Shown here in pieces: positions 1 to 64,000 of a stretch of DNA of 64,000 nucleotides. This stretch comes from Ilumatobacter coccineus YM16-304. Its GTDB lineage: Bacteria > Actinomycetota > Acidimicrobiia > Acidimicrobiales > Ilumatobacteraceae. The translations under genes and the position numbers were made by a program. The notes beneath the pieces are model-generated. The model was not told where the DNA came from. It made no database searches and saw only the letters and a list, made by a program, of their open reading frames with translations. Within the stretch, counting starts at the first letter, position 1. Each line of letters begins with the position of its first letter. The DNA lies in contig NC_020520.1 in the NCBI RefSeq assembly GCF_000348785.1, positions 558,001-622,000 on the forward strand, given 5' to 3'.

Positions 1-1
1 G

Positions 2-901
2 CCGTCGCGTGAGCGCACCTCGCCGCTGGCGGAAGCGTCGGCGCTGGCGATGCACCTCGGTGCGTCGCTCGGCACCGTGCCGCGGTTCGTCAGCAGCCAC
101 ATGGAGACCTACAACCGGTCGATCAACGGGCGCTACCGCACGTTCACCTGGCGGCCCGCCGAGAAGATCTTCCTCGACTACAACACCCGGTCGGCGCTCG
201 CCTACATGCGTGCCGCCGACGCGCTCGGCCGGATCCATCCCATGGGGCTGTCGCATCCGGCGGCCAACGACCTCCTCGTCGATGCCCGCAACGCGCTCGA
301 CGACGTGCTCCGGCTCAACACCGAACTCGCCGACCGGCTCGACGTCGACGAGTTCTTCTTCTGCGTGCGCCCGTACTACAAGCCGTACCGCGTCGGTTCG
401 CAGGAGTACCGCGGGGCCAATGCCGGCGACTTCGCCGCGTTCAACCAGGTCGACATGTTGCTCGGCCTGTGCTTGCCGACCGAGGCGCAGTACACCCAGA
501 TCGTCATCGAGAAGATCCCGTATCTGACCCCCGACGAGCAGCGACGGCTGCACGACTCGTTCCGCCACCCGAACCTGCTCGACAGTCTGCTCGAACAGCG
601 CGAACACGCCGGTGAGGCCTGGTTCCGCGAGAACGCGCAGGCGTACCTCGAGGTGTGTGCGGCCCACGGCGCGGCCGCCGCGCACCACCACGACGAGTTG
701 GTCGCGCGCTTCATCACGGCGCCGTCGACGGGGATCCCGCCCGAGTTCTTGGAGGGCATCACCGCGAGCGGGCCGCCGCTCGACGTGCTCCTGCGAGCGC
801 TCGAAGGGCTGCGCGATCGCCGGCTCGCCGCCCCGCGCGACGACATTCCGACTCGGCACGACGATCTCGTCGAGCTCCGCTCGTTGATCGCCGCACCGTG
901 A
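2..901 (+). CDS. PrnB-like (DUF1864) heme-dioxygenase-fold protein, 5' end missing
   Basis: The reading frame is open from the left edge, so the gene is probably cut; the first in-window ATG is at 50. The product resembles monodechloroaminopyrrolnitrin synthase PrnB (DUF1864), a member of the tryptophan/indoleamine 2,3-dioxygenase superfamily that binds heme and acts on tryptophan derivatives. The strongest visible signal is HHHDELVARF near the C-terminal third: the last His followed by x3-V-x-R matches the spacing of the proximal heme His in tryptophan dioxygenases (H-x3-V-x-R). A Tyr/Arg-rich stretch (VRPYYKPYRVG) lies mid-protein. Its TGA overlaps the GTG start of the next gene, so the two are translationally coupled. 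Family call from sequence memory; substrate unknown. Confidence 0.7.
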   Translation, partial: PSRERTSPLAEASALAMHLGASLGTVPRFVSSHMETYNRSINGRYRTFTWRPAEKIFLDYNTRSALAYMRAADALGRIHPMGLSHPAANDLLVDARNALDDVLRLNTELADRLDVDEFFFCVRPYYKPYRVGSQEYRGANAGDFAAFNQVDMLLGLCLPTEAQYTQIVIEKIPYLTPDEQRRLHDSFRHPNLLDSLLEQREHAGEAWFRENAQAYLEVCAAHGAAAAHHHDELVARFITAPSTGIPPEFLEGITASGPPLDVLLRALEGLRDRRLAAPRDDIPTRHDDLVELRSLIAAP

Positions 902-1995
902 GCGCCGCCGACCTGTTCGCCTCGCCGCCGGGGACGTACCTGCTCAGCCACTCGGTCGGCCTGCCGCTCGCCGGAGCTCACGAGCAGCTCGGCACCGACT
1001 ACTTCGACACGTGGGCGACCGACCCGGAAGCCGCGTGGCCGACGTGGTTGCAGTTGATCGACGAGTTCAGAGGGTCGTTGGCCGGTCTGCTCGGTGGTGA
1101 CGCCGCGTCGTACTGTCCGCAGCAGAACGTGTCGAGCGGGTTCACGAAGATCCTGCAGGCGGTGCGCCCGGCCGGTCGGACCCCGGTCGTGTTGCTCACC
1201 GAAGAGGCATTCCCGTCGCTGGGTTTCGTGTGCGAGCACGCCGGCTACGAGGTGCGCTACATCCCGTCGAGCGTCGACGTGACTGACGTGTCGGCCTGGG
1301 CCGGTCACGTGGGTGACGACGTCGACGTCGTGCTGATCACCCAGGTGCATTCCAACACGGGCCAGCTCGTCCCGGTGGTCGACGTCGCCGCGCTGGCCCG
1401 CCAGAGCGGCGCGCTGTCGGTCGTCGACGTCGCTCAATCGGTCGGGGTGATCCCGATCGACGTCGTGGCCTGGAACGCCGACTTCCTCGTCGGCTCGTGC
1501 GTGAAGTGGCTCTGCGGCGGACCGGGTGCCGGGTGGATGTGGGTGGCGCCCGACGTGCTCGACCGGTGCGCACCCACCGACGTCGGGTGGTTCTCACACG
1601 CCGACCCGTTCGAGTTCGACATCCATCGGTTCCGCTACGCCGACGACGCCCTGCGGTTCTGGGGCGGCACGCCGAGCGTCCTGCCGTTTGCGGTCGCCCG
1701 CCGATCGATCGACGTGATCGCCGGCATCGGCGTCGACACGATTCGGTCGCACAACCTCGAGCTCACCGATCGGTTGATCGAACGCTGCGGGTCGATGGTC
1801 GTGAGCCCGCTCGACGCCGACCGCCGTAGCGGCACCGTCGTCGTCGACCCGGATACACCGATCGAGGACGCGCTCGCCGCGCTGCGCGCCAGCGGTGTCC
1901 GCGTCGACGCGCGGTCGACGGGCCTGCGCATTTCACCGCACGTCTACAACTCGGCCGACGACATCGAGCGTGCGGCGGCGATCCTCCGTCCCTGA
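898..1995 (+). CDS. Class V PLP-dependent enzyme, kynureninase-like
   Basis: A 365-residue fold-type I PLP enzyme of aminotransferase class V, nearest in style to kynureninase and cysteine desulfurase-like proteins. The PLP-binding Asp is D177 in SVVDVAQS and the Schiff-base Lys is K203 in GSCVKWLCGGPGAG, a context typical of kynureninases (K followed by a Gly-rich turn). HSNTGQ at 151-156 is the usual substrate-loop motif. The GTG start at 898 overlaps the upstream TGA by four bases, which indicates coupling to the PrnB-like gene. A TDO-fold enzyme followed by a kynureninase-like enzyme suggests oxidative opening of an indole-type ring followed by side-chain cleavage, but no formamidase is visible. 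Pathway and substrate are inference. Confidence 0.8.
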   Translation: MSAADLFASPPGTYLLSHSVGLPLAGAHEQLGTDYFDTWATDPEAAWPTWLQLIDEFRGSLAGLLGGDAASYCPQQNVSSGFTKILQAVRPAGRTPVVLLTEEAFPSLGFVCEHAGYEVRYIPSSVDVTDVSAWAGHVGDDVDVVLITQVHSNTGQLVPVVDVAALARQSGALSVVDVAQSVGVIPIDVVAWNADFLVGSCVKWLCGGPGAGWMWVAPDVLDRCAPTDVGWFSHADPFEFDIHRFRYADDALRFWGGTPSVLPFAVARRSIDVIAGIGVDTIRSHNLELTDRLIERCGSMVVSPLDADRRSGTVVVDPDTPIEDALAALRASGVRVDARSTGLRISPHVYNSADDIERAAAILRP

Positions 1996-2020
1996 GCGCC
2001 GCAGTCGCGCCGAGGTCGCG

Positions 2021-2026
2021 TAAGTT
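2021..2026 (+). promoter_or_regulatory. -10 box TAAGTT, leaderless NUDIX gene
   Basis: TAAGTT lies 6 nt before the GTG at 2033, with no Shine-Dalgarno between, as expected for a leaderless transcript. No convincing -35 is seen. Confidence 0.45.
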
Positions 2027-2032
2027 GATGGG

Positions 2033-2728
2033 GTGACCGCTGACGCACGAGACCTGGCTCGCTGGAGCGAAACCCTCGCGGGGATCGCCCGAACGGGGAT
2101 GGCCTTCACCGAGAGCCTGTACGAGCGCGAACGGTACGAAGAGGTGTTGCACGTCGCCGGCGACATCAAGGCGGCGGCTCGTGCCGCGGCCGACGAGGTC
2201 GAAGTCGAGCGCGAGGTCGACCACTTCGTCCAGGAATGGATGGAGTCGATCGGCGAGGGCGTACCCGGGTACGTCACGCCGAAGGTGGCGATCGGGGCGA
2301 TCGTCGGCAACGAGAACAGCGAAATCCTCCTCGTGCAGCGCAAGGACTCCGGCATCTGGCTGTACCCGACCGGGTGGGCCGACATCGGCTATTCGCCGTC
2401 GGAGGTAGCGGTCAAGGAAGTGAGCGAAGAGACCGGCATCGAGTGCGACGTCAGTCGCTTGCTCGGCGTGGTCGACGGCCAGCGCATGGGATTCAGCCGC
2501 TTCGGCATGTACATGCTGCTGTTCCACTGCACAGCGACGGGTGGAGAACTCAACCCGCATCCGCTCGAGACCGGTGACGTCGGCTGGTTCTCGCGTGACG
2601 AGTTGCCCGAGGCGACGGCCGGCGCGGCCTGGTGGGGTTCGATGGCGTTCGCTGCGATCGACGGCGAGCAGGCGCCCGCCACGTTCGATCCGGTCCGCGA
2701 CGCCATCTGGCGCACCGACGACACCTGA
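2033..2728 (+). CDS. NUDIX hydrolase with N-terminal helical domain
   Basis: A 231-residue protein. Residues 1-75 are charged and helical, like the Nudix_N domain of bacterial ADP-ribose/NDP-sugar pyrophosphatase-like proteins; residues 80-215 are the NUDIX fold. The NUDIX box runs from G114 (GWADIGYSPSEVAVKEV, then SEETGI). Against the consensus G-x5-E-x7-REU-x-EE-x-G-U it has Tyr120 in place of the first Glu and Lys in place of Arg, while the metal-binding EVSEE core is intact. Hydrolysis of a nucleoside diphosphate linked to another group is expected; substrate unknown. GTG start chosen because a -10 box sits 6 nt upstream. Confidence 0.85.
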   Translation: MTADARDLARWSETLAGIARTGMAFTESLYERERYEEVLHVAGDIKAAARAAADEVEVEREVDHFVQEWMESIGEGVPGYVTPKVAIGAIVGNENSEILLVQRKDSGIWLYPTGWADIGYSPSEVAVKEVSEETGIECDVSRLLGVVDGQRMGFSRFGMYMLLFHCTATGGELNPHPLETGDVGWFSRDELPEATAGAAWWGSMAFAAIDGEQAPATFDPVRDAIWRTDDT

Positions 2729-2730
2729 CG

Positions 2731-2751
2731 CCGCCGGGCGGTCGCCGGCGG
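2731..2751. terminator. Hairpin between convergent genes
   Basis: CCGCCGG and CCGGCGG form a perfect 7-bp stem around a 7-nt loop, exactly between the converging stop codons at 2728 and 2758. No T-run. Could serve both directions. Confidence 0.45.
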
Positions 2752-2757
2752 TCGCGC

Positions 2758-3627
2758 TCAGTCCTGGTCGCGGAGGAACTGCTCGACTTCGTCCATCAAC
2801 TGTTCGGGGTCGACGGGGTCGGCAGTGGTGAGGTCGTCGGCGGGCGATGCCTGCTCGTCGGCCATCTGTTCGAGTCGGTGAAGGTACTCGGCCATGTCGT
2901 CGTCTTCGCCGATGAGCGCGGCGACGCGAGCCTCGTACTCGGCGGCGCCGGAGGCGAGCCGGGAGAGCGGTGCGGGCGTACCGATCATCGAGCAGGCCCG
3001 ATCCACGAGTGCCATGGCGGCCTTGGGCGACGGCACCTGCGAGGCGTAGCCGGGCACCGCTGCCCACAGCGAGGCCGTGGGAAGCCCGGCGGTGCTGAGC
3101 GCGTCTTGGAGCACACCGACGATGCCGGTGGGGCCTTCGTACTGCGACCGCTCGAGTTCGAAGCGTTCGACCAGCCCGTTGTCGGTGGCGTTGCCGATGA
3201 GTTGCACGGGACGCGAGTGCGGCACGTCGGCGAGGAGCGCGCCGAGCGAGATCGACATGGTGGCACCGAAGCGTTCGGCGATGCCGACGATCTGCTCGCT
3301 GAACAAGCGCCAGCGGAGCGCGGGCTCGGGGCCGAGCACCAGGATCACGTCGGTGCCGGGAAGCGACGCCGACCACACGCCGACCGTGGGCCACACGATC
3401 GAGCGCTTGTTCTCGGCGTCGAGCTTGATCTGCGGGCGGACCGTGGCGAAGTCGGTGAACGCCTCGGGATCGATCTCGGCGAGCGCTTCGGCGCCCCACG
3501 ATTCGACCATCGTCGTCAGCGCAGACGAAGCGGCATCACCGGCGTCGTTCCATCCGGTGAAGGCTGCGACCACCACCGGGCGGTCGAGCGATGGCTCCGC
3601 AAGCCAGCGAACGTGTTCGGTTCCCAC
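2758..3627 (-). CDS. PAC2 family protein
   Basis: About 289 residues, related to the proteasome assembly chaperone PAC2 family, common as a conserved protein of unknown function in actinobacteria. The family signature RPVVVAAFTGWNDAGDAAS near the N-terminus followed by an Asp/Gln-rich loop is clear; the C-terminus is acidic. I chose the GTG at 3627 because TAGCGT lies 7 nt upstream; an upstream GTG at 3666 would add 13 residues of low-complexity sequence. Divergent from the acetyltransferase at 3684. A proteasome link is plausible from the family, but no proteasome genes are in the window. Confidence 0.85.
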   Translation of the reverse strand: MGTEHVRWLAEPSLDRPVVVAAFTGWNDAGDAASSALTTMVESWGAEALAEIDPEAFTDFATVRPQIKLDAENKRSIVWPTVGVWSASLPGTDVILVLGPEPALRWRLFSEQIVGIAERFGATMSISLGALLADVPHSRPVQLIGNATDNGLVERFELERSQYEGPTGIVGVLQDALSTAGLPTASLWAAVPGYASQVPSPKAAMALVDRACSMIGTPAPLSRLASGAAEYEARVAALIGEDDDMAEYLHRLEQMADEQASPADDLTTADPVDPEQLMDEVEQFLRDQD

Positions 3628-3634
3628 GAACGAC

Positions 3635-3640
3635 ACGCTA
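3635..3640 (-). promoter_or_regulatory. -10 box TAGCGT for PAC2 gene
   Basis: On the minus strand TAGCGT is followed after 7 nt by the GTG at 3627: leaderless arrangement. It shares the short spacer with the divergent acetyltransferase promoter. Confidence 0.45.
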
Positions 3641-3670
3641 CCGGTCGACGATGATCGCGTGGCCACGACG

Positions 3671-3676
3671 TATCGT
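3671..3676 (+). promoter_or_regulatory. -10 box TATCGT for GNAT gene
   Basis: TATCGT, 7 nt before GTG 3684, no Shine-Dalgarno: leaderless arrangement. Confidence 0.45.
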
Positions 3677-3683
3677 TGAGCGG

Positions 3684-4139
3684 GTGAGTGATCAGGAAAC
3701 GCCGTCCGTGTCGAGTTCGATCGAGATCGCCGAGGTCGCCGACGACGAGTTGGTCGCGGCGTTCGAGCACCTGATCCCGCAGCTCTCGTCGTCGTCGCCG
3801 CCTCCCAGCCGCGAGGCGCTCGCCGAACTGGTCGAGGGAACCGACACCGTGGTGTTCATCGCTCGTGTCGACGGGGCGATCGTCGGCAGCCTGACGCTGG
3901 CGTTCTACCGCATCCCGACCGGGATCAAGGCGTGGATCGAAGACGTCGTGGTCGACGATGCGGCTCGCGGGCACGGCATCGGTCGCCGGCTCAACGAGGC
4001 CGCGCTCGACGTGGCACGCGAGCGTGGCGCGAAGAACGTCAGCCTGACGAGCCGCCCGTCGCGCGAGGCCGCCAACCGGCTCTATCAGCGAATCGGGTTC
4101 AAGATCCGCGAGACGAACCTGTACCGCTTCGACTTCTGA
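3684..4139 (+). CDS. GNAT family N-acetyltransferase
   Basis: A 151-residue protein consisting of a single GNAT domain. The acetyl-CoA pyrophosphate-binding loop is RGHGIGRRL, preceded by the beta-4 strand WIEDVVVDDAA, and the C-terminal ANRLYQRIGF motif is typical. It transfers an acetyl group from acetyl-CoA to an unknown amine. GTG at 3684 is favoured by a -10 box 7 nt upstream; an ATG at 3591 would extend into the divergent gene. Converges with the HEAT-repeat gene. Confidence 0.85.
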   Translation: MSDQETPSVSSSIEIAEVADDELVAAFEHLIPQLSSSSPPPSREALAELVEGTDTVVFIARVDGAIVGSLTLAFYRIPTGIKAWIEDVVVDDAARGHGIGRRLNEAALDVARERGAKNVSLTSRPSREAANRLYQRIGFKIRETNLYRFDF

Positions 4140-4161
4140 CGCCGAGCACAGCATCGCCGTT

Positions 4162-4181
4162 CGGTGACGCCGTCGTCACCG
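4162..4181. terminator. Hairpin between convergent genes
   Basis: CGGTGAC and GTCACCG make a perfect 7-bp stem with a 6-nt loop between the stops at 4139 and 4190. No strong T-run. Confidence 0.4.
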
Positions 4182-4189
4182 CTCGCGTT

Positions 4190-4840
4190 TCAGTCCTGAT
4201 CGTCCTGGTCCTGATCGTCATCGTCCTGATCGTCATGGTCGTGATCGTCGTCGACGTCGGCCGTGGCGCGACGCAGGTCCTCGGCTGCCTGGCGGACCTG
4301 CCAGTCGCGATCCTCGAGAGCCCGGTCGATGGCTGCCTCGACCTCGTCACCGTCGAACGGGGCGAGGGCGAGCACGGCACGTCGGCGCACGGCCGGCTTG
4401 TCGGTGGTGGCGGCGATGATCGTCGGCACCGCGCGCTCGTCGCCGATGGCTCCGAGCGCGGCGACGGACGACTCTCTCACGAGCGGATCGTCGGCGTTGA
4501 CCGCGAGGTCGATCAACCGCACCACGATCTCGTCGCGTTTCGATTCGTGTTCGCCACACGCCCACGCCGCGACCTCGACCACCCGTGGGTCGACGTCGTG
4601 CAGGGCACCGACCAGGTCGACGTCGGGATGCGTGGCGGCGACTTCGGCAGCGCGCCGGCGCACCGACGGTTCGTCGTCGGCGAGGGCCGTCGCCACCTCG
4701 TCGTCGCCGAGCCGGCCGAGTCGTTCGAGCGCACCGAGCGCCGTGGCGCGCACGGCCGGGTCGGTCGAGGCGAGGCCGAGCCGAGCGGTGTCGACGTCGC
4801 CGCTGTGCCCGGCGATCGCCACCTCGCGTCGGGTGATCAC
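4190..4840 (-). CDS. HEAT-repeat protein with Asp/Gln/His-rich tail
   Basis: About 216 residues forming five or so PBS-lyase/HEAT-like helical repeats (recurring pattern DPxVRxxAxxALGxLGD, for example residues 27-45 and LVRESSVAALGAIGDERAV), a scaffold for protein-protein contact. The last about 22 residues are a low-complexity Asp/Gln/His tail (DDDHDHDDQDDDD) that could bind metal or stay disordered. The GTG start at 4840 overlaps the TGA of the upstream membrane-protein gene by four bases, so the two are coupled and probably act together at the membrane. No enzymatic motif. Confidence 0.75.
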   Translation of the reverse strand: MITRREVAIAGHSGDVDTARLGLASTDPAVRATALGALERLGRLGDDEVATALADDEPSVRRRAAEVAATHPDVDLVGALHDVDPRVVEVAAWACGEHESKRDEIVVRLIDLAVNADDPLVRESSVAALGAIGDERAVPTIIAATTDKPAVRRRAVLALAPFDGDEVEAAIDRALEDRDWQVRQAAEDLRRATADVDDDHDHDDQDDDDQDQDDQD

Positions 4841-5160
4841 GACTTGAGGAGATCGGTGAGTGTGATGACGATGTACGCGGCGCTGAACGCCACGATGATC
4901 GCGAACACCGCTCCCATCACGACCGCGATGCCGAGACTCGCCGCCGCCGCCCAGATACGACGGAAGATGTTGGGCCGTTTGTAGAGCGGCACGGTCGCCT
5001 CGGCGATGCCGATGGGCACGCGCGGTCGAAGAACTTTCGGCTCGGCGCGTGGCGTTCGGGGCACCGCTCTGGCATTCTTGCGCCAGCCCGCGAACACGAG
5101 CGCCGCTATGGCCAGGGCCGCCATCCAACCGGCTTGAGTAGTGAGATCCGTGACTGACAC
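4837..5160 (-). CDS. Small two-TM membrane protein
   Basis: About 107 residues: an N-terminal TM helix (AGWMAALAIAALVFAGW), a basic Pro-rich loop (about 45 residues with RTPRAEPKVLRPRVP), then a second long TM stretch (AAAASLGIAVVMGAVFAIIVAFSAAYIV). No family recognised. GTG 5160, ATG 5172 and ATG 5181 are all possible starts; each overlaps the 5' end of the divergent protease gene, so the two promoters must lie inside each other's coding region. Coupled by an ATGA-type overlap to the HEAT-repeat gene. Confidence 0.6.
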   Translation of the reverse strand: MSVTDLTTQAGWMAALAIAALVFAGWRKNARAVPRTPRAEPKVLRPRVPIGIAEATVPLYKRPNIFRRIWAAAASLGIAVVMGAVFAIIVAFSAAYIVITLTDLLKS

Positions 5161-6373
5161 GACAACCCCCATCGTACTCACCGCACCCCGTCAGCGGTGG
5201 TGGGCGGTGATTTCCGCAGCGCTGGCGATGCTGCTGATGGCGGCGATCGCCGTGAGCGTGCTGATCCCCGCCGAGCTGTTCGCCAAGGCCGACAACCCTC
5301 GACTCGGAGTGCAGCAGGCGGCCCCGTACGCCCGAGTGCCGGCCTCGGCCGAGTCGGTCAACGATCGGGTGGTCTACAACGACCTGCCCGACGACGTCGA
5401 GGTCTACGACACGAACGGCGACTTCTTCTTCGTCACGGTGAGCGCTCCCACACAGTCGTTGCTGAGCTGGCTGATCGGCGCGAACGAACCCGTCGTCGAC
5501 CCGCTCACCGAAGAAGGCAAGTACGGCAATCTCACCCCGACCCAGAGTCGCCAGGTGAGCTTGCAGCAGATGCGGACCGCAACCGAGGAAGCGCAGTACG
5601 TGGCGCTGCTCACGGCCGGCTACGAACCGACGGTCGAGCCGGGCGAGGTCATCATCCAAGACATCCTGTGTCGCGTCACGGCCGAGAACGGCGACTGCGA
5701 GGAGCCGTTCCCGTCCGACGAACAACTCGACCCGGCCGACACGATCCTCGAGGTCGACGGCGTTCCGATCGGCACACTCGCCGATCTGTCGGAGGAGCTC
5801 GACGGTCGTTCGCCGGGCGACATGGTCGACCTGAAGATCAGTCGACCCGATGTGGGCGAACTCGACGTCACGGTCGAACTGTCGACGGCGATCGAGGAGC
5901 CCGATCGCACGATCGTCGGGTTCGTCCCGTTCGACACCGCATCGGTCGATCTGCCATTCGACGTGTCGATCGACTCTGGCGCCATCGGTGGCCCGTCGGC
6001 CGGACTCGCGTTCACGCTGGCGTTGATCGACGAACTCACCGAAGGCGACCTCACCGGCGGACGCGACATCGCCGTCACGGGCACCATCGATCTCGAGGGC
6101 AACGTCGGCGCGATCGGTGGCCTCGAGCAGAAGGTGAGCGCCGTCAAGCAGCACGGCGTCGACGTGTTCCTCATTCCGGCGTCGCAGTTCGAACTCGGCG
6201 AGCCCTTCGAGGGCGAAGAACCCGGCGAGATCTGCCGCTGGGAGTGCCTGAACGCTGCGGGTGACGACGACGTCGTGCTGATTCCGGTCGCGAACGTCAA
6301 CGAAGCCCTGATCGCCTTGCGTTTCCTGGGCGGCGACCCGGTCGTGCCGGTCAACGCCGACGACGCCGCCTGA
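5150..6373 (+). CDS. Membrane-anchored Lon-like serine protease with PDZ domain (YlbL type)
   Basis: About 407 residues. Order: short cytoplasmic N-terminus, one TM helix (ISAALAMLLMAAIAVSVLIPAELF), an extracytoplasmic linker, a PDZ domain (around DTILEVDGVPIGTLADL), and a Lon S16 proteolytic domain. The Ser-Lys dyad is visible: Ser in IGGPSAGLAF and Lys in GLEQKVSAVKQHGVDVFLIP. The ATPase of true Lon is absent, as usual for this family. It probably cleaves misfolded or signalling proteins outside the membrane. GTG 5150 preferred; GTG 5141 is three codons upstream in the same frame. Confidence 0.88.
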   Translation: MTDTTTPIVLTAPRQRWWAVISAALAMLLMAAIAVSVLIPAELFAKADNPRLGVQQAAPYARVPASAESVNDRVVYNDLPDDVEVYDTNGDFFFVTVSAPTQSLLSWLIGANEPVVDPLTEEGKYGNLTPTQSRQVSLQQMRTATEEAQYVALLTAGYEPTVEPGEVIIQDILCRVTAENGDCEEPFPSDEQLDPADTILEVDGVPIGTLADLSEELDGRSPGDMVDLKISRPDVGELDVTVELSTAIEEPDRTIVGFVPFDTASVDLPFDVSIDSGAIGGPSAGLAFTLALIDELTEGDLTGGRDIAVTGTIDLEGNVGAIGGLEQKVSAVKQHGVDVFLIPASQFELGEPFEGEEPGEICRWECLNAAGDDDVVLIPVANVNEALIALRFLGGDPVVPVNADDAA

Positions 6374-6387
6374 CCCGACGACCCCGA

Positions 6388-6422
6388 CCTGGCTATTTCC
6401 ATCCGGGATGGAAATAACCAGG
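6388..6422. terminator. 35-bp inverted repeat after Lon-like gene (terminator or operator)
   Basis: Two 17-bp arms (CCTGGCTATTTCCATCC and its near-perfect complement, one mismatch) flank a single base, 15 bp after the protease stop and 33 bp before the DivIVA-domain -10 box. AT-rich core (TATTTCC/GGAAATA) and no T-run make an operator about as likely as a terminator. Confidence 0.5.
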
Positions 6423-6454
6423 TGGGCCTCCACCATCTCAGCGTCTGGGACGCG

Positions 6455-6460
6455 TAGCGT
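6455..6460 (+). promoter_or_regulatory. -10 box TAGCGT for DivIVA-domain gene
   Basis: TAGCGT 7 nt before ATG 6468; identical hexamer and spacing to the PAC2 promoter. Leaderless arrangement. Confidence 0.45.
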
Positions 6461-6467
6461 TGCGTGA

Positions 6468-8570
6468 ATGGCCATGTCGTTTTCCCGTCCTGACCCGGCG
6501 TCGCCGGCCCAGGTCGCCGATGCAACGTTCTCGACCGGGCGGCGTGGGTTCGATCAAGATGAAGTCCGCGACTTCCTGCGGATGGTGTCGACCGAACTCG
6601 GTCGACTCCACGAGCGCGAGCGCTTCCTCGAACGCGAGCTGCGCAACGCGCAGGCCGCGCCGGTGGTCGACGCGTCGCAACTCGACGACGAAGCGCTGAC
6701 CCGGCTGCTCGGCGAAGAGACCGCACGCGTGCTCAACGCGGCCCGCCAGAGTGCGGTCGAGATCCGCGAGAAGGCCGAGCAGGCCGCCGCCCGCCTGCTG
6801 ACCGAAGCCAGCGACGAAGCGGCCCGACGTCGTGAAGAAGCCGAGATCGAGGCGTCACGTCGGCGTGCCGATGCGGCCAACGACGCCGAAGCCGAACTGT
6901 CGATGGCCAAGCAGCAGGGCCGCGAGATGGTCAACGAGGCTCGCGCCTATCGCGAGCGCGTGCTGAGCGAACTCGCCCGCCGACGCGAACTCGCCCGCGA
7001 GCAGATCGAGCAGCTCATCCACGGGCGCGATCGCCTGATGGAATCGTTCGAACGAGCCCGCCTCGTCGCGGTCGAGGTGGTGGCCGAGATGCAACCGCTC
7101 GGCGAGCCCGACGAGTACGTCAACCTGCAGCCGACCACCGGACCCGTGCCCGTGATGGTCGCTCGCAACGACACGCCCCGCGACGACGCCGAAGCCGAGG
7201 CGATCGCCGCCGCCGACCGCGCCGCCACCGCCGCCGCCGCCATGCCGGTCGCCGACGACGCAACGCACGACGCCGACGACACCGAGATCGAGGCCGCGCC
7301 TGACGCCGAGGCAGCGCCTGACACGGCCATCGAGTCGGAGGTCGACACCGAGCCGGACACCGAGACGGTGATCTCCCTCGTCGCCGAAGCAGACGACAGC
7401 GACGACGACGATCTCGAGCACACCGACGCCAGTGCCGAACCGGAGACGGTGGTCGAGGAAGCGGCCGACGTGGTCACCGCGGACGACGAAGCCGTCGATG
7501 TCGACACCGCCGCCGACGACACCCAGGCGCACGACGACGAGGCCGCCGCCGACCTCGACCTCGACCCCGCCGACGACACTCTCGACACCGACGCCGAGGT
7601 GCAGCCCGCCGCAGACGATCCCGCCGCTGATGCGGCCGACGACGCATCGGGCGATGCGTCGGCCGACGACGATGCCGACGATGCCGACGATCACGTGGTC
7701 GTCGACCTGTTCGCCCGGCTTCGTGGCGGCACGACGAACCGCGACGATCACGTCGACGCCGAGCCCGACGAGTCGACCGAAGCAACGATCAGCGACGACG
7801 CCCCCGCCGACACCGACACCGACACCGAACCCGCCGTCGACTCCGCGAGCGCCGACGAGCAGGATGCTGACGACGAAGACGCCGACGACCTGGCGGTCGA
7901 GGCGTCACCGTTCGAACAGCGCGACGCCGACCTCACGCCGCTGATCGTCGCCAGTGCCAAGAAGCTCAAGCGCGTCCTCGCCGACGAACAGAACGAAGTG
8001 CTCGACGGGCTCCGGCGCAACGATGCGGTCGCCGACCTCGACGCCATCGTCCCGCCCGTCCGCGAGCACGCCGCTCGCTACCGCACGGCACTCGTCGACG
8101 ATCTGCTCTGTGCCGCCAACGCCGGCGCGCAGATCGCCGCCCCCGAATCGACCAAGAAGCTCAAGAAGGCCGACGCCAACGAGGCGATCGACCACGCCGG
8201 CACCATGCTCGACGAGCGTCTGGTCGGTCCGCTGCGCGACCGACTCGAACGCTGCATCAGCGAGGGCGACGGCGACAACGCCGCGATCACCCAGAAGGTG
8301 CGTGCCGTCTACCGCGAGTGGAAGACGCAACACATCGACGAGACCCTCGACGACGTGATGCGCGCCGCGCACGGACGTGGCGTGTTCGCAGCGACCGAAC
8401 CCGGAACCCCGACCCGGTGGACGACCGATCAGCGCTTCACCGCGTGCCCCGATTGCGACGACAACGCGCTCGAAGGAGCGGTCGCCGCCGGTGATCCGTT
8501 CCCGACCGGACACACCTTCGCACCGGCTCATCCGGGCTGCCGCTGCATGTTGCTCCCGGCCGCCCCCTAG
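6468..8570 (+). CDS. DivIVA-domain coiled-coil protein with acidic middle and phage-head-like Cys/His tail
   Basis: About 700 residues. Residues 12-55 carry a DivIVA-type N-terminal motif (FSTGRRGFDQDEVRDFL) followed by a coiled coil to about residue 200, which suggests assembly at curved membrane or the cell pole. Residues about 235-485 are extremely Asp/Glu/Ala-rich and probably disordered. Residues 490-640 return to a charged helical region. The end has C660-P-D-C663, then H688-P-G-C-R-C693: a CxxC/HPxCRC arrangement like the C-terminus of Mu gpF/SPP1 gp7 phage head-morphogenesis proteins, likely zinc-binding. There is no other phage gene nearby, so this looks like a domesticated domain. 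Second in-frame ATG at 6474. Confidence 0.75.
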   Translation: MAMSFSRPDPASPAQVADATFSTGRRGFDQDEVRDFLRMVSTELGRLHERERFLERELRNAQAAPVVDASQLDDEALTRLLGEETARVLNAARQSAVEIREKAEQAAARLLTEASDEAARRREEAEIEASRRRADAANDAEAELSMAKQQGREMVNEARAYRERVLSELARRRELAREQIEQLIHGRDRLMESFERARLVAVEVVAEMQPLGEPDEYVNLQPTTGPVPVMVARNDTPRDDAEAEAIAAADRAATAAAAMPVADDATHDADDTEIEAAPDAEAAPDTAIESEVDTEPDTETVISLVAEADDSDDDDLEHTDASAEPETVVEEAADVVTADDEAVDVDTAADDTQAHDDEAAADLDLDPADDTLDTDAEVQPAADDPAADAADDASGDASADDDADDADDHVVVDLFARLRGGTTNRDDHVDAEPDESTEATISDDAPADTDTDTEPAVDSASADEQDADDEDADDLAVEASPFEQRDADLTPLIVASAKKLKRVLADEQNEVLDGLRRNDAVADLDAIVPPVREHAARYRTALVDDLLCAANAGAQIAAPESTKKLKKADANEAIDHAGTMLDERLVGPLRDRLERCISEGDGDNAAITQKVRAVYREWKTQHIDETLDDVMRAAHGRGVFAATEPGTPTRWTTDQRFTACPDCDDNALEGAVAAGDPFPTGHTFAPAHPGCRCMLLPAAP

Positions 8571-8573
8571 GCT
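8568..8573 (+). promoter_or_regulatory. -10 box TAGGCT for UPF0182 gene
   Basis: TAGGCT, whose TAG is the stop codon of the preceding gene, ends 8 nt before ATG 8582. Lets the UPF0182 gene be transcribed without a leader from inside the upstream stop. Confidence 0.4.
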
Positions 8574-8581
8574 CAGCGTCG

Positions 8582-11500
8582 ATGCGGCGCTCTTCTGACC
8601 TCCCGGTCGATGCGCCACGCCGCCGTGTCAGCGGCCGTGGTGTTCTCATCGTTCTCGGTGGACTCTTCCTCTTCGTACTGATCTTCGGTCGCGCCATCGC
8701 GCGTTTCTACGTCGATTACCTCTGGCACGACGCGCTCGATCGCGGCGACATCTTCTGGGGCGTGATCGGAGCAAAAGTCACGCTCTTCCTGGGGTTCTTC
8801 GCGATCTTCGCGGTGCTCGCCGGGCTGAACCTGTTCGTCGCCGACCGCGTCGCACCCGAGACGTTCCCGGCCGAGGTGCACCCGTACGTCGAGCGATTCC
8901 ACGACCTGTTCGGCCGCCGGCTGCGGCTGCTGCGCTACCTCGTCGCGCTGCTGTTCGCGATCATGTTGGCGATCCCGGCGATCGCCCGATGGCAGCAGTG
9001 GCTGCTGTTCCGCAACTCGAAGAGCTTCGGAGTGGCCGACGCGCAGTTCGGCAACGACGTCGGTTTCTACGTCTTCCAGTTGCCGTTCCTGTCGTTCGTG
9101 TTCGACTGGATGTTCGCCGCGGTCATCGTCGTGCTCCTGCTCACGATCGCAGCGCACGTGCTCAACGGCGGCGTCGTGTTCGTGTCGCCGGTGCCGGTCA
9201 TCCGCCAGGCCACCAAGACCCACGTGGCGGTGCTCCTCGCGCTGCTCGCCGTGCTCAAAGCGGCCGACTACTGGCTCGACCGCTACGAGCTCACCAACGC
9301 GCAGACCGGCATCGTGCAGGGCGCGACCTATTCGGTCGTCAACGCGCAGATACCCGCGATCATGTTGCTCATCCTCATCGCCGGGCTCACGGCGGTGCTG
9401 TACTTCTCGGTGGCCAAGACCGGCTCGTTCCGGCTCCCGGTCATCGCCTCGGCGCTGTGGCTGGTCGTGTCGATCGTCGGCGGTGTGATCTACCCGGCCG
9501 TCGTGCAGGGCCTGATCGTCAACCCCGATCAGGAGAGTCGTGAGTCGGAATACATCGAACGCAACGTCCGAGCCACACGCGAGGCGTACGACCTCACCGA
9601 GGTCGACGTTCGCCCGATCGAGTTCGACGACGACCTGACCGCTGCCGAGGTCGAGTCCGACCTCGAAGCGATCGACAACGTGCGCCTGCTCAACCCGACA
9701 GCCATGCTCGACCGGTTCGTGTTCGACCGTGGCGACGTGTCGGAGCTCACCATCAACGACCTCGACGTCGACCGCCAGTCGCTCGACGGCAAAGACGAAC
9801 AGGTCTTCGTCGGTGCGCTCGAACTCGACCTCGCCGGCATCCCCAACCGAAGCTGGCAGGGTCTCCACCTGCTCAACACGCGTGGCTGCGGCATGGTCAT
9901 GGCGCCGGCCAACGCGGTCACCGCACGCGGCCAGCGGCCCGTGTACCAGACGGTCGAACTCGAACGTCCCGAGCTCTACTTCAGCCCGTCGCTCACCGGC
10001 TACGCCATCGCCAACACCGAGTCGAACGAACGCGAGTGCGAGGAACCGCACCAGTACGAAGGCGAGCTCGGCGTGCCGATGTCGTCGTTCGTGCGCAAGG
10101 CGGCGTTCTCGCTGGCCTTCCTCGACTACAACCTGCTGCTGTCGGGCGCGATCCAGAGCGACTCCACGATGCTGTGGGTGCGCGGCATCAACGATCGCCT
10201 CGAGAAGCTCGCTCCGTTCCTGTCGTACGACGCCGACCCCTACCCGGTCGCGTTGAACGGCCGGGTCAACTGGGTGGTCGATGCGTACACCACCACGAGC
10301 CGGTACCCGTACTCCGAGAGCGTCGGCGACGTGAGCCGTTCGAGCTCGTCGGGTCTCAGCTCGAGCGACAACTACATCCGCAACAGCGTGAAGGTCGTCG
10401 TCGACGGCTACAGCGGCGACACCACCTTCTACGCGGTCGACGAAGAAGATCCGATCCTGCGGGCCTGGCGCAGTGCCTTCCCGGATCTGTTCACCGACTT
10501 CGCCGAGATGCCCGACGAGCTGCGCGAGCATCTCCGCTACCCGGAAGATCTCTTCCGTGTGCAGACCGAGCGCTACTCGAAGTACCGGATCGACCCCGAG
10601 TTGTTCTTCGACCGCACGGGTGCGTGGTCGATCGCCCAGGCTCCTCCGGGCACGCCGACCGCGGCGACCACGACCGGCACGGCCACCGAGTCGACCACGG
10701 CTGGTTCGGCCTCGCGCAACACGTTCGCCGTCGAGGCCAACACGCCTCGCTTCTCGCCGTACTACACGTACTTCGACACGAGCTTGCCCGATGAGCCGCT
10801 CGACGAGGAGTTCGTGCTGTTCCGGCCGTTCGTCGAGTTCTCGACCGACAACTCGCGTACCCAGCTCCAGGCGTACATGACGGCGTCGAGCGACCCCGAC
10901 ACCTACGGTCAGCTCACCACCTACGTGGTGCAGCCGGGCGACGAGAACCAGTTGCCCGACGGCCCGCTGCGCGTCGCGTCCGACGCCGAGTCGACCGAGC
11001 TGATCTCGCTGCGCATCTCGCGAGACAACGACGGTGGCACCGGCGTCGTGTTCGGCGACCTCCAGGTCGTGCCCGTCGCCGATGGACTCATCTACATCCG
11101 CCCGTACTACGTCACGCAGAGCCAGACCGGGAGCCGGGTCAGCCAGACCACCGAGTTCCGTGCGGTCATCGTGTCGCACGACGGTCAGGCCGTGCTGGCC
11201 CAGACGATCACCGAGGCGCTCACCGAGCTGTTCCCCGGGTTCGACGGTGAACTCGACGAGATCGCCGAGATCGATCCCGACGACCCGGCGGCCGAGCCGA
11301 CCGATCCCGACGATCCCGATGCCACTCCCGTCGACCGCACGTCCGACGAGCTGTTGCTCGCCGTCAACGACCTGCTGATCGAGGCCGACGCGGCACTGGC
11401 GTCGGGCGACCTCGGGGCGTACCAAGACAAGGTCGACGAGGCGAATGCCACCCTGGCGCAGGCCATCGAACTGCTCGGCATCGCTCCCGAACCCGAACCC

Positions 11501-11608
11501 GAGTCGACCGACGACGGTGACGAATCATCCGAGGGCGACGAAGCCGGAGACGACGAGCCGGCTACGGACGACGGCGACGAATCGTCGTCCGACGACACCG
11601 ACGGCTGA
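8582..11608 (+). CDS. UPF0182 family large membrane protein
   Basis: 1008 residues, matching the usual length (about 950-1000) of the actinobacterial UPF0182/COG1615 family of unknown function. The first about 310 residues contain roughly seven TM helices (for example GVLIVLGGLFLFVLIFGRAIA and VTLFLGFFAIFAVLAGL); the rest is one long extracytoplasmic domain with family-typical stretches such as YFSPSLTGYAI and NSVKVVVDGYSGDTTFY. A Thr/Ser-rich insertion (about 690-715) and a very acidic tail follow. Only 11 bp separate it from the upstream gene. Confidence 0.93.
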   Translation: MRRSSDLPVDAPRRRVSGRGVLIVLGGLFLFVLIFGRAIARFYVDYLWHDALDRGDIFWGVIGAKVTLFLGFFAIFAVLAGLNLFVADRVAPETFPAEVHPYVERFHDLFGRRLRLLRYLVALLFAIMLAIPAIARWQQWLLFRNSKSFGVADAQFGNDVGFYVFQLPFLSFVFDWMFAAVIVVLLLTIAAHVLNGGVVFVSPVPVIRQATKTHVAVLLALLAVLKAADYWLDRYELTNAQTGIVQGATYSVVNAQIPAIMLLILIAGLTAVLYFSVAKTGSFRLPVIASALWLVVSIVGGVIYPAVVQGLIVNPDQESRESEYIERNVRATREAYDLTEVDVRPIEFDDDLTAAEVESDLEAIDNVRLLNPTAMLDRFVFDRGDVSELTINDLDVDRQSLDGKDEQVFVGALELDLAGIPNRSWQGLHLLNTRGCGMVMAPANAVTARGQRPVYQTVELERPELYFSPSLTGYAIANTESNERECEEPHQYEGELGVPMSSFVRKAAFSLAFLDYNLLLSGAIQSDSTMLWVRGINDRLEKLAPFLSYDADPYPVALNGRVNWVVDAYTTTSRYPYSESVGDVSRSSSSGLSSSDNYIRNSVKVVVDGYSGDTTFYAVDEEDPILRAWRSAFPDLFTDFAEMPDELREHLRYPEDLFRVQTERYSKYRIDPELFFDRTGAWSIAQAPPGTPTAATTTGTATESTTAGSASRNTFAVEANTPRFSPYYTYFDTSLPDEPLDEEFVLFRPFVEFSTDNSRTQLQAYMTASSDPDTYGQLTTYVVQPGDENQLPDGPLRVASDAESTELISLRISRDNDGGTGVVFGDLQVVPVADGLIYIRPYYVTQSQTGSRVSQTTEFRAVIVSHDGQAVLAQTITEALTELFPGFDGELDEIAEIDPDDPAAEPTDPDDPDATPVDRTSDELLLAVNDLLIEADAALASGDLGAYQDKVDEANATLAQAIELLGIAPEPEPESTDDGDESSEGDEAGDDEPATDDGDESSSDDTDG

Positions 11609-11678
11609 CGCGCTGCGCCCGAACCGATCGGGCACCGCATCGTGCCGGTGAACAGGGGCGCCGCGCTCCGCCGAAGCG

Positions 11679-12683
11679 TCAGGCGGTGCCGGGGCGGCGA
11701 AGCCGTTCGACGAGCTCGGCGAGATCGTTGCGGAACTGGATCTCGTAGCGGGCCTGCTCGTTGGCGAGCCGTGTCTGGCCCGAGGTGATCTCGTCGAGGC
11801 GCTGCTCGATGGCGGCGGTGTCGCCGCCGCGCTCGTTGACGGCGTCGAGGTCGCTGCTCAGCTCGGTGAGCTGATTGGCGAGCTCGACGGAGATCTGCGT
11901 GACGCGAACGTCGAGGGCGCTCATCTTCTCGGCGATCTGGCCGATCTGGAGGCGGAGCTCGTCGTCGACGGCGCGCGGGGGTGTGTGATCGGTGTCGGCC
12001 GACTCGATCGCTGCGGCCTTCTCAGCCGTGTCTTTCGCCACGAGGGCGAGGTCGGCGAGGTGGAGCCGCTGTTCTTCGACCGTTGCCGCGAGCGCGGCGA
12101 CCTGTTCGGCGAGGCGTCGCTCGACGTCGTCGACGCGCGGGTCGCCGACGGGCTTCGCCGCAGACGCGGACGCGGCGGTGGCGATCCCTTCGACGGCGCC
12201 GATCTTGCCGTCGACGTCGCCGACTCGTCCTTCGACTTGGCCGACTTTGGTTTCGACGGCGCTGACTTTGCCGTCGACGTCGCCGACTCGTCCTTCGACT
12301 TGGCCGACTTTGGTTTCGACGGCGCTGACTTTGCCGTCGACTTCGCCGACTCGGGCCTCGACGCTGCCGACCTTGCTGACCACGTCGCCGACGTTCGACT
12401 CGACCGTTCCGACCTTCGACGCCATCGACCCGACGGCGCTGGCGACCTCGCCGACGCGGCCCTCGACCGCACCCACCTGACCCTGCACGGTGACGACCTG
12501 CACCTCGACGTCACCCACCTGGGTGGAGAGGCGCTGGTTCTCGGCGTCGAGATGCACGACTCGCTCTTCGAGTTGCGACTTGGCCGCGTCGGCCTGGTCG
12601 AGGCGCTCGCGCATGGTCACCAACTGCTCCTGCATCATCCGCAGGTGTTCGGCGTCGTTGTTCTTCTTTCGAAAGAGTCCCAT
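11679..12683 (-). CDS. Coiled-coil protein with 21-residue repeats
   Basis: 334 residues starting MGLFRKKNNDAEH, preceded by AGGAA 4-8 nt upstream. Almost the entire chain is predicted coil: heptad sequence through residues 15-70, then a run of GKVSAVETKVGQVEGRVGDVD-type units of 21 residues (three heptads), two of them identical at DNA level. The C-terminal half continues as coil (LADLALVAKDTAEKAAAIES) ending in FRNDLAELVERLRR. No TM segment. A filament-like or spacer role is likely; no family recognised. Divergent from trpB2. Confidence 0.75.
   Translation of the reverse strand: MGLFRKKNNDAEHLRMMQEQLVTMRERLDQADAAKSQLEERVVHLDAENQRLSTQVGDVEVQVVTVQGQVGAVEGRVGEVASAVGSMASKVGTVESNVGDVVSKVGSVEARVGEVDGKVSAVETKVGQVEGRVGDVDGKVSAVETKVGQVEGRVGDVDGKIGAVEGIATAASASAAKPVGDPRVDDVERRLAEQVAALAATVEEQRLHLADLALVAKDTAEKAAAIESADTDHTPPRAVDDELRLQIGQIAEKMSALDVRVTQISVELANQLTELSSDLDAVNERGGDTAAIEQRLDEITSGQTRLANEQARYEIQFRNDLAELVERLRRPGTA
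12207..12353. repeat. 63-bp tandem repeat in coiled-coil gene
   Basis: Units begin at 12207, 12270 and 12333 (the third partial). Two complete copies are practically identical over 63 bp and encode 21 residues, exactly three heptads, so unit number can change without breaking the coil register. Confidence 0.85.
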
Positions 12684-12709
12684 GAGTTCCTGGCAGAAAT
12701 CTACCTGAC

Positions 12710-12715
12710 TACTGT
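12710..12715 (+). promoter_or_regulatory. -10 box TACTGT for trpB2
   Basis: TACTGT ends 8 nt before ATG 12724, with TTCCTG at 12687 as a weak -35 at 17-bp spacing. Leaderless arrangement. Confidence 0.4.
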
Positions 12716-12723
12716 TTCGCAAC

Positions 12724-14094
12724 ATGGCTGGCCACGACACTCCCAAGAAGATCCACCTCGACGAATCCGAGATGCCGACGCAGTGGTACAACGTCGTCGC
12801 CGATCTCCCCACGCCTCCGCCCCCGGCGCTGCACCCCGGAACCCACGAGCCGGCCGGCCCCGACGACTTCGCGCCGCTGTTCCCGATGGCGCTCATCGAG
12901 CAGGAGGTCACCACCGAGCGGTACGTCGACATTCCGGGCGGCGTGCTCGACGTGTACAAGCTGTGGCGGCCGAGCCCGCTGTTCCGCGCCAAGCGCCTCG
13001 AGGAGATGCTCGACACCCCGGCGCGCATCTACTACAAGTACGAGGGTGTGAGCCCGGCCGGGTCGCACAAGCCCAACACCTCGGTGCCCCAGGCGTACTA
13101 CAACCACCAGGAGGGCATCACGAAGCTCACCACCGAGACCGGTGCCGGGCAGTGGGGCAGCGCGCTGGCGTTCGCCACGGCGCAGTACGGCATGGAGTGT
13201 GAGATCTGGCAGGTGGCGGCGTCGTACAAGCAGAAGCCGTACCGCAAGACGATGATGGAGATCTGGGGCGCCACGCTGCACTCGTCGCCGTCCGAGCTCA
13301 CCGAGTTCGGTCGAGCGCTGCTCGCCGAGAACCCCGACCACACCGGTTCGCTCGGCATCGCGATCTCCGAAGCGGTCGCCATGTGTGTGGCCGATCCCAA
13401 CGCTCGGTACGCGCTCGGCTCGGTGCTCAACCACGTGCTGATGCACCAGACGATCATCGGCGAAGAAGCACTGCTGCAACTCGCCAAGGTCGACGAGACA
13501 CCCGACGTGCTGGTGGGTTGCACCGGCGGCGGGTCGAACTTCGGTGGGCTCGCGTTCCCGTTCCTGCGCGAGAAGCTGGCCGGCAAGATGGATCCGATCA
13601 TCCGTTGCGTCGAGCCGGCAGCGTGCCCGACGCTCACGAAGGGCGAGTACCGCTACGACTTCGGCGACAGCGCCGGCATGACCCCGCTGATGAAGATGCA
13701 CACGCTCGGTCACAGCTTCGTGCCCGAACCGATCCACGCCGGCGGGCTCCGCTATCACGGCATGGCGCCGCTCGTCTCGCACGTCTACAACGAAGGTCTC
13801 GTCGAGGCGATCGCCATCCCGCAGCGCGAGTGCTTCGCCGCTGCGATCGACTTCGCCAAGACCGAGGGGATCGTGCCGGCGCCCGAGCCGACACACGCCA
13901 TCGCCGCGGCCGTTCGTGAAGCGTTGGCGTGCAAGGAGTCGGGTGAGGAGAAGGTCATCCTCACCGCGCTGTGCGGCCACGGCCACCTCGACCTGGCGAG
14001 CTACGAGAAGTACCTCCACGGCGACATGGTCGACTACGAACTGCCCGACGATGCGATCGCCGAAGCGATGAAGTCGGTGCCCGTCCTCAACTGA
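12724..14094 (+). CDS. trpB2: Stand-alone tryptophan synthase beta-like protein, TrpB2 clade
   Basis: 456 residues, longer than classic TrpB (about 400) and with the extended N-terminus of the TrpB2 group ([20 protein letters not shown]). PLP Lys is K116 in [10 protein letters not shown]; the phosphate-binding Gly loop is [11 protein letters not shown]. TrpB2 enzymes condense indole with serine (or phosphoserine) and are usually made without a TrpA partner; none is nearby, which agrees with a stand-alone indole-salvage role. Whether tryptophan is the only product cannot be told from sequence. Confidence 0.93.
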
Positions 14095-14147
14095 GCAACG
14101 TCGGCGCCGCGGTCTGGCGGGGTCGGTGGATGGGCAATACTCGTTCG

Positions 14148-16181
14148 GTGACCTCGCACGACCCGTCCGATGCCATCGCCGAGGGAGGAGCACGCCGATT
14201 CGTCGCGCTGGTGGCCGTGGCGGGCTTCCTCGCTTCGGCGATGCTCGTCCTCTCGCTCGCGCCCGATGCGCCTCGCGCCCGTTCGGCGACCGGCGAGATC
14301 GTGGCGACCGAACCGACGCGCCTGCTCGACACACGGCCGGGCGAGTCGACGATCGACGGCGAGTCGGCGGGGGAAGGACGCATCGAGGCGGGCGAGACCC
14401 TGAGCGTGCGCGTGGCCGGACGGGCCGAGGTGCCGGCCGATGCCGGCGCCGCCTTCCTCAACGTCGTGGCGATCAGCCCGGAGCGGCGCGGCTACCTGAC
14501 GATCTTCCCGTGCGACGGCGACCAGCCGACGGCGGCGAGCCTCAACTACGAGGGCGGCAGCGTCACCGCGAACGCCACGCTCGCCCGGCTGTCGGGTGAC
14601 GGCTCCGTGTGCATCTTCTCGTCGGCCACGACCCACCTGGTCGCCGACGTGACGGGCAGCGTGCCCGACGACGGCTCGCCGGTGGCGCTCACGCCCGCCC
14701 GTCTCTTCGACTCGCGTGACACCGGCACGACCGTCGACGACCTGTTCCTCGGTGGCGGTCCGGTCGACGTCGACTCGGTGACGCCGATCGACGTGGCCGG
14801 ACGCGGTGGCGTGCCCGCCGACGCGGCGTCGGTGATGCTCAACGTCACCGCCGTCGGCGCGCAAGCCAACGGGTGGGTCACCGTGTTCTCGTGCGACGAC
14901 GACGTGCCGCTCGCCGCCAACCTCAACTACTCGGCTGGCGGGGTGGTCGGCAACGGAGCGCTCGCGACGCTCGACGACACCGGGCGAGTGTGCGTCTACT
15001 CGAAGGCGTCGATCGAGCTCGTCGTCGACGTGACGGCGTACGTGCCCGACGATCGTGACCCGGTGGCGGCCGAGCCGATCCGACTGCTCGAGAGCCGGTT
15101 CACGAGGAGCAACTCGACCATCGACGGGCAGAGCTGGCGTCTCGGACGTCGCTTCGGCGGGACGACCACGCAGCTCCAGATCGGCGGCCGGTGGTTCGTC
15201 CCCGACGGGATCGACGCGGCGTTCATCAACGTCACGGCGATCGGCCCGTCGACGCGTGGCTTCGTCACGATCTACCCGTGCGGCACCGAGCGTCCCAACG
15301 CGGCGAGCCTCAACTTCGTCGCCGGTGAGGTGCGTGCCAACTCGGTGCTCGTCAAGCTGGGCGGAGGAGGCACGGCGTGCATCTACACGTCGGCCGAGAC
15401 CGATCTCGTCGTCGACCTGTCGGGCTGGATCGACGACCCGGCGACCGCACCGCCCACCGAGCCGCCGCCGACGTCGACACCCGGGGCCACGCCCGACACC
15501 GTCGTGGCGCCGTCGACGACGCAACCGCCTGCGACGTCGCCGACGAGCGGGGCGTTCAGCCTCCTGATCGAGCAGCCGGGCTATGGGGTGATCCGGTGGG
15601 ATCCGTGCCGTCCGATCCGCTATCTCGTCAACAGTGCGCTGGCCACGCCCGAGCAGATCTTCTACATGAACCAGGGGATCGCCAAGATCGAGCAGGCGAG
15701 CGGAATCGACTTCGAGTACGTGGGCCAGACCGACGGTGGCCACGAACTCGACGTGCCGGCCGGTCAGAACGCCGATGCGGTGTTGGTGTTCAGCAGCCGT
15801 GCGCTGTCGTCACGCCTCGTCGGCAACGTCGGAGTCGGTGGACCGAGCGTGAACTTCTACAGCGGCGGCCGAGCCCGTATGACCTCCGGTGGGGTCGCCG
15901 TCGACACCGAGCAGATGACGCAGGGCAACCAGCATCTGGTGTGGGCGCACGAACTCGCGCACATGCTCAACCTCGGTCACGTCTCCGATCCGAACGAACT
16001 GATGGCGCCGCTGCTCGACGGACAGAACGACTTCGGCCCCGGTGATCGGCAGGGCCTGTGGACGGTCGGCGCAGCGCAGGGGTGCCTGCCGGCGGTGCGA
16101 GCAGGCGATCACCTCGTCGCTTCGGAGTCGAACTTCGGTCACGAACATCACGACGGGCACGACGAGCAGCACACCGACTGA
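14148..16181 (+). CDS. Secreted metzincin-like metalloprotease with RLLDTR repeats
   Basis: About 677 residues. An N-terminal hydrophobic signal (FVALVAVAGFLASAMLVLSL) is followed by three repeats of about 125 residues with the pattern RLLDTR..STIDG..VAGRAEVP..NVVAIS..FPC..AASLNY..VCIFSSATTHLVADV. A Pro/Thr linker (about 435-470) leads to a peptidase domain with HELAHMLNLGH: HExxH with the third His at metzincin spacing, but Asn where metzincins have Gly, and a Met-turn LMAP downstream. The His-rich tail (HEHHDGHDEQH) may bind metal. GTG 14148 is chosen because AATACT lies 6 nt upstream; ATG 14130 is an alternative. Confidence 0.82.
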   Translation: MTSHDPSDAIAEGGARRFVALVAVAGFLASAMLVLSLAPDAPRARSATGEIVATEPTRLLDTRPGESTIDGESAGEGRIEAGETLSVRVAGRAEVPADAGAAFLNVVAISPERRGYLTIFPCDGDQPTAASLNYEGGSVTANATLARLSGDGSVCIFSSATTHLVADVTGSVPDDGSPVALTPARLFDSRDTGTTVDDLFLGGGPVDVDSVTPIDVAGRGGVPADAASVMLNVTAVGAQANGWVTVFSCDDDVPLAANLNYSAGGVVGNGALATLDDTGRVCVYSKASIELVVDVTAYVPDDRDPVAAEPIRLLESRFTRSNSTIDGQSWRLGRRFGGTTTQLQIGGRWFVPDGIDAAFINVTAIGPSTRGFVTIYPCGTERPNAASLNFVAGEVRANSVLVKLGGGGTACIYTSAETDLVVDLSGWIDDPATAPPTEPPPTSTPGATPDTVVAPSTTQPPATSPTSGAFSLLIEQPGYGVIRWDPCRPIRYLVNSALATPEQIFYMNQGIAKIEQASGIDFEYVGQTDGGHELDVPAGQNADAVLVFSSRALSSRLVGNVGVGGPSVNFYSGGRARMTSGGVAVDTEQMTQGNQHLVWAHELAHMLNLGHVSDPNELMAPLLDGQNDFGPGDRQGLWTVGAAQGCLPAVRAGDHLVASESNFGHEHHDGHDEQHTD

Positions 16182-16219
16182 CCGGCTCCGGGTCGTGCGC
16201 CGCGCACGGCGGCGTCGCG

Positions 16220-16861
16220 TCAGAGGACGAGTTCGAGTTCGCCCGGGTGGGCCGCGGCGGTGGCCTCGAAGCCGGCGCGATGGAGATACTTCTCGTGGGC
16301 TTCGGTGACGGCATCGGCGCGCAGGCGTCGTACGCCGAGCGAGCGGAACACCTGGGCACCCTGGCCGTAGAGCCACGTGCCGAGGCGTGAGTCGCGGTGC
16401 TCGCGCAGCACGTAGTCGAGGTCGATGTGCAGCGTGTCGTCGGCGATGTGGCCGACGACCAGGCCGGCCGGGAGGCCTTCGCGAGTGAGCATCATGGCGA
16501 CCACGTCATCGCCGACGGGCATGGAGAAGTCGGGTTGGAAGTGGCAGATGTCGTCGATGTGGTACTCGACGAAGTCGCGGAGGAACGGGGAGTCGTGGCG
16601 GATGAGCGACACGCCGAGGTCGGCCGAGCCGGAGGTGCGCACCACGAACTCCTTGCGGAGGAACCACACGTTGATCGCGGCGATGCACAGGTTGGTGATG
16701 ATGATCGGCGTCGACTCGATGAGGATGCCGTAGACGAGGAACGTGACCGACCCGCACAGCGAGATGAGGCGGAGCTTCAGGATCGACCGCATCGTGAGCG
16801 ACAGCACGACGAGCGCGGACGCGGCGTAGCCGATGACTTCGGTTCCGTCGAATGCGATCAC
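16220..16861 (-). CDS. YgjV-like membrane domain fused to GNAT-like domain
   Basis: 213 residues. Residues 1-75 are three hydrophobic helices like the YgjV/Imp inner-membrane family (IGYAASALVVLSLTMRSILKLR, FLVYGILIESTPIIITNLCIAAINVWFLR). Residues 85-213 look like an acyltransferase of the GNAT superfamily (DYVLREHRDSRLGTWLYGQGAQVFRSLGVRRL; YLHRAGFE), though the classic RxxGxG loop is altered to RDSRLGTWL. The GTG start is preceded by TAGTCT 6 nt upstream. A membrane-tethered acyltransferase is the inference. Confidence 0.7.
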   Translation of the reverse strand: MIAFDGTEVIGYAASALVVLSLTMRSILKLRLISLCGSVTFLVYGILIESTPIIITNLCIAAINVWFLRKEFVVRTSGSADLGVSLIRHDSPFLRDFVEYHIDDICHFQPDFSMPVGDDVVAMMLTREGLPAGLVVGHIADDTLHIDLDYVLREHRDSRLGTWLYGQGAQVFRSLGVRRLRADAVTEAHEKYLHRAGFEATAAAHPGELELVL

Positions 16862-16867
16862 GAGCAG

Positions 16868-16873
16868 AGACTA
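16868..16873 (-). promoter_or_regulatory. -10 box TAGTCT for YgjV-GNAT gene
   Basis: TAGTCT on the minus strand, overlapping the TAG stop of the upstream EamA gene, 6 nt before GTG 16861. Second case in the window of a -10 built on a stop codon. Confidence 0.4.
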
Positions 16874-17866
16874 AGCCGTGCCGTCGTCGATACCGGTCGA
16901 CGCATCGCTCGTCGAGTCGGTGGGCGCGTCGAGGACGACGGCGGCGGTCGTTGCACCGGTCGTGGGTTGCTTGGTCTGGCCGACGACGATCATGGCGAGT
17001 GCGCCGATCACCGAGGCCATCGCCACGCCCTGGAGCAGGGTGATCGTCTCGTCGAGCACCAGCCAGGCGAGCGCGGTCGAGGCGACGGGGATGAACAACG
17101 TGAAGGTGGAGCCGACCCACAGCGGAATGCGTTGCAGCGACCAGTTCATCAGCGAGTGGCCGACGATGCCGGAGCCGATGATCATCAGCGCGAGCCAGCC
17201 CCAGTTCGATGCATTGGGCCACGACATGTCCTGGCCGATCGGCAGGCCGATGCCGATGCAGATCACGGCGGTCCACAGCGACGTGCCGGCGGTGAACTCG
17301 GTCGAGGTCATCTTCTTCTTCGACTCCTTGGAGGCGATGAAGTAGGCGCTCCACGAGAACATCGCGGCGAGTGCGAGCAGGTCGCCGCGCAGGCTGCGTA
17401 CTCCGTCGCCGGTCGATGCGGTGACGACCACGAGCGCACCGGCCATGGCCACGATCGACCAGAGCGCGTCGCGCGGGCGGATCTTCTCGCCGAAGAATCG
17501 GGCGGCGATCACCCCGACGAGGACGGGTTGCAGCGACCCGATGATGGTGGCGTTGACGACGCTCGTCGACTTGATGGCGGAGAAGAAGAAGACGATGTCG
17601 CCGCCGAGTGCGAGCCCGCCCCACATCGAGTTGCGGATCATGTTCCAGCTGAACGTGACGCCGCGGGTGCGCATGAACAGCGCGAGGCCGATGAAGAAGA
17701 CACCGAACCGGTAGGCGCCGATCGCCAGCGCATCCATGTCGAGATACTTCGCGAGGATGGTGCCGGTCGACCAGGCGGCGACCGCGATGCCGGCGCCGAC
17801 GAGGCCACGCGGCAGGTCGTCGCCGTCGGCCGCGGTGGCGGTCGTGGTTCGGGTCGTGCTGGTCAC
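16871..17866 (-). CDS. EamA/DMT superfamily transporter
   Basis: About 331 residues with ten predicted TM helices in two five-helix EamA halves (first half from GLVGAGIAVAAWSTGTILAK, second from LLALAAMFSWSAYFIASKESKK). This family exports or exchanges amino acids and other small metabolites; substrate unknown. GTG 17866 chosen because TACGTT lies 6 nt upstream; an ATG at 17932 would add 22 residues. The C-terminal 30 residues are a disordered Thr/Asp-rich tail. Nine bases separate it from the YgjV-GNAT gene. Confidence 0.88.
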   Translation of the reverse strand: MTSTTRTTTATAADGDDLPRGLVGAGIAVAAWSTGTILAKYLDMDALAIGAYRFGVFFIGLALFMRTRGVTFSWNMIRNSMWGGLALGGDIVFFFSAIKSTSVVNATIIGSLQPVLVGVIAARFFGEKIRPRDALWSIVAMAGALVVVTASTGDGVRSLRGDLLALAAMFSWSAYFIASKESKKKMTSTEFTAGTSLWTAVICIGIGLPIGQDMSWPNASNWGWLALMIIGSGIVGHSLMNWSLQRIPLWVGSTFTLFIPVASTALAWLVLDETITLLQGVAMASVIGALAMIVVGQTKQPTTGATTAAVVLDAPTDSTSDASTGIDDGTA

Positions 17867-17872
17867 CCGTGC

Positions 17873-17878
17873 AACGTA
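17873..17878 (-). promoter_or_regulatory. -10 box TACGTT for EamA gene
   Basis: TACGTT on the minus strand, 6 nt before GTG 17866. Leaderless arrangement. Confidence 0.4.
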
Positions 17879-17975
17879 TCGGTCGTGACCGATCGCTGTC
17901 ACCACCGGGCGTTGCCGGCGGAACGGTTCCACGGTTCCCGGCGCTCAGCCCGGAAACCGTCGTGGAACGTGAGGG

Positions 17976-19340
17976 TCAGATGTCGATCTGTGTCGACGGG
18001 GTCTTGTAGCTCTCGTTGCCGGCCGCGTCGACGGCTCGCACCTGGTACCAGTGGCTACCAGCCGCCGGTGTGGGCACGGTGAACGTGGTGCTCGGTACAC
18101 GGCCGATCTCGACGGCGTTGCGGAACACGATGTATTCGGTGACGCCGACGTTGTCGGTCGAGGCGGTCCAGGTGAGGGTGACGTCGCCGTTGTCTTCGAT
18201 CACGCCGACCAGATCCCGCGGCGTGTTCGGCGGTGTGGCATCGACACCCAAGATGGTGATCTTGGTGGACGGGGTCTTGTAGCTCTCGTTTCCGGCGGCG
18301 TCGACCGCTCGCACCTGATACCAGTGATCGCCGTCGGCCGGGGTCGGCACGACGAACGTGGCGCTCGGTGCACGGCCGATCTCGACGCCGTTGCGGAACA
18401 CGATGTATTCGGTGACGCCGACGTTGTCGGTCGAGGCGGTCCAGGTGAGGGTGACGTCGTCGTTGTCTTCGATCACGCCGACGAGGTCGCGTGGCGTGGT
18501 CGGTGCGGTGGTGTCGCCCGCGCTGATCGTGATCATGGTGGAGGGCGTCTTGTAGCTCTCGTTGCCCGCGGCGTCGACGGCACGGACCTGGTACCAGTGG
18601 TTGCCCGCCGCCGGGGTCGGCACCGTGAAGGTGGTGTCGGCGGCTCGGCCGATCTCGACGGCGTTGCGGAACACGATGTATTCGGTGACGCCGACGTTGT
18701 CGGTGGAGGCGGTCCAGGTGAGGGTGACGTCGCCGTTGTCTTCGATCACGCCGACGAGATCGCGCGGTGTGGTCGGTGCGGTAATGTCGCCGGCGTCGAT
18801 GGTGATCTTCGTCGACGGCGTCTTGTAGCTCTCGTTGCCCGCGGCGTCACGAGCTCGCACCTGGTACCAGTGGTCGCCCGCTGCAGGGGTGGGGACGACT
18901 GCGGTCGGCGTGAGCACGGTGTCGATGACGACGCCGTTGCGGTACACGATGTAGTCGACGACGCCGATGTCGTCGGTGGATGCGGTCCAGGTGAGGGTGA
19001 CGTCGCCGTTGTCTTCGATCACGCCGACCAGGTCGGTGGGTGTGGTCGGTGCGGTGACGTCGTCGCCGAGGATCGTGACCTTGATCGGGATGTTCTTGAA
19101 GCCTTCGTTGCCGGCGGCGTCGAGGGCTCGCACCTGATACCAGTGGTCGCCGGCGTCGGGGGCGGGCACCACGAAGCTCGTGTCGGCGGTGCGGCCGATC
19201 TCGACGCTGTTGCGGAACAGCACGTACTCGGTGACGCCGACGTTGTCGGTCGATGCGGTCCAGGTGAGGGTGACGTCGCCGTTGTCTTCGATCACGCCGA
19301 CGAGGTCGGTGGGCGTGCTCGGGCGGGTCGTGTCGACGTC
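17976..19340. repeat. Five tandem 273-bp repeats encoding FnIII domains
   Basis: The landmark GTGACGTCG(C/T)CGTTGTCTTC occurs at 18178, 18451, 18724, 18997 and 19270: exactly 273 bp apart each time (91 codons). High DNA identity between copies points to recent amplification or gene conversion. Confidence 0.92.
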
Positions 19341-20969
19341 GGTCGCCGTGAACACCTGCGTGGTGGCCGAACGGTTGCCGGTGTAGTCCATGGCCCGGAC
19401 GAAGTAGCGGTCGGCGCTGGTGCCCTCGGCGTCACGGAACGTCGTGATCGAGATGTACGACGCGAGGACCGAGTCGTTCTTCAGGAGTTCGTAGCGGACC
19501 TGACCTCCGCGGTCGTCGCCGGCCGACGGCTCCCAGGCGAGGTTGACGCCGTTGCTGACCACTTCGGCCGTCGGGTTCGACGGGGGAGCGGGCGGGGTGG
19601 AGTCGGCAGCGCAGAACTTGGCGAAGCCGCCGACGTAGCGGGGCGTGTTGCCGTCGTAGCTACCGCGGTTGAAGTCGCCGCCCGCCCACAGGCAGTCGGT
19701 CGAGTCGGCGAAGAGTTCCCAGGCGCCTTCGCCGCGCTCGGTGCCGATCTGCGGGTACCAGGTGAGGTGGTCGTGGGTGCCGCCGATGGTGGCGTCCCAG
19801 GCACCCATCCAGCGGACGGGCTTGCGCGAGGTCCAGCCGTTGAGGTTCGGGTACGAGGTGGTGTCGGCGTACTCGTAGGTGTCGCCGTTGGCGTGGCTGC
19901 CTTGATAGACGATGCCGTTCATTTCGGTGAGTGCCTGGCCGTCGCCCCACGGGTAGCTGATGAAGCCGCGCAGCAGTCCGAAGTCGGAGGCGCGGTACAC
20001 CTGCTGGCTGTGTTGGGCGCCGGTGAGCCACACTTCGTCGCCGAGCGAGAGAACGGCCTGCTGGTACGAGTTGTAGACGTTGGCCGTGTAGGTGCGGACC
20101 ATCGGCTCGAGGTCGGGAACGAGTTGGCCGTTGCTGGCGTGCATGGTGCCCATGCCGATCGACCAGGTGCCGTTGACGTAGAAGAAGTTGCCGGCGGCGT
20201 AGACGCGGTCTCCGTCGGCGTCGACGTCGAACACGATGCCGTTGATGTCGGGCAGGAAGGCGCCGTCGATGTTGCCGGTGCTGAGCGTTGCGCGGGCGAT
20301 GCGCCCGGCGTTCTTGGTGATGCCGTCGGAGCCTTTGATCTGCGTGAAGTTGCCGCCGATGTAGAGCTTGTTGCCTTCGATGTCGAGGGCGCGGGCGAGC
20401 GGGCGGGCGTTGCTGCCGGTGAGCGTGAGGCTGACGCGCCACGTCGGGTCGACGGCGCCGGTGGTGGCATCGAGCATGGCCACGCCGGAGGTGTTGGCGA
20501 CGCCGTTGATGTTGGTGAACTGTCCGGCGACGATCAGGCGACCGTCGTCGGTTGCCTTGAGGTCCCAGACGTTGCCGTTGACGGTCGGGCGGAACGTGTC
20601 GATCCAGGCGCCGGTGGTGCGGTCGAACGCGGCGAGGAACGGTTGGTCGAAGCGTTCGCCGGTGGCGGCGATCTCGACGCGGGTGAACTTGCCGCCGACG
20701 TACATCGTGTCGCCGATCTCGGCGAACGCGGCGACGCGGATGTTGGTGTTGGGGAAGCTGTCGTTCTGCGAGTTCATGCCGGTCACACCGGCAGCGAGGA
20801 CTTCGGTGCGCTCCGACACGAGCGGCGACGCGGCGACAGGCAGTGCCGGGAGGCCTTCGTCGGGGATCGGGTCGGCGGCGAGCACCGTCGAGCTCGCCGG
20901 GGTGGTGACGAGCACCGAGGCGGCGACCGCTGTCGCCAGGAGGAGTCCGCGCATCGTGTTCTGTTTCAT
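17976..20969 (-). CDS. Secreted surface protein: beta-propeller-like N-terminus and six fibronectin type III domains
   Basis: 997 residues. Signal peptide MRGLLLATAVAASVLVTTPASS ends near residue 30. Residues 45-440 contain delta-60-like repeat units (DGRLIVAGQFTNINGVANTSG, NKLYIGGNFTQIKGSDG) suggesting a beta-propeller. Six FnIII domains follow; the last five are near-identical, each 91 residues with DLVGVIEDNGDVTLTWTAST, YIVFRN and HWYQVRAVDAAGNESYKTP. There is no LPXTG or TM anchor, so it is probably released or held by another protein. Likely adhesion or polymer binding. ATG 20969 begins a perfect signal peptide; the frame stays open upstream but looks non-coding. Confidence 0.85.
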   Translation of the reverse strand: MKQNTMRGLLLATAVAASVLVTTPASSTVLAADPIPDEGLPALPVAASPLVSERTEVLAAGVTGMNSQNDSFPNTNIRVAAFAEIGDTMYVGGKFTRVEIAATGERFDQPFLAAFDRTTGAWIDTFRPTVNGNVWDLKATDDGRLIVAGQFTNINGVANTSGVAMLDATTGAVDPTWRVSLTLTGSNARPLARALDIEGNKLYIGGNFTQIKGSDGITKNAGRIARATLSTGNIDGAFLPDINGIVFDVDADGDRVYAAGNFFYVNGTWSIGMGTMHASNGQLVPDLEPMVRTYTANVYNSYQQAVLSLGDEVWLTGAQHSQQVYRASDFGLLRGFISYPWGDGQALTEMNGIVYQGSHANGDTYEYADTTSYPNLNGWTSRKPVRWMGAWDATIGGTHDHLTWYPQIGTERGEGAWELFADSTDCLWAGGDFNRGSYDGNTPRYVGGFAKFCAADSTPPAPPSNPTAEVVSNGVNLAWEPSAGDDRGGQVRYELLKNDSVLASYISITTFRDAEGTSADRYFVRAMDYTGNRSATTQVFTATDVDTTRPSTPTDLVGVIEDNGDVTLTWTASTDNVGVTEYVLFRNSVEIGRTADTSFVVPAPDAGDHWYQVRALDAAGNEGFKNIPIKVTILGDDVTAPTTPTDLVGVIEDNGDVTLTWTASTDDIGVVDYIVYRNGVVIDTVLTPTAVVPTPAAGDHWYQVRARDAAGNESYKTPSTKITIDAGDITAPTTPRDLVGVIEDNGDVTLTWTASTDNVGVTEYIVFRNAVEIGRAADTTFTVPTPAAGNHWYQVRAVDAAGNESYKTPSTMITISAGDTTAPTTPRDLVGVIEDNDDVTLTWTASTDNVGVTEYIVFRNGVEIGRAPSATFVVPTPADGDHWYQVRAVDAAGNESYKTPSTKITILGVDATPPNTPRDLVGVIEDNGDVTLTWTASTDNVGVTEYIVFRNAVEIGRVPSTTFTVPTPAAGSHWYQVRAVDAAGNESYKTPSTQIDI

Positions 20970-21289
20970 GACCGTCCGCTTTTCACAGGTGAGGTATCGG
21001 ACACAGCAACCGCCTGCTGTATCGATATTCCAGCGTATTGACCATTTCGGGGCCGTTGGGGCAAGTCTCCGACACGTCTTGGTCAGGTTTTTCACCATCT
21101 GTGGTCACCCGTCTACCGACGGTCGTTTTCCGGTCGATTCTGGCGATGGGAGCGCCCCAATCGCGCTCGTTCGCTGCCGGTCTGTCGAGTGGGCCACGGT
21201 GGTCTGATGCGGCGATGAGGGGGCGTCGGGGCTTCGTCAAGGCGTGTCTTGAAGTTGTCGATTGGCCGTTTCCGCCCGGGGGTGGTCGG
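20970..21289. other. Intergenic spacer with leader hairpin
   Basis: About 320 bp between divergent genes with no supported gene. A perfect small hairpin, ACAGCA-6 nt-TGCTGT, lies at 21003-21020 in the untranslated leader of the FnIII gene, next to an AT-richer patch (21020-21045) that may hold its promoter. No known riboswitch recognised. Confidence 0.4.
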
Positions 21290-21295
21290 TACCGT
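21290..21295 (+). promoter_or_regulatory. -10 box TACCGT for BtuF-like gene
   Basis: TACCGT ends 7 nt before ATG 21303; no Shine-Dalgarno. Same hexamer as before the histidine kinase at 42999. Confidence 0.45.
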
Positions 21296-21302
21296 TGGGC
21301 GG

Positions 21303-22442
21303 ATGATTCGTTCGGCGGGCTCCGCATTCTCTCGACTCGTGGTGCTGCCGGTGGCGGCGGCGCTTGCGGTCGCATCGTGCTCGGGGAGCGACGACTCGTC
21401 CGACTCGGCGGCGAGTTCCGCGCCGGTGGTGACCGATGCCGAGACGGGTGAGCCGGTGTTCGACCCGGCCAACCCGGAGGGCACCGCCCCGCCGGTTCCG
21501 GGCACGGCCGTGGTGCTCGACGACGACGTGATCATCGAGACCGAGGACGGTTCGATTCCGACGCCGACCACCGAGCCGCCCGTCGATCCGAACGGGCCCG
21601 ATGCGCCGCCGGTCGACGTGACCACGACGACGGCTGCGCCCGTTGCGGTTCCGGAGGCTTCGGAGATCGGGCGGATCGTGTCGATGTCGTCGACGCACAC
21701 CGAGACGCTGTTCGCGCTCGGGCTCGGCGAGTTCGTGGTGGCGGTCAACAACACGTCCGACTTCCCGGCAGAGGCGGCCGCGGTTCGTGTCGACGACCTG
21801 GACGCCGACTCGGCCGACCTGTCGACGCTGTTGGCGCTCGATCCGGACGTGGTGATCGTCGGTGACGATCCGACCGATCTCGTCGGGCGACTCAACGAGT
21901 CGGGTGTGGCGTCGTTCAGTGGGCCGCCGGCGACGTCGCTCGACGACGTGTTCGCGCAGATTCGCAGCATCGCTTCGCTGGTCGACCGGCCCGATCTGGC
22001 CGAGGGGTTGATCGGGTCGATGCAGGCCGAGATCGACGAGATCGTCGGTTCGATTCCCGCGGGTTCGGCGTCGGCTGGTGAGCGGACGTACTTCCACGAG
22101 ATCGACCCGTCGCTCGTGACGGTGTCGCCCGGGTCGTTCCTCGACTCGATCTACGGAGAGCTCGGCTTGACGTCGATCGTGGCCGACGCCGACCCGTCGG
22201 GCCTCGCGCAACTGTCGCCCGACGAGGTGATCGCCGCCGACCCCGACGTGATCGTGTTGGCCGATGCCGAGTGCTGCGGCGTGACGATCGACGTGCTCGC
22301 CGGCCGTGCCGGTTGGAACTCGATCGGTGCGGTGAGCGACGGTGCGGTGGTCGCGTTGACCGACGATCTGGCGCTGCGTTGGGGGCCGCGTGTGGTGGAG
22401 TTGATGCGTCTCGTTGCGGGCGGCGTTGCCATCGCCGGGTGA
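21303..22442 (+). CDS. BtuF/FhuD-like ABC substrate-binding lipoprotein
   Basis: 379 residues. Signal peptide with lipobox VASC (C26), an acidic/Pro/Thr linker to about residue 115, then a cobalamin/Fe-siderophore type periplasmic-binding fold (IGRIVSMSSTHTETLFALGLGEFVVAVNN; ALDPDVVIVGDDPTDLV; ADPDVIVLADAECCG). It should capture a corrinoid, heme or siderophore for an ABC importer. No permease or ATPase is adjacent, so it is an orphan here. The ECCG pair in the C-terminal lobe is unusual. Followed by the tRNA. Confidence 0.85.
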   Translation: MIRSAGSAFSRLVVLPVAAALAVASCSGSDDSSDSAASSAPVVTDAETGEPVFDPANPEGTAPPVPGTAVVLDDDVIIETEDGSIPTPTTEPPVDPNGPDAPPVDVTTTTAAPVAVPEASEIGRIVSMSSTHTETLFALGLGEFVVAVNNTSDFPAEAAAVRVDDLDADSADLSTLLALDPDVVIVGDDPTDLVGRLNESGVASFSGPPATSLDDVFAQIRSIASLVDRPDLAEGLIGSMQAEIDEIVGSIPAGSASAGERTYFHEIDPSLVTVSPGSFLDSIYGELGLTSIVADADPSGLAQLSPDEVIAADPDVIVLADAECCGVTIDVLAGRAGWNSIGAVSDGAVVALTDDLALRWGPRVVELMRLVAGGVAIAG

Positions 22443-22511
22443 CGTCGGCGACAGTGTTCGACGCGGCGTTGTGTTCGCGTGCGAGGGGCTCTACAGTTCT
22501 CCATACCTCGT

Positions 22512-22588
<77 letters not shown>

Positions 22589-22594
22589 TTTGGG

Positions 22595-22630
22595 AGCCCT
22601 GGTAGGTCGCAAGATCTGCCAGGGCTTCTT
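22595..22630 (+). terminator. Intrinsic terminator of tRNA-fMet
   Basis: AGCCCTGG (22595-22602) pairs with CCAGGGCT (22619-22626) around a 16-nt loop, followed by TCTT. Seven bases after the CCA end. Confidence 0.7.
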
Positions 22631-22873
22631 CGCGTCTCGGGGCCGATCTTCTAACCATTCCTTTGTCGGATGTGATGCGCTAGTAGCCCAGCATGATCCG
22701 CTCCGGCGACCGGTACCGGGCTGACGCCTGCCGCATCGCCGCTCTTTCGAAGGCTGAGGACCTACGGCACGAGCTGTCCGAATTCGGCGATCGCTGATCC
22801 ACTGAACACCAGCTTGCAGCGTGATTCCCCGCTCGTCGCGAACTCTGTGACACCCATAGGGCAGTATTGACGG

Positions 22874-23029
22874 ATGTCCTCGCCTTCCGGCCCCACTGAC
22901 ACCCCGGAGAAGTCCCTGGCCGAGTTCTTCGCGGAGATCGAATCTGGCGACGGGCCAAGCTTGACGGCTGATGATCATCGCGACCTGGTTGCCGCTGTGC
23001 GTTCCGACCGCGAACGGCCAGACGCCTGA
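22874..23029 (+). CDS. Putative antitoxin, 51 residues
   Basis: Small gene (51 codons plus stop) starting MSSPSGPTDTPEKSLAEFF and ending one base before the PIN toxin start. Acidic (EFFAEIESGDG) with a C-terminal charged helix (DDHRDLVAAVRSDRERPDA). Size, position and tight spacing fit the antitoxin of a type II pair, yet no ribbon-helix-helix, AbrB or Phd DNA-binding motif is visible. Function assigned from context only. Confidence 0.6.
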   Translation: MSSPSGPTDTPEKSLAEFFAEIESGDGPSLTADDHRDLVAAVRSDRERPDA

Positions 23030-23030
23030 C

Positions 23031-23489
23031 GTGCACGTCGTTGTCGACGCATCGCTGCTTGCAGGAACGCTCGTCGACGTCCAAGGCGACATCGGTCGTC
23101 GCTACCGAGAGAAGCTCACTGACCTTGTCGGCGATGATCGCGCGTACGTGATGCGAACTCTGACGAAGCTGGAAGTAGCGGCAGCGTTGCGGAACAAGCT
23201 GCTCCGAGCCAGCAGCGACCCGGTACTGACGGAAGAGCACTGTGACCGGGCGATCAGAAGCATGGCCAGCTGGCCGTTCCAGCGGATCGAGCTGACACAG
23301 CCGATGCTCGTTCGTGTGTGGGAGATGCGAAACAACATCACGCCGTACGACGCCATGTACGTCGCCGCCACCGAGCAGTTGATGAACGAACATGACGGCA
23401 ACGCAGTTCTGGCGACCGCCGACGGACGTCTCGCCAATGCGCCTGTCTTGAGTGTCCCCGTCGAGCGGTTCTCGCCCGACGACCCCTGA
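23031..23489 (+). CDS. vapC: PIN-domain ribonuclease toxin (VapC-like)
   Basis: 152 residues from a GTG start, the first codon before the PIN strand VHVVVDAS. The four acidic metal ligands of PIN nucleases are present: D6, E48 (LEVAAAL), D107 (PYDAMYVAATE) and D131 (LATADGRL). It should cleave RNA, often tRNA or rRNA, when the antitoxin is lost. An ATG at 22971 in frame would add 20 residues ahead of the fold and overlap the antitoxin, so is less likely. Base use is less biased than in the flanking genes, in keeping with transfer. Confidence 0.85.
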   Translation: MHVVVDASLLAGTLVDVQGDIGRRYREKLTDLVGDDRAYVMRTLTKLEVAAALRNKLLRASSDPVLTEEHCDRAIRSMASWPFQRIELTQPMLVRVWEMRNNITPYDAMYVAATEQLMNEHDGNAVLATADGRLANAPVLSVPVERFSPDDP

Positions 23490-23673
23490 CGCAAGGATTT
23501 GCGCCGCGGTTTGACGCGCACGGCCAAACGTTGCGCCATCGGCACGCATCGGTTCGACGATGGCGTCTCGCGCAAAAGCTGTGTGGCTACTCCGCCATGG
23601 GACGGGCCGCACCCACCTCATCCACCTCGTTCGGCCGGCACACCAGCGAACGCGGTCTTCCGCACACAACCGA

Positions 23674-24339
23674 CTACCGGCCGACCTGCCTCTGTTCGTC
23701 GGCGTGGGGCGATGGCTCTGTCGGCACCAGAGTGACTCGCACGAGGTCGGAGATGAGGTCGTGCACCTCGTCGGTGCGCAGCAGTCCGGCAGCCCACTGG
23801 TTGAGGGCGAAGTAGAGCGTGGCGAAGGCGATCGTGGCGATCGTGTGCGCGTCGCGCGCTCCCTGGCCCGGCATCGTCGTCTCGAACAATTCGACTGCGC
23901 CGTCGATGCTGGCGCGTAGGGACGAGGTGACGGCGCTGTCGCCGGAACGTCCCGTCAGGTTGATGAGTCGGAGCATGTGGGGCTCGCGGGCGAACGCGTC
24001 GATCGTCCGGTGGAGCACGTTCTCGAGCCGAGCGGCGTCGGTGTCGCCGACTGCGTCTTGGGCGAACGCCGCCCAGTGTCTGGTGCACCAGGTGAGATAC
24101 GCCTCGGCGAACAACGCCTCTTTCGAGCCGAAGTAGCTGTACACGGTGGCAAGCGCGACATTGGCCTCGCCAGCCACTTCGCGCACCTCGACGTTCTCTG
24201 ATCGCTGGGCGAGCAGCGCGAGTGTGGCCTCGACGATCCGCGAGCGTCTCTGGAGTTGCTTGTCGGTCCAGTCGACCGCCATCGGCGGGGCACCCGCCGC
24301 CGGACCCGTGAGTTTGGGAGCGAGCGAATCCCCCGACAT
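23674..24339 (-). CDS. TetR-family regulator of the 24.4-32.5 kb operon
   Basis: 221 residues. HTH in the N-terminal third (VEVREVAGEANVALATVYSYFGSKEALFAEAY), then an all-helical ligand domain. ATG 24339 has an excellent Shine-Dalgarno (GAGGAGG 4 nt upstream); an ATG 12 codons earlier is less suited. It faces the catabolic operon across 118 bp containing a promoter with a palindrome on the -10, so it is the likely repressor, released by a pathway substrate or CoA ester. Confidence 0.88.
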   Translation of the reverse strand: MSGDSLAPKLTGPAAGAPPMAVDWTDKQLQRRSRIVEATLALLAQRSENVEVREVAGEANVALATVYSYFGSKEALFAEAYLTWCTRHWAAFAQDAVGDTDAARLENVLHRTIDAFAREPHMLRLINLTGRSGDSAVTSSLRASIDGAVELFETTMPGQGARDAHTIATIAFATLYFALNQWAAGLLRTDEVHDLISDLVRVTLVPTEPSPHADEQRQVGR

Positions 24340-24397
24340 CAGACCTCCTCGCCGCACGGCGTTGCGCACTCGCATTGCTTCAAGCCGACGAATCTAC

Positions 24398-24426
24398 TTG
24401 ACAAACCCCCGATTCAGGACCAGAAT
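24398..24426 (+). promoter_or_regulatory. Sigma70-type promoter of catabolic operon
   Basis: Perfect -35 TTGACA (24398-24403), 17-bp spacer, -10 CAGAAT (24421-24426). Start point expected near 24433, 25 nt before the first gene, which has an AAGGGGGAAGG ribosome-binding site. Confidence 0.7.
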
Positions 24427-24440
24427 CTGATTCTGTTCCT
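24416..24440. promoter_or_regulatory. Palindromic TetR operator over the -10
   Basis: Arms AGGACCAGAAT (24416-24426) and ATTCTGTTCCT (24430-24440), one mismatch, 3-bp centre. It covers the -10 and start point of the operon promoter, the ideal place for repression by the divergent TetR. Confidence 0.75.
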
Positions 24441-24457
24441 AAAGGGGGAAGGTACTG

Positions 24458-25069
24458 ATGACGAAACTCGAGATCACCATGCTCACGCGGGCCGCCGACG
24501 AGTTGCTCGCGGTGACGGAGAATCCGCTGCACCGGCAGATCCTGGAGAACTACCGGCGCCACGCCATCCTCGAGGTCACCGGGAACTGGCAGCAGATCTT
24601 CACGCCGGAGATGACCGTCGAGCACCCCGTCTACCGCGTCAACGGGGGCGGCATGAGCATGACGTTGGATGGACTCGACCAGGTTCAGGCCTTCTACCAG
24701 GGTCTCAGCGCGACCGAGACCACGGTGATGGTGCTCGAAGACGAGAACATCGCGGTCGCCGACTGGGGCTTTGCGTCCGAGGCGATCTTCCACACCTACG
24801 TCACCGGTGCCGCAGCGGCTGCCAGCTTTGCTCGCGGCGAGGGTGGGTTCGATGCGGATCCCGAGCGCTTCTACGTGAACCGGCGGCGGCTCGCGATGAT
24901 CTGGCCCTACGACGAACGCGGCCGAATGATCGGCGAGCACGTGTACGTCCACGACGACGACTCCGCCACAGTCGAGGTGCCGCAGTCGGACTTCATCACG
25001 TTCGACGAAGCGTGTGAGCAACTGCTGCCGACCCTTCGGCCGCTGCCCGCGTACGAGCCGGTCAGCTGA
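24458..25069 (+). CDS. NTF2/SnoaL-like protein
   Basis: 203 residues. An alpha-helical N-terminus (NPLHRQILENYRRHAILEVTGNWQQIFTPEMTVEHPVYRV) precedes a SnoaL/NTF2-type cone fold (GLDQVQAFYQGLS; VADWGFASEAIFHTYV; YDERGRMIGEHVYVHDD). Such proteins act as hydratases, isomerases or epoxide hydrolases in catabolism of cyclic compounds, or as non-enzymatic partners. First gene after the TetR-controlled promoter. Confidence 0.7.
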   Translation: MTKLEITMLTRAADELLAVTENPLHRQILENYRRHAILEVTGNWQQIFTPEMTVEHPVYRVNGGGMSMTLDGLDQVQAFYQGLSATETTVMVLEDENIAVADWGFASEAIFHTYVTGAAAAASFARGEGGFDADPERFYVNRRRLAMIWPYDERGRMIGEHVYVHDDDSATVEVPQSDFITFDEACEQLLPTLRPLPAYEPVS

Positions 25070-25079
25070 GGGCGTCGTC

Positions 25080-25604
25080 GTGCTCACCGGGACCGCCCGC
25101 CAGAACGGCTTCATCGTCGAGGACATCGAGGCGGCCTGCCTGCATTGGGCCAAACGCTTCGGCGCTGGTCCGTTCTTCGTCGTTCGGCACGCGCCGTTGG
25201 CCTCGTTCCGCTACCAGGGCGTCGAGAGCGAACCCGACCTGAGCATCGCCCTGGGCAACCTCGGCGAGCTGCAGATCGAACTGATCCAGCAACACAACGA
25301 CGCCCCATCGCCGTACCGGGACTTCGCCACGGCAAAGCAGTCGGGGCTGCACCACACCTCGGCGTGGGTGAACGACTACGACGCCGAGCAGGCCCGACAA
25401 CGAGAACTCGGCGCCGAGCCGGACTGCGAAGGACAGCTCAGCGACGGCATGCGCTTCATGTACTACGGCTCCACCTCCGTCGACGGGTCCGCCCTCGAGG
25501 TCGCGGATCTCGGACACGACAACGAGTTCGCCGCCGGCTTCGAGCTCGTACGTCAAACCCACCTTGCGTGGGACGGCGACGAGCCCGTGCGGTTCCTCAA
25601 CTGA
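25080..25604 (+). CDS. VOC-fold (glyoxalase/epimerase-like) protein
   Basis: 174 residues from GTG 25080, 10 bp after the preceding stop, with GAGGG just upstream. Two beta-alpha-beta-beta-beta modules: N-terminal QNGFIVEDIEAACLHWAKRFGAGPFF and C-terminal GLHHTSAWVNDYDAEQARQREL, then GSALEVADLG. His and Glu at the usual metal-ligand positions (HHTSAWV, LEV) suggest a metal-dependent isomerase, epimerase or dioxygenase-like enzyme. Similar to methylmalonyl-CoA-epimerase-type VOC proteins; substrate unknown. Confidence 0.75.
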   Translation: MLTGTARQNGFIVEDIEAACLHWAKRFGAGPFFVVRHAPLASFRYQGVESEPDLSIALGNLGELQIELIQQHNDAPSPYRDFATAKQSGLHHTSAWVNDYDAEQARQRELGAEPDCEGQLSDGMRFMYYGSTSVDGSALEVADLGHDNEFAAGFELVRQTHLAWDGDEPVRFLN

Positions 25605-25652
25605 ACGCCTGCAACCACTCATCCAGCAGCGAGCCCGAGTCGGAGACATCCC

Positions 25653-27122
25653 ATGCTTGATCGAATCCTCTACGAAGCGGCCCGCCGCCACGGCGATCGA
25701 CCGGCGCTCATCGACGGCGCCGGCACCCGCACCTACGCCGAACTCGAGGCCGTCTCCGCCGCTGTGGGGCAGGCGCTGCTCGATCTCGGTGTCGCTCCGG
25801 GCGACCGGGTCGGCCTCCACGCGTTCAACAGCTGGGAGTGGGTCGCCGCCTATCACGGCATCCTCCGCGCCGGCGCGACCGTCGTTCCCATCAACGCTCT
25901 GCTCACCGCCGACGAGGTCGACTTCATCCTCCGGGACTGCAACGCCGTCGCACTGATCGGCTCGGACGACAGCCTGGCTCGCGTCGCCGACGCCACGACG
26001 GAGATCACGAGCCTGTCGTTCTCCGCGTTCGCCGACCTGAAACCTGCAGCTCCCCTCCAGCCGAGCCTCGAGCCGGACGCAGTTGCGAGCATCGCGTACA
26101 CCTCGGGAACCACAGGACATCCCAAGGGTGCGGTCCAGACGCACCGGTCCGTCTACCTCAACATGGCGCTGACAGCGACGATGCACGGGCGCACCGACCG
26201 CGACGTGCTCGTCACCGCGCTCCCAGCAGCCCACGTCTACGGCAACGTCGCCATCAACAGCACGCTGATGGCCGGCGGCACCGTGGCCCTGCTCGAACGG
26301 TTCGAACCCGCAGCAGCGCTCGAATCGATCTCCCGTCACCGCGCAACGCTGTTCGAGGGCGTCCCCGCGATGTACTCCAGGCTCGCGGCAGACGAGAACC
26401 TCGCCGCGGCGGACCTCTCGACCCTCCGCGCGTGCACGGTGGGCGGGCAGACGATCGCCACGTCGGTGGTCGAAGAGTGGGAGGCGAGGACCGGCGCCCC
26501 CCTGCTCGAACTGTGGGGCATGACCGAGGTCTGCGGGCTCGGCACGACGCATCCGCTGTACGCCCCGAACGTCCACGGCTCCATCGGCGTTGCCCTGCCC
26601 GGCATCTCCATTCGCGTCGCGACCTTCGACGATGACGCCATCGAGGCCGCACCGGACGAACCCGGCGAACTCCAGGTATCAGGCCCCATCGTGATGCACA
26701 GCTACCACGGCAACCCGACGGCAACCGCCGAGGCGTTCACCGCTGACGGATGGCTCAAAACCGGCGACGTCGCCACACTCGATCGACACCGCTACGCGCG
26801 CGTGGTCGACCGGCGCAAGGACGTGATCCTCTCCGGTGGCTACAACGTCTACCCAGCCGAACTCGAGCGGGTCGTGGCCGCATGCCCAGGCGTCGAACTC
26901 GTCGCTGTCGGGAGCGCGTCCCACTCGGACCTCGGTGAGGTTCCCAAGGCGTACGTGGTGCCACGACCAGGTGCAGACGTCGACGAGGCGACGATCATCA
27001 GCCACTGCCGCGCCCACCTCGCCTCGTACAAGATCCCCGCCAAGGTGGCCTTCGTCGAGAACCTTCCCACGACGTCGACCGGCAAGTTGCTCCGCCGGAG
27101 CCTCGGCGAACTCGATGTCTGA
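25653..27122 (+). CDS. Acyl-CoA synthetase (AMP-forming), class I adenylate-forming enzyme
   Basis: 489 residues with the full motif set: P-loop YTSGTTGHPKG, LWGMTE (A5), GWLKTGD (A7), RRKDVILSGGYNVYPAELE (hinge A8), and the catalytic Lys in STGKLLRRS (A10). It activates a carboxylic acid to an adenylate and then a CoA thioester, presumably the entry or a central step of the pathway encoded here. Acid not predictable from sequence alone. Confidence 0.92.
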   Translation: MLDRILYEAARRHGDRPALIDGAGTRTYAELEAVSAAVGQALLDLGVAPGDRVGLHAFNSWEWVAAYHGILRAGATVVPINALLTADEVDFILRDCNAVALIGSDDSLARVADATTEITSLSFSAFADLKPAAPLQPSLEPDAVASIAYTSGTTGHPKGAVQTHRSVYLNMALTATMHGRTDRDVLVTALPAAHVYGNVAINSTLMAGGTVALLERFEPAAALESISRHRATLFEGVPAMYSRLAADENLAAADLSTLRACTVGGQTIATSVVEEWEARTGAPLLELWGMTEVCGLGTTHPLYAPNVHGSIGVALPGISIRVATFDDDAIEAAPDEPGELQVSGPIVMHSYHGNPTATAEAFTADGWLKTGDVATLDRHRYARVVDRRKDVILSGGYNVYPAELERVVAACPGVELVAVGSASHSDLGEVPKAYVVPRPGADVDEATIISHCRAHLASYKIPAKVAFVENLPTTSTGKLLRRSLGELDV

Positions 27123-27250
27123 CACTCCGAGAACACACCGCTACCGAGGGCGCCGAACGACCGCATCCCTCGGCCACCCACCCATCACTCATCCACCAGC
27201 GAGCAGCCGATGACCGACAGCGGCAACTCCGTCGAAAGGACGCATATCTG

Positions 27251-28294
27251 ATGCGAGCAGCAGCGTTGAACTCCGGCCAGATCCACGTCCGCGACGACGT
27301 CCCCGAGCCGCAGCCCGAAGCCGGACAGATCCTCGTGCAGGTGAAGGCATGCGGCATCTGCGGATCCGACCTGCACTTCGCCGAGCACGGCGCCGACTGG
27401 CTCGCACTCTCCAAGGAGATGCAGGGCGCGCCCCCGCTCACCCTGGACGGCCCGGACGTCGACCTCGGCCAAGACGTCTTCCTGGGTCACGAGTTCTGCG
27501 CAGAGGTGCTCGAAGTCGGCCCCGACACGGTGGGCCCGAAGCCGGGAACGCTCGTCACGTCGATCCCGGTTCTGCTCACGGCCGGCGGCATACGATCGAT
27601 CACCTACAACAACGACGTGCCCGCCGGCTACGGCGAGCGCATGCTCCTCTCGGCCGACGTACTGACCGAAGTACCCAACGGGCTCGACTTCCGCCACGCC
27701 GCACTCACCGAGCCGATGGCTGTCGGCATGCACGCCGTCAACAGATCGGGAATCACCCCGAACGACGGCGCGCTGGTGCTCGGCTGCGGACCCGTCGGTC
27801 TGGCCGTGATCGGCGCACTGAAGCTGAAGGGCGTCGAGACGATCGTGGCCACCGACTTCTCCCCGGCCCGTCGGGCACTGGCCGCCACGATGGGCGCCAG
27901 CGAGGTCGTCGACCCGGCCACCGAGCCCGCCTTCGACGCCTGGCAACGCGCCGGCGGCGGCCGCCCGCTCGTCGTGTTCGAAGCCATCGGTGTGCCCGGG
28001 ATCATCGACGGCGTCCTCCGCGACGCACCTCACGGCACCCGGCTCGCGGTCGTCGGCGTGTGCATGGAGCACGACCGCATCAACCCGTTCTTCGCGCTCA
28101 ACAAGGAGATGAACATCCAGTTCTGCTTCGCCTACGACCCGATGGAGTTCAACGAGACGCTGCGCTGCATCGCCGAGGGCGAGCTCGACGTGGCCCCGCT
28201 CATCACCGGGGAAGTGGACCTCGCCGGCGTTGCTGGTGCCTTCGAAGCGCTCGGCGACCCCGACAACCACTGCAAGATCCTGGTGACCCCCTGA
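27251..28294 (+). CDS. Zinc-dependent alcohol dehydrogenase (MDR family)
   Basis: 347 residues. Catalytic zinc motif KACGICGSDLH (Cys37) with FLGHE (H80-E81), and a Rossmann domain GCGPVGLAVIGALKLKG. The four-Cys structural zinc site is missing. The protein oxidises an alcohol or reduces a carbonyl with NAD(P). It is the fourth gene of the operon; 128 bp of untranslated sequence precede it, with GAAAGGA as ribosome-binding site. Confidence 0.88.
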   Translation: MRAAALNSGQIHVRDDVPEPQPEAGQILVQVKACGICGSDLHFAEHGADWLALSKEMQGAPPLTLDGPDVDLGQDVFLGHEFCAEVLEVGPDTVGPKPGTLVTSIPVLLTAGGIRSITYNNDVPAGYGERMLLSADVLTEVPNGLDFRHAALTEPMAVGMHAVNRSGITPNDGALVLGCGPVGLAVIGALKLKGVETIVATDFSPARRALAATMGASEVVDPATEPAFDAWQRAGGGRPLVVFEAIGVPGIIDGVLRDAPHGTRLAVVGVCMEHDRINPFFALNKEMNIQFCFAYDPMEFNETLRCIAEGELDVAPLITGEVDLAGVAGAFEALGDPDNHCKILVTP

Positions 28295-28416
28295 CATCCC
28301 GACCGTCGGTTGTCTCACCACGTTCGACGCCGAACACGCGGGCGATGTCTCCACATTCGTCCAAGGCTCATCCAACGTAAGCATCGCCCGGCTCGTCCGG
28401 GCAAAGGAGCAAACAC

Positions 28417-29277
28417 ATGAGACGACTCGACGGCAAGGTCCTCCTGATGACAGGAGCTGGTGGATCGATCGGAAGTGCCGCAGCCCGGCGCTGCGCGGAA
28501 CAGGGCGCAAACCTCGTCCTCACCGACATTCGAGAAGACGCGCTCGAGCAGTCAGCGCACGACGCGAGGGCGGCCGGAGCTGAGGTCCTGTCCCTCATCT
28601 CCGACACGCGTTCCGAGGAAGCTTGCGACGACGCGGTCGCACAGGCTGTCGAGAAATTCGGCAGAATCGACATGGTCTGGGCGAACGCCGGCGAGGCATG
28701 GGTCTCGGAATCATTGGAACAAGACAAGGATTTCTGGACGAGGTGCCTGGAACTCGAGCTCATCGGTCAGTGGTTGCCGATTCGGGCTGCGCTCCCGACC
28801 ATGGTCGAGCAGCAATCCGGGTCCGTGTTGGTGAGCTCGTCGATGACGGCGAACACGGCCTACCGGCACATCGCGGCGTACAGCGCGGCGAAGGGCGGTC
28901 TCCAGTCGCTCATGAAGACACTGATGGTCGAGTTCGGCGACGACAACATTCGCTTCAACAGCCTGGCGATCGGGTCGACCGAAGGGCGCCACATCGTCGC
29001 GTCGAACGCCATGCGAGCAGGCATCTCCTTCGAGGAAGCGGAGCGCGTCGTCGACCTCACGAAAGTGACTCGTGACTTCATCTTCCCGCTGGGTCGGATG
29101 GGAACCCCCGACGACATCGCCCCGGCGGTCGAGTTCTTCGCGTCGGACGATTCCGCGTGGGTCACGGGCACGACGTTCTTCGTCGACGGTGGCCTCACCA
29201 GCGCGGGGATGGCCGGTCTCCACCGGTTCGATGCCAACCAATGGGGCACCTTCAAGCGGACGATGCTGGACGACTGA
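28417..29277 (+). CDS. Short-chain dehydrogenase/reductase (classical SDR)
   Basis: 286 residues. Cofactor motif MTGAGGSIGSAAARR, D-loop LTDIRED favouring NAD (Asp after the second strand), catalytic Tyr155 and Lys159 in YSAAKGG. The end SAWVTGTTFFVDGGL is typical. AAAGGAG 8 nt upstream. Likely acts on a ring or side-chain hydroxyl/ketone in the same pathway. Confidence 0.92.
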   Translation: MRRLDGKVLLMTGAGGSIGSAAARRCAEQGANLVLTDIREDALEQSAHDARAAGAEVLSLISDTRSEEACDDAVAQAVEKFGRIDMVWANAGEAWVSESLEQDKDFWTRCLELELIGQWLPIRAALPTMVEQQSGSVLVSSSMTANTAYRHIAAYSAAKGGLQSLMKTLMVEFGDDNIRFNSLAIGSTEGRHIVASNAMRAGISFEEAERVVDLTKVTRDFIFPLGRMGTPDDIAPAVEFFASDDSAWVTGTTFFVDGGLTSAGMAGLHRFDANQWGTFKRTMLDD

Positions 29278-29348
29278 CCACGCTGCGAGCCGCCAGCGTT
29301 CGATACCACGCGTGCGGCTCCAGCTCGAGAAAGGCAAGTAAAGGCAAG

Positions 29349-30224
29349 ATGAGTTCAACATCAGAAAACGCAACGTTCGTGTTCGTTCACGGCGCCCATC
29401 ACGACGGCGGCACCTGGGACGACCTCGTCCCGGAGTTGGAAGCCCGCGGACATGGCTCGGTCACGCTCGACCTGCCCGGCGCCGGCGTGAACGCGGCGGA
29501 ACCGGAGTCACTCCACGTACGGCCACTCGACCCGGTCGCTTTCGGCACGGAACCATCGCCGAACGCCGGCGTGACTCAGGACGAACGAACTGCTGCTGTC
29601 ATCGAGGCCGTTCAGGCTGCAGCAGCGATGGGCAACGGTGACGTCGTGCTCGTCGGACACTCGTTGGGTGGGCTCACCACCTCTGTCGTCACCGAAGCCA
29701 TCCCGGAAAAGCTGAAAGCCACCGTCTTCCTGGCATCGTTCCTCGCGCCCAACGGAATGATTGCCGGCGCGTTGCTCGGCCACGAAAGCATGGCCGACTC
29801 TCACATGCTGGGTCTCTTGATGGCAGACCCAGGAGTGGTTGGCGCCATACGTATCGACACTCGCTCGACCGACCCTGAGTACCTCGCCAAGGTGAAGGCT
29901 GCGTTCTACGCCGATCTCACCGACAGCCAGTTCGAGGCAGCGATGGGCAAGTTGCACTCCGACGAACCAGCACAGGTTGGCGCCGAGCCCTCCAACATCA
30001 CTGCGGAGAACTTCGGCCAGGTCGACCGGCATTACATTCGTTGCGCGCAGGACAACGTCATGACTCCGGCATGTCAGGATCTGGTGGTTCAGATGGTGGA
30101 CGAGTCCCTCGGTTCGACAACGACCGTTCATGAGATGAACACCAGCCATTCGCCGTTCTACTCTGACCCCGCAGGTCTGGCAGACATCCTGGCGTCCATC
30201 GCTGCCTCGCCATCGGCCGAGTGA
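29349..30224 (+). CDS. Alpha/beta hydrolase
   Basis: 291 residues. Oxyanion motif VFVHGAHHDGGTWDDL, nucleophile elbow VLVGHSLGGLTT (Ser), and a late His in TSHSPFYSDPAGLADIL, as in the salicylate-esterase/methylketone-hydrolase-like group. It could cleave an ester, lactone or C-C bond. Lies between the SDR and dioxygenase genes. Confidence 0.85.
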   Translation: MSSTSENATFVFVHGAHHDGGTWDDLVPELEARGHGSVTLDLPGAGVNAAEPESLHVRPLDPVAFGTEPSPNAGVTQDERTAAVIEAVQAAAAMGNGDVVLVGHSLGGLTTSVVTEAIPEKLKATVFLASFLAPNGMIAGALLGHESMADSHMLGLLMADPGVVGAIRIDTRSTDPEYLAKVKAAFYADLTDSQFEAAMGKLHSDEPAQVGAEPSNITAENFGQVDRHYIRCAQDNVMTPACQDLVVQMVDESLGSTTTVHEMNTSHSPFYSDPAGLADILASIAASPSAE

Positions 30225-30297
30225 AGGTCGCCCACATCAATCCAACGCTGCAGCTCACCGGTTCGCTTCACATGAACGCCCACCCACACGGAGAAAC

Positions 30298-31377
30298 ATG
30301 AAGAACTCCTGGATCCACATGCATCGCGGCACGGTCGCTCGCCAAGCCCGCGTCGACGTGCAAGACCTCAACGAAGAACACGTCAGTCGGCAGGGCTTCT
30401 TCGGGCCGGTCGCGATGCTCTACCACCGGCAGCGGCCGGCTGACCCGGTTCGTGTCGAGGGGCCACTCGCAGTTCGCATGTCGGCGGTCGCCGACCTCAC
30501 TCGACCCGACGAAGACACCACCGGCGGTCTTCCTTCCCCGCTGTTCACCAACGACACGATCTCGGTCTCGCTCAGCGTTCGCTCGACGCCGTGGCCGTTC
30601 TTGCTGCGCAACGTCGACGCCGACACGCTGCTGTTCGTCCATGAAGGCGAGGGTGTCATCGCCACTGAATTCGGGCCGCTCGCCTACGAGCCCGACGACT
30701 TCATCCTCCTGCCGAAGGGCACGACTCATCGGCTGATGCCCGACACCGAAACGACGATGCTCGTCGTCGAATCGACCAACCCGATCTCGTTCACGGAGCA
30801 CCAGCAGGTCGGGCGCCACTCACCCATCGACTTCGGCGTCATCGGTATCCCAGAGGTCGAAGAATACGACTGGCCCGATCAGGACGAATGGGAGGTGCGT
30901 CTCAAGAGCGGAACCGACGTCACGTCGGCCTTCTACGCCGAGCTGCCATTCGACGTCATCGGATGGAAGGGCGACTACTTCCCGCTCAAGATCAACGCTC
31001 GCGACGTCCGCCCGATCACCAGCGAACGGCTGCACCTCGCGCCGTCGTCGTGGGCATTGTTCGAGTCTGCGGGCGCGATGATCATTCCCTTCCTGCCGAT
31101 GAAGGTCGTCGACGACCCCGCAGCCGAAGAGTTGCCGTCGCGGCATCGCAACCTCGACACCGACGAGCTCGTCTTGATCCAGCGGTTGGGTGGCAAGCCG
31201 GTCAACCTGCTCGGGCACTTCCCGCAAGCGGTCACCCATGGTCCCACCGAACGAGCCGCGTACGACGCGATCCGAGAAGCCGGAATGCAGCGGCTGACCA
31301 ACGGCCTCAGCATCGACACCTATCAACGACTCCGCCCGACCGATGCGTTCCTCGACCCGACGGAGCGGAGCGAATGA
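30298..31377 (+). CDS. Homogentisate-1,2-dioxygenase-like bicupin
   Basis: 359 residues, shorter than eukaryotic-type homogentisate dioxygenase (about 440) but of the same bicupin plan. First cupin (LLFVHEGEGVIATEFG; LLPKGTTHRLMP) around 110-155; second cupin around 245-320. The iron-binding triad of the family appears conserved: H283 and E290 in SRHRNLDTDE, and H314 in VTHGP. An Fe(II) ring-cleavage dioxygenase for a dihydroxyaromatic acid is the best guess. Its last codons overlap the start of the following hydrolase (ATGA). Confidence 0.8.
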   Translation: MKNSWIHMHRGTVARQARVDVQDLNEEHVSRQGFFGPVAMLYHRQRPADPVRVEGPLAVRMSAVADLTRPDEDTTGGLPSPLFTNDTISVSLSVRSTPWPFLLRNVDADTLLFVHEGEGVIATEFGPLAYEPDDFILLPKGTTHRLMPDTETTMLVVESTNPISFTEHQQVGRHSPIDFGVIGIPEVEEYDWPDQDEWEVRLKSGTDVTSAFYAELPFDVIGWKGDYFPLKINARDVRPITSERLHLAPSSWALFESAGAMIIPFLPMKVVDDPAAEELPSRHRNLDTDELVLIQRLGGKPVNLLGHFPQAVTHGPTERAAYDAIREAGMQRLTNGLSIDTYQRLRPTDAFLDPTERSE

Positions 31378-32513
31378 CGCGGCCGGTGCGAGCCATCGAG
31401 ATGCGGTCGTTCCTCCTGCGGGCGGAGACGGGCCTGCCCTGGGAGGTCTATCCGCCGGCGGTCAACAACAACCCGACCGTGCGCGTCGATCTGTACGAGC
31501 CCGACGACGGAATCCCAGGGCACAAGACGGCTGCGGTCATGGCCCACCCGACCGTGCCCGTCGCCGGGTTCTACATGTTCGAACCGTTGAAAGCTCTGGG
31601 ATTGCCGTGCCTTGCGGTGGCCACTCGCTTTCTCGGCAACGACTCCACGCTCAACATGGAGCGCTGCGCACAAGACCTCGGAACCGCGATTCGATTCCTG
31701 ACGGAGCGCGGCTACGAGCACATCGTGCTGCTGGGTTTTTCTGGCGGTGGCTCGCTGGCGACCTTCTACCAAGCACAAGCCGAGAACCTGACGGCCACTC
31801 ACATGCCTGACGGTCGTCCGAGCGGTCTGCTCCCCGAGCACCTACCGCCCGCCGACAAGATCGTTCTCTTCGGACAACACCTCGGACGATCACAGACGCT
31901 GCAGAACGTCCTCGACGCGTCGGTGCTCGACGAACACGACCTCGACAAGGTCGACCTGTCCCTCGACGTGTTCGACCCAGCACACGGACCGCCGTTCTCC
32001 GACGAGTTCCTCGCTCGGATCCGTGAGGGCCAAGCAGCCCGAATGCAACGAATCACCGAGTGGGTGCGCCAACGGCTCGCCGAACTCGAAGCTGTGTACG
32101 GTCCCGGCGCGGACGAGGCCTTCGTCGTGCACCGCACCAACGCCGACCCGTTCATGTTCGCCGACACGTCCGACTTCAAAGGCGACCGGGAAGCCATCAA
32201 GGCGATGAACCTCGCCGCCAACGGCCTCGGGCGGTTCACCAGCCTGCGATCGTGGTTGAGTCAGTGGGCGACGGGCGTCAGCAACGCCGATGGCCCGAGC
32301 GATCTGGCACGCACGACGATCCCGGTGCTCAGCATCGTCCAGACAGGCGACCACCGAGCCCACCCCGACTACCTCCGGCAGTGGGAGGAAGCGATGGGGG
32401 AGCGCTTCACCGGGCACCACGAGTTCGACGCCACGCACTACATGGACCCCAAGGCCCAGGCCGGCATGGTGGCCGAGCTCGCGCAGCTCATCCACGACTT
32501 CGCGATGCGCTAG
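31374..32513 (+). CDS. Alpha/beta hydrolase, coupled to the dioxygenase
   Basis: 379 residues. Nucleophile elbow GFSGGGSLATFY, a helical cap of about 150 residues (PHGPPFSDEFLARIREGQAARMQRITEWVRQRLAEL), acid region VLSIVQTGDHRAHPDY and a final His in FDATHYMDP. Start ATG overlaps the dioxygenase stop by four bases, implying the two proteins are made together; a hydrolase for the ring-cleavage product is the natural reading. Convergent with the RLLDTR gene six bases away. Confidence 0.85.
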   Translation: MTRPVRAIEMRSFLLRAETGLPWEVYPPAVNNNPTVRVDLYEPDDGIPGHKTAAVMAHPTVPVAGFYMFEPLKALGLPCLAVATRFLGNDSTLNMERCAQDLGTAIRFLTERGYEHIVLLGFSGGGSLATFYQAQAENLTATHMPDGRPSGLLPEHLPPADKIVLFGQHLGRSQTLQNVLDASVLDEHDLDKVDLSLDVFDPAHGPPFSDEFLARIREGQAARMQRITEWVRQRLAELEAVYGPGADEAFVVHRTNADPFMFADTSDFKGDREAIKAMNLAANGLGRFTSLRSWLSQWATGVSNADGPSDLARTTIPVLSIVQTGDHRAHPDYLRQWEEAMGERFTGHHEFDATHYMDPKAQAGMVAELAQLIHDFAMR

Positions 32514-32519
32514 CTGGCC

Positions 32520-34967
32520 TCAGGCGTCGACGGTGTAGCCGACCACGTCGACGGCGAGGTCGGTGCCCGACGTCGAGTACAGGCACACATCGCCCGACGC
32601 GCTCAGCTTCACGACCACCGCATTCGACACGATCGAGCCCGCAGTGAAGTTCACGTTCGACGCCTCCGGACGATCCTCGTCGCACGGGTAGGCCGTGATG
32701 AAACCGCCCGTGTCGGGGCGGATCGCGGCCACGTTCAACACCGCACCCGTCGCATCTTCACTCACCCCACCGCGACCGGCCACCCGCAGCGACGTGCGTG
32801 ACATCGCCCCGACCGGCGACGTCGTCGCACTCTGGCCGTCCACCGTGTCGAGACCCGCCCGAGTCTCCAACAGTCGAGCCGGAACGATCGACAAGAGGCC
32901 GCCGCCGGCCGGCACGAACGCAGCGACATCGACCACCAGATCGGTCGCCGCACTCGAGAACACACAGATCGTCCCGGCCGCGCTGACCTTCGCCACGACG
33001 AGGTTGTTCACGATGGAACCGGCCGCCGCATTCAGACTCGATGCGCTGGGCTGATCCTGGTCACACGGGTAGACGGTCAAGAACGCTCCGGTCGACGGCT
33101 TGATCGCCGTGGCGTTCACGACCACCGCGTCGGCGTCGGATGTCACGCCGCCCCGACCCGTCACCTTCAGCGTCGTCGTCGAGTTCGCCCCGACGCGTCC
33201 GAGCCGTTGCGACACGCCGTCGATCGTTTCACCCGTCGGTCGACTGTCGAGCAGACGAGCCGGCACCAACGGTGACACCGAGCCGCCGTCGGGCACGAAA
33301 CCGTTGACGTCGACGATCAGATGCGCCGACGCCGATGTGTACAGACACACGGTCCCCGCCGCGCTCAGCGTGGCGAACGCGGCAGCCGACGCCGCCCCGC
33401 TGGAGGTGTAGTTGAGATTGGACGCCGTCGGCTGATCGGCGTCACACGGGTACACGGTGATGAAACCGACCCCGCTGGCCTGTGCGGCGGACACGTTGAG
33501 GTTGACGGCCTCGGCGTCGGCGGGCACCCCGCCGCGTCCCGCGACCTGGAGCACCTTGACCTGACCGCCGGGGACAGGACCATCACCGAGGGCCTCGCCG
33601 TCGACGGTCGACACGCCACTGCCGGATCGGGTCTCGAGGAGGCGAGCCGGCGGCAACGTCAAGATGCCGGGCGCCACCACCGAGAAGCCGACCGCGACCG
33701 TGTCGGCTCCCTTCGCACCGACCGCGACACCGGTGCCGTCGGCGCCGATCGCGACCGACGGCGTCTCGTAGATCTGGCCGGAGAACGGCGCCGTCTGATG
33801 AATCTCGGAGCCATCCGCTCGGACATGGAAGATGTCACCGCGGTTGGTCGAGAACACGAACGTGCCGTCACCGACGGCGTCGACGCTCTGCATGACGCCG
33901 GAGTCGCTGCGCGTGCCGGTGCGGAGGCTGGCCCCGTTGCGGTCCAACAGGTTGGTCCAGATCGTGCCGGCGAAGCGCGTGGTCGACGCGACGAACCAGT
34001 TGCCCGTCGCCGGATCGCCGACCGGAATGGCTCGCATGACGGGGCCCGAGTAGATCGGGTCGACGGGATCGACGTCGACGGTCAGGATCGACCCGACCGG
34101 GGTGAGCGCGGACGTGAGGATCTGGGCCTCGAATCGGCGGCCGTCCCGGTTGGCACCTGCGCGCAACTCGGTGAACGACCGGGTCACCATGATCTGGTTC
34201 GTCACGGGATTGTGGCCGAGCGCCGGAATCGGTGTGCCCTCCTCGGAGTTGGTCAACACGTCGACACGCGTGCCGCGGCCCAGCGACCCACTCAGCGCCT
34301 GGACCGTGGTGGTCACCTCGTTCTCCAGCCCGTCACACGTACCTCGCACGGGGTTGCCGTAGAAGATCTTCGTGTAGGCGAGCACGTACCCACCGGTGTT
34401 CGGATCGGCGACAACGTCGGGATAGCGCGGATAGCACGCGCCGGCCAGCCCCGTCTGCGCCGTGCCGAGCGGCGGGTTGAGCGGAACCTCGCCGCCCACG
34501 AGCGCCCCCATGTCCGACACCAACCGTCCGAGCACGACCGCGAAACGCCGATCCTCGATGTCGTCGGCGCCGCTCGCATCTCGCCCGAACACGACGAGGT
34601 ACTGGTTCGTGGCCGCGTTGTAGGCCACCTTGGGAGGCATGAACGACTGCTGCAACAGGTTGCCGTCGTCGTTGTGTCCCTGAGCAGCGATCTTGATCGG
34701 GGCGTCGAGCGGCGAGCCGTCGGCGGCGAGACGCTGTCCGTAGATCTCGCCGGCCACGGTCCCGAAGTCCTCCCACACGGCGAAGTACTCGTTTCGCTCC
34801 GGGTTGTGGGCGATCTCGTGGTTCCGGTTCTGGATGTCGCCTGCCACGACCACCTTCGGTGGTTCGGGCTCGACGCGTGCGTCGACGGGCGTCGCCGTGA
34901 CGGAGGTGAGGACGATCAGCGCACTCGCAGCTGTCGTGATGATCGAGGCAAAGCGGGATGTTCGCAC
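32520..34967 (-). CDS. Secreted protein with four RLLDTR repeats
   Basis: About 815 residues from GTG 34967, which gives a clean signal peptide (FASIITTAASALIVLTSVTATPVDA) and has TACATT 6 nt upstream; GTG 34988 is the alternative. Residues 35-430 form a beta-rich domain with repeating NEYFAVWEDFG / NQYLVVFGRD / GYVLAYTKIF units, perhaps a propeller. The rest is four repeats of about 115-125 residues (RLLETRSGSGVSTVDG ... VAGRGGVP ... LNVSA ... YPCD ... ASNLNY ... VCLYTSASAHLIVDVNGF). The same repeat family occurs in the metalloprotease at 14148. Extracellular; ligand unknown. Confidence 0.8.
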   Translation of the reverse strand: MRTSRFASIITTAASALIVLTSVTATPVDARVEPEPPKVVVAGDIQNRNHEIAHNPERNEYFAVWEDFGTVAGEIYGQRLAADGSPLDAPIKIAAQGHNDDGNLLQQSFMPPKVAYNAATNQYLVVFGRDASGADDIEDRRFAVVLGRLVSDMGALVGGEVPLNPPLGTAQTGLAGACYPRYPDVVADPNTGGYVLAYTKIFYGNPVRGTCDGLENEVTTTVQALSGSLGRGTRVDVLTNSEEGTPIPALGHNPVTNQIMVTRSFTELRAGANRDGRRFEAQILTSALTPVGSILTVDVDPVDPIYSGPVMRAIPVGDPATGNWFVASTTRFAGTIWTNLLDRNGASLRTGTRSDSGVMQSVDAVGDGTFVFSTNRGDIFHVRADGSEIHQTAPFSGQIYETPSVAIGADGTGVAVGAKGADTVAVGFSVVAPGILTLPPARLLETRSGSGVSTVDGEALGDGPVPGGQVKVLQVAGRGGVPADAEAVNLNVSAAQASGVGFITVYPCDADQPTASNLNYTSSGAASAAAFATLSAAGTVCLYTSASAHLIVDVNGFVPDGGSVSPLVPARLLDSRPTGETIDGVSQRLGRVGANSTTTLKVTGRGGVTSDADAVVVNATAIKPSTGAFLTVYPCDQDQPSASSLNAAAGSIVNNLVVAKVSAAGTICVFSSAATDLVVDVAAFVPAGGGLLSIVPARLLETRAGLDTVDGQSATTSPVGAMSRTSLRVAGRGGVSEDATGAVLNVAAIRPDTGGFITAYPCDEDRPEASNVNFTAGSIVSNAVVVKLSASGDVCLYSTSGTDLAVDVVGYTVDA

Positions 34968-34973
34968 GGGGAA

Positions 34974-34979
34974 AATGTA
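34974..34979 (-). promoter_or_regulatory. -10 box TACATT for RLLDTR gene
   Basis: TACATT on the minus strand, 6 nt before GTG 34967; leaderless arrangement and the reason for the start choice. Confidence 0.45.
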
Positions 34980-35120
34980 CGACGCCACGATCGCCGGCTC
35001 CAGCCGCTCGCTAACAGATCGGTAACAGCTCGCCGTCCGCGATCGAACAGATCGTCATCGACGTCGCGACGCTCCGTCTCACCCCTCCGGACGACCGATC
35101 GGGCGACCGCCGACCGCGCC

Positions 35121-36017
35121 TCAGATCAGGCCGGCGGGGAGTGGTTGCTTGGTCTGGCTCCACTGTTTGGGGGACTGGCCGTACATGCGCTTGAACTCTC
35201 GGCTGAACTGCGACGAACTCGCGTAGCCGACGTGGGTGGCGGCTTCGTTGACGGTCATGCCGCTTGCCATGCGCATGGCTGCGTTGTTGAGCCGGATGCC
35301 CTTCACGAACTGGATCGGCGACATCGTGGTGGCTTGCTTGAACTTGCGGTGGAACACGGCGCGGCTCATGCCGACGTGCGCGGCCATGTCGTCGATGGTG
35401 ATCGATTCGTCGAGGTGCGTTGACACGTGCTCGATCACCCGGGCGATCTCGTTGCCCACACCGAACGCACGCCGAGCGGTCGCACCGGCCTCGCCCTTGA
35501 GGACGGCGTAGTACACCTCGCGGAGCCGACTGGCGCCGAGCACCGCGGTGTCGGTCGGGTCGTCGCCGAGCTGGATCAGCCGCAGCAGCGCGTCGGTGAA
35601 CGCGTCGTCCCAGTGAGCGAGCGCGAAGCCCTGCGGAATCGGGCCGCCTCTCGGTTCGCGGATGGCCCCGGCCGCGTTCTCCATCTCGATCGCGAGCTCG
35701 GTCATCACCTTCGGGTCGAGCGTGATCTGCACACCGAGGAGCGGGTCGTCGGGCGAGGCCATCGGCGTGCCTGCCTCCACTGGGAGCGAGATGGCGCAGC
35801 ACAGGTAGCGACTGCTGTCGTAGACGTGCGACTCCCCGTCGATGATCGCTTCCTTCTTGCCGCTCACGATCGCCACGAGGGTGGGCTCGTAGACCGCAGG
35901 TGTGCAGCGCACGGCCTCGGTCACGCGGAACAACTGCACGCCCGGCACGCCGGTGTCGACGAGTCCGTCGCCGGTGACACGGTCGTCGATCAGCTGCTGG
36001 ATCTCCTGCCTGCTCAC
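35121..36017 (-). CDS. AraC-family regulator
   Basis: About 298 residues. N-terminal AraC_N-type cupin (PGVQLFRVTEAVRCTPAVYEPTLVAIVSGKK) and two C-terminal HTH motifs (ITIDDMAAHVGMSRAVFHRKFKQ; NEAATHVGYASSSQFSREFKRMYGQSP). GTG 36017 has TACCTT 7 nt upstream; the frame stays open to an ATG at 36101. Divergent from an SDR, the common AraC_N/oxidoreductase pairing, so it probably activates that gene in response to a small carbonyl or aromatic compound. Confidence 0.88.
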   Translation of the reverse strand: MSRQEIQQLIDDRVTGDGLVDTGVPGVQLFRVTEAVRCTPAVYEPTLVAIVSGKKEAIIDGESHVYDSSRYLCCAISLPVEAGTPMASPDDPLLGVQITLDPKVMTELAIEMENAAGAIREPRGGPIPQGFALAHWDDAFTDALLRLIQLGDDPTDTAVLGASRLREVYYAVLKGEAGATARRAFGVGNEIARVIEHVSTHLDESITIDDMAAHVGMSRAVFHRKFKQATTMSPIQFVKGIRLNNAAMRMASGMTVNEAATHVGYASSSQFSREFKRMYGQSPKQWSQTKQPLPAGLI

Positions 36018-36024
36018 GCCACCG

Positions 36025-36030
36025 AAGGTA
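36025..36030 (-). promoter_or_regulatory. -10 box TACCTT for AraC gene
   Basis: TACCTT on the minus strand, 7 nt before GTG 36017. Confidence 0.4.
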
Positions 36031-36082
36031 ACGCTCCGATCTCCGTGCTGCAAGCAGGACGATACGAATAGGCATATTTTGA

Positions 36083-36096
36083 AGACCATTCGGTCT
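36083..36096. promoter_or_regulatory. Inverted repeat in AraC/SDR spacer
   Basis: AGACC-ATTC-GGTCT, perfect 5-bp arms, in the 166-bp divergent spacer and about 90 bp before the SDR start. Candidate operator; the short symmetric form is more usual for TetR-type than AraC-type proteins. Confidence 0.4.
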
Positions 36097-36183
36097 AGCA
36101 CGACATATCGGTGAGAGTTATCGTCGAATCACGACATCACGGCCGGCCCATCGCCGTCACCGCACCAACGAAGGACAACACCA

Positions 36184-37131
36184 ATGGCAGACACCACATT
36201 CGGACCTCGAGGCTGGACCCCCGAACGCCTCGGCTCCCAGCACGGCAAGACGTTCCTCATCACCGGCGGCAACGCCGGCGCCGGATTCGAAGCAACCCGC
36301 ATCCTCCTCGGCAAGGGCGCGAAGGTCGTCATGCTGAACCGCAGCACCGAACGATCCGAAGCCGCTGTCGCGAAGCTGCACGAAGAGTTCGGCGCCGACG
36401 CCGACGTGTCGTTCGTGCGGATGGACCTCGCCTCGCTCGACAGCGTTCGCACCGCCGCCGCCGAGATTCTCGACACCGTCCCGCGCATCGACGCCCTCAT
36501 CTGCAACGCCGCGATCGCGCAGGTGCCCGAGCAGAAGCTCACCGTCGACGGCCACGAGAGCATGCTCGGCACCAACCACTACGGCCACTTCCTCCTGGCC
36601 GGGCTGCTGTTCCAGCGCATCGAGGAATCGGTCGGCCGCATCGTGGTCGTCGCCAGCCTCGGCTACAAGATGGGGATCCGCACGATCCAGTTCGACGACA
36701 TGAACTGGGACGCCAACTACCACCAGAACAAGACCTACTCGCAGAGCAAGCTCGCGCAGATGATGTTCGCCTACGAACTGCAAGACCGGCTCGCCGCAGC
36801 CAACTCGGGCGTCGAGGTCTACGTCTGCCACCCCGGCTCGTCGCGCACCTCGCTCATCACCACCAGCGGCAACCTGATGACCCGCGTCATGTTCAAGCTC
36901 ATGTCGCTGTCGCCGATGGTTCAATCCGCCGAGAAGGGCGCCTACCCCGAGGTGATGTGCGCGACCGAAGGCGGCCTCGAGCAGCGCGCCCTCTACGGCC
37001 CGACCGGCCGGAACGAATGGGTCGGCCCGGTCGGCAAGGGCACCCTCGAACCCTTCGCCTACGACAAGGCGACCACCCAACGGCTCTGGGAACTCTCGGA
37101 GCGCGAGACCGGCTTCGCCTGGAACCTCTGA
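36184..37131 (+). CDS. Short-chain dehydrogenase, retinol/protochlorophyllide-reductase-like
   Basis: 315 residues. Cofactor loop LITGGNAGAGFEATRILL, NRS after the second strand (favours NADP), ICNAA active-site segment, catalytic Tyr185 and Lys189 in YSQSK. The long C-terminus after 250 matches the extended retinol-dehydrogenase-like group. GAAGGA ribosome-binding site 7 nt upstream. Probably controlled by the divergent AraC protein. Confidence 0.9.
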   Translation: MADTTFGPRGWTPERLGSQHGKTFLITGGNAGAGFEATRILLGKGAKVVMLNRSTERSEAAVAKLHEEFGADADVSFVRMDLASLDSVRTAAAEILDTVPRIDALICNAAIAQVPEQKLTVDGHESMLGTNHYGHFLLAGLLFQRIEESVGRIVVVASLGYKMGIRTIQFDDMNWDANYHQNKTYSQSKLAQMMFAYELQDRLAAANSGVEVYVCHPGSSRTSLITTSGNLMTRVMFKLMSLSPMVQSAEKGAYPEVMCATEGGLEQRALYGPTGRNEWVGPVGKGTLEPFAYDKATTQRLWELSERETGFAWNL

Positions 37132-37132
37132 C

Positions 37133-37160
37133 CTGCCGAACGCCCCGACCGGGCCGGCAG
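37133..37160 (+). terminator. Hairpin after SDR gene
   Basis: CTGCCG and CGGCAG (6-bp perfect stem) enclose an inner CCC/GGG pairing, one base past the stop codon. No T-run. Confidence 0.4.
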
Positions 37161-37240
37161 CGCATCGCGCCCCGACTATTACTTGCCGATCGTCAATAAA
37201 TACGCTCACTTCTCGGTATGGTTGACGTATCAGCTAATCG

Positions 37241-37258
37241 GAAATCGGTTCCGATTTC
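37241..37258. promoter_or_regulatory. 18-bp palindrome upstream of cupredoxin lipoprotein
   Basis: GAAATCGG-TT-CCGATTTC, perfect 8-bp arms; an overlapping 7-5-7 repeat (ATCGGAA/TTCCGAT) is also present. It lies 17 bp before the start codon, just downstream of a TTGACG -35-like hexamer at 37222. Strong candidate operator; the TetR gene at 38329 is the nearest regulator. Confidence 0.55.
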
Positions 37259-37275
37259 GGAGAAGGGAGTCGACC

Positions 37276-38286
37276 ATGTCGGCGAACACCGTTGTAGACA
37301 CGTCGGACCCGTCAACGGGTCCCCAACCCCACACCGCCGACTCGGCACCTCGTCCCGAGGCCCGCACCATATGGTCGTCGCGAACCGCCGACGGCGTCGG
37401 CACTTTGGCGCGGCGAGCAGCCCGTCGAGTCGTTCCGCTGCTCCGCGACTTCCGCATGGTGGTGGGCGCAGCATTCCTCGTGCTGCTGCTCGGAGCGTGT
37501 GGCGACGACGGTCCGGAGCCGACCGTCGCGGCGGTCACCATCTCGATGGCAGACTTCACGATCGACGTGCCCGACGTGGTGCCGTCCGGGCTCGTGGAAG
37601 TGCGCGGCCTCAACGAGGGTGAGCTCACGCACCAAGCCGTGTTCGCTCGATTGTCAGAGGGGCAGACCGCTGCCGAGTACGTCGAGGCGTACCTCGGCGA
37701 TGTGGCCGGAACCCTGGAGGAGTCCGACCTCCGAGGCGGCGTGCAACTCGTGCGGCCAGCGGAGGAGCAGACCGTGACGGTCGACCTCGAGCCGGGCCAC
37801 TACGTCGTGCTGTGCTCGTTGCCGGGGCCGGAAGCCGGCGAGAACCACCTCAGTAACGGCATGTGGGAAGAGTTCACCGTCGAAGGCACCACGAGCGACG
37901 CCCCGAACCGAGTCGACCTGGTCAAATCCGACGGGCGGATCGAGTTGATCGACTGGGCGTTCGACCTGCCCGACACGCTCGCAGCGGGCGGCGTCTACAC
38001 CGTCGTCAACTCCGGAACCCAGGTTCATGAGATCGGCATGGCCGAACTCGCCGACGGAGCGACCAGCGACGACGTCGTCGCCTTCCTCACCGGTCAGGCC
38101 GAGGCCGACGCGCCGCCACCGATCGACGACCTGAGCGGTGTCGGATTCCTCAGCCCCGGAGAGTCCCAGACCCTGCCGATCGACGTGGCATCCGGCAGCT
38201 ACGTCTTCGTGTGCTACATCCCCGACCCCAACGACGGAATCCCCCACTTCCTGAAAGGCATGATCAGCGTCGTCGACGTCGAGTGA
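37276..38286 (+). CDS. Lipoprotein with two cupredoxin-like domains
   Basis: 336 residues. A 60-residue Ser/Thr/Arg-rich N-terminus precedes the signal helix and lipobox LLGAC (C75), an unusually long cytoplasmic lead. Two similar domains follow. Each has a possible type-1 copper set: H119, C180, H191, M196 in the first and H251, C313, H324, M329 in the second, both with identical C-x10-H-x4-M spacing. Classical plastocyanins have C-x2-H-x4-M, so the Cys-His loop is longer. Could carry copper or electrons outside the membrane. AGAAGGGAG ribosome-binding site 8 nt upstream supports this start. Confidence 0.7.
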   Translation: MSANTVVDTSDPSTGPQPHTADSAPRPEARTIWSSRTADGVGTLARRAARRVVPLLRDFRMVVGAAFLVLLLGACGDDGPEPTVAAVTISMADFTIDVPDVVPSGLVEVRGLNEGELTHQAVFARLSEGQTAAEYVEAYLGDVAGTLEESDLRGGVQLVRPAEEQTVTVDLEPGHYVVLCSLPGPEAGENHLSNGMWEEFTVEGTTSDAPNRVDLVKSDGRIELIDWAFDLPDTLAAGGVYTVVNSGTQVHEIGMAELADGATSDDVVAFLTGQAEADAPPPIDDLSGVGFLSPGESQTLPIDVASGSYVFVCYIPDPNDGIPHFLKGMISVVDVE

Positions 38287-38328
38287 GCCCCGTCGCTGAT
38301 CACGCGTCGACGGCCTCGGCACCCGAGT

Positions 38329-38982
38329 TCAGCGTTGGAGCAGTCCCTCCACGAGGATCTCCGTCGCCACGTCGATGTGTTCGGCCGGATCGAATGCGCC
38401 GTCGAACTCGTCGAATCGGTCGCTCAAGCCGATGAGGGTGTACGGCGCCACGGCGCCGTGTGCGAGCAGCAGGAACAGCGTCCGCATCGTGACCGGGCGG
38501 ACGCGTCCCGCGGCGCGGAGGGCGACCAGATGCTCCTCGATCGATGTGAGCGCCGGACGGATGTACGTCTCGAAGATGTAGTCGAGATGTTCGCTGTCGT
38601 GGATTCCTTCGAGGTTCATCAGGCGCAACAGGATCGGATGGTCGACGGTTATGCTCATGAAACGGTGGAGTCGTCGCCGAAGCTGCACGAGGTGATCGTC
38701 GCTCGGTTCATCGTCGGCCGCTTCCGCCGCGTTCAGCTGCGACGCGAGCGAACCGAACCCGTGATCGACCGCCCGATACCAGAGCTGATCCTTGGTGCCG
38801 AATCGTTGCTCGATCGAGTTGCGACTCAGTCCGAGTTGGCTGTTGAGCGCCCGAACCGAGGTTCCCTCGAAGCCGAGTTCGGCGAACGACTTCAGGGCGG
38901 TGTCGAGGACCTGCTCCTCGGTGGCGCGGGCAGGGCGCCCCGGGCCGCGCTGGCCGTCGCTGCTGGTCATCGTTGCAATCAT
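38329..38982 (-). CDS. TetR-family regulator
   Basis: About 217 residues. Pro/Arg/Gly-rich N-arm (GQRGPGRPARATEEQVLDTALKSF), HTH TSVRALNSQLGLSRNSIEQRFGTKDQLWY, and a TetR_C-type domain. ATG 38982 used; ATG 38970 four codons later is equally possible. Converges with the cupredoxin lipoprotein and may bind the palindrome upstream of it. Confidence 0.88.
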   Translation of the reverse strand: MIATMTSSDGQRGPGRPARATEEQVLDTALKSFAELGFEGTSVRALNSQLGLSRNSIEQRFGTKDQLWYRAVDHGFGSLASQLNAAEAADDEPSDDHLVQLRRRLHRFMSITVDHPILLRLMNLEGIHDSEHLDYIFETYIRPALTSIEEHLVALRAAGRVRPVTMRTLFLLLAHGAVAPYTLIGLSDRFDEFDGAFDPAEHIDVATEILVEGLLQR

Positions 38983-39067
38983 CCCACGGTGACGTCTCCG
39001 TCGTGAGTTGCAGAAACGTCGAGCGGGGCCGAGTGCTGTCGCGGTGCCGCGGAGACGGACGGAGTGG

Positions 39068-39532
39068 TCAGTCGGCCATCTCGTCGAGATTGGCCAGCAG
39101 CCGCTCGCAGATGGCAGTGAGGGTCGCTGCATCGTCGTCGCTGAGGTGGTCGAAGAACACCTGCCTGGTGGCGGCCACGTGGCCGGGCGCCGCTGCGGCG
39201 ATGGAGGCCTGTCCGGCGTCGGTGATTCGGACCATCGACGCGCGGGCATCGTCGACGCAGTCCTCTCGTGTCACCAGGCCTCGCTTCTCCATGCGTCGCA
39301 CCTGATGCGACAGGCGATCGCGTTCCCACGCGATCCCTTCGCGGAGCTCACGCGACTGCAGTACTCCGTCGGGTGATTCCGAGAGCGGTACGAGGATGGC
39401 GTAGTCGGCAGCCGACAAGCCGCTGTCGCTCGTCAGCTGTTTGTTGAGCGCGGTCGACATCTCGCTGTTCAGACGTAGCCAGCTGCGCCACAGCCGTTCC
39501 TCGCTCGGGTCGAGCCATTGCGTCTCACTCAT
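39068..39532 (-). CDS. MarR-family regulator
   Basis: 154 residues with a winged helix (LQSRELREGIAWERDRLSHQVRRMEKRGLVTREDC; DDARASMVRITDAG) and flanking dimerisation helices. ATG 39532 lies 6 nt after TAGGGT. Divergent from the pirin gene across 73 bp with two matching operators, so it likely represses both and is released by an electrophile, phenol or oxidant. Confidence 0.9.
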   Translation of the reverse strand: MSETQWLDPSEERLWRSWLRLNSEMSTALNKQLTSDSGLSAADYAILVPLSESPDGVLQSRELREGIAWERDRLSHQVRRMEKRGLVTREDCVDDARASMVRITDAGQASIAAAAPGHVAATRQVFFDHLSDDDAATLTAICERLLANLDEMAD

Positions 39533-39538
39533 GTGCCG

Positions 39539-39544
39539 ACCCTA
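39539..39544 (-). promoter_or_regulatory. -10 box TAGGGT for marR gene
   Basis: TAGGGT on the minus strand, 6 nt before ATG 39532, with TTGACG at 39565-39560 as -35 at a short 15-bp spacing. The -35 overlaps a degenerate operator (TGATGCGTCA, 39555-39564). Confidence 0.5.
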
Positions 39545-39550
39545 GCGGGG

Positions 39551-39579
39551 TTGCTGATGCGTCAACCTTCACCTATTGT
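39551..39579 (+). promoter_or_regulatory. Promoter of pirin gene
   Basis: TTGCTG (39551-39556), 17-bp spacer, TATTGT (39574-39579). Both elements touch the two MarR-type palindromes. Confidence 0.55.
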
Positions 39580-39593
39580 TGATGCATCAACAA
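39576..39593. promoter_or_regulatory. MarR operator, perfect 18-bp palindrome
   Basis: TTGTTGATGCATCAACAA is perfectly self-complementary and covers the -10 and start region of the pirin promoter. The related TGATGCGTCA at 39555 is a second half-strength site for the divergent marR promoter. Confidence 0.75.
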
Positions 39594-39605
39594 CAAGGGG
39601 CTGCG

Positions 39606-40625
39606 ATGTCCCGCCACCTGAGAAGGGAGTCGGCGATGCCGGCGATCACCGTTGAAGACACACTCGTGCTTCCAAGAGTCCCTCGACCTGACATCGGCGT
39701 CTCGCTGCCTCGCCCCGTCACTCGAATCGTGAAGGCGGGCCGCGCGGTCGAAGGGGCCGGCTTCACGATCCGGCGTCCGTTCCCCGGCATCGTTCCGCTC
39801 GTCGACGTCGACCCGTTCCTGCTGCTCGACCACGTCGGACCAGCGGTTGCCGCTCCACGTGAGGCGAAAGGTGCACCGTGGCATCCGCACCGCGGGTTCG
39901 AGACGGTGACCTACGTGCTCGACGGCGGCGTCGCCCATCAGGATTCGATGGGCGGCGGTGGCGTCATCGGCGACGGCGAAACACAGTGGATGACGGCGGG
40001 GAGCGGGATCCAGCACGACGAACGCCCGTCCGACGATCACTTCCGACTCGGCGGCCCCAGCCACGCCGTGCAGTTGTGGGTCAACCTCCCACCCGAGCTC
40101 AAGATGACGCCGCCCCGCTACCAGGCCATCGGTCGTGACGCCGTCGTCCTCCTCACCTCGCACGACGGTGGCGCGCTGATCCGCCTGATCGCCGGCGACC
40201 TCGCCGGCTTCGAAGGACCCGGCGCCACCCACACTCCGATCACCTACGCTCACGTGACCCTGGCCGCCGGCGCCCGGCTCGAAGTCCCGTGGGACCGGCG
40301 ATCCAACGCGCTCGTCTACACGCTCACCGGAAGCGGGTCGGTCGGCGATGACGCACAGCCCGTCGACGACGGGTACCTCGCGATGTTCGGTGACGGCGAC
40401 CACGTCGTCGTCAGTGCGTCCGACACCGAGCCGCTCGACGTGCTGCTCATCGGAGGACAGCCGATCAAGGCGCCGATCGTGCACCACGGACCGTTCGTGA
40501 TGAACACGACCGAGGAGATCCGACAAGCCATCGAGGACTACCGCACCGGTCGCTTGGGGCGGATTCCCGCAGTCCAGTTGTCGCCGAACGCTCCACCCCG
40601 ACCCGGCAGTGGCGACGACACCTGA
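39606..40625 (+). CDS. Pirin-family bicupin
   Basis: 339 residues. Pirin hallmarks: DPFLLLDHVG, then WHPHRGFETVTYVLDG with the metal-binding His pair and Glu region, GDGETQWMTAGSGIQHDERP, and QLWVNLPPELKMTPPRYQ. Iron-binding; family members act as quercetinases or as redox-sensitive regulators. ATG 39606 follows AAGGGG by 5 nt; ATG 39636 also has a good site (AAGGGAG). MarR-controlled and followed by a DoxX gene. Confidence 0.9.
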   Translation: MSRHLRRESAMPAITVEDTLVLPRVPRPDIGVSLPRPVTRIVKAGRAVEGAGFTIRRPFPGIVPLVDVDPFLLLDHVGPAVAAPREAKGAPWHPHRGFETVTYVLDGGVAHQDSMGGGGVIGDGETQWMTAGSGIQHDERPSDDHFRLGGPSHAVQLWVNLPPELKMTPPRYQAIGRDAVVLLTSHDGGALIRLIAGDLAGFEGPGATHTPITYAHVTLAAGARLEVPWDRRSNALVYTLTGSGSVGDDAQPVDDGYLAMFGDGDHVVVSASDTEPLDVLLIGGQPIKAPIVHHGPFVMNTTEEIRQAIEDYRTGRLGRIPAVQLSPNAPPRPGSGDDT

Positions 40626-40685
40626 CCCACGACACCCAGTCCCACGACACCCAGTCCCACGAAACTCAGCACCACGAAACTCAGC
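40626..40685. repeat. Four 15-bp repeats between pirin and DoxX genes
   Basis: CCCACGACACCCAGT twice, then (C/A)CCACGAAACTCAGC twice, in perfect 15-bp register, filling the space up to the DoxX ribosome-binding site (AAGGA). T-poor, C/A-rich on the coding strand. Confidence 0.85.
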
Positions 40686-40699
40686 AAGGAACCCAACTC

Positions 40700-41077
40700 A
40701 TGAACATCGCACTCTGGATCATCGCCGCCATCCTCGCCCTCGCCTTCATCGCCGCCGGCGGAATGAAGCTCGCGAAGAGCCGATCCGACCTCGCTGGCTC
40801 CGGCATGGAGTGGGTCGACGGCTTCTCCGAGGGGCAGATCAAGGCAGTCGGAGCGGTCGAGCTGGCCGGCGGACTCGGGGTCGTCCTCCCCGCGCTCGTC
40901 GACATCGCTCCGGTCCTCGTCCCCATCGCCGCGGCCGGTCTTGCGTTGACCATGGTCGGCGCAGCGTTCTTTCACATCCGCCGCAACGACCCTCCGGCCA
41001 GCCTGGCGCCGAGCATCGTGCTCGGCATCCTCGCCGTGGTCCTGGCCGTCGGCCGCTTCGGTCCGGAAGCGTTCTGA
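40700..41077 (+). CDS. DoxX-like membrane protein
   Basis: 125 residues, four TM helices (IALWIIAAILALAFIAAGGMKL; VGAVELAGGLGVVLPAL; VLVPIAAAGLALTMVGAAFFH; ASIVLGILAVVLAVGRF), matching the DoxX_2 family. Often paired with oxidoreductases and redox stress genes; a role with pirin is likely. Same strand as pirin, 74 bp downstream. Confidence 0.85.
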   Translation: MNIALWIIAAILALAFIAAGGMKLAKSRSDLAGSGMEWVDGFSEGQIKAVGAVELAGGLGVVLPALVDIAPVLVPIAAAGLALTMVGAAFFHIRRNDPPASLAPSIVLGILAVVLAVGRFGPEAF

Positions 41078-41142
41078 TCTCCCGCGAGTGACGCGGCGCA
41101 CGGCCACGCCTGCGCGCCTGGCGACGATCGGCCCGGCGAGAC

Positions 41143-41859
41143 TCAGATGTCGCTTCGTTGGAACGTGGCGGTCGCCGCCGCGGTGAGCACGCCGATCGAG
41201 GCGAGCAGACCAAGCGATGCGGGGACGATCGACACGACGAGTTCTCCCGTGCCGCTGATCCACGACGTCACGTCGTTCGCGAGCGCTGACGGCGTGTACT
41301 TGCCGACCGCGGGGATGAGCGTGAGCAGCGGACCGACGATGATCATGACGCCGAGGGCGCCGAGCATCGCGTACGTGTCGCTTCGCAGCAGGATGCTGAG
41401 GATGAACGCGATCGACGCAATCACGAGTGCGAAGAACCCGTCGCTCAGCACGCTGCGCAACACGCCGTCCCACACGATCGTCTCGCCGAAGGATGCGGCC
41501 GACGCCAGGGATGCGAGCGCACCGACACCGACAGCGATCGACACGCCGGCGATCAGCGCGACGAGTCCGGTGGCGGCCTTGGTGGCGATGAGTCGACCGC
41601 GGCGGGCATCGTTGCCGAGCACGCGACGAAGCGTGCCCTGTCGATACTCGTGCCCGATCATCCAGCCGCCGAACACGGTGGCCAGCAGCGGTGTGAGGAT
41701 TCCGCTCACGCCGATGTAGGCATCCATGAGCCCGGTGGTGTCGTCGGGCGACTTGATGGCGAAGTAGATCGGCGCGATCAGGAGCGAGGCGATCAGGATC
41801 GCGAGGAGCACCCATGGTGTGCGGTGGGTGCGGAGCTTGAACAGTTCGGTGCGGATCAT
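41143..41859 (-). CDS. ABC-2 type permease
   Basis: 238 residues with six TM helices (TPWVLLAILIASLLIAPIYF; GLVALIAGVSIAVGVGALASL; ALVIASIAFILSILLRSD; SIVPASLGLLASIGVLTAAA). N-terminal MIRTELFKLRTHRT is typical of BcrB/NatB-like permeases. ATGA overlap with the upstream ATPase gene. Confidence 0.88.
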   Translation of the reverse strand: MIRTELFKLRTHRTPWVLLAILIASLLIAPIYFAIKSPDDTTGLMDAYIGVSGILTPLLATVFGGWMIGHEYRQGTLRRVLGNDARRGRLIATKAATGLVALIAGVSIAVGVGALASLASAASFGETIVWDGVLRSVLSDGFFALVIASIAFILSILLRSDTYAMLGALGVMIIVGPLLTLIPAVGKYTPSALANDVTSWISGTGELVVSIVPASLGLLASIGVLTAAATATFQRSDI

Positions 41860-42857
41860 GATGCGGCTTTCTGAGTCGGGGTGTCGTGCTGAGCGGGGTC
41901 TGGCTGTTGGCGAACGAGGTCGAGAAAGGCGTCTTCGAGCGACACGACCGGCTGATTGATCGACGAGGCGAAGACGTCCGACGAGGCGAGCAGACGGTTG
42001 AGGTCGCGTCCGCCGACCTCGGGTGGCGGTTCGATCACGAAGGTCGTGCCGATCCGTTCGACCACCACCAGACCGGCCGCGCTGAGCGCGGCTCCGGCTC
42101 GGACCGTTTCGTCGTCGCCGACGGTGACGTGGAAGACGTGCTGTGAACGCCCCGAGAGAATGTCGCTCGTCGTGCCCTGCGCGACCGTCCGGCCGTTGGC
42201 GAGGATGACGAGCTGGTCGCAGGCCTGTTGGACCTCGGCGAGTTGATGGGACGACACCAGCACGGTCGTCCCGGACTCCGGGAGCCGTCCCATCAACCTG
42301 CGGATCTCGATGATGCCGCTCGGATCGAGACCGTTTCCGGGCTCGTCGAGGATCACGAGTTCGGGGCTGCCGACCAGCGTGATCGCGATGCCGAGCCGTT
42401 GACGCATGCCCAGCGAGTAGCCGCGAGGTCGGTCGTCGGCTCGGTCCGCGAGGTCGACGAGGCGGAGCAGTTCGTCGACCTCGTCGTCGTCGACGGAGCC
42501 GCTGACCGCGAGGGCCTGGTACTGCAGGTTCTGGCGAGCGGTGAGGCGGTCGTAGATCGGCGGGGCCTCGATCATGGAGCCGACCCGACGGAGGGCGTCA
42601 CCCCAGCGAGGTTCGCCGATCGTTCGTCCGAGGAGCGAGATGTCGCCACCGGTCGGTCGGACGAGTCCGAGCAGCATCTTCATCGTGGTGGTCTTGCCGG
42701 CGCCGTTCGGCCCGATGAGGCCGACCACCTGGTTGCGCGGGATCGAGAACGACAGGTCGTCGACGACGACGTGCTCGCCGTACCGCTTCGACAGGTGGCG
42801 GACTTCGCACGGGCTGTCGGTCGAACCGGACGGTCGGGGTTGGGGAGGAGCGTTCAT
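41856..42857 (-). CDS. ABC transporter ATPase, BcrA/CcmA type
   Basis: 333 residues. Walker A GLIGPNGAGKTTTMK, signature YSLGMRQRLGI, Walker B LVILDEPGNGLD, switch His in SSHQ. C-terminal domain VERIGTTFVIEPPPEVG is typical of drug/peptide exporters. ATG 42857 (MNAPPQ) preferred; ATG 42866 possible. With the permease it forms an exporter divergent from the two-component system at 42999. Confidence 0.92.
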   Translation of the reverse strand: MNAPPQPRPSGSTDSPCEVRHLSKRYGEHVVVDDLSFSIPRNQVVGLIGPNGAGKTTTMKMLLGLVRPTGGDISLLGRTIGEPRWGDALRRVGSMIEAPPIYDRLTARQNLQYQALAVSGSVDDDEVDELLRLVDLADRADDRPRGYSLGMRQRLGIAITLVGSPELVILDEPGNGLDPSGIIEIRRLMGRLPESGTTVLVSSHQLAEVQQACDQLVILANGRTVAQGTTSDILSGRSQHVFHVTVGDDETVRAGAALSAAGLVVVERIGTTFVIEPPPEVGGRDLNRLLASSDVFASSINQPVVSLEDAFLDLVRQQPDPAQHDTPTQKAAS

Positions 42858-42986
42858 GGGTGCCATCGTGCGCTCGACGTCATGACGACGGGCATGGCCT
42901 GTCGGCTGTTCTTCCCTGGCCGAAAGTACGAGTTGCGCGATCGGCGTATCGGCCGCTGGGCGGATGGCCTGTTTCCACCGTCTGGC

Positions 42987-42992
42987 TACCGT
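42987..42992 (+). promoter_or_regulatory. -10 box TACCGT for histidine kinase
   Basis: TACCGT ends 6 nt before GTG 42999, no Shine-Dalgarno. Leaderless. Confidence 0.45.
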
Positions 42993-42998
42993 GGCGAC

Positions 42999-44135
42999 GT
43001 GCGAGTGCAGCTCTCTGACCGGTTCGACGCGGTGGCCGTCGTCGAGCCGATCCCACCCAGGCGAGTCTGGGACTGGGTGCTCGCGGGGCTGCTGGCACTG
43101 GCCGCGATCGGGTTCGTCGTCGTCGACGATTCGCTCCCGCTGTGGGCGCAGACCGTGCCGGCGGCGATCGCCGTCGGGTTCGTCCCGTTCCGCCGACGCA
43201 TTCCGTTGACGGCCGTCGCAACGGTGAGCATCGCCGCAGCAGCCAGCGTCGCGATCGCACTCCGTGACACGGAGTCACTCGATGTCGGGTCGCCTGCCGG
43301 CCTCGCCGACGTGGTGCTGTTCTACGCGCTCTGTCGATGGTCGACGCCGTTGCGCGTCGCTGCCGGTTTCGTCCTGAGCGTCGGGAGCGAGACGATCATC
43401 CAGTGGTCGGCGGGCCGCCTGCAGAGCGAGGACTGGATCCTGGTGTTCCCCTGGCTCGTCGTGGCGGGGTTCGCGCTCGCGATGAGATACCGAGCGCGCC
43501 TGATCGAAGGCCGACACGAACAGGTGCGTCTGGCCGAGCGCAACTCGCTCGCCCGAGAACTCCACGACACGGTCGCTCACCACGTGTCGGCGATCGCGGT
43601 CCAGGCGCAGGCCGGGCAGTACGTGGTCGAGTCCGATCCCGCCGCCGCGGCCAAGGCCCTCGAGTCGATCGCAGCGATCGCCAACGACTCCATCGACGAG
43701 ATGCGGCGCATGGTCGGCATCTTGCGGAGCGACGACCACGACACCCGCAACGTCGCGCCCGCCACACTCGACGTGCTCGCAGCCCCCGACGGGCGGCCGG
43801 CCGTTCACGTGAGCGGCGACACGCGACTCGACGAACTCCCCGCCGGGGTCGGCGCAGCACTCTTCCGCATCGCACAGGAGTCGATCACCAACGCTCGACG
43901 CCACAGCCGTGACGTCACCTTCGTCGACGTCGCCGTCGAACGACACGCCGACCGAGTCGACATGACCGTCGACAACGACGGGGCGCCCACCACCCGCCAC
44001 TCCGGCAGCGGGTACGGCCAGGTCGGCATGCGGGAGCGAGCCGAAGCGCTCGGCGGCTCCTTCGAGTCGTCGGCGCGCTCGTCGCTCGGCTGGCGCACCC
44101 GCACGTCGATCCCACTGGCACGGGTCGGCCGATGA
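42999..44135 (+). CDS. NarL-type sensor histidine kinase (HisKA_3)
   Basis: About 378 residues. Four to six TM helices in the first 165 residues with little extracellular sequence, then the phosphoacceptor H-box (LARELHDTVAHHVSAIAVQAQAG) and an ATPase domain ending GYGQVGMRERAEALGGSFES. This short-loop, membrane-embedded type senses envelope stress (LiaS/DesK-like). Overlaps the response regulator by four bases. Confidence 0.9.
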   Translation: MRVQLSDRFDAVAVVEPIPPRRVWDWVLAGLLALAAIGFVVVDDSLPLWAQTVPAAIAVGFVPFRRRIPLTAVATVSIAAAASVAIALRDTESLDVGSPAGLADVVLFYALCRWSTPLRVAAGFVLSVGSETIIQWSAGRLQSEDWILVFPWLVVAGFALAMRYRARLIEGRHEQVRLAERNSLARELHDTVAHHVSAIAVQAQAGQYVVESDPAAAAKALESIAAIANDSIDEMRRMVGILRSDDHDTRNVAPATLDVLAAPDGRPAVHVSGDTRLDELPAGVGAALFRIAQESITNARRHSRDVTFVDVAVERHADRVDMTVDNDGAPTTRHSGSGYGQVGMRERAEALGGSFESSARSSLGWRTRTSIPLARVGR

Positions 44136-44776
44136 TCCGCGTGCTGATCGCCGACGACCAAGACCTGGTGCGCGCCGGCTTCCGCATGATCCTCGATGCC
44201 ACCGACGGCATCGACGTGGTGGGCGAAGCCGACAACGGTCGTGATGCCGTCACGAAGGCGCAGCACCTGCGCCCCGACGTCTGCCTGTTCGACATCCGGA
44301 TGCCCGAACTCGACGGCCTCGCAGCCACCGCCCTGATCGCCGGCCCCGATGTGGCCGAGCCGTTGAACGTGGTCGTCATCACGACGTTCGATCTCGACGA
44401 GTACGTCTACGGCGCGCTCCAAGCGGGAGCGATCGGGTTCCTGCTCAAGAACGCGGCCCCCGAGTTGCTCGTGGCCGCGGTCCGCGCCGCCGCGAACGGA
44501 GACTCGCTGATCTCGCCCGAAATCACGACGCGACTGCTGGACCATGTGGTCGCACCGAACGCACCGTCGTCGCTGAGTGAGTCTCCGCTCACCGATCGCG
44601 AAACCGAAGTGGTCGCCGCCGTGGCGCGGGGCTTGTCGAACGCCGAGGTGGCGACCGAACTGCACGTGTCGGTCAGCACTGTCAAGGCCCACATCGCGGC
44701 AGCGATGTCGAAGCTCGACGCCCGAAACCGAGTCGAACTCGTGATCTGGGCGTACGAGCACGGCCTCTCCGGCTGA
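44132..44776 (+). CDS. NarL/LuxR-family response regulator
   Basis: 214 residues. Receiver domain with phosphoacceptor D54 (CLFDIRMPELDG), ADD acidic pocket at 8-9 and conserved Lys in GFLLKNAAPE; LuxR HTH at the end (LTDREREVVAAV variant LTDRETEVVAAVARGLSNAEVA, TVKAHIAAAMSKL). Expected to control the divergent ABC exporter. Confidence 0.92.
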   Translation: MIRVLIADDQDLVRAGFRMILDATDGIDVVGEADNGRDAVTKAQHLRPDVCLFDIRMPELDGLAATALIAGPDVAEPLNVVVITTFDLDEYVYGALQAGAIGFLLKNAAPELLVAAVRAAANGDSLISPEITTRLLDHVVAPNAPSSLSESPLTDRETEVVAAVARGLSNAEVATELHVSVSTVKAHIAAAMSKLDARNRVELVIWAYEHGLSG

Positions 44777-44902
44777 CCTTGCCCCGCCGTTCGCAGGTGA
44801 CCTCGCAGCGAGGCCGCGTGTTGGCCTTTCGGACAGGCGTACGAACCGATTCGTGGCCGACCGGCCGATGTGCGAATCAGCGTGCCTCCGCACGATGAGG
44901 TC

Positions 44903-46645
44903 ATGAAACAACACACCCCCAACGCTGCCCGCCACGACTCGAACCCGCGACTGCGACTCCTCTCGGTGCCGGTGCTGCTCAGCTTCGCGCTGGCCGCCGG
45001 CGCCTGCTCGAGCAACGGCATCACCGCACCGGAAACGACCACGACCGCCGCACCCACCAGCACGCCCATCACCGGCGCTCCACCCGCCAGCACGCCCACC
45101 TCGACCGCGCCCGACACGGTCGTCGACAACACGGCGTCGACCGACACATCACTCGCGCCCGAGCGCACGACTCCGCCCATCAGCACCCAAACCGACCAGC
45201 CCGATGCCGACAGCCAGAGCGATACCGACGGCGAACGCGCCCACGCCGACATCGTCGCCGACTTCTTCGCCGAGCTCGACGCGGAGAACTTCACTGGGAC
45301 AGTGATGGCGACGACGCCCGACGGCGTGTACAGCGCCGGCTTCGGTGCGGCAGACCGCTCGGCGGGAGTCGACAACGACGTCGACACCGTCTACGACATC
45401 GGGTCGCTCACCAAGCAGTTCACCGCTGCGGCCATCGTGCGTCTGGAGATGGACGGCCTGCTCTCGGTCGACGACAACATCGGCCAGTACGTCGACGGGC
45501 TCACCCCCGAACAGAGTGAGATCACCCTCCACCAACTGCTCACCCACACCTCGGGTGTTCCACATGGGTTGGGGCCCGACGACGAGGTCATCGGTCTTGC
45601 CGACTACATCGAGCGCGTCGCGAACTCCGAGTTCCCGGCGTCACCCGTCGGTGAGTACGCGTACTCGAACGTGGGGTACAGCCTGCTCGGCGCTGTTGTC
45701 GAGGCCGTCACCGGCGGTTCCTACGAGGCGTACCTGCGTGACGCGCTGTTCCTGCCGGCCGGCATGTTGCACACGGGCTACGTACTCGCCGACTGGACGG
45801 ACGCAACCATCGCCGTCGGGTACGTCGGCGACGAGGTCTTCGGGCGTCCGAACGAGCAGCCGTGGGCTGTCGATGGTCCGGGATGGAACCTGCGCGCGAA
45901 CGGCGGCCTGCTCTCGACCATGCCCGATCTACATCGATGGGACGCGGCGTTGCGCGGCGACGAGATCCTCGACGCAGATGCCAAGGCGAAGCTGTTCGCG
46001 CCGCACGTCGAAGTCGCCGGGGGCGACGGGGCACATTCCGGATACGGATGGAACGTCGTTCCGTTCGACGACGGCACGACGCTGATCACCCACGTTGGTG
46101 GCAACGGTGTCTTCTTCGCCGACTTCTATCGCTTCGTCGACCACGGCATCACGATCTCGATCGCGTCGAACGTGGCCGATCCGTTGGCATTCGACGTCGG
46201 CGGCGGCCTGGCCAGCATGCTCCTGCCCGAACTGTTCGCGGATGGTGTCTGCGAGCTCGATCCGACACCTGTCGACGCAGCGGCCGGGTTCGACCTCGTC
46301 GCCGACTTCCCCGACACCCCGGCTGGGCGTGCGATGGACAACTGGATCCAGCTCGTGCTCTCCGACAGCTCGAGCGACGCCGACGACCGGTCGATGCTCG
46401 TCGACTACGTGAAGCAGTCGATCGGCGACGGCTTCATCGACGAGCTGGGTTCCGAGACGGTGGCCGACATGATCACGTCACTCCAGGACACCCTCGACGG
46501 CTTCGACCTCGACCGCATCCATCAGGAAGACGACACGACGTTCCACGTCGTCGTCGCCGACCCGGACGGCAACGACGCCGTGATCTCGACCCGTCTCGAC
46601 GCCACTTCCCACCCGCGCGTCGACTGCATCGGCGTCTTCGTCTGA
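44903..46645 (+). CDS. Serine beta-lactamase-like lipoprotein (S12 family)
   Basis: 580 residues. Lipobox LAAGAC (C35), then a long Thr/Pro/Asp-rich linker to about residue 110. Beta-lactamase class C/DD-peptidase domain with S168-x-x-K171 (GSLTKQF), Y254-S-N (AYSNVGYS) and a THVGGNG strand near the end of the domain in place of KTG. A C-terminal about 140-residue domain follows. Probably a cell-envelope peptidase or esterase, not necessarily a lactamase. GAGG at -7. Confidence 0.85.
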   Translation: MKQHTPNAARHDSNPRLRLLSVPVLLSFALAAGACSSNGITAPETTTTAAPTSTPITGAPPASTPTSTAPDTVVDNTASTDTSLAPERTTPPISTQTDQPDADSQSDTDGERAHADIVADFFAELDAENFTGTVMATTPDGVYSAGFGAADRSAGVDNDVDTVYDIGSLTKQFTAAAIVRLEMDGLLSVDDNIGQYVDGLTPEQSEITLHQLLTHTSGVPHGLGPDDEVIGLADYIERVANSEFPASPVGEYAYSNVGYSLLGAVVEAVTGGSYEAYLRDALFLPAGMLHTGYVLADWTDATIAVGYVGDEVFGRPNEQPWAVDGPGWNLRANGGLLSTMPDLHRWDAALRGDEILDADAKAKLFAPHVEVAGGDGAHSGYGWNVVPFDDGTTLITHVGGNGVFFADFYRFVDHGITISIASNVADPLAFDVGGGLASMLLPELFADGVCELDPTPVDAAAGFDLVADFPDTPAGRAMDNWIQLVLSDSSSDADDRSMLVDYVKQSIGDGFIDELGSETVADMITSLQDTLDGFDLDRIHQEDDTTFHVVVADPDGNDAVISTRLDATSHPRVDCIGVFV

Positions 46646-46899
46646 TGGCCGCACTGCCGGGGTCACGCGACTCGACCGCCGACCACGACCGTTTGCCCGA
46701 TCGGCCGACCGGCTGGGTGCTCGGCGCCGCGGTGGGCGTCGGCAGCAGTCTCAGCGCCACGGTCGGCTCGGTCACCGGCGACTGGTCACGGGCATCGGTC
46801 GTCCTCGCCGCCTGCATCTCGCTCGGCGCGATCGCCGCGCTGCGGATCGGTCGTGGCTCGAGACGCACGAGGTCGCAGTCCCGTGCCACCTCGGAATGA
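46645..46899 (+). CDS. Small two-TM membrane protein
   Basis: 84 residues starting on the last base of the preceding stop (TGATG), so coupled to the S12-type lipoprotein. Two hydrophobic segments (GWVLGAAVGVGSSLSATVG; ASVVLAACISLGAIAALRIG) and a basic tail RGSRRTRSQSR. No family recognised. Confidence 0.55.
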   Translation: MAALPGSRDSTADHDRLPDRPTGWVLGAAVGVGSSLSATVGSVTGDWSRASVVLAACISLGAIAALRIGRGSRRTRSQSRATSE

Positions 46900-46949
46900 T
46901 CGACGGCAGGTGCATGCCGTGAGTCGGAGTGCTCAGGTCATTGGAGTGC

Positions 46950-47111
46950 TCAGGTCAGTGGTGTGGGACCGGGCTCCGGAACGTCCGGATCCGGGTCGGG
47001 CACCGGTGGGATGACCGGCTCGTGGCCGGGGTCGGGATCGGGGATCGTCGGCGTGTGCGTCGGATCGGGGTCGGGGATGATCGGATCGGGATTCGATGGC
47101 ACATCGGACAT
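46950..47111 (-). CDS. Small Pro/Asp-rich protein (doubtful)
   Basis: 53 residues, MSDVPSNPDPIIPDPDP followed by repeated PDPDP units. No ribosome-binding site, and its 5' end lies inside a duplicated non-coding segment (47079-47240). The DPDP pattern is not random in composition, so it may be a small disordered protein, but translation is unproven. Confidence 0.3.
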   Translation of the reverse strand: MSDVPSNPDPIIPDPDPTHTPTIPDPDPGHEPVIPPVPDPDPDVPEPGPTPLT

Positions 47112-47240
47112 GCGCGGAACGTACCCAACTCTCGCCGCCGTATTCCTCGGCAGGCTGGTCACCCACCTGGAACGTGACCGGAATGCAGCGGGGCCGTACC
47201 GGTCCAGCGTTCGAAGGCACGGTGAACGACGGCTGGTCGG
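47079..47240 (+). repeat. Direct repeat copy 1, carrying an AraC 3'-end remnant
   Basis: About 162 bp, roughly 85% identical by eye to 50121-50279, same orientation. Shared blocks include GATCGGATCGGG, GTATTCCTCGGC and CTGGAACGTGACCGGAATGC. Read on the minus strand its right part is the last codons of the AraC-type gene at 50200 (DQPSFT..AFERWTG) with a one-base deletion, so it is a broken gene end. Confidence 0.85.
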
Positions 47241-47285
47241 AGCAGCACAGGGCGTGACATGCCGCCACGGGAGCTCGGACGCGAC

Positions 47286-47315
47286 GGTGGGGCGCCGCCG
47301 AAGCAGCGCCCCACC
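47286..47315 (-). terminator. katG terminator with UUCG tetraloop
   Basis: 13-bp stem (GGTGGGGCGC outer arm perfectly paired, one G-T wobble near the tip) closed by TTCG as read on the minus strand, 24 bp past the katG stop. Extra-stable tetraloop, no T-run. Confidence 0.75.
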
Positions 47316-47338
47316 GGACGTCTCGGAATCGAGTCGGG

Positions 47339-49543
47339 TCAGTCGAGGTCGAAGCGGTCGTTCTCCATGACCGTGACCCAGCCGTCGATGAAGTGGCGGA
47401 TCATGTCGCTCTCGCCACCGGCAGCGGCGAACTCCTCGGAGAGTGCACGCAGCTGGCTGTTCGCACCGAACACGAGGTCGACGCGGGTGCCCTTCCACTT
47501 CGGCTCGTCGGTCGCACGGTCACGGCCTTCGAAGACGTCGTCGCCCTCGCCGACCGGCGACCACAGGGTGCCCATGTCGAGCAGGTTGACGAAGAAGTCG
47601 TTGGTCAGCAGGCCCTTGCGGTCGGTGAATTCGCCGTAGCCGTCGCCACCCACGCTCGCACCGAGCACTCGCAGACCACCGACGAGGGCGGTCATCTGCG
47701 GAGCGGTCAGGTTCAGCATGAACGCCTTGTCGATGAGCATGTGCTCGGTCGGAACGTTGCCCTGCTTCTTGACGTAGTTGCGGAAGCCGTCAGCGTTCGG
47801 CTCGAGCCACGAGAACGACTCGACATCGGTGCTCTCCTGGCTGGCATCGGTGCGACCCGGGGTGAACGGAACCGACACGTCGTGGCCGGCCGCCTTGGCG
47901 GCAGCTTCCACAGCAGCCGAACCACCGAGCACGATGAGGTCGGAGAGCGACACCTTCGCGCCGCCCTTCGCGTTGAAGTCGGCCTGGATCTGCTCGAGCT
48001 TCGAGATGACCGGACCGACACCGGACTGCACGTTGATGTCCCAGTCGGTCATCGGCGACAGGCGGATGCGAGCGCCGTTGGCGCCGCCGCGGAAGTCGGT
48101 CTTGCGGTAGGTCGACGCAGCGGCCCACGCGGTCGAGATGAGCTGCTCGGTCGAGAGACCCGAGTCGAGCAACGTCGACTTCAGCTCGGCGATCTCGCTG
48201 TCGCCGATGAGCGCACCCTCGTGAGCGGGCACGTTGTCTTGCCAGACGTATTCCTCGCCCGGAACCTGCGGTCCGACGTAGCGGATCGCAGGGCCCATGT
48301 CGCGGTGCAACAGCTTGAACCAGGCGTTGGCGAATGCCTCGGCGAGCTGATCGGGGTTCTCGTAGTAGCGCTTCGAGATCTCGAGGTAGGCCGGATCGGT
48401 GATCATCGCCATGTCGGCGGTCGACATCGTCGGCTTCGTCTCGGGTGCACCCGGGGCGACGGGCGGAACCATGAATCCGTCGCGCACCGACTTGGGCTGC
48501 CACTGCTGGGCACCGGCCGGTGAGTGGACGAGTTCCCACTCGTGACCGAAGATCGTCTCGAGGTACGAGTTGTCCCACTGGGTCGGTGTCGGGGTCCAGG
48601 CTCCTTCGAGACCGGACGTGATGGTGTACTCGCCGAGCCCGGTTTCGTTGGTGTTCGCCCAGCCGAAGCCCTGCGCTTCGAGGCCGCCACCTTCCGGTTC
48701 GGCACCCACGGCGTCGGCCGGGCCGTTGCCGTGCATCTTGCCGAACGTGTGGCCGCCGACGACCAGTGCGACGGTCTCTTCGTCGTTCATGGCCATTCGG
48801 CTGAACGTTTCACGGATGTCCTGCGCCGACTTCATCGCGTCGGCGACACCGTTCGGGCCCTCGGGGTTGACGTAGATCAAGCCCATCTGCACGGCGGCGA
48901 GCGGGTTGTCGAGGAGACGGTTGCCGTCTTCGAACGAGCCGGTGTAGCGCTCGTCTTTGTCGCCGAGCCATTCGTTTTCGGGGCCCCAGTAGATGTCGTC
49001 TTCGGGTGCCCAGATGTCGGCGCGACCGAAGGCGAAGCCAGCGGTCGTGAAGCCCATCGTCTCGAGTGCGCGGTTGCCGGCGAAGACGAAGAGGTCGGCC
49101 CACGAGATCTGCTTGCCGTACTTCTGCTTGATCGGCAGGAGCAGGCGTCGGGCCTTGTCGAGGTTGCCGTTGTCGGGCCAGGAGTTGAGCGGGGCGTAGC
49201 GCTGGGCGCCGGTGCCGCCGCCGCCGCGGCCGTCACTGACACGGTAGGTGCCGGCGGCGTGCCAGCTCATGCGGATGAAGAAGCCGCCGTAGTGGCCCCA
49301 GTCGGCGGGCCACCAGTCTTGTGAGTCGGTCATCAGCGCGTCGACGTCGGCGGTGAGCGCCTCGACGTCGATTCCGGCGAATGCCTTGCGATAGTCGAAG
49401 TCGGGTCCGAAGGGGATCGAGTCGGGGTGGTTCTGGTGCAGGATTCGCAGGTTCAGCGAATTGGGCCACCACTTCTCGTTCGACTGGAACTCGGCGGAAG
49501 TGAGAGAGCCCCACTCTGCGGCGGGGGAAGCTTGGTCGGTCAT
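47339..49543 (-). CDS. katG: Bifunctional catalase-peroxidase KatG
   Basis: 734 residues, standard length. Distal heme side R91-M-S-W94-H95 in [13 protein letters not shown]; proximal His265 in [12 protein letters not shown]. The Met-Tyr-Trp crosslink needed for catalase activity should form from W94, Tyr224 ([13 protein letters not shown]) and Met250 (FSRM), with spacing as in known KatGs. Duplicate C-terminal peroxidase-like domain present. Removes hydrogen peroxide in the cytoplasm. AAGGAG 7 nt before ATG. Downstream of furA in the usual actinobacterial order. Confidence 0.98.
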
Positions 49544-49633
49544 CGGTGCTCCTTGGTGGTGTTGCTGGTGCTGGGTGGATGCCGGTCGGTCGACCGGGTG
49601 GTGGGGAGAATCTGAGTGGCGCGTGTGTGTCGA

Positions 49634-50062
49634 TCAGGCCTCGGCGGGCAGGGCCTGGCAGTCGGGGCAGATGCCCCAGTAGGTGACCTCGGCCTCGTCG
49701 ACGATGAAATCGCCGGAGTCGACGGGGATGAGGCAAGGCACCTCGCCGGTGGCGCAGTCGACATCGACGAGGCGGTCGCAGCGGCGGCAGACGAGGTGGT
49801 GGTGGTTGTCGCCCACACGGTCTTCGAACCGAGCCGACGAACCCGCCGGCTGAATTCGGCGGATGAGGTCGCGTTCGGTGAGCAGGGTCAGCGTGTCGTA
49901 CACCGACTGCCGAGAGATCGAACCGATCTCGAGTCGGACGTCGTCAGCGAGCTCTTGAGCGGTGGCGTGCGGGCGGGCTGAAACGGCGCGGAGCACAGCG
50001 AGGCGCTGGGCGGTCACGTTCAATCCGTGAGTGCGAAGCATGGCGACGGAGTCGGTGGTCAT
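49634..50062 (-). CDS. furA: FurA-type repressor of katG
   Basis: 142 residues. Winged helix (NVTAQRLAVLRAVSARPHATAQELADDV; ISRQSVYDTLTLL), metal cluster DNHHHLVCRRC (H87-H89, C92, C95) and a second Cys pair C132-P-D-C135 that complete the structural zinc site. Known FurA proteins autoregulate and repress katG, and derepress on peroxide. ATG 50062 is almost at the predicted transcription start, so the mRNA is leaderless or nearly so, as in mycobacteria. 90 bp separate it from katG. Confidence 0.95.
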   Translation of the reverse strand: MTTDSVAMLRTHGLNVTAQRLAVLRAVSARPHATAQELADDVRLEIGSISRQSVYDTLTLLTERDLIRRIQPAGSSARFEDRVGDNHHHLVCRRCDRLVDVDCATGEVPCLIPVDSGDFIVDEAEVTYWGICPDCQALPAEA

Positions 50063-50070
50063 CGGAATCC

Positions 50071-50099
50071 ATACAAGCACGAACTTTGGACTCTGTCAA
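50071..50099 (-). promoter_or_regulatory. furA-katG promoter
   Basis: Minus-strand TTGACA (50099-50094), exact 17-bp spacer, TTGTAT (50076-50071). The start point would fall 1-3 nt before the furA ATG. The AT-richer spacer (GAGTCCAAAGTTCG) is a probable FurA site. Confidence 0.7.
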
Positions 50100-50120
50100 G
50101 AACTGGATGATCGCCAGTGC

Positions 50121-50279
50121 GATCGGATCGGGCTCGGTGGGACATCGGACGTGCGCGGAACGGTGTCGACGCTCGCCGCTGTATTCCTCGGCCGGCTGGT
50201 CAACTGGAACGTGACCGGAATGCTGCGGGGGTCGTGCCGGTCCAGCGTTTGAAGGCACGCGTGAACGAGGTCTGGTCGG
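50121..50279 (+). repeat. Direct repeat copy 2, spanning the AraC gene end
   Basis: Intact partner of 47079-47240. It covers the last about 80 bp of the AraC-type gene and about 80 bp beyond its stop, up to the furA promoter. The two copies bracket furA-katG in direct orientation. Confidence 0.85.
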
Positions 50280-51195
50280 CGAACCCGGTCAGGAAGGCGA
50301 TGTCGACGATGGAGTGGCGACTCGTGGTCAACAGGGATTCTGCGGCCTCTCGGCGTGCCCGGGTGGCGATCGCCTGGAACGTCTCGCCCTGGTCGGTGAG
50401 GTGGCGGTGGAGCGTGCGCTCACTGAGCCCGAGCCGGCGGGCGACTCGCGACTTGCTCGGTTGGCCGTCGGGAAGCGCGTCGGTGATCGCAGCTCGAACG
50501 TCGTCGACGATCGAACGGGTCGCCTTGCGCGCCGCGAGGTCATCGAGTCGGGCGAGCAGGTACGACGACAGTCCGTCATCGGCGAGCAGCGTTCGGCGCG
50601 CCAGGAGCGCATGGGGGAGGTGAATGCTGTTCGTCGGCGCGTCGAAGCGGACGCGACACCCGAAGTACTCGCGGTGATGACGGTCGTCGTCGGGCCCAGC
50701 GTGCTGCAGCTCGACGAGCGACGGCGCGATCGGGTCGCCGATGATGCTGCGCAGCATCGAGACGACGGCTGAGAGGGCGCACTCGTTCGCGATCGCCGCG
50801 CCGCGACGATGATGCGGCCGCCCGACGAGTGCGAATGCCCGACCGTCGGCCGAGTCGACGAACTCGTACTCGAGCGTGTCGCTCAGGACGAGCACGTAGC
50901 GACGCAGGCGTTCGAGCGCGGACTCGATCGTCGCTGCCGTCTTCAGTGCGAGGCCGAGCGCGCCGAGGTCGTCGGGCCGCAGCGCGCGGCCGTATCGAAA
51001 CGGGAAGTCCGGATCGTCGTCGGCGATCCGTTCGAGCAGGGCGTAGTACGCGCCCTCGTCGACGGCTTCCCCTGCCCACCCCACGTCGGGCTCTCCCGGC
51101 GGCAGGCCGACGCTGGCGAGGAGATCGTCGCGGCCGTGTCGGGAGTCGGCCACGTCGATCATGCGACGCACGACTGGTGTGCCGACCGAGGCCAT
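50200..51195 (-). CDS. AraC-family regulator, arabinose-binding-domain-like (OruR/GbdR-like N-terminus)
   Basis: 331 residues. N-terminal ligand domain of the Arabinose_bd (PF12625) type (DLLASVGLPPGEPDVGWAGEAVDEGAYYALLERIADDDPDFPFRYG; ALKTAATIESALERLRRYV), then two HTH motifs (SKSRVARRLGLSERTLHRHL; SIVDIAFLTGFADQTSFTRAFKRWTGTTP). ATG 51195 lies 6 nt after TACAAC. Its C-terminal end is duplicated on the far side of katG. Divergent from the DUF4386 gene, which it may control. Confidence 0.88.
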   Translation of the reverse strand: MASVGTPVVRRMIDVADSRHGRDDLLASVGLPPGEPDVGWAGEAVDEGAYYALLERIADDDPDFPFRYGRALRPDDLGALGLALKTAATIESALERLRRYVLVLSDTLEYEFVDSADGRAFALVGRPHHRRGAAIANECALSAVVSMLRSIIGDPIAPSLVELQHAGPDDDRHHREYFGCRVRFDAPTNSIHLPHALLARRTLLADDGLSSYLLARLDDLAARKATRSIVDDVRAAITDALPDGQPSKSRVARRLGLSERTLHRHLTDQGETFQAIATRARREAAESLLTTSRHSIVDIAFLTGFADQTSFTRAFKRWTGTTPAAFRSRSS

Positions 51196-51201
51196 GACGG
51201 T

Positions 51202-51207
51202 GTTGTA
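51202..51207 (-). promoter_or_regulatory. -10-like TACAAC for AraC gene
   Basis: TACAAC on the minus strand, 6 nt before ATG 51195; last base departs from TANNNT. Confidence 0.3.
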
Positions 51208-51322
51208 GCAGAACCGCGGCGATGGCCCGATCGGTCAATCGGTCGGCCGCCGAAGCCAAGACCAGGCTCCCCACGCGTCCGTACGGTCGAACACGTCGCC
51301 ACTCACTCGAAAGGACATCGCC

Positions 51323-52060
51323 ATGCACACCGAAGCCGCCACCGTTCAGCGGCCGTCGAGGCGGGCACGCCGGACCGGAATCGCCTACCTGGGCATCATC
51401 GTCACCGGGATCTTCGCCGAGTTCGCCGTGCGGGGTTCGTTGATCGTCGACGACGATCCGATCGCCACCGCGGCGAACATCGCCGGGTCGCCCGGACTGT
51501 TCGGCATCGGAATCGGAGCAGACGTCGTCATGATCGCACTCGACGTGGTCGTGGCGTTCGGGCTGTTCGGACTCCTCCGCCACGTCGACCGTCGCTGGGC
51601 GATCGCTGCTGCCGTACTGCGCTTGATCCAGGGCGCAGTGCTCGTCGCCAACCTGAACTTCTTGTGGCGAGCGCTCTTCTCCGCGCTCGACGCCGAAGGC
51701 AGCGATGGGTCGATCGCGATCGGTCCGGCGCAGGACGCGCTCGACGCGGTCGAACGTCACGCGCTCGGGTACGACGTCGGACTGATCGCGTTCGCGTTCA
51801 GCTGCCTGGTGCTGGCCCGACTGCTGGCGGTCGGCGGGCTCGTGCCGCGGGTGCTGGCGTGGGGCATGGCCGCCACCGGTGGCGTCTACCTCATCGGTTC
51901 GGCGGCGGCGGTGTTCGCACCCGATGCGAGTTCGGTCATCGAACCGTTCTACGTCATCCCCCTCGTCGTCGAGTGCGCCCTTGCGGTCCGTCTCGTCACC
52001 CGCGGCCTCGATCACCCGACCGACGCCATCACCCACCGACCCGTTCGGGTCGCAGCCTGA
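51323..52060 (+). CDS. DUF4386 family membrane protein
   Basis: 245 residues, six TM helices (AYLGIIVTGIFAEFAVRGSLIV; IGADVVMIALDVVVAFGLFGLL; WAIAAAVLRLIQGAVLVANLNFL; LIAFAFSCLVLARLLAVGGLVPRVLAWGM), the usual DUF4386 layout. Function unknown. GAAAGGA 9 nt upstream. Followed 17 bp later by the quinone-oxidoreductase-like gene, likely one transcript. Confidence 0.85.
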   Translation: MHTEAATVQRPSRRARRTGIAYLGIIVTGIFAEFAVRGSLIVDDDPIATAANIAGSPGLFGIGIGADVVMIALDVVVAFGLFGLLRHVDRRWAIAAAVLRLIQGAVLVANLNFLWRALFSALDAEGSDGSIAIGPAQDALDAVERHALGYDVGLIAFAFSCLVLARLLAVGGLVPRVLAWGMAATGGVYLIGSAAAVFAPDASSVIEPFYVIPLVVECALAVRLVTRGLDHPTDAITHRPVRVAA

Positions 52061-52077
52061 AAGGACAACGGCGCCCC

Positions 52078-53205
52078 ATGAAGACCACGACACACACCGC
52101 CACTCCCACTACCACGCCCGCCACCACGCCCACCCCGTCACACACCACCACGCCCACCACGTCACACACGACCACGCCCACCCCGACCGGCGCCACGAGC
52201 CGGGTTCGGTCTGCCCGGATGACGGCGATCGTGCAACAGCGCTACGGCGATGCCGACGCCCTCGAACTCCGGGAGCTTCCGCGTCCCGAGCTCGGCGAGC
52301 ACGACGTGCTCGTCCGCGTCGACGCCGCAGGTGTCGACCGGGGCGTCTGGCATCTCATGACCGGACGGCCGTATCTCACCCGCCTCGCGTTCGGACTTCG
52401 TCGTCCGCGGAACCCCGTGCCTGGACTCGACGTGGCCGGGGTCGTCGACACCGTCGGTGCAAAGGTGACGCGATTCGCGGAGGGCGACCTCGTGTTCGGC
52501 CACGGGCACGGCACGTTCGCCGAGTACGCACGAGCATCAGAAGACTGCCTCGCGGCAGTTCCCGCCAACCTCGACATGACCGCAGCCGGGGTGCTGGCCG
52601 TCACCGGCACCACGGCACTTCAGGCGGTCGAAGACCACGGCGGAGTTCGACCAGGCGATCAGGTCTTGGTGCTCGGAGCGTCCGGTGGCGTCGGCACCTA
52701 CGCCGTCCAGATCGCCGTGGCGCTGGATGGCATCGTCACCGGCGTCGCGAGCGCAGGCAAGCTCGAACTCGTCCGCCGGCTGGGTGCTCACCGCGTCATC
52801 GACTACCGAACGGCCGATCCGCTCGCCGAGCCGAGTCGCTACGACGTCATCATCGACACCGGCGGGAATCGATCGATTCGCGACCTGCGGCGCGCGCTGA
52901 CGCCTTCGGGCACGCTCGTGATCGTCGGCGGAGAGAACGGCGGCCGCTGGGTCGGCGGGGCCGATCGTCAGATCAGAGCGAAGGTCGCGTCGCTGTTCAG
53001 CCGCCGACGTCTCACCACGTTCGTCGCCCGGGAGGACTCGTCGCATCTCGAACGGCTGGCCGATCTCGTCGAGACCGGAGACGTCGTTCCCGTCGTCGAC
53101 CGAGTCTTCCCCCTCGCCGCAGCGGCCGACGCCATCGTTCGCCTGGAGCAGGGCGCAGCGAGCGGCAAGATCGCGATCACCGTTGCGCCCGCCGAGCGTG
53201 GGTGA
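52078..53205 (+). CDS. Zinc-less MDR, quinone-oxidoreductase-like
   Basis: 375 residues if started at ATG 52078, where GAAAGGA is found 13 nt upstream. The first about 40 residues are Thr/Pro/His/Ser only, from a C/A-rich simple repeat (ACCACGCCCACC-like); the enzyme proper starts at M48 (MTAIVQQRYGDADALELRE, ATG 52219). MDR body: GLDVAGVVDTVGAKVTRFAEGD, FAEYARASEDCLAAVP, Rossmann LVLGASGGVGTYAVQIA. No zinc ligands. Reduces quinones or enones with NADPH by analogy. Confidence 0.85.
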   Translation: MKTTTHTATPTTTPATTPTPSHTTTPTTSHTTTPTPTGATSRVRSARMTAIVQQRYGDADALELRELPRPELGEHDVLVRVDAAGVDRGVWHLMTGRPYLTRLAFGLRRPRNPVPGLDVAGVVDTVGAKVTRFAEGDLVFGHGHGTFAEYARASEDCLAAVPANLDMTAAGVLAVTGTTALQAVEDHGGVRPGDQVLVLGASGGVGTYAVQIAVALDGIVTGVASAGKLELVRRLGAHRVIDYRTADPLAEPSRYDVIIDTGGNRSIRDLRRALTPSGTLVIVGGENGGRWVGGADRQIRAKVASLFSRRRLTTFVAREDSSHLERLADLVETGDVVPVVDRVFPLAAAADAIVRLEQGAASGKIAITVAPAERG

Positions 53206-53273
53206 CGGCGGAGCGACACGTCGCTCAAGTATCTCGAGCGGCGGTCCCGCCCCGATGGTTCTGCGCGGCGTCG

Positions 53274-53921
53274 ATGAAACAGGAGCTCGGGTATGGTCGA
53301 CGGATCGCTGCGCACCTCGACCAGTTGCTCGACGTCGTCCGTGCAGCGGGGCGCGTGTTCGAGGCTGCGCCGGCCCGGCCGCCAGCGAGCGAGGCACCCG
53401 TTCGTCGGGTGCTGGAGGCGGTGGAAGCGAATCGACTCGAGCCGTCCCACCGAGCCGACGAGGCCGCGCAGGTGCCAGCGTGTCGGAACCTCGACGTTGC
53501 GATCGCCTCGGCGCGGCTGGGCGGCGGTGAGGTCGCGGCGCTCGCACACGCGATCGACGACGTCGCGGCGAGCCTTGCGTGGCGGACCCGCGGCGACGCC
53601 GAACAGTTCGGCCCGGAGTTCGTCGCCGGGCACGCCGACGCGCGGATCCTGCGCTCGGTCGAGGGAGACCGAGACATCATCGTCGGGTTGAGCCTGCTGG
53701 CCCCACGGGTGCGCTACCCCGACCATGCGCACCCGCCCGAGGAGGTGTACGCGGTGCTCGGCTCGGGCGAGTGGTGGCACGAGGGCGGTACTTGGCACGA
53801 GCCGGGCCCCGGCGGGGTCGTCCATACACCGCCCGGCGCCGTGCACGCGATGCGGTCGTCCGCTCAGCCGCTTCTCGCTGTCTGGTTCCAGGTCGACGCG
53901 TCGCTGAGCCATCGTCGCTAG
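53274..53921 (+). CDS. DMSP-lyase-like cupin (DddL/DddQ type)
   Basis: 215 residues. N-terminal helical half, C-terminal single cupin with motif 1 DHAHPPEEVYAVLGSGEWW (H151, H153, E157, Y159) and motif 2 PPGAVHAM (H191). This His-x-His-x3-Glu-x-Tyr plus His arrangement is that of dimethylsulfoniopropionate lyases of the cupin superfamily, which release dimethyl sulfide and acrylate. The ATG has no clear ribosome-binding site and an in-frame GTG at 53202 overlapping the preceding gene is an alternative. No acrylate-utilisation genes adjoin; activity not certain. Confidence 0.7.
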   Translation: MKQELGYGRRIAAHLDQLLDVVRAAGRVFEAAPARPPASEAPVRRVLEAVEANRLEPSHRADEAAQVPACRNLDVAIASARLGGGEVAALAHAIDDVAASLAWRTRGDAEQFGPEFVAGHADARILRSVEGDRDIIVGLSLLAPRVRYPDHAHPPEEVYAVLGSGEWWHEGGTWHEPGPGGVVHTPPGAVHAMRSSAQPLLAVWFQVDASLSHRR

Positions 53922-54098
53922 TCGATTTTCCGTCCCGAGTTGAGGCGGCGATTCGAGATTTCTTTCATGCGGTGGCGAGGGGGCCGGATGAGCGCTACAT
54001 GCCCGCGTCGCCGCAGCTCAGCGTGTCGGACGAGCAAGTCGCCGTGCCCCCAGCTGGGCCCTCCTGTACTGCGACGCGGCACGTGACACAGAAAACAA

Positions 54099-54113
54099 CA
54101 CTTGTGCCAAGTG
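54099..54113. promoter_or_regulatory. TetR operator over the -35
   Basis: CACTTG-TGC-CAAGTG, perfect 6-bp arms, overlapping the -35 of the promoter at 54102. A TetR gene is the second gene of the operon, so autoregulation is likely. Confidence 0.7.
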
Positions 54114-54130
54114 CCACGTTTTGCTACGTT
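54102..54130 (+). promoter_or_regulatory. Promoter of amidohydrolase-Liv operon
   Basis: TTGTGC (54102-54107), 17-bp spacer, TACGTT (54125-54130). The 5' leader is about 50 nt with an A/G-rich AAGGGGAATGGGGG ribosome-binding stretch. The 180 bp before it (53922-54098) show no gene. Confidence 0.6.
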
Positions 54131-54188
54131 CTCGTCGGGCGCCGAACAACGGCGTTCAGGGGAACAACAAGGGGAATGGGGGACGAGC

Positions 54189-55931
54189 ATGTCGAATGAC
54201 TCGTTTGATGTCTTGATCAGCAACGGCTTCATCGTCGACGGCACCGGTGCGCCCGGCTACTACGGCGACGTCGGCATCCGCGGCGGCAAGATTGCCGAGA
54301 CCGGGCGATTGGCCGGCCGGAGCGCCGCACGCACGATCGACGCAACTGGAAAGATCGTGGCACCGGGCCACGTCACCCAGCACACGCACTACGACGCGGC
54401 GCTGTTCTGGGATCCGTACTGCCTCGACTCGGGCGGCAACGGCATCACCACGGTCGTCAATGCCAACTGCGGCTTCGGCTTCGCACCGGTCAAGCCGCAA
54501 GACGCCGAACGAACGATGCTGATGATGTCGACGACCGAACAGATTCCCGTTTCTCATCAGAAGTCTGCGATGCCGTGGGACTGGGAGTCGTTCCCTGACT
54601 GGATGGATCGTGTGCAGAGTCTGCCGAAGGGTCTGAACGTGCTGACGTACCTGCCGCTCAACCCGCTGCTGATCTACGTGATGGGCGTCGACGCGGCGAA
54701 GACCCGAACGCCCGACGAGCAGGAGATGGCCGAGATTCATCGGCTGATCAACGAGGCGATGGACGCCGGTGCGATCGGCATCTCGATGTCGGCGATGGGC
54801 GCCGAAGGCAACTCGCACGTCGACTACGACGGAACGAGCATGCCGACCGACTCGATGGACCACGACGCCATCGTCGAGATCTGTCGCGCCGTGGTCGAGC
54901 GAGGCGAAGGCGTGATCCAAGTGCTGTCGCAGATCGCGATCTATGGCGACCGCACGATCACCGAGCGCCTCGCCGAGCTGGCACAGGGGTCGGGCGTCCG
55001 AGTGATCCACAACGCGTTCCTCACGTCCGATCAACTCGAGTTCATGGTCCCGCAAGACCTGGCCTGGCTGAACGAGCAACGAGCGCTCGGGCGAGACCTC
55101 ACCGCCGGAGCCCTCGTGAATCGAGGTTGGGTCGAGGTCGGTGTTCGCGAACTCGACACAGCCGGCGGGCAGTTCAAAGGCGTGCGTCGGATCATGGCGT
55201 GCGCCGACGACGACGAGATCCGCTCCCTGCTCGGCGACCAGCAGTTCATCGACGAGTTCGCCGCCGAACTCGACGAGGCGACGGCCGCCACGGGTGCGTC
55301 GGGCCTTCACGGCCAGACGATCATCGACGTCGGCGGCGTCGCCGAACTCGAGCCGCTCCTCGGCCGCACGCTCGCGGATGTCGCCGGCGAGCGCGAGGTC
55401 TCGGTCGTGGCAGTTCTGGCTGATCTCGCCCTGCGCACCGATCTCGATCTCCAGCTGAAATCAGGTCCGATCGGCGCAACCGGGCCCGAGCAGGCGATGT
55501 CGTACATGGACCACTGTGCCGTCATCTGCGGTGGCTCCGACGGCGGCGCTCACACCAAGGCGTTCGGCATGGGCCACTACCCGACCGATCTCCTCATCTG
55601 GATGGTTCGCGAGCAGGGCCTCCGGACCATCGAAGACATGCACTTCCAGCTCAGCCTGAAGACCGCACGTTCGGTACTCATCCCCGATCGTGGGGCACTG
55701 ATTCCGGGATACTGGGCCGATGTGTTGGTGTACGACCTCGACGACCTGTTCTTCGACATGAGCCGCTACGACATCGTCCACGACATGCCCAACGGCGACT
55801 GGCGACGCCGAGGCAAGGCTGGGGGCTATCGATACATCATCGTCAACGGTGAGGTCACGCACGAGAACGGCGTCAGCAACGGGCAGACACCGGGTCAGGT
55901 CGTGCACGTCACCACCGGAGTCGCCGCATGA
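54189..55931 (+). CDS. N-acyl-D-amino-acid deacylase-like amidohydrolase
   Basis: 580 residues of the D-aminoacylase/amidohydrolase superfamily. N-terminal small beta domain (FDVLISNGFIVDGTGAPGYYGDVGIRGGKIAE), metal-binding QHTHYDA after VAPGHV, family motif TTVVNANCGFGFAPV, late metal-site region SDGGAHTKAFGMGHYPT, and C-terminal return of the beta domain (DVLVYDLDDL). It hydrolyses an amide or cyclic amide, e.g. an N-acyl amino acid. First gene of an operon with a TetR and a Liv-type importer, which suggests that it acts on the imported compound. Confidence 0.85.
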   Translation: MSNDSFDVLISNGFIVDGTGAPGYYGDVGIRGGKIAETGRLAGRSAARTIDATGKIVAPGHVTQHTHYDAALFWDPYCLDSGGNGITTVVNANCGFGFAPVKPQDAERTMLMMSTTEQIPVSHQKSAMPWDWESFPDWMDRVQSLPKGLNVLTYLPLNPLLIYVMGVDAAKTRTPDEQEMAEIHRLINEAMDAGAIGISMSAMGAEGNSHVDYDGTSMPTDSMDHDAIVEICRAVVERGEGVIQVLSQIAIYGDRTITERLAELAQGSGVRVIHNAFLTSDQLEFMVPQDLAWLNEQRALGRDLTAGALVNRGWVEVGVRELDTAGGQFKGVRRIMACADDDEIRSLLGDQQFIDEFAAELDEATAATGASGLHGQTIIDVGGVAELEPLLGRTLADVAGEREVSVVAVLADLALRTDLDLQLKSGPIGATGPEQAMSYMDHCAVICGGSDGGAHTKAFGMGHYPTDLLIWMVREQGLRTIEDMHFQLSLKTARSVLIPDRGALIPGYWADVLVYDLDDLFFDMSRYDIVHDMPNGDWRRRGKAGGYRYIIVNGEVTHENGVSNGQTPGQVVHVTTGVAA

Positions 55932-56512
55932 CCTCGCCCGGCGACTCCAACTCGGACGAGCGCGCGAAGATCCTCGACGCAGCCGTCCGTTGCTTCGAGC
56001 GGTACGGGCCGCAGCGCACGTCGATGACCGACATCGCCGACGAGGCGGGCATCTCCCGGCGCACGCTGTACCGACAGTTCAACGAACGTCCCGCGCTCAT
56101 CGCAGAGATCCTCGATCAACGGATCTTCGAATTGCGAAAGGCGGTCGTCAAGCGGCTCGAACGCTTCGATGACCTGGAAGAGGCGCTCGTCGAAGGCTCG
56201 CTGTTCTCCGTCGAGGCAGCGGAAGCCGACGAGTTGATGTCGGAGATCGTCGCCCACGAGCACGCCGGCACACCCGGACGATTCCTGCTCCGAACCAACG
56301 AGGCCACCACGGCGCGCATGGTCGAGAGTTGGGGTCCGCTCATCGAGCGGGCTCGCGACGCCGGGCGAGTGCGCGACGGACTCTCGAACGAGCGAGCCGT
56401 CGAACTCATCATCACGGTGCATGCCGTCGCGTTGCTGCGTGACGACCTGGGCCAGACGGGCCGTCGAGCCCTCTTCCGCGACCTCCTCGTCGCAGCCGTA
56501 CTCAAGCCGTAG
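55928..56512 (+). CDS. TetR-family regulator within the importer operon
   Basis: 194 residues. HTH RTSMTDIADEAGISRRTLYRQFNERPALIAEI. ATG overlaps the amidohydrolase stop (ATGA). Likely binds the palindrome at 54099 and controls the whole operon. Confidence 0.9.
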   Translation: MTSPGDSNSDERAKILDAAVRCFERYGPQRTSMTDIADEAGISRRTLYRQFNERPALIAEILDQRIFELRKAVVKRLERFDDLEEALVEGSLFSVEAAEADELMSEIVAHEHAGTPGRFLLRTNEATTARMVESWGPLIERARDAGRVRDGLSNERAVELIITVHAVALLRDDLGQTGRRALFRDLLVAAVLKP

Positions 56513-56652
56513 AGATCTCAGATCTCGTCCCCCAGCCGCCTCGCGCTGGCCGGGAGGCACCTCTTGGATGCTGCACGCCCTCGTTGAGGGTCTGCATCGA
56601 CACGTACCCACATCAATCACGGGCACCGCCCGAACACAACGGAGACCGACTC

Positions 56653-58011
56653 ATGAAACGAACCCTGAAGCACCTCGGCGTCGTGTGCACGCTCGTCATC
56701 GCAGCCGCCGCATGCGGCAGCGATGACGACGCGTCGACGAGCGACGACACAGCGGTGGCGACCGATCCCGCCGAGACCGACGCCGAACCGGAAGCAACAG
56801 CGACAACCGATGGCGACACCACGTCCGATGACGAAGCGCAATCAGGCGACGAAGCCGCGTCGACCGAAGCAAGCGAATCGACCGACACCGGCGATGGGGA
56901 CACCGCCGACCTCGCCGGTGACCCGGTGATCGTCGGGTTCATCGGCACAACGGTGGGCGGAAGCTCCTCGTGGGACTCGTCGGGCCTGGCCTTCGACGCT
57001 GCGACGGCTGCAGTCAACGACGCCGGCGGCATCGACGGCCGGCCCATCGAGGTGCAGCGCTGCGACGACGGCGGCGACCCGAACGTGGCGGTCGAGTGCA
57101 TGCAGACCCTCATCGACGACGGGGCGGTCGCGTTCGTCGCCAACTACACCCAGTTCGGTGACGCCGTGAACCCTGAGATCATCGCTGCCGGACACGTCGT
57201 CATCGGCGGCTTCTTGTTCACAGGTGGTGACTTCGGCGTGCCGGAGGTGTACGCCACCAACGGCGGGGCCTTCGTCGGTGGGGCCGGACAGTTCTCGGCC
57301 TGTGCAGCGGTTGGAGCCACCGGCATCACCGCGGCATACCTCGACGTCCCCGCAGGCCAGCAGGTCCCGGGACTGATCGAAGGCGTTGTCAAGCCGGCAT
57401 TCCCCGACGTCGAGTTCGTGTCGGCAGAGCCGTTGGCCGTCGACCTGGCCGACTTCGCCCCGGTCGCCGCGAAGATCATCTCCGACGGAGCGGATTGCGT
57501 CATGGCGCTGTCGACGACTGCTCAGAACAACCAGCTGGTCCAAGCGCTCCGGGCACAAGGTTTCGACGGACGGATCACCGCGTCGGGCGCCGTGACCACC
57601 ACGGCGCAAGCCATCGCCGACCTCGGTGCCGACGCCGACAAGATGGTGATCCCGCATCTGTACGACCATCGCTCCACCGGCTGGGACGCATACGTCGCAG
57701 CCCTGGCAGCAGTTGCGCCCGAGCAGGTTCCCGACGACATCGGAGCAGGCGCATGGCTGTCGGTCCTGATCGCTGCCGACGTGATCGCCGAGACGGGTGA
57801 CGACCCTGCAGCGATCACCGCCGGTGTCACCGAGGTCGTGGTCGACTACGACACCGACGGACTCACCGAGGCGCCGCTCGACTGGTCGGTCGATGGCGAC
57901 AACCCTCTCGGCCTCGTCAACCTCCGCAACGTGAGCTCGGTCCCGAGCGAGATCATCGACGGCGAAGAGGTCATCAGTGACGCCGGATTCGTCAGCCTGT
58001 TCGGCGGCTGA
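56653..58011 (+). CDS. Branched-chain-type ABC substrate-binding lipoprotein (LivK-like)
   Basis: 452 residues. Signal peptide with lipobox AAAC (C21), a disordered Asp/Thr/Glu linker to about residue 95, then a type I periplasmic-binding fold (VIVGFIGTTVGGSSSWDSSGLAFDAATAAVNDAGGIDGRPIEVQRCDDGGDPNVAVE... pattern, in pieces). Such proteins capture amino acids, amides or aromatic acids. Only GGAG at -13. Upstream spacer of 140 bp. Confidence 0.9.
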   Translation: MKRTLKHLGVVCTLVIAAAACGSDDDASTSDDTAVATDPAETDAEPEATATTDGDTTSDDEAQSGDEAASTEASESTDTGDGDTADLAGDPVIVGFIGTTVGGSSSWDSSGLAFDAATAAVNDAGGIDGRPIEVQRCDDGGDPNVAVECMQTLIDDGAVAFVANYTQFGDAVNPEIIAAGHVVIGGFLFTGGDFGVPEVYATNGGAFVGGAGQFSACAAVGATGITAAYLDVPAGQQVPGLIEGVVKPAFPDVEFVSAEPLAVDLADFAPVAAKIISDGADCVMALSTTAQNNQLVQALRAQGFDGRITASGAVTTTAQAIADLGADADKMVIPHLYDHRSTGWDAYVAALAAVAPEQVPDDIGAGAWLSVLIAADVIAETGDDPAAITAGVTEVVVDYDTDGLTEAPLDWSVDGDNPLGLVNLRNVSSVPSEIIDGEEVISDAGFVSLFGG

Positions 58012-58065
58012 GCGCCTCCGCATCAACGCACCGACTCGAGGCGAACTGCCGTCGAAAGGGAAGAC

Positions 58066-61000
58066 ATGAACGACTTCATCCAGTTCCTGTTGCTCGGTAT
58101 GGGCACCGGATCGATCTATGCGCTCGTCGCGCTCGGTCTCGTGCTCGTGTACCGAGGTTCGGGAGTCGTCAACTTCTCGCAGGGAGCGCTCGCTCTCTCG
58201 GGGGCGGCCTTCTTCTACGAGGCGCACAAGCACACGCCTGTCGTGGTTGCCATCGTGATCGCCACGATGGGCTGTGCGGTCATCGGTGCCCTGATCCAGC
58301 TCCTGGTGATGGGCCCGATGCGCGGGTCATCGCCGCTGGCTCGGCTGATCGCCACGCTCGCGTTGCTGACCGTCGGGCTCGAGACGTGGGACCGCGTCTA
58401 TCCGAACCCGGTCGCCCCCGTCCAGTTCCTGCCCGATGCGTCGGTCGACCTCGGTGGCGGCATTCTGATACCGCAGAGCCGTCTGCTGTTGCTGCTGATC
58501 GTTGTCGCGCTCAGCGTCGGTCTCTGGTTCTTCTTCCGATCGACACGCTTCGGTCTGGCCACCACAGCCGTTGCCGAGAACGAACAGGTCGCCGCCGCGC
58601 AAGGGTGGTCGCCCAACCTCATCGCGATGTCGAACTGGGCGCTCGGCGGAGCTCTTGCGGGTCTTGGCGGCGCCCTCCTGTTCGGACTCCTCGGCATCGA
58701 ACCGGTCGGGCACACCCTGATCGTCATCCCGGCGCTCGCGGCTGCTCTGCTCGGCGGGTTCCGTTCCTACCTCGGCGTCGTCGCAGGTGCGTTGGCGCTC
58801 GGCGCTGCGCAGAGTCTCGCACTGCTCTACATCGACGAGACCGGGGTCACGAAGGGGGCGCGATCGGCGATCCCGTTCCTGGCCATCGTGCTCGTCCTGG
58901 TGGTGCGCGGTCGTTCGCTGCCGCTGCGAAGTTTCGCCGCCGATCGACTGCCGACACTCGGCACCGGGCGGGTGCGGCCGTGGATGGTCGCTGCTGCCGG
59001 TGCGGCGACCATCGCGAGTCTGCACGCGTTCGATGTGTCGTGGTCGCGTTCCGTCATCGTCGGTACCTACTTCGGCATCGTCGCGTTGTCGCTGGTGGTG
59101 CTCGTCGGATTCGCCGGCCAACTCAGCCTCGCCCAGTGGGCGGTCGCAGGAATGGGGGCGTTGTTCGCCGGCCGCCTGGCCGCCGACATCTGGGGGCTGC
59201 CGACGTGGCTCTCCATCATCGTCGGAGTGGCGCTCACGATCCCGGTCGGCTTGGTGATCTCGCTACCTGCGCTGCGAATACGTGGGGTGAACCTGGCGAT
59301 CATCACGCTGGCACTCGCTGTCGTGATCGACTCGATGATCCTCACCAACAATCAGTACACGACCGACGGATTCGTGCCCGCGAAGATTCCCGACCCGTCG
59401 ATCTTCGGGATCGACCTCACGGCGAGGGAGCACCCGGAGCGCTTCGCCACCTTCGGTGTGGTGCTGTTCGTCATCGCCGGCCTGATGATGGCGAATCTTC
59501 GTCGCGGGCAGATCGGGCGTCGGATGATCGCGGTGCGTGGCAACGAGAACGCCGCGGCGAGTCTTGGCATCAGCGTGCTGCACGTCAAGGCCTACGCCTT
59601 CGCCGTCGCCTCCGGTCTGGCCGCGCTCGGCGGCGCACTCATCGCGTTCTCCAACTCGAATCTGGTGTTCGAGTCGAGCTTCCCCAGAATGCGCAACATC
59701 GAGATCGTGCTCTTCTCCGTGCTCGGCGGTGTCGGCTATCTCGGAGGAGCGATCGCCGCTGGTGCCGGTGCGGTCGGAGGCATTGCGGAACATCTCGTCG
59801 GTCTCGTCATCGACACGAAGGACTGGTGGAGGTTGATCGCAGCGGTGCTCGTGGTCGCATTCGTGATCTTCCGTCCGAACGGCGGAGCGGCGTACGTCGT
59901 GAAGGATTTCGCTGCCATGACCCGTTCGACGATGTCGAAGCTCCTGAACGTTGCGGCACTCGGCTTGGTCATCTCGCTCGTCGCGATCCACACGACGTGG
60001 ACGCCCGAGGGGCTGAGCGGACCGGACTTCTCGAGGGTCAGCACCGTGCGGTTCGTGCTCGCCTTCGGCGTGTTGGTCGCCGTCATCGGAGCGCGGCGTG
60101 AGAAACAGATCGTTCCGGCGGTCGTGACCGCGGTGGTCGGCCTCGCCGGTGTCGCTGCGACCGCGAGCCTCGGCGACGACGTGGAATTGGGCGGCACCTG
60201 GCGATGGACCGTCACCGGCTGTGTGGTGGCGGCGTTCGGCGGCGCCATGGTGGTTGCGAAGACCATCGCCGAGCGCGATCGTCCGGACGTGATCCGACTC
60301 GATCGATCGGCGTCGGTGACACGGGTGGAGCCGAGAACCCTCACGCTCGACGGTGTGACCGTCGCCTTCGGAAGCGTCGTGGCGCTGTCCGACGCTCGCC
60401 TCACCGTGCGGCCGGGAGAAGTGACCGGCCTCATCGGCCCGAACGGCGCCGGCAAGACGACATTGATCGAAGCGGTGACCGGATTCGTCGACGCCAGGGG
60501 ACGGATCGCGCTCGATGGTGAGGACATCACGCGGTTCTCGCCGACGAAGCGTTCGCGCGTCGGAATCGCTCGATCGTTCCAATCGCTCGAACTCTTCGAG
60601 GACATGACGGTGCTCGACAATCTCCGCACGGCAGCCGACGCAGGCAGCAGCACGCCGTACATCACCGATCTCATCTGGCCCCGCTCACCCGAGCTCACCG
60701 AATCGGCGATCGCCGCGATCGACGAGTTCGACCTGGCCGACGTGCTGCACGAGAAGCCGAGCGAACTGCCGTATGCGAAGCGTCGGATGGTCGCGATTGC
60801 ACGAGCGCTCGCCGCCGGACCCTCGGTCATCCTGCTCGACGAGCCGGCGGCCGGACTCGATGCAGCCAGCACCACCGAACTCGAACACCTGATTCGTCGG
60901 CTCGCCGACGACTGGGGCATGGCCGTGCTGCTCATCGAGCACGACGTCGGCTTGGTGATGCGTACGTGTGACCGGATCACCGCCCTCAACTTCGGTGCCG

Positions 61001-61182
61001 TCATCGCTGAGGGCACCCCGGACGAGATCGCCCGGTCGGAAACGGTCATCGCGTCCTACCTCGGTGAGCCGGACGATGGCGAGCCCGACGTCGGCAACCG
61101 GCGCGACGAGGAACGGTCCGGCGCTGACGAGCGGTCCGACGACACTGTCGTCGACGCCCAACACGCGGAGGTGATCGCATGA
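58066..61182 (+). CDS. Fused LivH-LivM-LivG importer protein
   Basis: 1038 residues in one frame. Residues 1-285 are a LivH permease (GTGSIYALVALGLVLVYRGSGVVNFSQG); about 300-620 a LivM permease (VIVGTYFGIVALSLVVLVGFAGQLSLAQWA; RGQIGRRMIAVRGNENAAASLGIS); 625-735 three or four additional TM helices of no known family; about 755-1000 a LivG ATPase with Walker A GLIGPNGAGKTT, a degenerate signature LPYAKRRMVAIARAL and Walker B VILLDEPAAGLD. These are normally three proteins. AAAGGGAAG ribosome-binding site. No stop or frameshift in between, so the fusion is real in this sequence. Confidence 0.93.
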   Translation: MNDFIQFLLLGMGTGSIYALVALGLVLVYRGSGVVNFSQGALALSGAAFFYEAHKHTPVVVAIVIATMGCAVIGALIQLLVMGPMRGSSPLARLIATLALLTVGLETWDRVYPNPVAPVQFLPDASVDLGGGILIPQSRLLLLLIVVALSVGLWFFFRSTRFGLATTAVAENEQVAAAQGWSPNLIAMSNWALGGALAGLGGALLFGLLGIEPVGHTLIVIPALAAALLGGFRSYLGVVAGALALGAAQSLALLYIDETGVTKGARSAIPFLAIVLVLVVRGRSLPLRSFAADRLPTLGTGRVRPWMVAAAGAATIASLHAFDVSWSRSVIVGTYFGIVALSLVVLVGFAGQLSLAQWAVAGMGALFAGRLAADIWGLPTWLSIIVGVALTIPVGLVISLPALRIRGVNLAIITLALAVVIDSMILTNNQYTTDGFVPAKIPDPSIFGIDLTAREHPERFATFGVVLFVIAGLMMANLRRGQIGRRMIAVRGNENAAASLGISVLHVKAYAFAVASGLAALGGALIAFSNSNLVFESSFPRMRNIEIVLFSVLGGVGYLGGAIAAGAGAVGGIAEHLVGLVIDTKDWWRLIAAVLVVAFVIFRPNGGAAYVVKDFAAMTRSTMSKLLNVAALGLVISLVAIHTTWTPEGLSGPDFSRVSTVRFVLAFGVLVAVIGARREKQIVPAVVTAVVGLAGVAATASLGDDVELGGTWRWTVTGCVVAAFGGAMVVAKTIAERDRPDVIRLDRSASVTRVEPRTLTLDGVTVAFGSVVALSDARLTVRPGEVTGLIGPNGAGKTTLIEAVTGFVDARGRIALDGEDITRFSPTKRSRVGIARSFQSLELFEDMTVLDNLRTAADAGSSTPYITDLIWPRSPELTESAIAAIDEFDLADVLHEKPSELPYAKRRMVAIARALAAGPSVILLDEPAAGLDAASTTELEHLIRRLADDWGMAVLLIEHDVGLVMRTCDRITALNFGAVIAEGTPDEIARSETVIASYLGEPDDGEPDVGNRRDEERSGADERSDDTVVDAQHAEVIA

Positions 61183-61901
61183 ACGATCAGACCGATGTTC
61201 TGCTCGCTGCACGCGGCCTGTCTCTCAGCTACGGCACTGTCCCGGCCGTTTCCCAACTCGATCTCGAGGTGCGCGCTGGCGAGGTGGTTGCGTTGATGGG
61301 AGCCAACGGAGCGGGGAAGTCGACCACCCTGATGGGCCTCGCGGGGTTGCTCGGGCCTGCCGAGGGGCACGTCGAACTCATGGGCGAGCCGACAACCGAG
61401 CCGCTCCACCGACGCGCTCGACGCGGCGTGAGGTACGTATCCGAGGAGCGGTCGGTCATCCGCTCGTTGAGCACGCTCGACAACCTGCGCCTCGGACCCG
61501 GTCCGGTCGACGACGCCCTCTCGCTGTTTCCCGAACTCGAGGCGCTGCTCGACCGCCCCGCCGGACTGCTCTCGGGAGGCGAGCAACAGATCGTGACGCT
61601 GGCGCGTGCGCTCGCCGGTGACGTGCGTGTTCTGCTGGCCGATGAACTCTCACTCGGGCTGGCCCCGTTGATCGTGCAACGTCTCCTCGGCGCAGCGCGA
61701 GATGCCGCTGCTCAGCGCGGGGTCGGCGTGCTCCTGGTCGAACAGCACGCGCACCTCGCCCTCAAACACGCCGATCGGGCGTACGTGTTGCACCGGGGCC
61801 AAATCGTCCTGAGCGGCCCTGCCGACGAACTGAGCGACCGCCTCGACGAGATCGAGGCGTCGTACCTCCACGGTGCGATGCCAGCCGCAGCCACGCCGTG
61901 A
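61179..61901 (+). CDS. livF: LivF-type ABC ATPase
   Basis: 240 residues. Walker A ALMGANGAGKSTTLMG, signature LLSGGEQQIVTLARAL, Walker B VLLADELSLGLAP (Glu-Leu variant typical of LivF), and VEQHAHLALKHADRAYVLHRGQI. Overlaps the fused importer gene by ATGA. Together with the fused protein it completes one importer with two ATPase subunits. Confidence 0.95.
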   Translation: MNDQTDVLLAARGLSLSYGTVPAVSQLDLEVRAGEVVALMGANGAGKSTTLMGLAGLLGPAEGHVELMGEPTTEPLHRRARRGVRYVSEERSVIRSLSTLDNLRLGPGPVDDALSLFPELEALLDRPAGLLSGGEQQIVTLARALAGDVRVLLADELSLGLAPLIVQRLLGAARDAAAQRGVGVLLVEQHAHLALKHADRAYVLHRGQIVLSGPADELSDRLDEIEASYLHGAMPAAATP

Positions 61902-61946
61902 CGTCGGCCGGACTCGAGTACGCCCGACGACGTGCCGCAGAGGGCG

Positions 61947-62750
61947 TCAGCGTGCCGGCTGGCGGCAATCGGTTCCGGCGTCGGTGTGCCAGTGGCGGGC
62001 GAGGACGCGGTGCCACTTGTTGGCGGGGAGTTCGGGATGGATCGCGGCGAGGCCGGTGCAGTACTTGCTGATCTTGGTCGGCCGAACGTGGTGGTGCCAC
62101 AGCCACCGGTCGGCGGCGCTGGGTGTGCCAACCGACTTCGTCTCGACGACGATGGCACCGAGGACGACGCCGTCACCGTGCTCGCCAGCGGTGTCACCCA
62201 TCTCGTCGGTGCAACGCAGATGCCGATCGAACGTGAGGCGACTCCGGCTGGCGGTGTCGACGATGGTGCTGCGGTCGTACGCGGTGCCGAGCACCGGTCG
62301 CAGCGCCGCGGCGAGCTCGGGGCCGCCGGTGGCGTCGGCGACGAACCCGCATCCGTCCGCCGTGATCGTGTCGTGATCGCCGCGGGCGTAGTCGATTCGT
62401 GACTTGACGTTGGCGCCGCGCTGGCCCTTCGACTTGACCTCCAGAAAGCACGGCCCGGCGGCGCCGTAACGGCGGCTCCGAACCTTGTGTCGCCGCCGCC
62501 GACCCTGCACGGCTGCCCGGTAGAGCGCGAAGTCCTCGGTGTCGAAATAGGTCGAGCGGTACCGGCACGAGCGCTCGCCGTCGATCTCGAGCACGCGAGC
62601 GGTCGGCGCCGACGCATCGAGCAGCGCCACGAGGGTGGCCTCGTCGACGAGGTACTTCCGGTCGACTCGGGTCTGGAGTTCGGCGACGTCGTTCGCGTCG
62701 CGCAGCGAGATCGGCTCGAACGTGGCGAGCGCCTGGTCGATCGAGTCCAT
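61947..62750 (-). CDS. VTC-domain protein (polyphosphate-polymerase-like)
   Basis: 267 residues. A CYTH-like VTC tunnel domain: RVDRKYLVD, CRYRSTYFDTED, RRRRHKVRSRRYG, CFLEVKSKGQRG, VVETKS and KISKYCTG give the ring of basic and acidic residues that hold polyphosphate and metal. Eukaryotic VTC4 makes polyphosphate from ATP; bacterial forms are little studied. Its ATG overlaps the DUF4956 stop by one base, so they are coupled. Confidence 0.88.
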   Translation of the reverse strand: MDSIDQALATFEPISLRDANDVAELQTRVDRKYLVDEATLVALLDASAPTARVLEIDGERSCRYRSTYFDTEDFALYRAAVQGRRRRHKVRSRRYGAAGPCFLEVKSKGQRGANVKSRIDYARGDHDTITADGCGFVADATGGPELAAALRPVLGTAYDRSTIVDTASRSRLTFDRHLRCTDEMGDTAGEHGDGVVLGAIVVETKSVGTPSAADRWLWHHHVRPTKISKYCTGLAAIHPELPANKWHRVLARHWHTDAGTDCRQPAR

Positions 62751-63358
62751 CACAGCCCCAGCGACGTGTCGGCGAACTCGGGATGCCCGGACGGGATGTC
62801 GCCCGACCCCTGATCTCTTCGCAGCTTGAAACACACGTCGACCACGGTGGTGTCGTGGACCAGGTCGAGCTTCTTGACTCGGAGGCGAGTGACCTCGGCA
62901 CCGAGCAGCGACTCGAGATGGGCGACGGCGACCGATTCGTCGGGATACGCCGTGTCGAGCGTGATCGTCTGGTGGCGATGGTTCGTGAACAGCCGAGGAT
63001 GATCGGCCACGAACAGGATGACCAGGATCGCACCCATGAGCACGGGCGTCACCCACGCCGGCGACACCTTCACGCCGCCGAGCAGCCCGATCGCCAATGC
63101 GGTGAAGTAGTAGGCGATCTCGTCCTGGGAGAGCTCCGACGACCGCAGCCGAATGATCGACAACACGCCGAACAGTCCGAGCCCGAGCCCGGCGCTCACC
63201 TCTGCCGTTGCGAGCGCAGTGGCGACGGCCATCACCCCGACGTTCAACCCGAGGATCGCCACGACCATGTCGCGTCGGCGATAGCGGGGGAAGTAGAGGC
63301 CGAACACCAAGAGGGTGATGGCGACGAGGTCGGCGGTGACGAGTGCTGCTGATGACAT
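62750..63358 (-). CDS. DUF4956 membrane protein
   Basis: 202 residues. Four to five TM helices in the first 120 residues (ALVTADLVAITLLVFGLYF; MVVAILGLNVGVMAVATALATAEVSAGLGLGLFGVLSIIRLRSSELSQDEIAYYF region), then a soluble domain with an ACT-like pattern. IIRLRSSELSQDEIAYYF is characteristic of DUF4956. This family is regularly a neighbour of VTC-domain and CotH proteins. Function unknown; a membrane channel or anchor for the VTC enzyme is possible. Confidence 0.85.
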   Translation of the reverse strand: MSSAALVTADLVAITLLVFGLYFPRYRRRDMVVAILGLNVGVMAVATALATAEVSAGLGLGLFGVLSIIRLRSSELSQDEIAYYFTALAIGLLGGVKVSPAWVTPVLMGAILVILFVADHPRLFTNHRHQTITLDTAYPDESVAVAHLESLLGAEVTRLRVKKLDLVHDTTVVDVCFKLRRDQGSGDIPSGHPEFADTSLGL

Positions 63359-63380
63359 GACGCCATCGAAGCGAACGAGT

Positions 63381-63399
63381 TTGTGAGCTTCGTGTGAAT
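63381..63399 (-). promoter_or_regulatory. PHO/PhoP-like direct repeat toward DUF4956-VTC
   Basis: TTGTGAG-5 nt-TGTGAAT on the plus strand; read on the minus strand this is two TCACA half-sites 11-12 bp apart, as in OmpR/PhoP-family boxes. Mirror image of the repeat at 63424. Confidence 0.55.
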
Positions 63400-63423
63400 G
63401 GTCTTCGGATCTTCCGTGACCGC

Positions 63424-63456
63424 GATTCACAGAGGACTCACAAGTGGTTCCCACGA
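63424..63456 (+). promoter_or_regulatory. PHO/PhoP-like direct repeats toward CotH gene
   Basis: Three successive 11-bp units GATTCACAGAG, GACTCACAAGT and GGTTCCCACGA. The first two are TCACAGA-4 nt-TCACAAG, the 7-4-7 layout of mycobacterial PhoP sites and like the 11-bp PHO boxes of streptomycetes. Confidence 0.6.
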
Positions 63457-63522
63457 CGTCCGCAAGATGCGTTGCTTGGGTGGTGACATCACCAGAACGA
63501 CCCGCCCCGACAGGAGCACCCC

Positions 63523-64000
63523 ATGACCAGCACCTCCAACACCTCCTACATCTCCAACACCTCCGGCACATCATCCGGTCGGCACCACGAACCCGTCCGA
63601 CCACGCCGGTTCGGCTCCGGGCTCGCGATCACGACCGCCGGTCTGCTCGTGTTCACCGGCTGCGCCACAGGATCGCAAGCGGCGTCACCGGACTCGACGG
63701 CCGCCGACACCGACTCCTCGTCGGCGGTGACCTCGGCGACCGACGACGCCCAGTCGAGCAGCGACGTGGCGGCCGGCGAGCTCGACCTCTTCGACAGCAC
63801 CGTCGTGCACACCATCAGCGTCGACTTCGATCAAGCCGACTACGACGCGATGATCGACACGTTCACGTCGACGGGTGACAAGGAATGGATCTCGGCCACC
63901 GTCACCCTCGACGGCGAGGTCTACGAGAACGTCGGGCTCCGCCTGAAGGGCAACTCGTCGCTCTTCGGACTCACCTCGGCGACGTCCGGCAACCCGGAAG
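63523..64000 (+). CDS. CotH-family lipoprotein, 3' end missing
   Basis: Starts ATG 63523 (AGGAG 7 nt upstream) and is open to the right edge: 159 codons visible. A Thr/Ser/Asn-rich first 30 residues, signal helix with lipobox FTGC (C47), a disordered linker, and then the beginning of a CotH kinase-like domain: HTISVDFDQADYDAMIDTF, WISATVTLDGEVYENVGLRLKGNSS. CotH proteins are Fam20C-like atypical kinases. Divergent from the DUF4956-VTC pair, its known genomic partner. Confidence 0.85.
   Translation, partial: MTSTSNTSYISNTSGTSSGRHHEPVRPRRFGSGLAITTAGLLVFTGCATGSQAASPDSTAADTDSSSAVTSATDDAQSSSDVAAGELDLFDSTVVHTISVDFDQADYDAMIDTFTSTGDKEWISATVTLDGEVYENVGLRLKGNSSLFGLTSATSGNPE

Follow-up and report, generated by a model that had tools for sequence, protein, structure and literature searches.

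The furA-katG operon of Ilumatobacter coccineus YM16-304 lies between two direct repeats that carry the end of the adjacent araC gene. We believe that this arrangement is, on balance, probably the scar of one furA-katG insertion behind araC, in which a target of ~160 bp was duplicated and the outer copy has been decaying. All positions given here are those of the window, the whole 64,000-nucleotide stretch that was analyzed (NC_020520.1, 558,001 to 622,000). A literature search found no publication on this furA-katG/araC locus.

Local alignment places the repeats at 47079-47240 (R1) and 50121-50279 (R2), both on the minus strand and in the same orientation, and these coordinates and the identity of about 85% agree exactly with the original prediction. 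Of the 164 alignment columns, 139 match, 18 are mismatched, and 7 carry a gap, which corresponds to an identity of 84.8% with gaps and 88.5% without gaps. R2 consists of the last araC codons and 79 bp of downstream sequence, confirming that this copy is the true gene end with its flank, and R1 is a decayed second copy of the same end and flank. A single one-base deletion, as had been claimed, does not describe R1: relative to R2, two single bases are missing in the AraC-coding part (MAFFT sets the second of these gaps at another place), and 4 extra bases are found at the former araC stop. The genome, one contig of 4,830,181 bases, was searched with 50100-50300 as the query, and 40 of the 83 first-look candidates were scored. 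The query matched itself and then R1 at E = 2.6e-42, and no third copy above chance was found among the scored candidates genome-wide, the next match being 27 bp long at E = 0.005. The repeats are thus a local duplication, as the original prediction held, rather than members of a dispersed family. Of 1960 pairs of 600-bp segments taken at random from the window, one outscored R1 and R2, presumably owing to repeats inside a large protein gene at 17976-19341. These internal repeats, about 81-83% identical, are the strongest of the window in self-BLAST, and the 1040-aa product of the gene has Ig-like/fibronectin-like Pfam hits. Within and between 14411-15425 and 32539-33610 there are also several stretches of 65-70% similarity, some direct and some inverted.

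The two copies differ in how far they have departed from the araC genes of related bacteria. The polarity of the differences was read over the 65-nt araC coding tail, with five relatives as the reference. Seven of the eight differences between R1 and R2 are derived on R1, none on R2, and one is undecided; this count rests on 65 nt, and one of the seven R1 changes was decided 3 to 2. The R1 changes affect all three codon positions and include two deletions, and in sequence terms they represent drift without selection. R2 is also nearer than R1 to each of the five relatives (for example, 58 versus 51 of 65 positions for G133). The comparison supports R2 as the live copy and R1 as the decayed copy. 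In the noncoding half, R1 and R2 differ at 12 of 79 positions, which is below the rpoB 4-fold divergence of 0.31 between the window genome and its closest relative, G034. Therefore, the duplication probably took place after the split from G034, although this is a rough estimate that compares different site classes.

On the minus strand, the order of features is araC, R2, furA, katG, hairpin, and R1, and each repeat keeps one outer neighbor, which is the topology of a target duplication. The araC-family regulator gene (50200-51195, minus strand, 331 aa, PF12625 and PF12833) has its last codons in R2. Its divergent neighbor is a DUF4386 gene (51323-52060, plus strand, PF14329), followed by a gene for a zinc-type dehydrogenase (52078-53205, plus strand, PF13602/PF00107/PF08240) as the third gene of the araC module. 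Orthologues of araC were found in 6 of 221 family genomes, including the window's own (E <= 1e-60). In all five relatives whose loci were read, the DUF4386 gene and a relative of the dehydrogenase gene stand beside araC, and the three genes stay together as a small module in six genomes, the window's own included. No furA or katG was found near the araC orthologue in any of the five relatives within the 13-19 kb read, which supports the original prediction on this point. At the DNA level, the window resembles the five araC loci up to the end of araC and no further, the R1 tail excepted, and a search of six relatives for the serine hydrolase to the left of R1 gave no match (E <= 1e-30). Therefore, these genomes do not display the site before insertion. 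By eye, the sequences downstream of araC in the relatives also differ from one another. A mosaic araC derived from a donor was rejected, as no one-sided identity jump was found along araC against the five relatives in six bins.

The stretch between the repeats (47241-50120, minus strand, 2880 bp) looks like one complete transcription unit, with a putative furA box, furA, katG, and a hairpin, and its promoter and hairpin limits were read by eye. The furA gene (49634-50062, minus strand, PF01475) encodes a Fur-family regulator whose best match in 150 family genomes is 69%; its ATG at 50062 was chosen by eye, and a longer GTG open reading frame extends to 50080. The katG gene (47339-49543, minus strand) encodes a catalase-peroxidase of 734 aa, with TIGR00198 and NF011635 above the cut-off. 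The two genes, identified by PF01475 and TIGR00198, are 90 bp apart on the same strand, and each has one match in the window's own genome at the cut-offs used. Ahead of furA, a promoter- or box-like element was placed by eye at 50071-50099 (minus strand; TTGACA, 17 bp, TTGTAT), and a consensus promoter scan listed no promoter there. Among nine other furA loci inspected by eye, five contain TTGACNNNGTCCAGAATC, three contain a close form, and none was seen at the corresponding place in G317. Of the relatives from outside the family that carry furA, G317 is the closest in the KatG tree, and its lack of such a box at that place weighs against the one-insertion reading. The form in the window is close to TTGACNNNGTCCAGAATC and not identical to it. 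After katG, a terminator-like hairpin without a T run lies at 47286-47316 (minus strand), and R1 starts 45 bp beyond it. For 47255-47330, the folding energy is -44.8 kcal/mol (z -3.5), a scan for a hairpin with a T run after katG found none, and a similar hairpin follows katG in two of seven loci inspected (G403 and CAMYLA). Since the putative furA box resembles those of eight of nine loci and the hairpin that of two of seven, the ends of the unit appear to be close to the repeats. An RNA element was considered and rejected: 46500-51400 has no Rfam match, and the R1 and R2 flanks show no unusual fold. A 53-aa Pro/Asp-rich open reading frame (46953-47111, minus strand) starts inside R1, and a search of the genome found only itself. 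Its ATG reads ACG at R2, and the old araC frame in R1 continues into it past the 4 extra bases. This reading frame may be a product of chance.

The family contains two types of katG, as distinguished by sequence, and the type found in the window is rare there. In a survey of 150 genomes sampled from the family, 70 carry katG, and KatG of the window type (83% or more) occurs in four of them, the window's own genome included; the other full-length KatG copies are at 66% or less, and fragments reach up to 73%. In a KatG tree built from 33 hand-picked rows, the window sequence belongs to a separate clade of 11 with full support, away from the type of G034. Members of this clade include G019, G079, and G123, other families of the order, G533 from another order of the class, and a Marinobacter. 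Among the ten clade loci besides the window, furA stands beside katG in five; it is missing there in G019, G079, L069, and L152, and katG of G123 is cut by the contig end. The window-type katG genes of G019 and G079 (L050 and L051) thus have no adjoining furA, and a search of G019 for furA gave no match at E <= 1e-15. Another locus with the same type of katG, L181 (G403:C4:298000-316000), contains a tandem duplication of 3738 bp at 99.1% that holds the gene (6129-13603). Its second katG copy matches from residue 67 only, and the duplication may be an assembly feature.

Comparison with RpoB gives a divided picture of how katG arrived. The window and its closest relative G034 share 58% in KatG and 95% in RpoB, and the window and G317, from another family, share 81% and 79%, respectively. 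Against G019, KatG is at 86% with a 4-fold divergence of 0.39, and RpoB is at 89% with 0.32. As the KatG distance to G019 is near that of RpoB, with KatG slightly more distant, a recent transfer does not follow. KatG is discordant with the closest relative, G034. The claim that furA-katG arrived at this place agrees with the five araC loci that are free of it, but a foreign origin is not implied by the KatG and RpoB distances. Common descent with a move within the chromosome to the present site would fit these sequences too.

Several observations together favor one insertion behind araC: the topology of the repeats, the decay of the outer copy, the condition of other katG loci, and the lack of integrase, transposase, and inverted repeats. 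None of nine other katG loci has strong flanking repeats, which suggests that the repeats belong to the site and not to the genes; for the same reason, we rejected the idea that the repeats travel with furA-katG as a mobile cassette. Weak flanking repeats were found at L179 (27 bp, 89%, E 0.004) and L183 (52 bp, 79%, E 3e-4), 0.9-2.9 kb from the katG genes. Pfam scans of 26 window proteins, 24 of which are among the 50 called genes, gave no integrase or transposase; the other 26 called genes lie mainly left of 35 kb. Between R1 and R2, furA and katG are the only called genes. Between the 60-bp ends of the unit, the best inverted repeat scores 6, a value at least equalled in 98% of 2000 random pairs. 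A composite transposon or insertion sequence was rejected in view of the missing terminal inverted repeat and the missing transposase among the 26 scanned proteins. As in an integrative element, the 3′ end of a gene is complete at one side (R2) with a displaced copy at the other (R1), but no internal integrase or recombinase was found between them. A tRNA-associated island was rejected as well, since the only tRNA of the window is at 22512-22588.

According to the one-insertion reading, a complete furA-katG unit, from the furA promoter to the katG hairpin, would have been placed immediately downstream of araC, leaving the ~160-bp target, with the last araC codons and their flank, on both sides. 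The copy attached to araC would keep the reading frame, and the outer copy would drift as a pseudogene end. Duplication and insertion would then be a single event, which may have occurred in this species' own lineage. The likeliest route would be that a DNA fragment was joined into a break, staggered or resected, and the gaps were filled in, with no transposase or integrase involved. End joining into such a break is plausible, and a Ku gene is present in the genome. Weighing against this reading, target duplications made by transposases are far shorter than 160 bp, no junction signature that would fix the insertion route was recognised, and the history may have comprised two steps. We put forward only tentatively, as an unlikely but specific version, that a chromosomal break took up the complete operon through end joining and that the ~160-bp fill-in duplication is the record of that break.

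The main rival is homology-facilitated illegitimate recombination, in which R2 would be the tail of a donor and R1 the displaced tail of the host. Either a donor araC end with furA-katG crossed over within araC and was joined illegitimately at its other end, or one crossover integrated a circular molecule that bore an araC end. This history would produce the same topology, it accords with the discordance between the KatG type and the closest relative, and such a mechanism is proposed for old 3′ genes downstream of a new module in the part of PMC5361080 that treats them. However, araC stands beside furA-katG in none of the five relatives read. A diverged donor should also have left some silent changes on the R2 branch, where none of the eight coding-tail differences falls (one being undecided), although 65 nt make this a weak argument. 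We rate homology-driven entry as possible, at odds clearly below those of a single insertion with target duplication.

A history that begins with duplication is less likely still. Here araC or its end would have been tandemly duplicated, and furA-katG would later have replaced most of the second copy. Tandem duplication at a locus with the same type of katG does occur, as seen for the 3738 bp at 99% in L181, but two events would be needed at one place, and window self-BLAST (E <= 1e-8) found no araC piece besides R1. We consider it very improbable that furA-katG stood ancestrally behind a single repeat, with repeat and operon then duplicated in tandem and the second operon lost. Although the topology would fit the "duplicated unit" that later decayed in the original prediction, self-BLAST at the same threshold revealed no further fragment of either furA or katG in the window, the genome contains one match for each gene at the cut-offs used, and the five araC loci of relatives are free of both. 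A whole duplicated unit that decayed is thus not needed to account for the locus. Finally, chance similarity can practically be dismissed and a dispersed repeat family is ruled out by the genome search, in which R1 and R2 stand as a pair with no further copies above chance level among the candidates scored.

The original prediction also held that homologous recombination between the repeats would delete both peroxide-defence genes, and this part is weakened. In E. coli, RecA-dependent exchange needs at least about 25 bp to be efficient. R1 and R2 are 85% similar, and their longest stretch of identical bases measures 19 bp, at or below this minimum, so deletion of furA-katG by this route is unlikely and, judged from the repeats, should be rare. 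A PF00199 catalase gene is located elsewhere in the genome (C1:4489619-4490773), and a catalase gene would therefore remain after such a deletion. The earlier interpretation holds in its main lines but overstates the consequence.

The gain of one or two genes often leaves no visible junction. Here the duplicated end of araC reveals both borders and the live copy and allows a rough relative dating, so that one locus is available for studying how a small operon enters a chromosome without mobile elements. If capture in a break is true and such scars recur in Acidimicrobiia, they could be used to date and map gene acquisitions that leave no trace of a mobile element. It is worth noting that the locus is otherwise ordinary genome history, and that the scar, though genuine and well marked, is not a very unusual one.

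Integrative elements at gene 3′ ends carry att repeats and, like this locus, have the complete 3′ end on one side and a displaced copy on the other. In contrast to them, the 2.9-kb unit contains no integrase, and its repeats are 160 bp long and diverged. In the furA-katG operon of actinobacteria such as Mycobacterium and Streptomyces, as far as it is described in the relevant part of PMC2464607, a Fur-family gene likewise lies directly upstream of katG in the same direction. The window resembles most of the loci compared in having a putative box before furA, and it differs from the known operon in its position behind araC, between duplicated araC ends, and in a KatG of the type found in four of 70 katG-bearing genomes. 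The immunity arrays of the type VI secretion system (T6SS) of Vibrio cholerae provide another parallel: the section of PMC5361080 on these arrays describes 3′ genes displaced after insertion of a module and proposes homology-facilitated illegitimate recombination. There, as here, an old gene end is shifted downstream of the new module. The arrays described in that section consist of whole immunity genes and grow by successive insertions, whereas the locus in the window contains one decayed 160-bp tail and no array.
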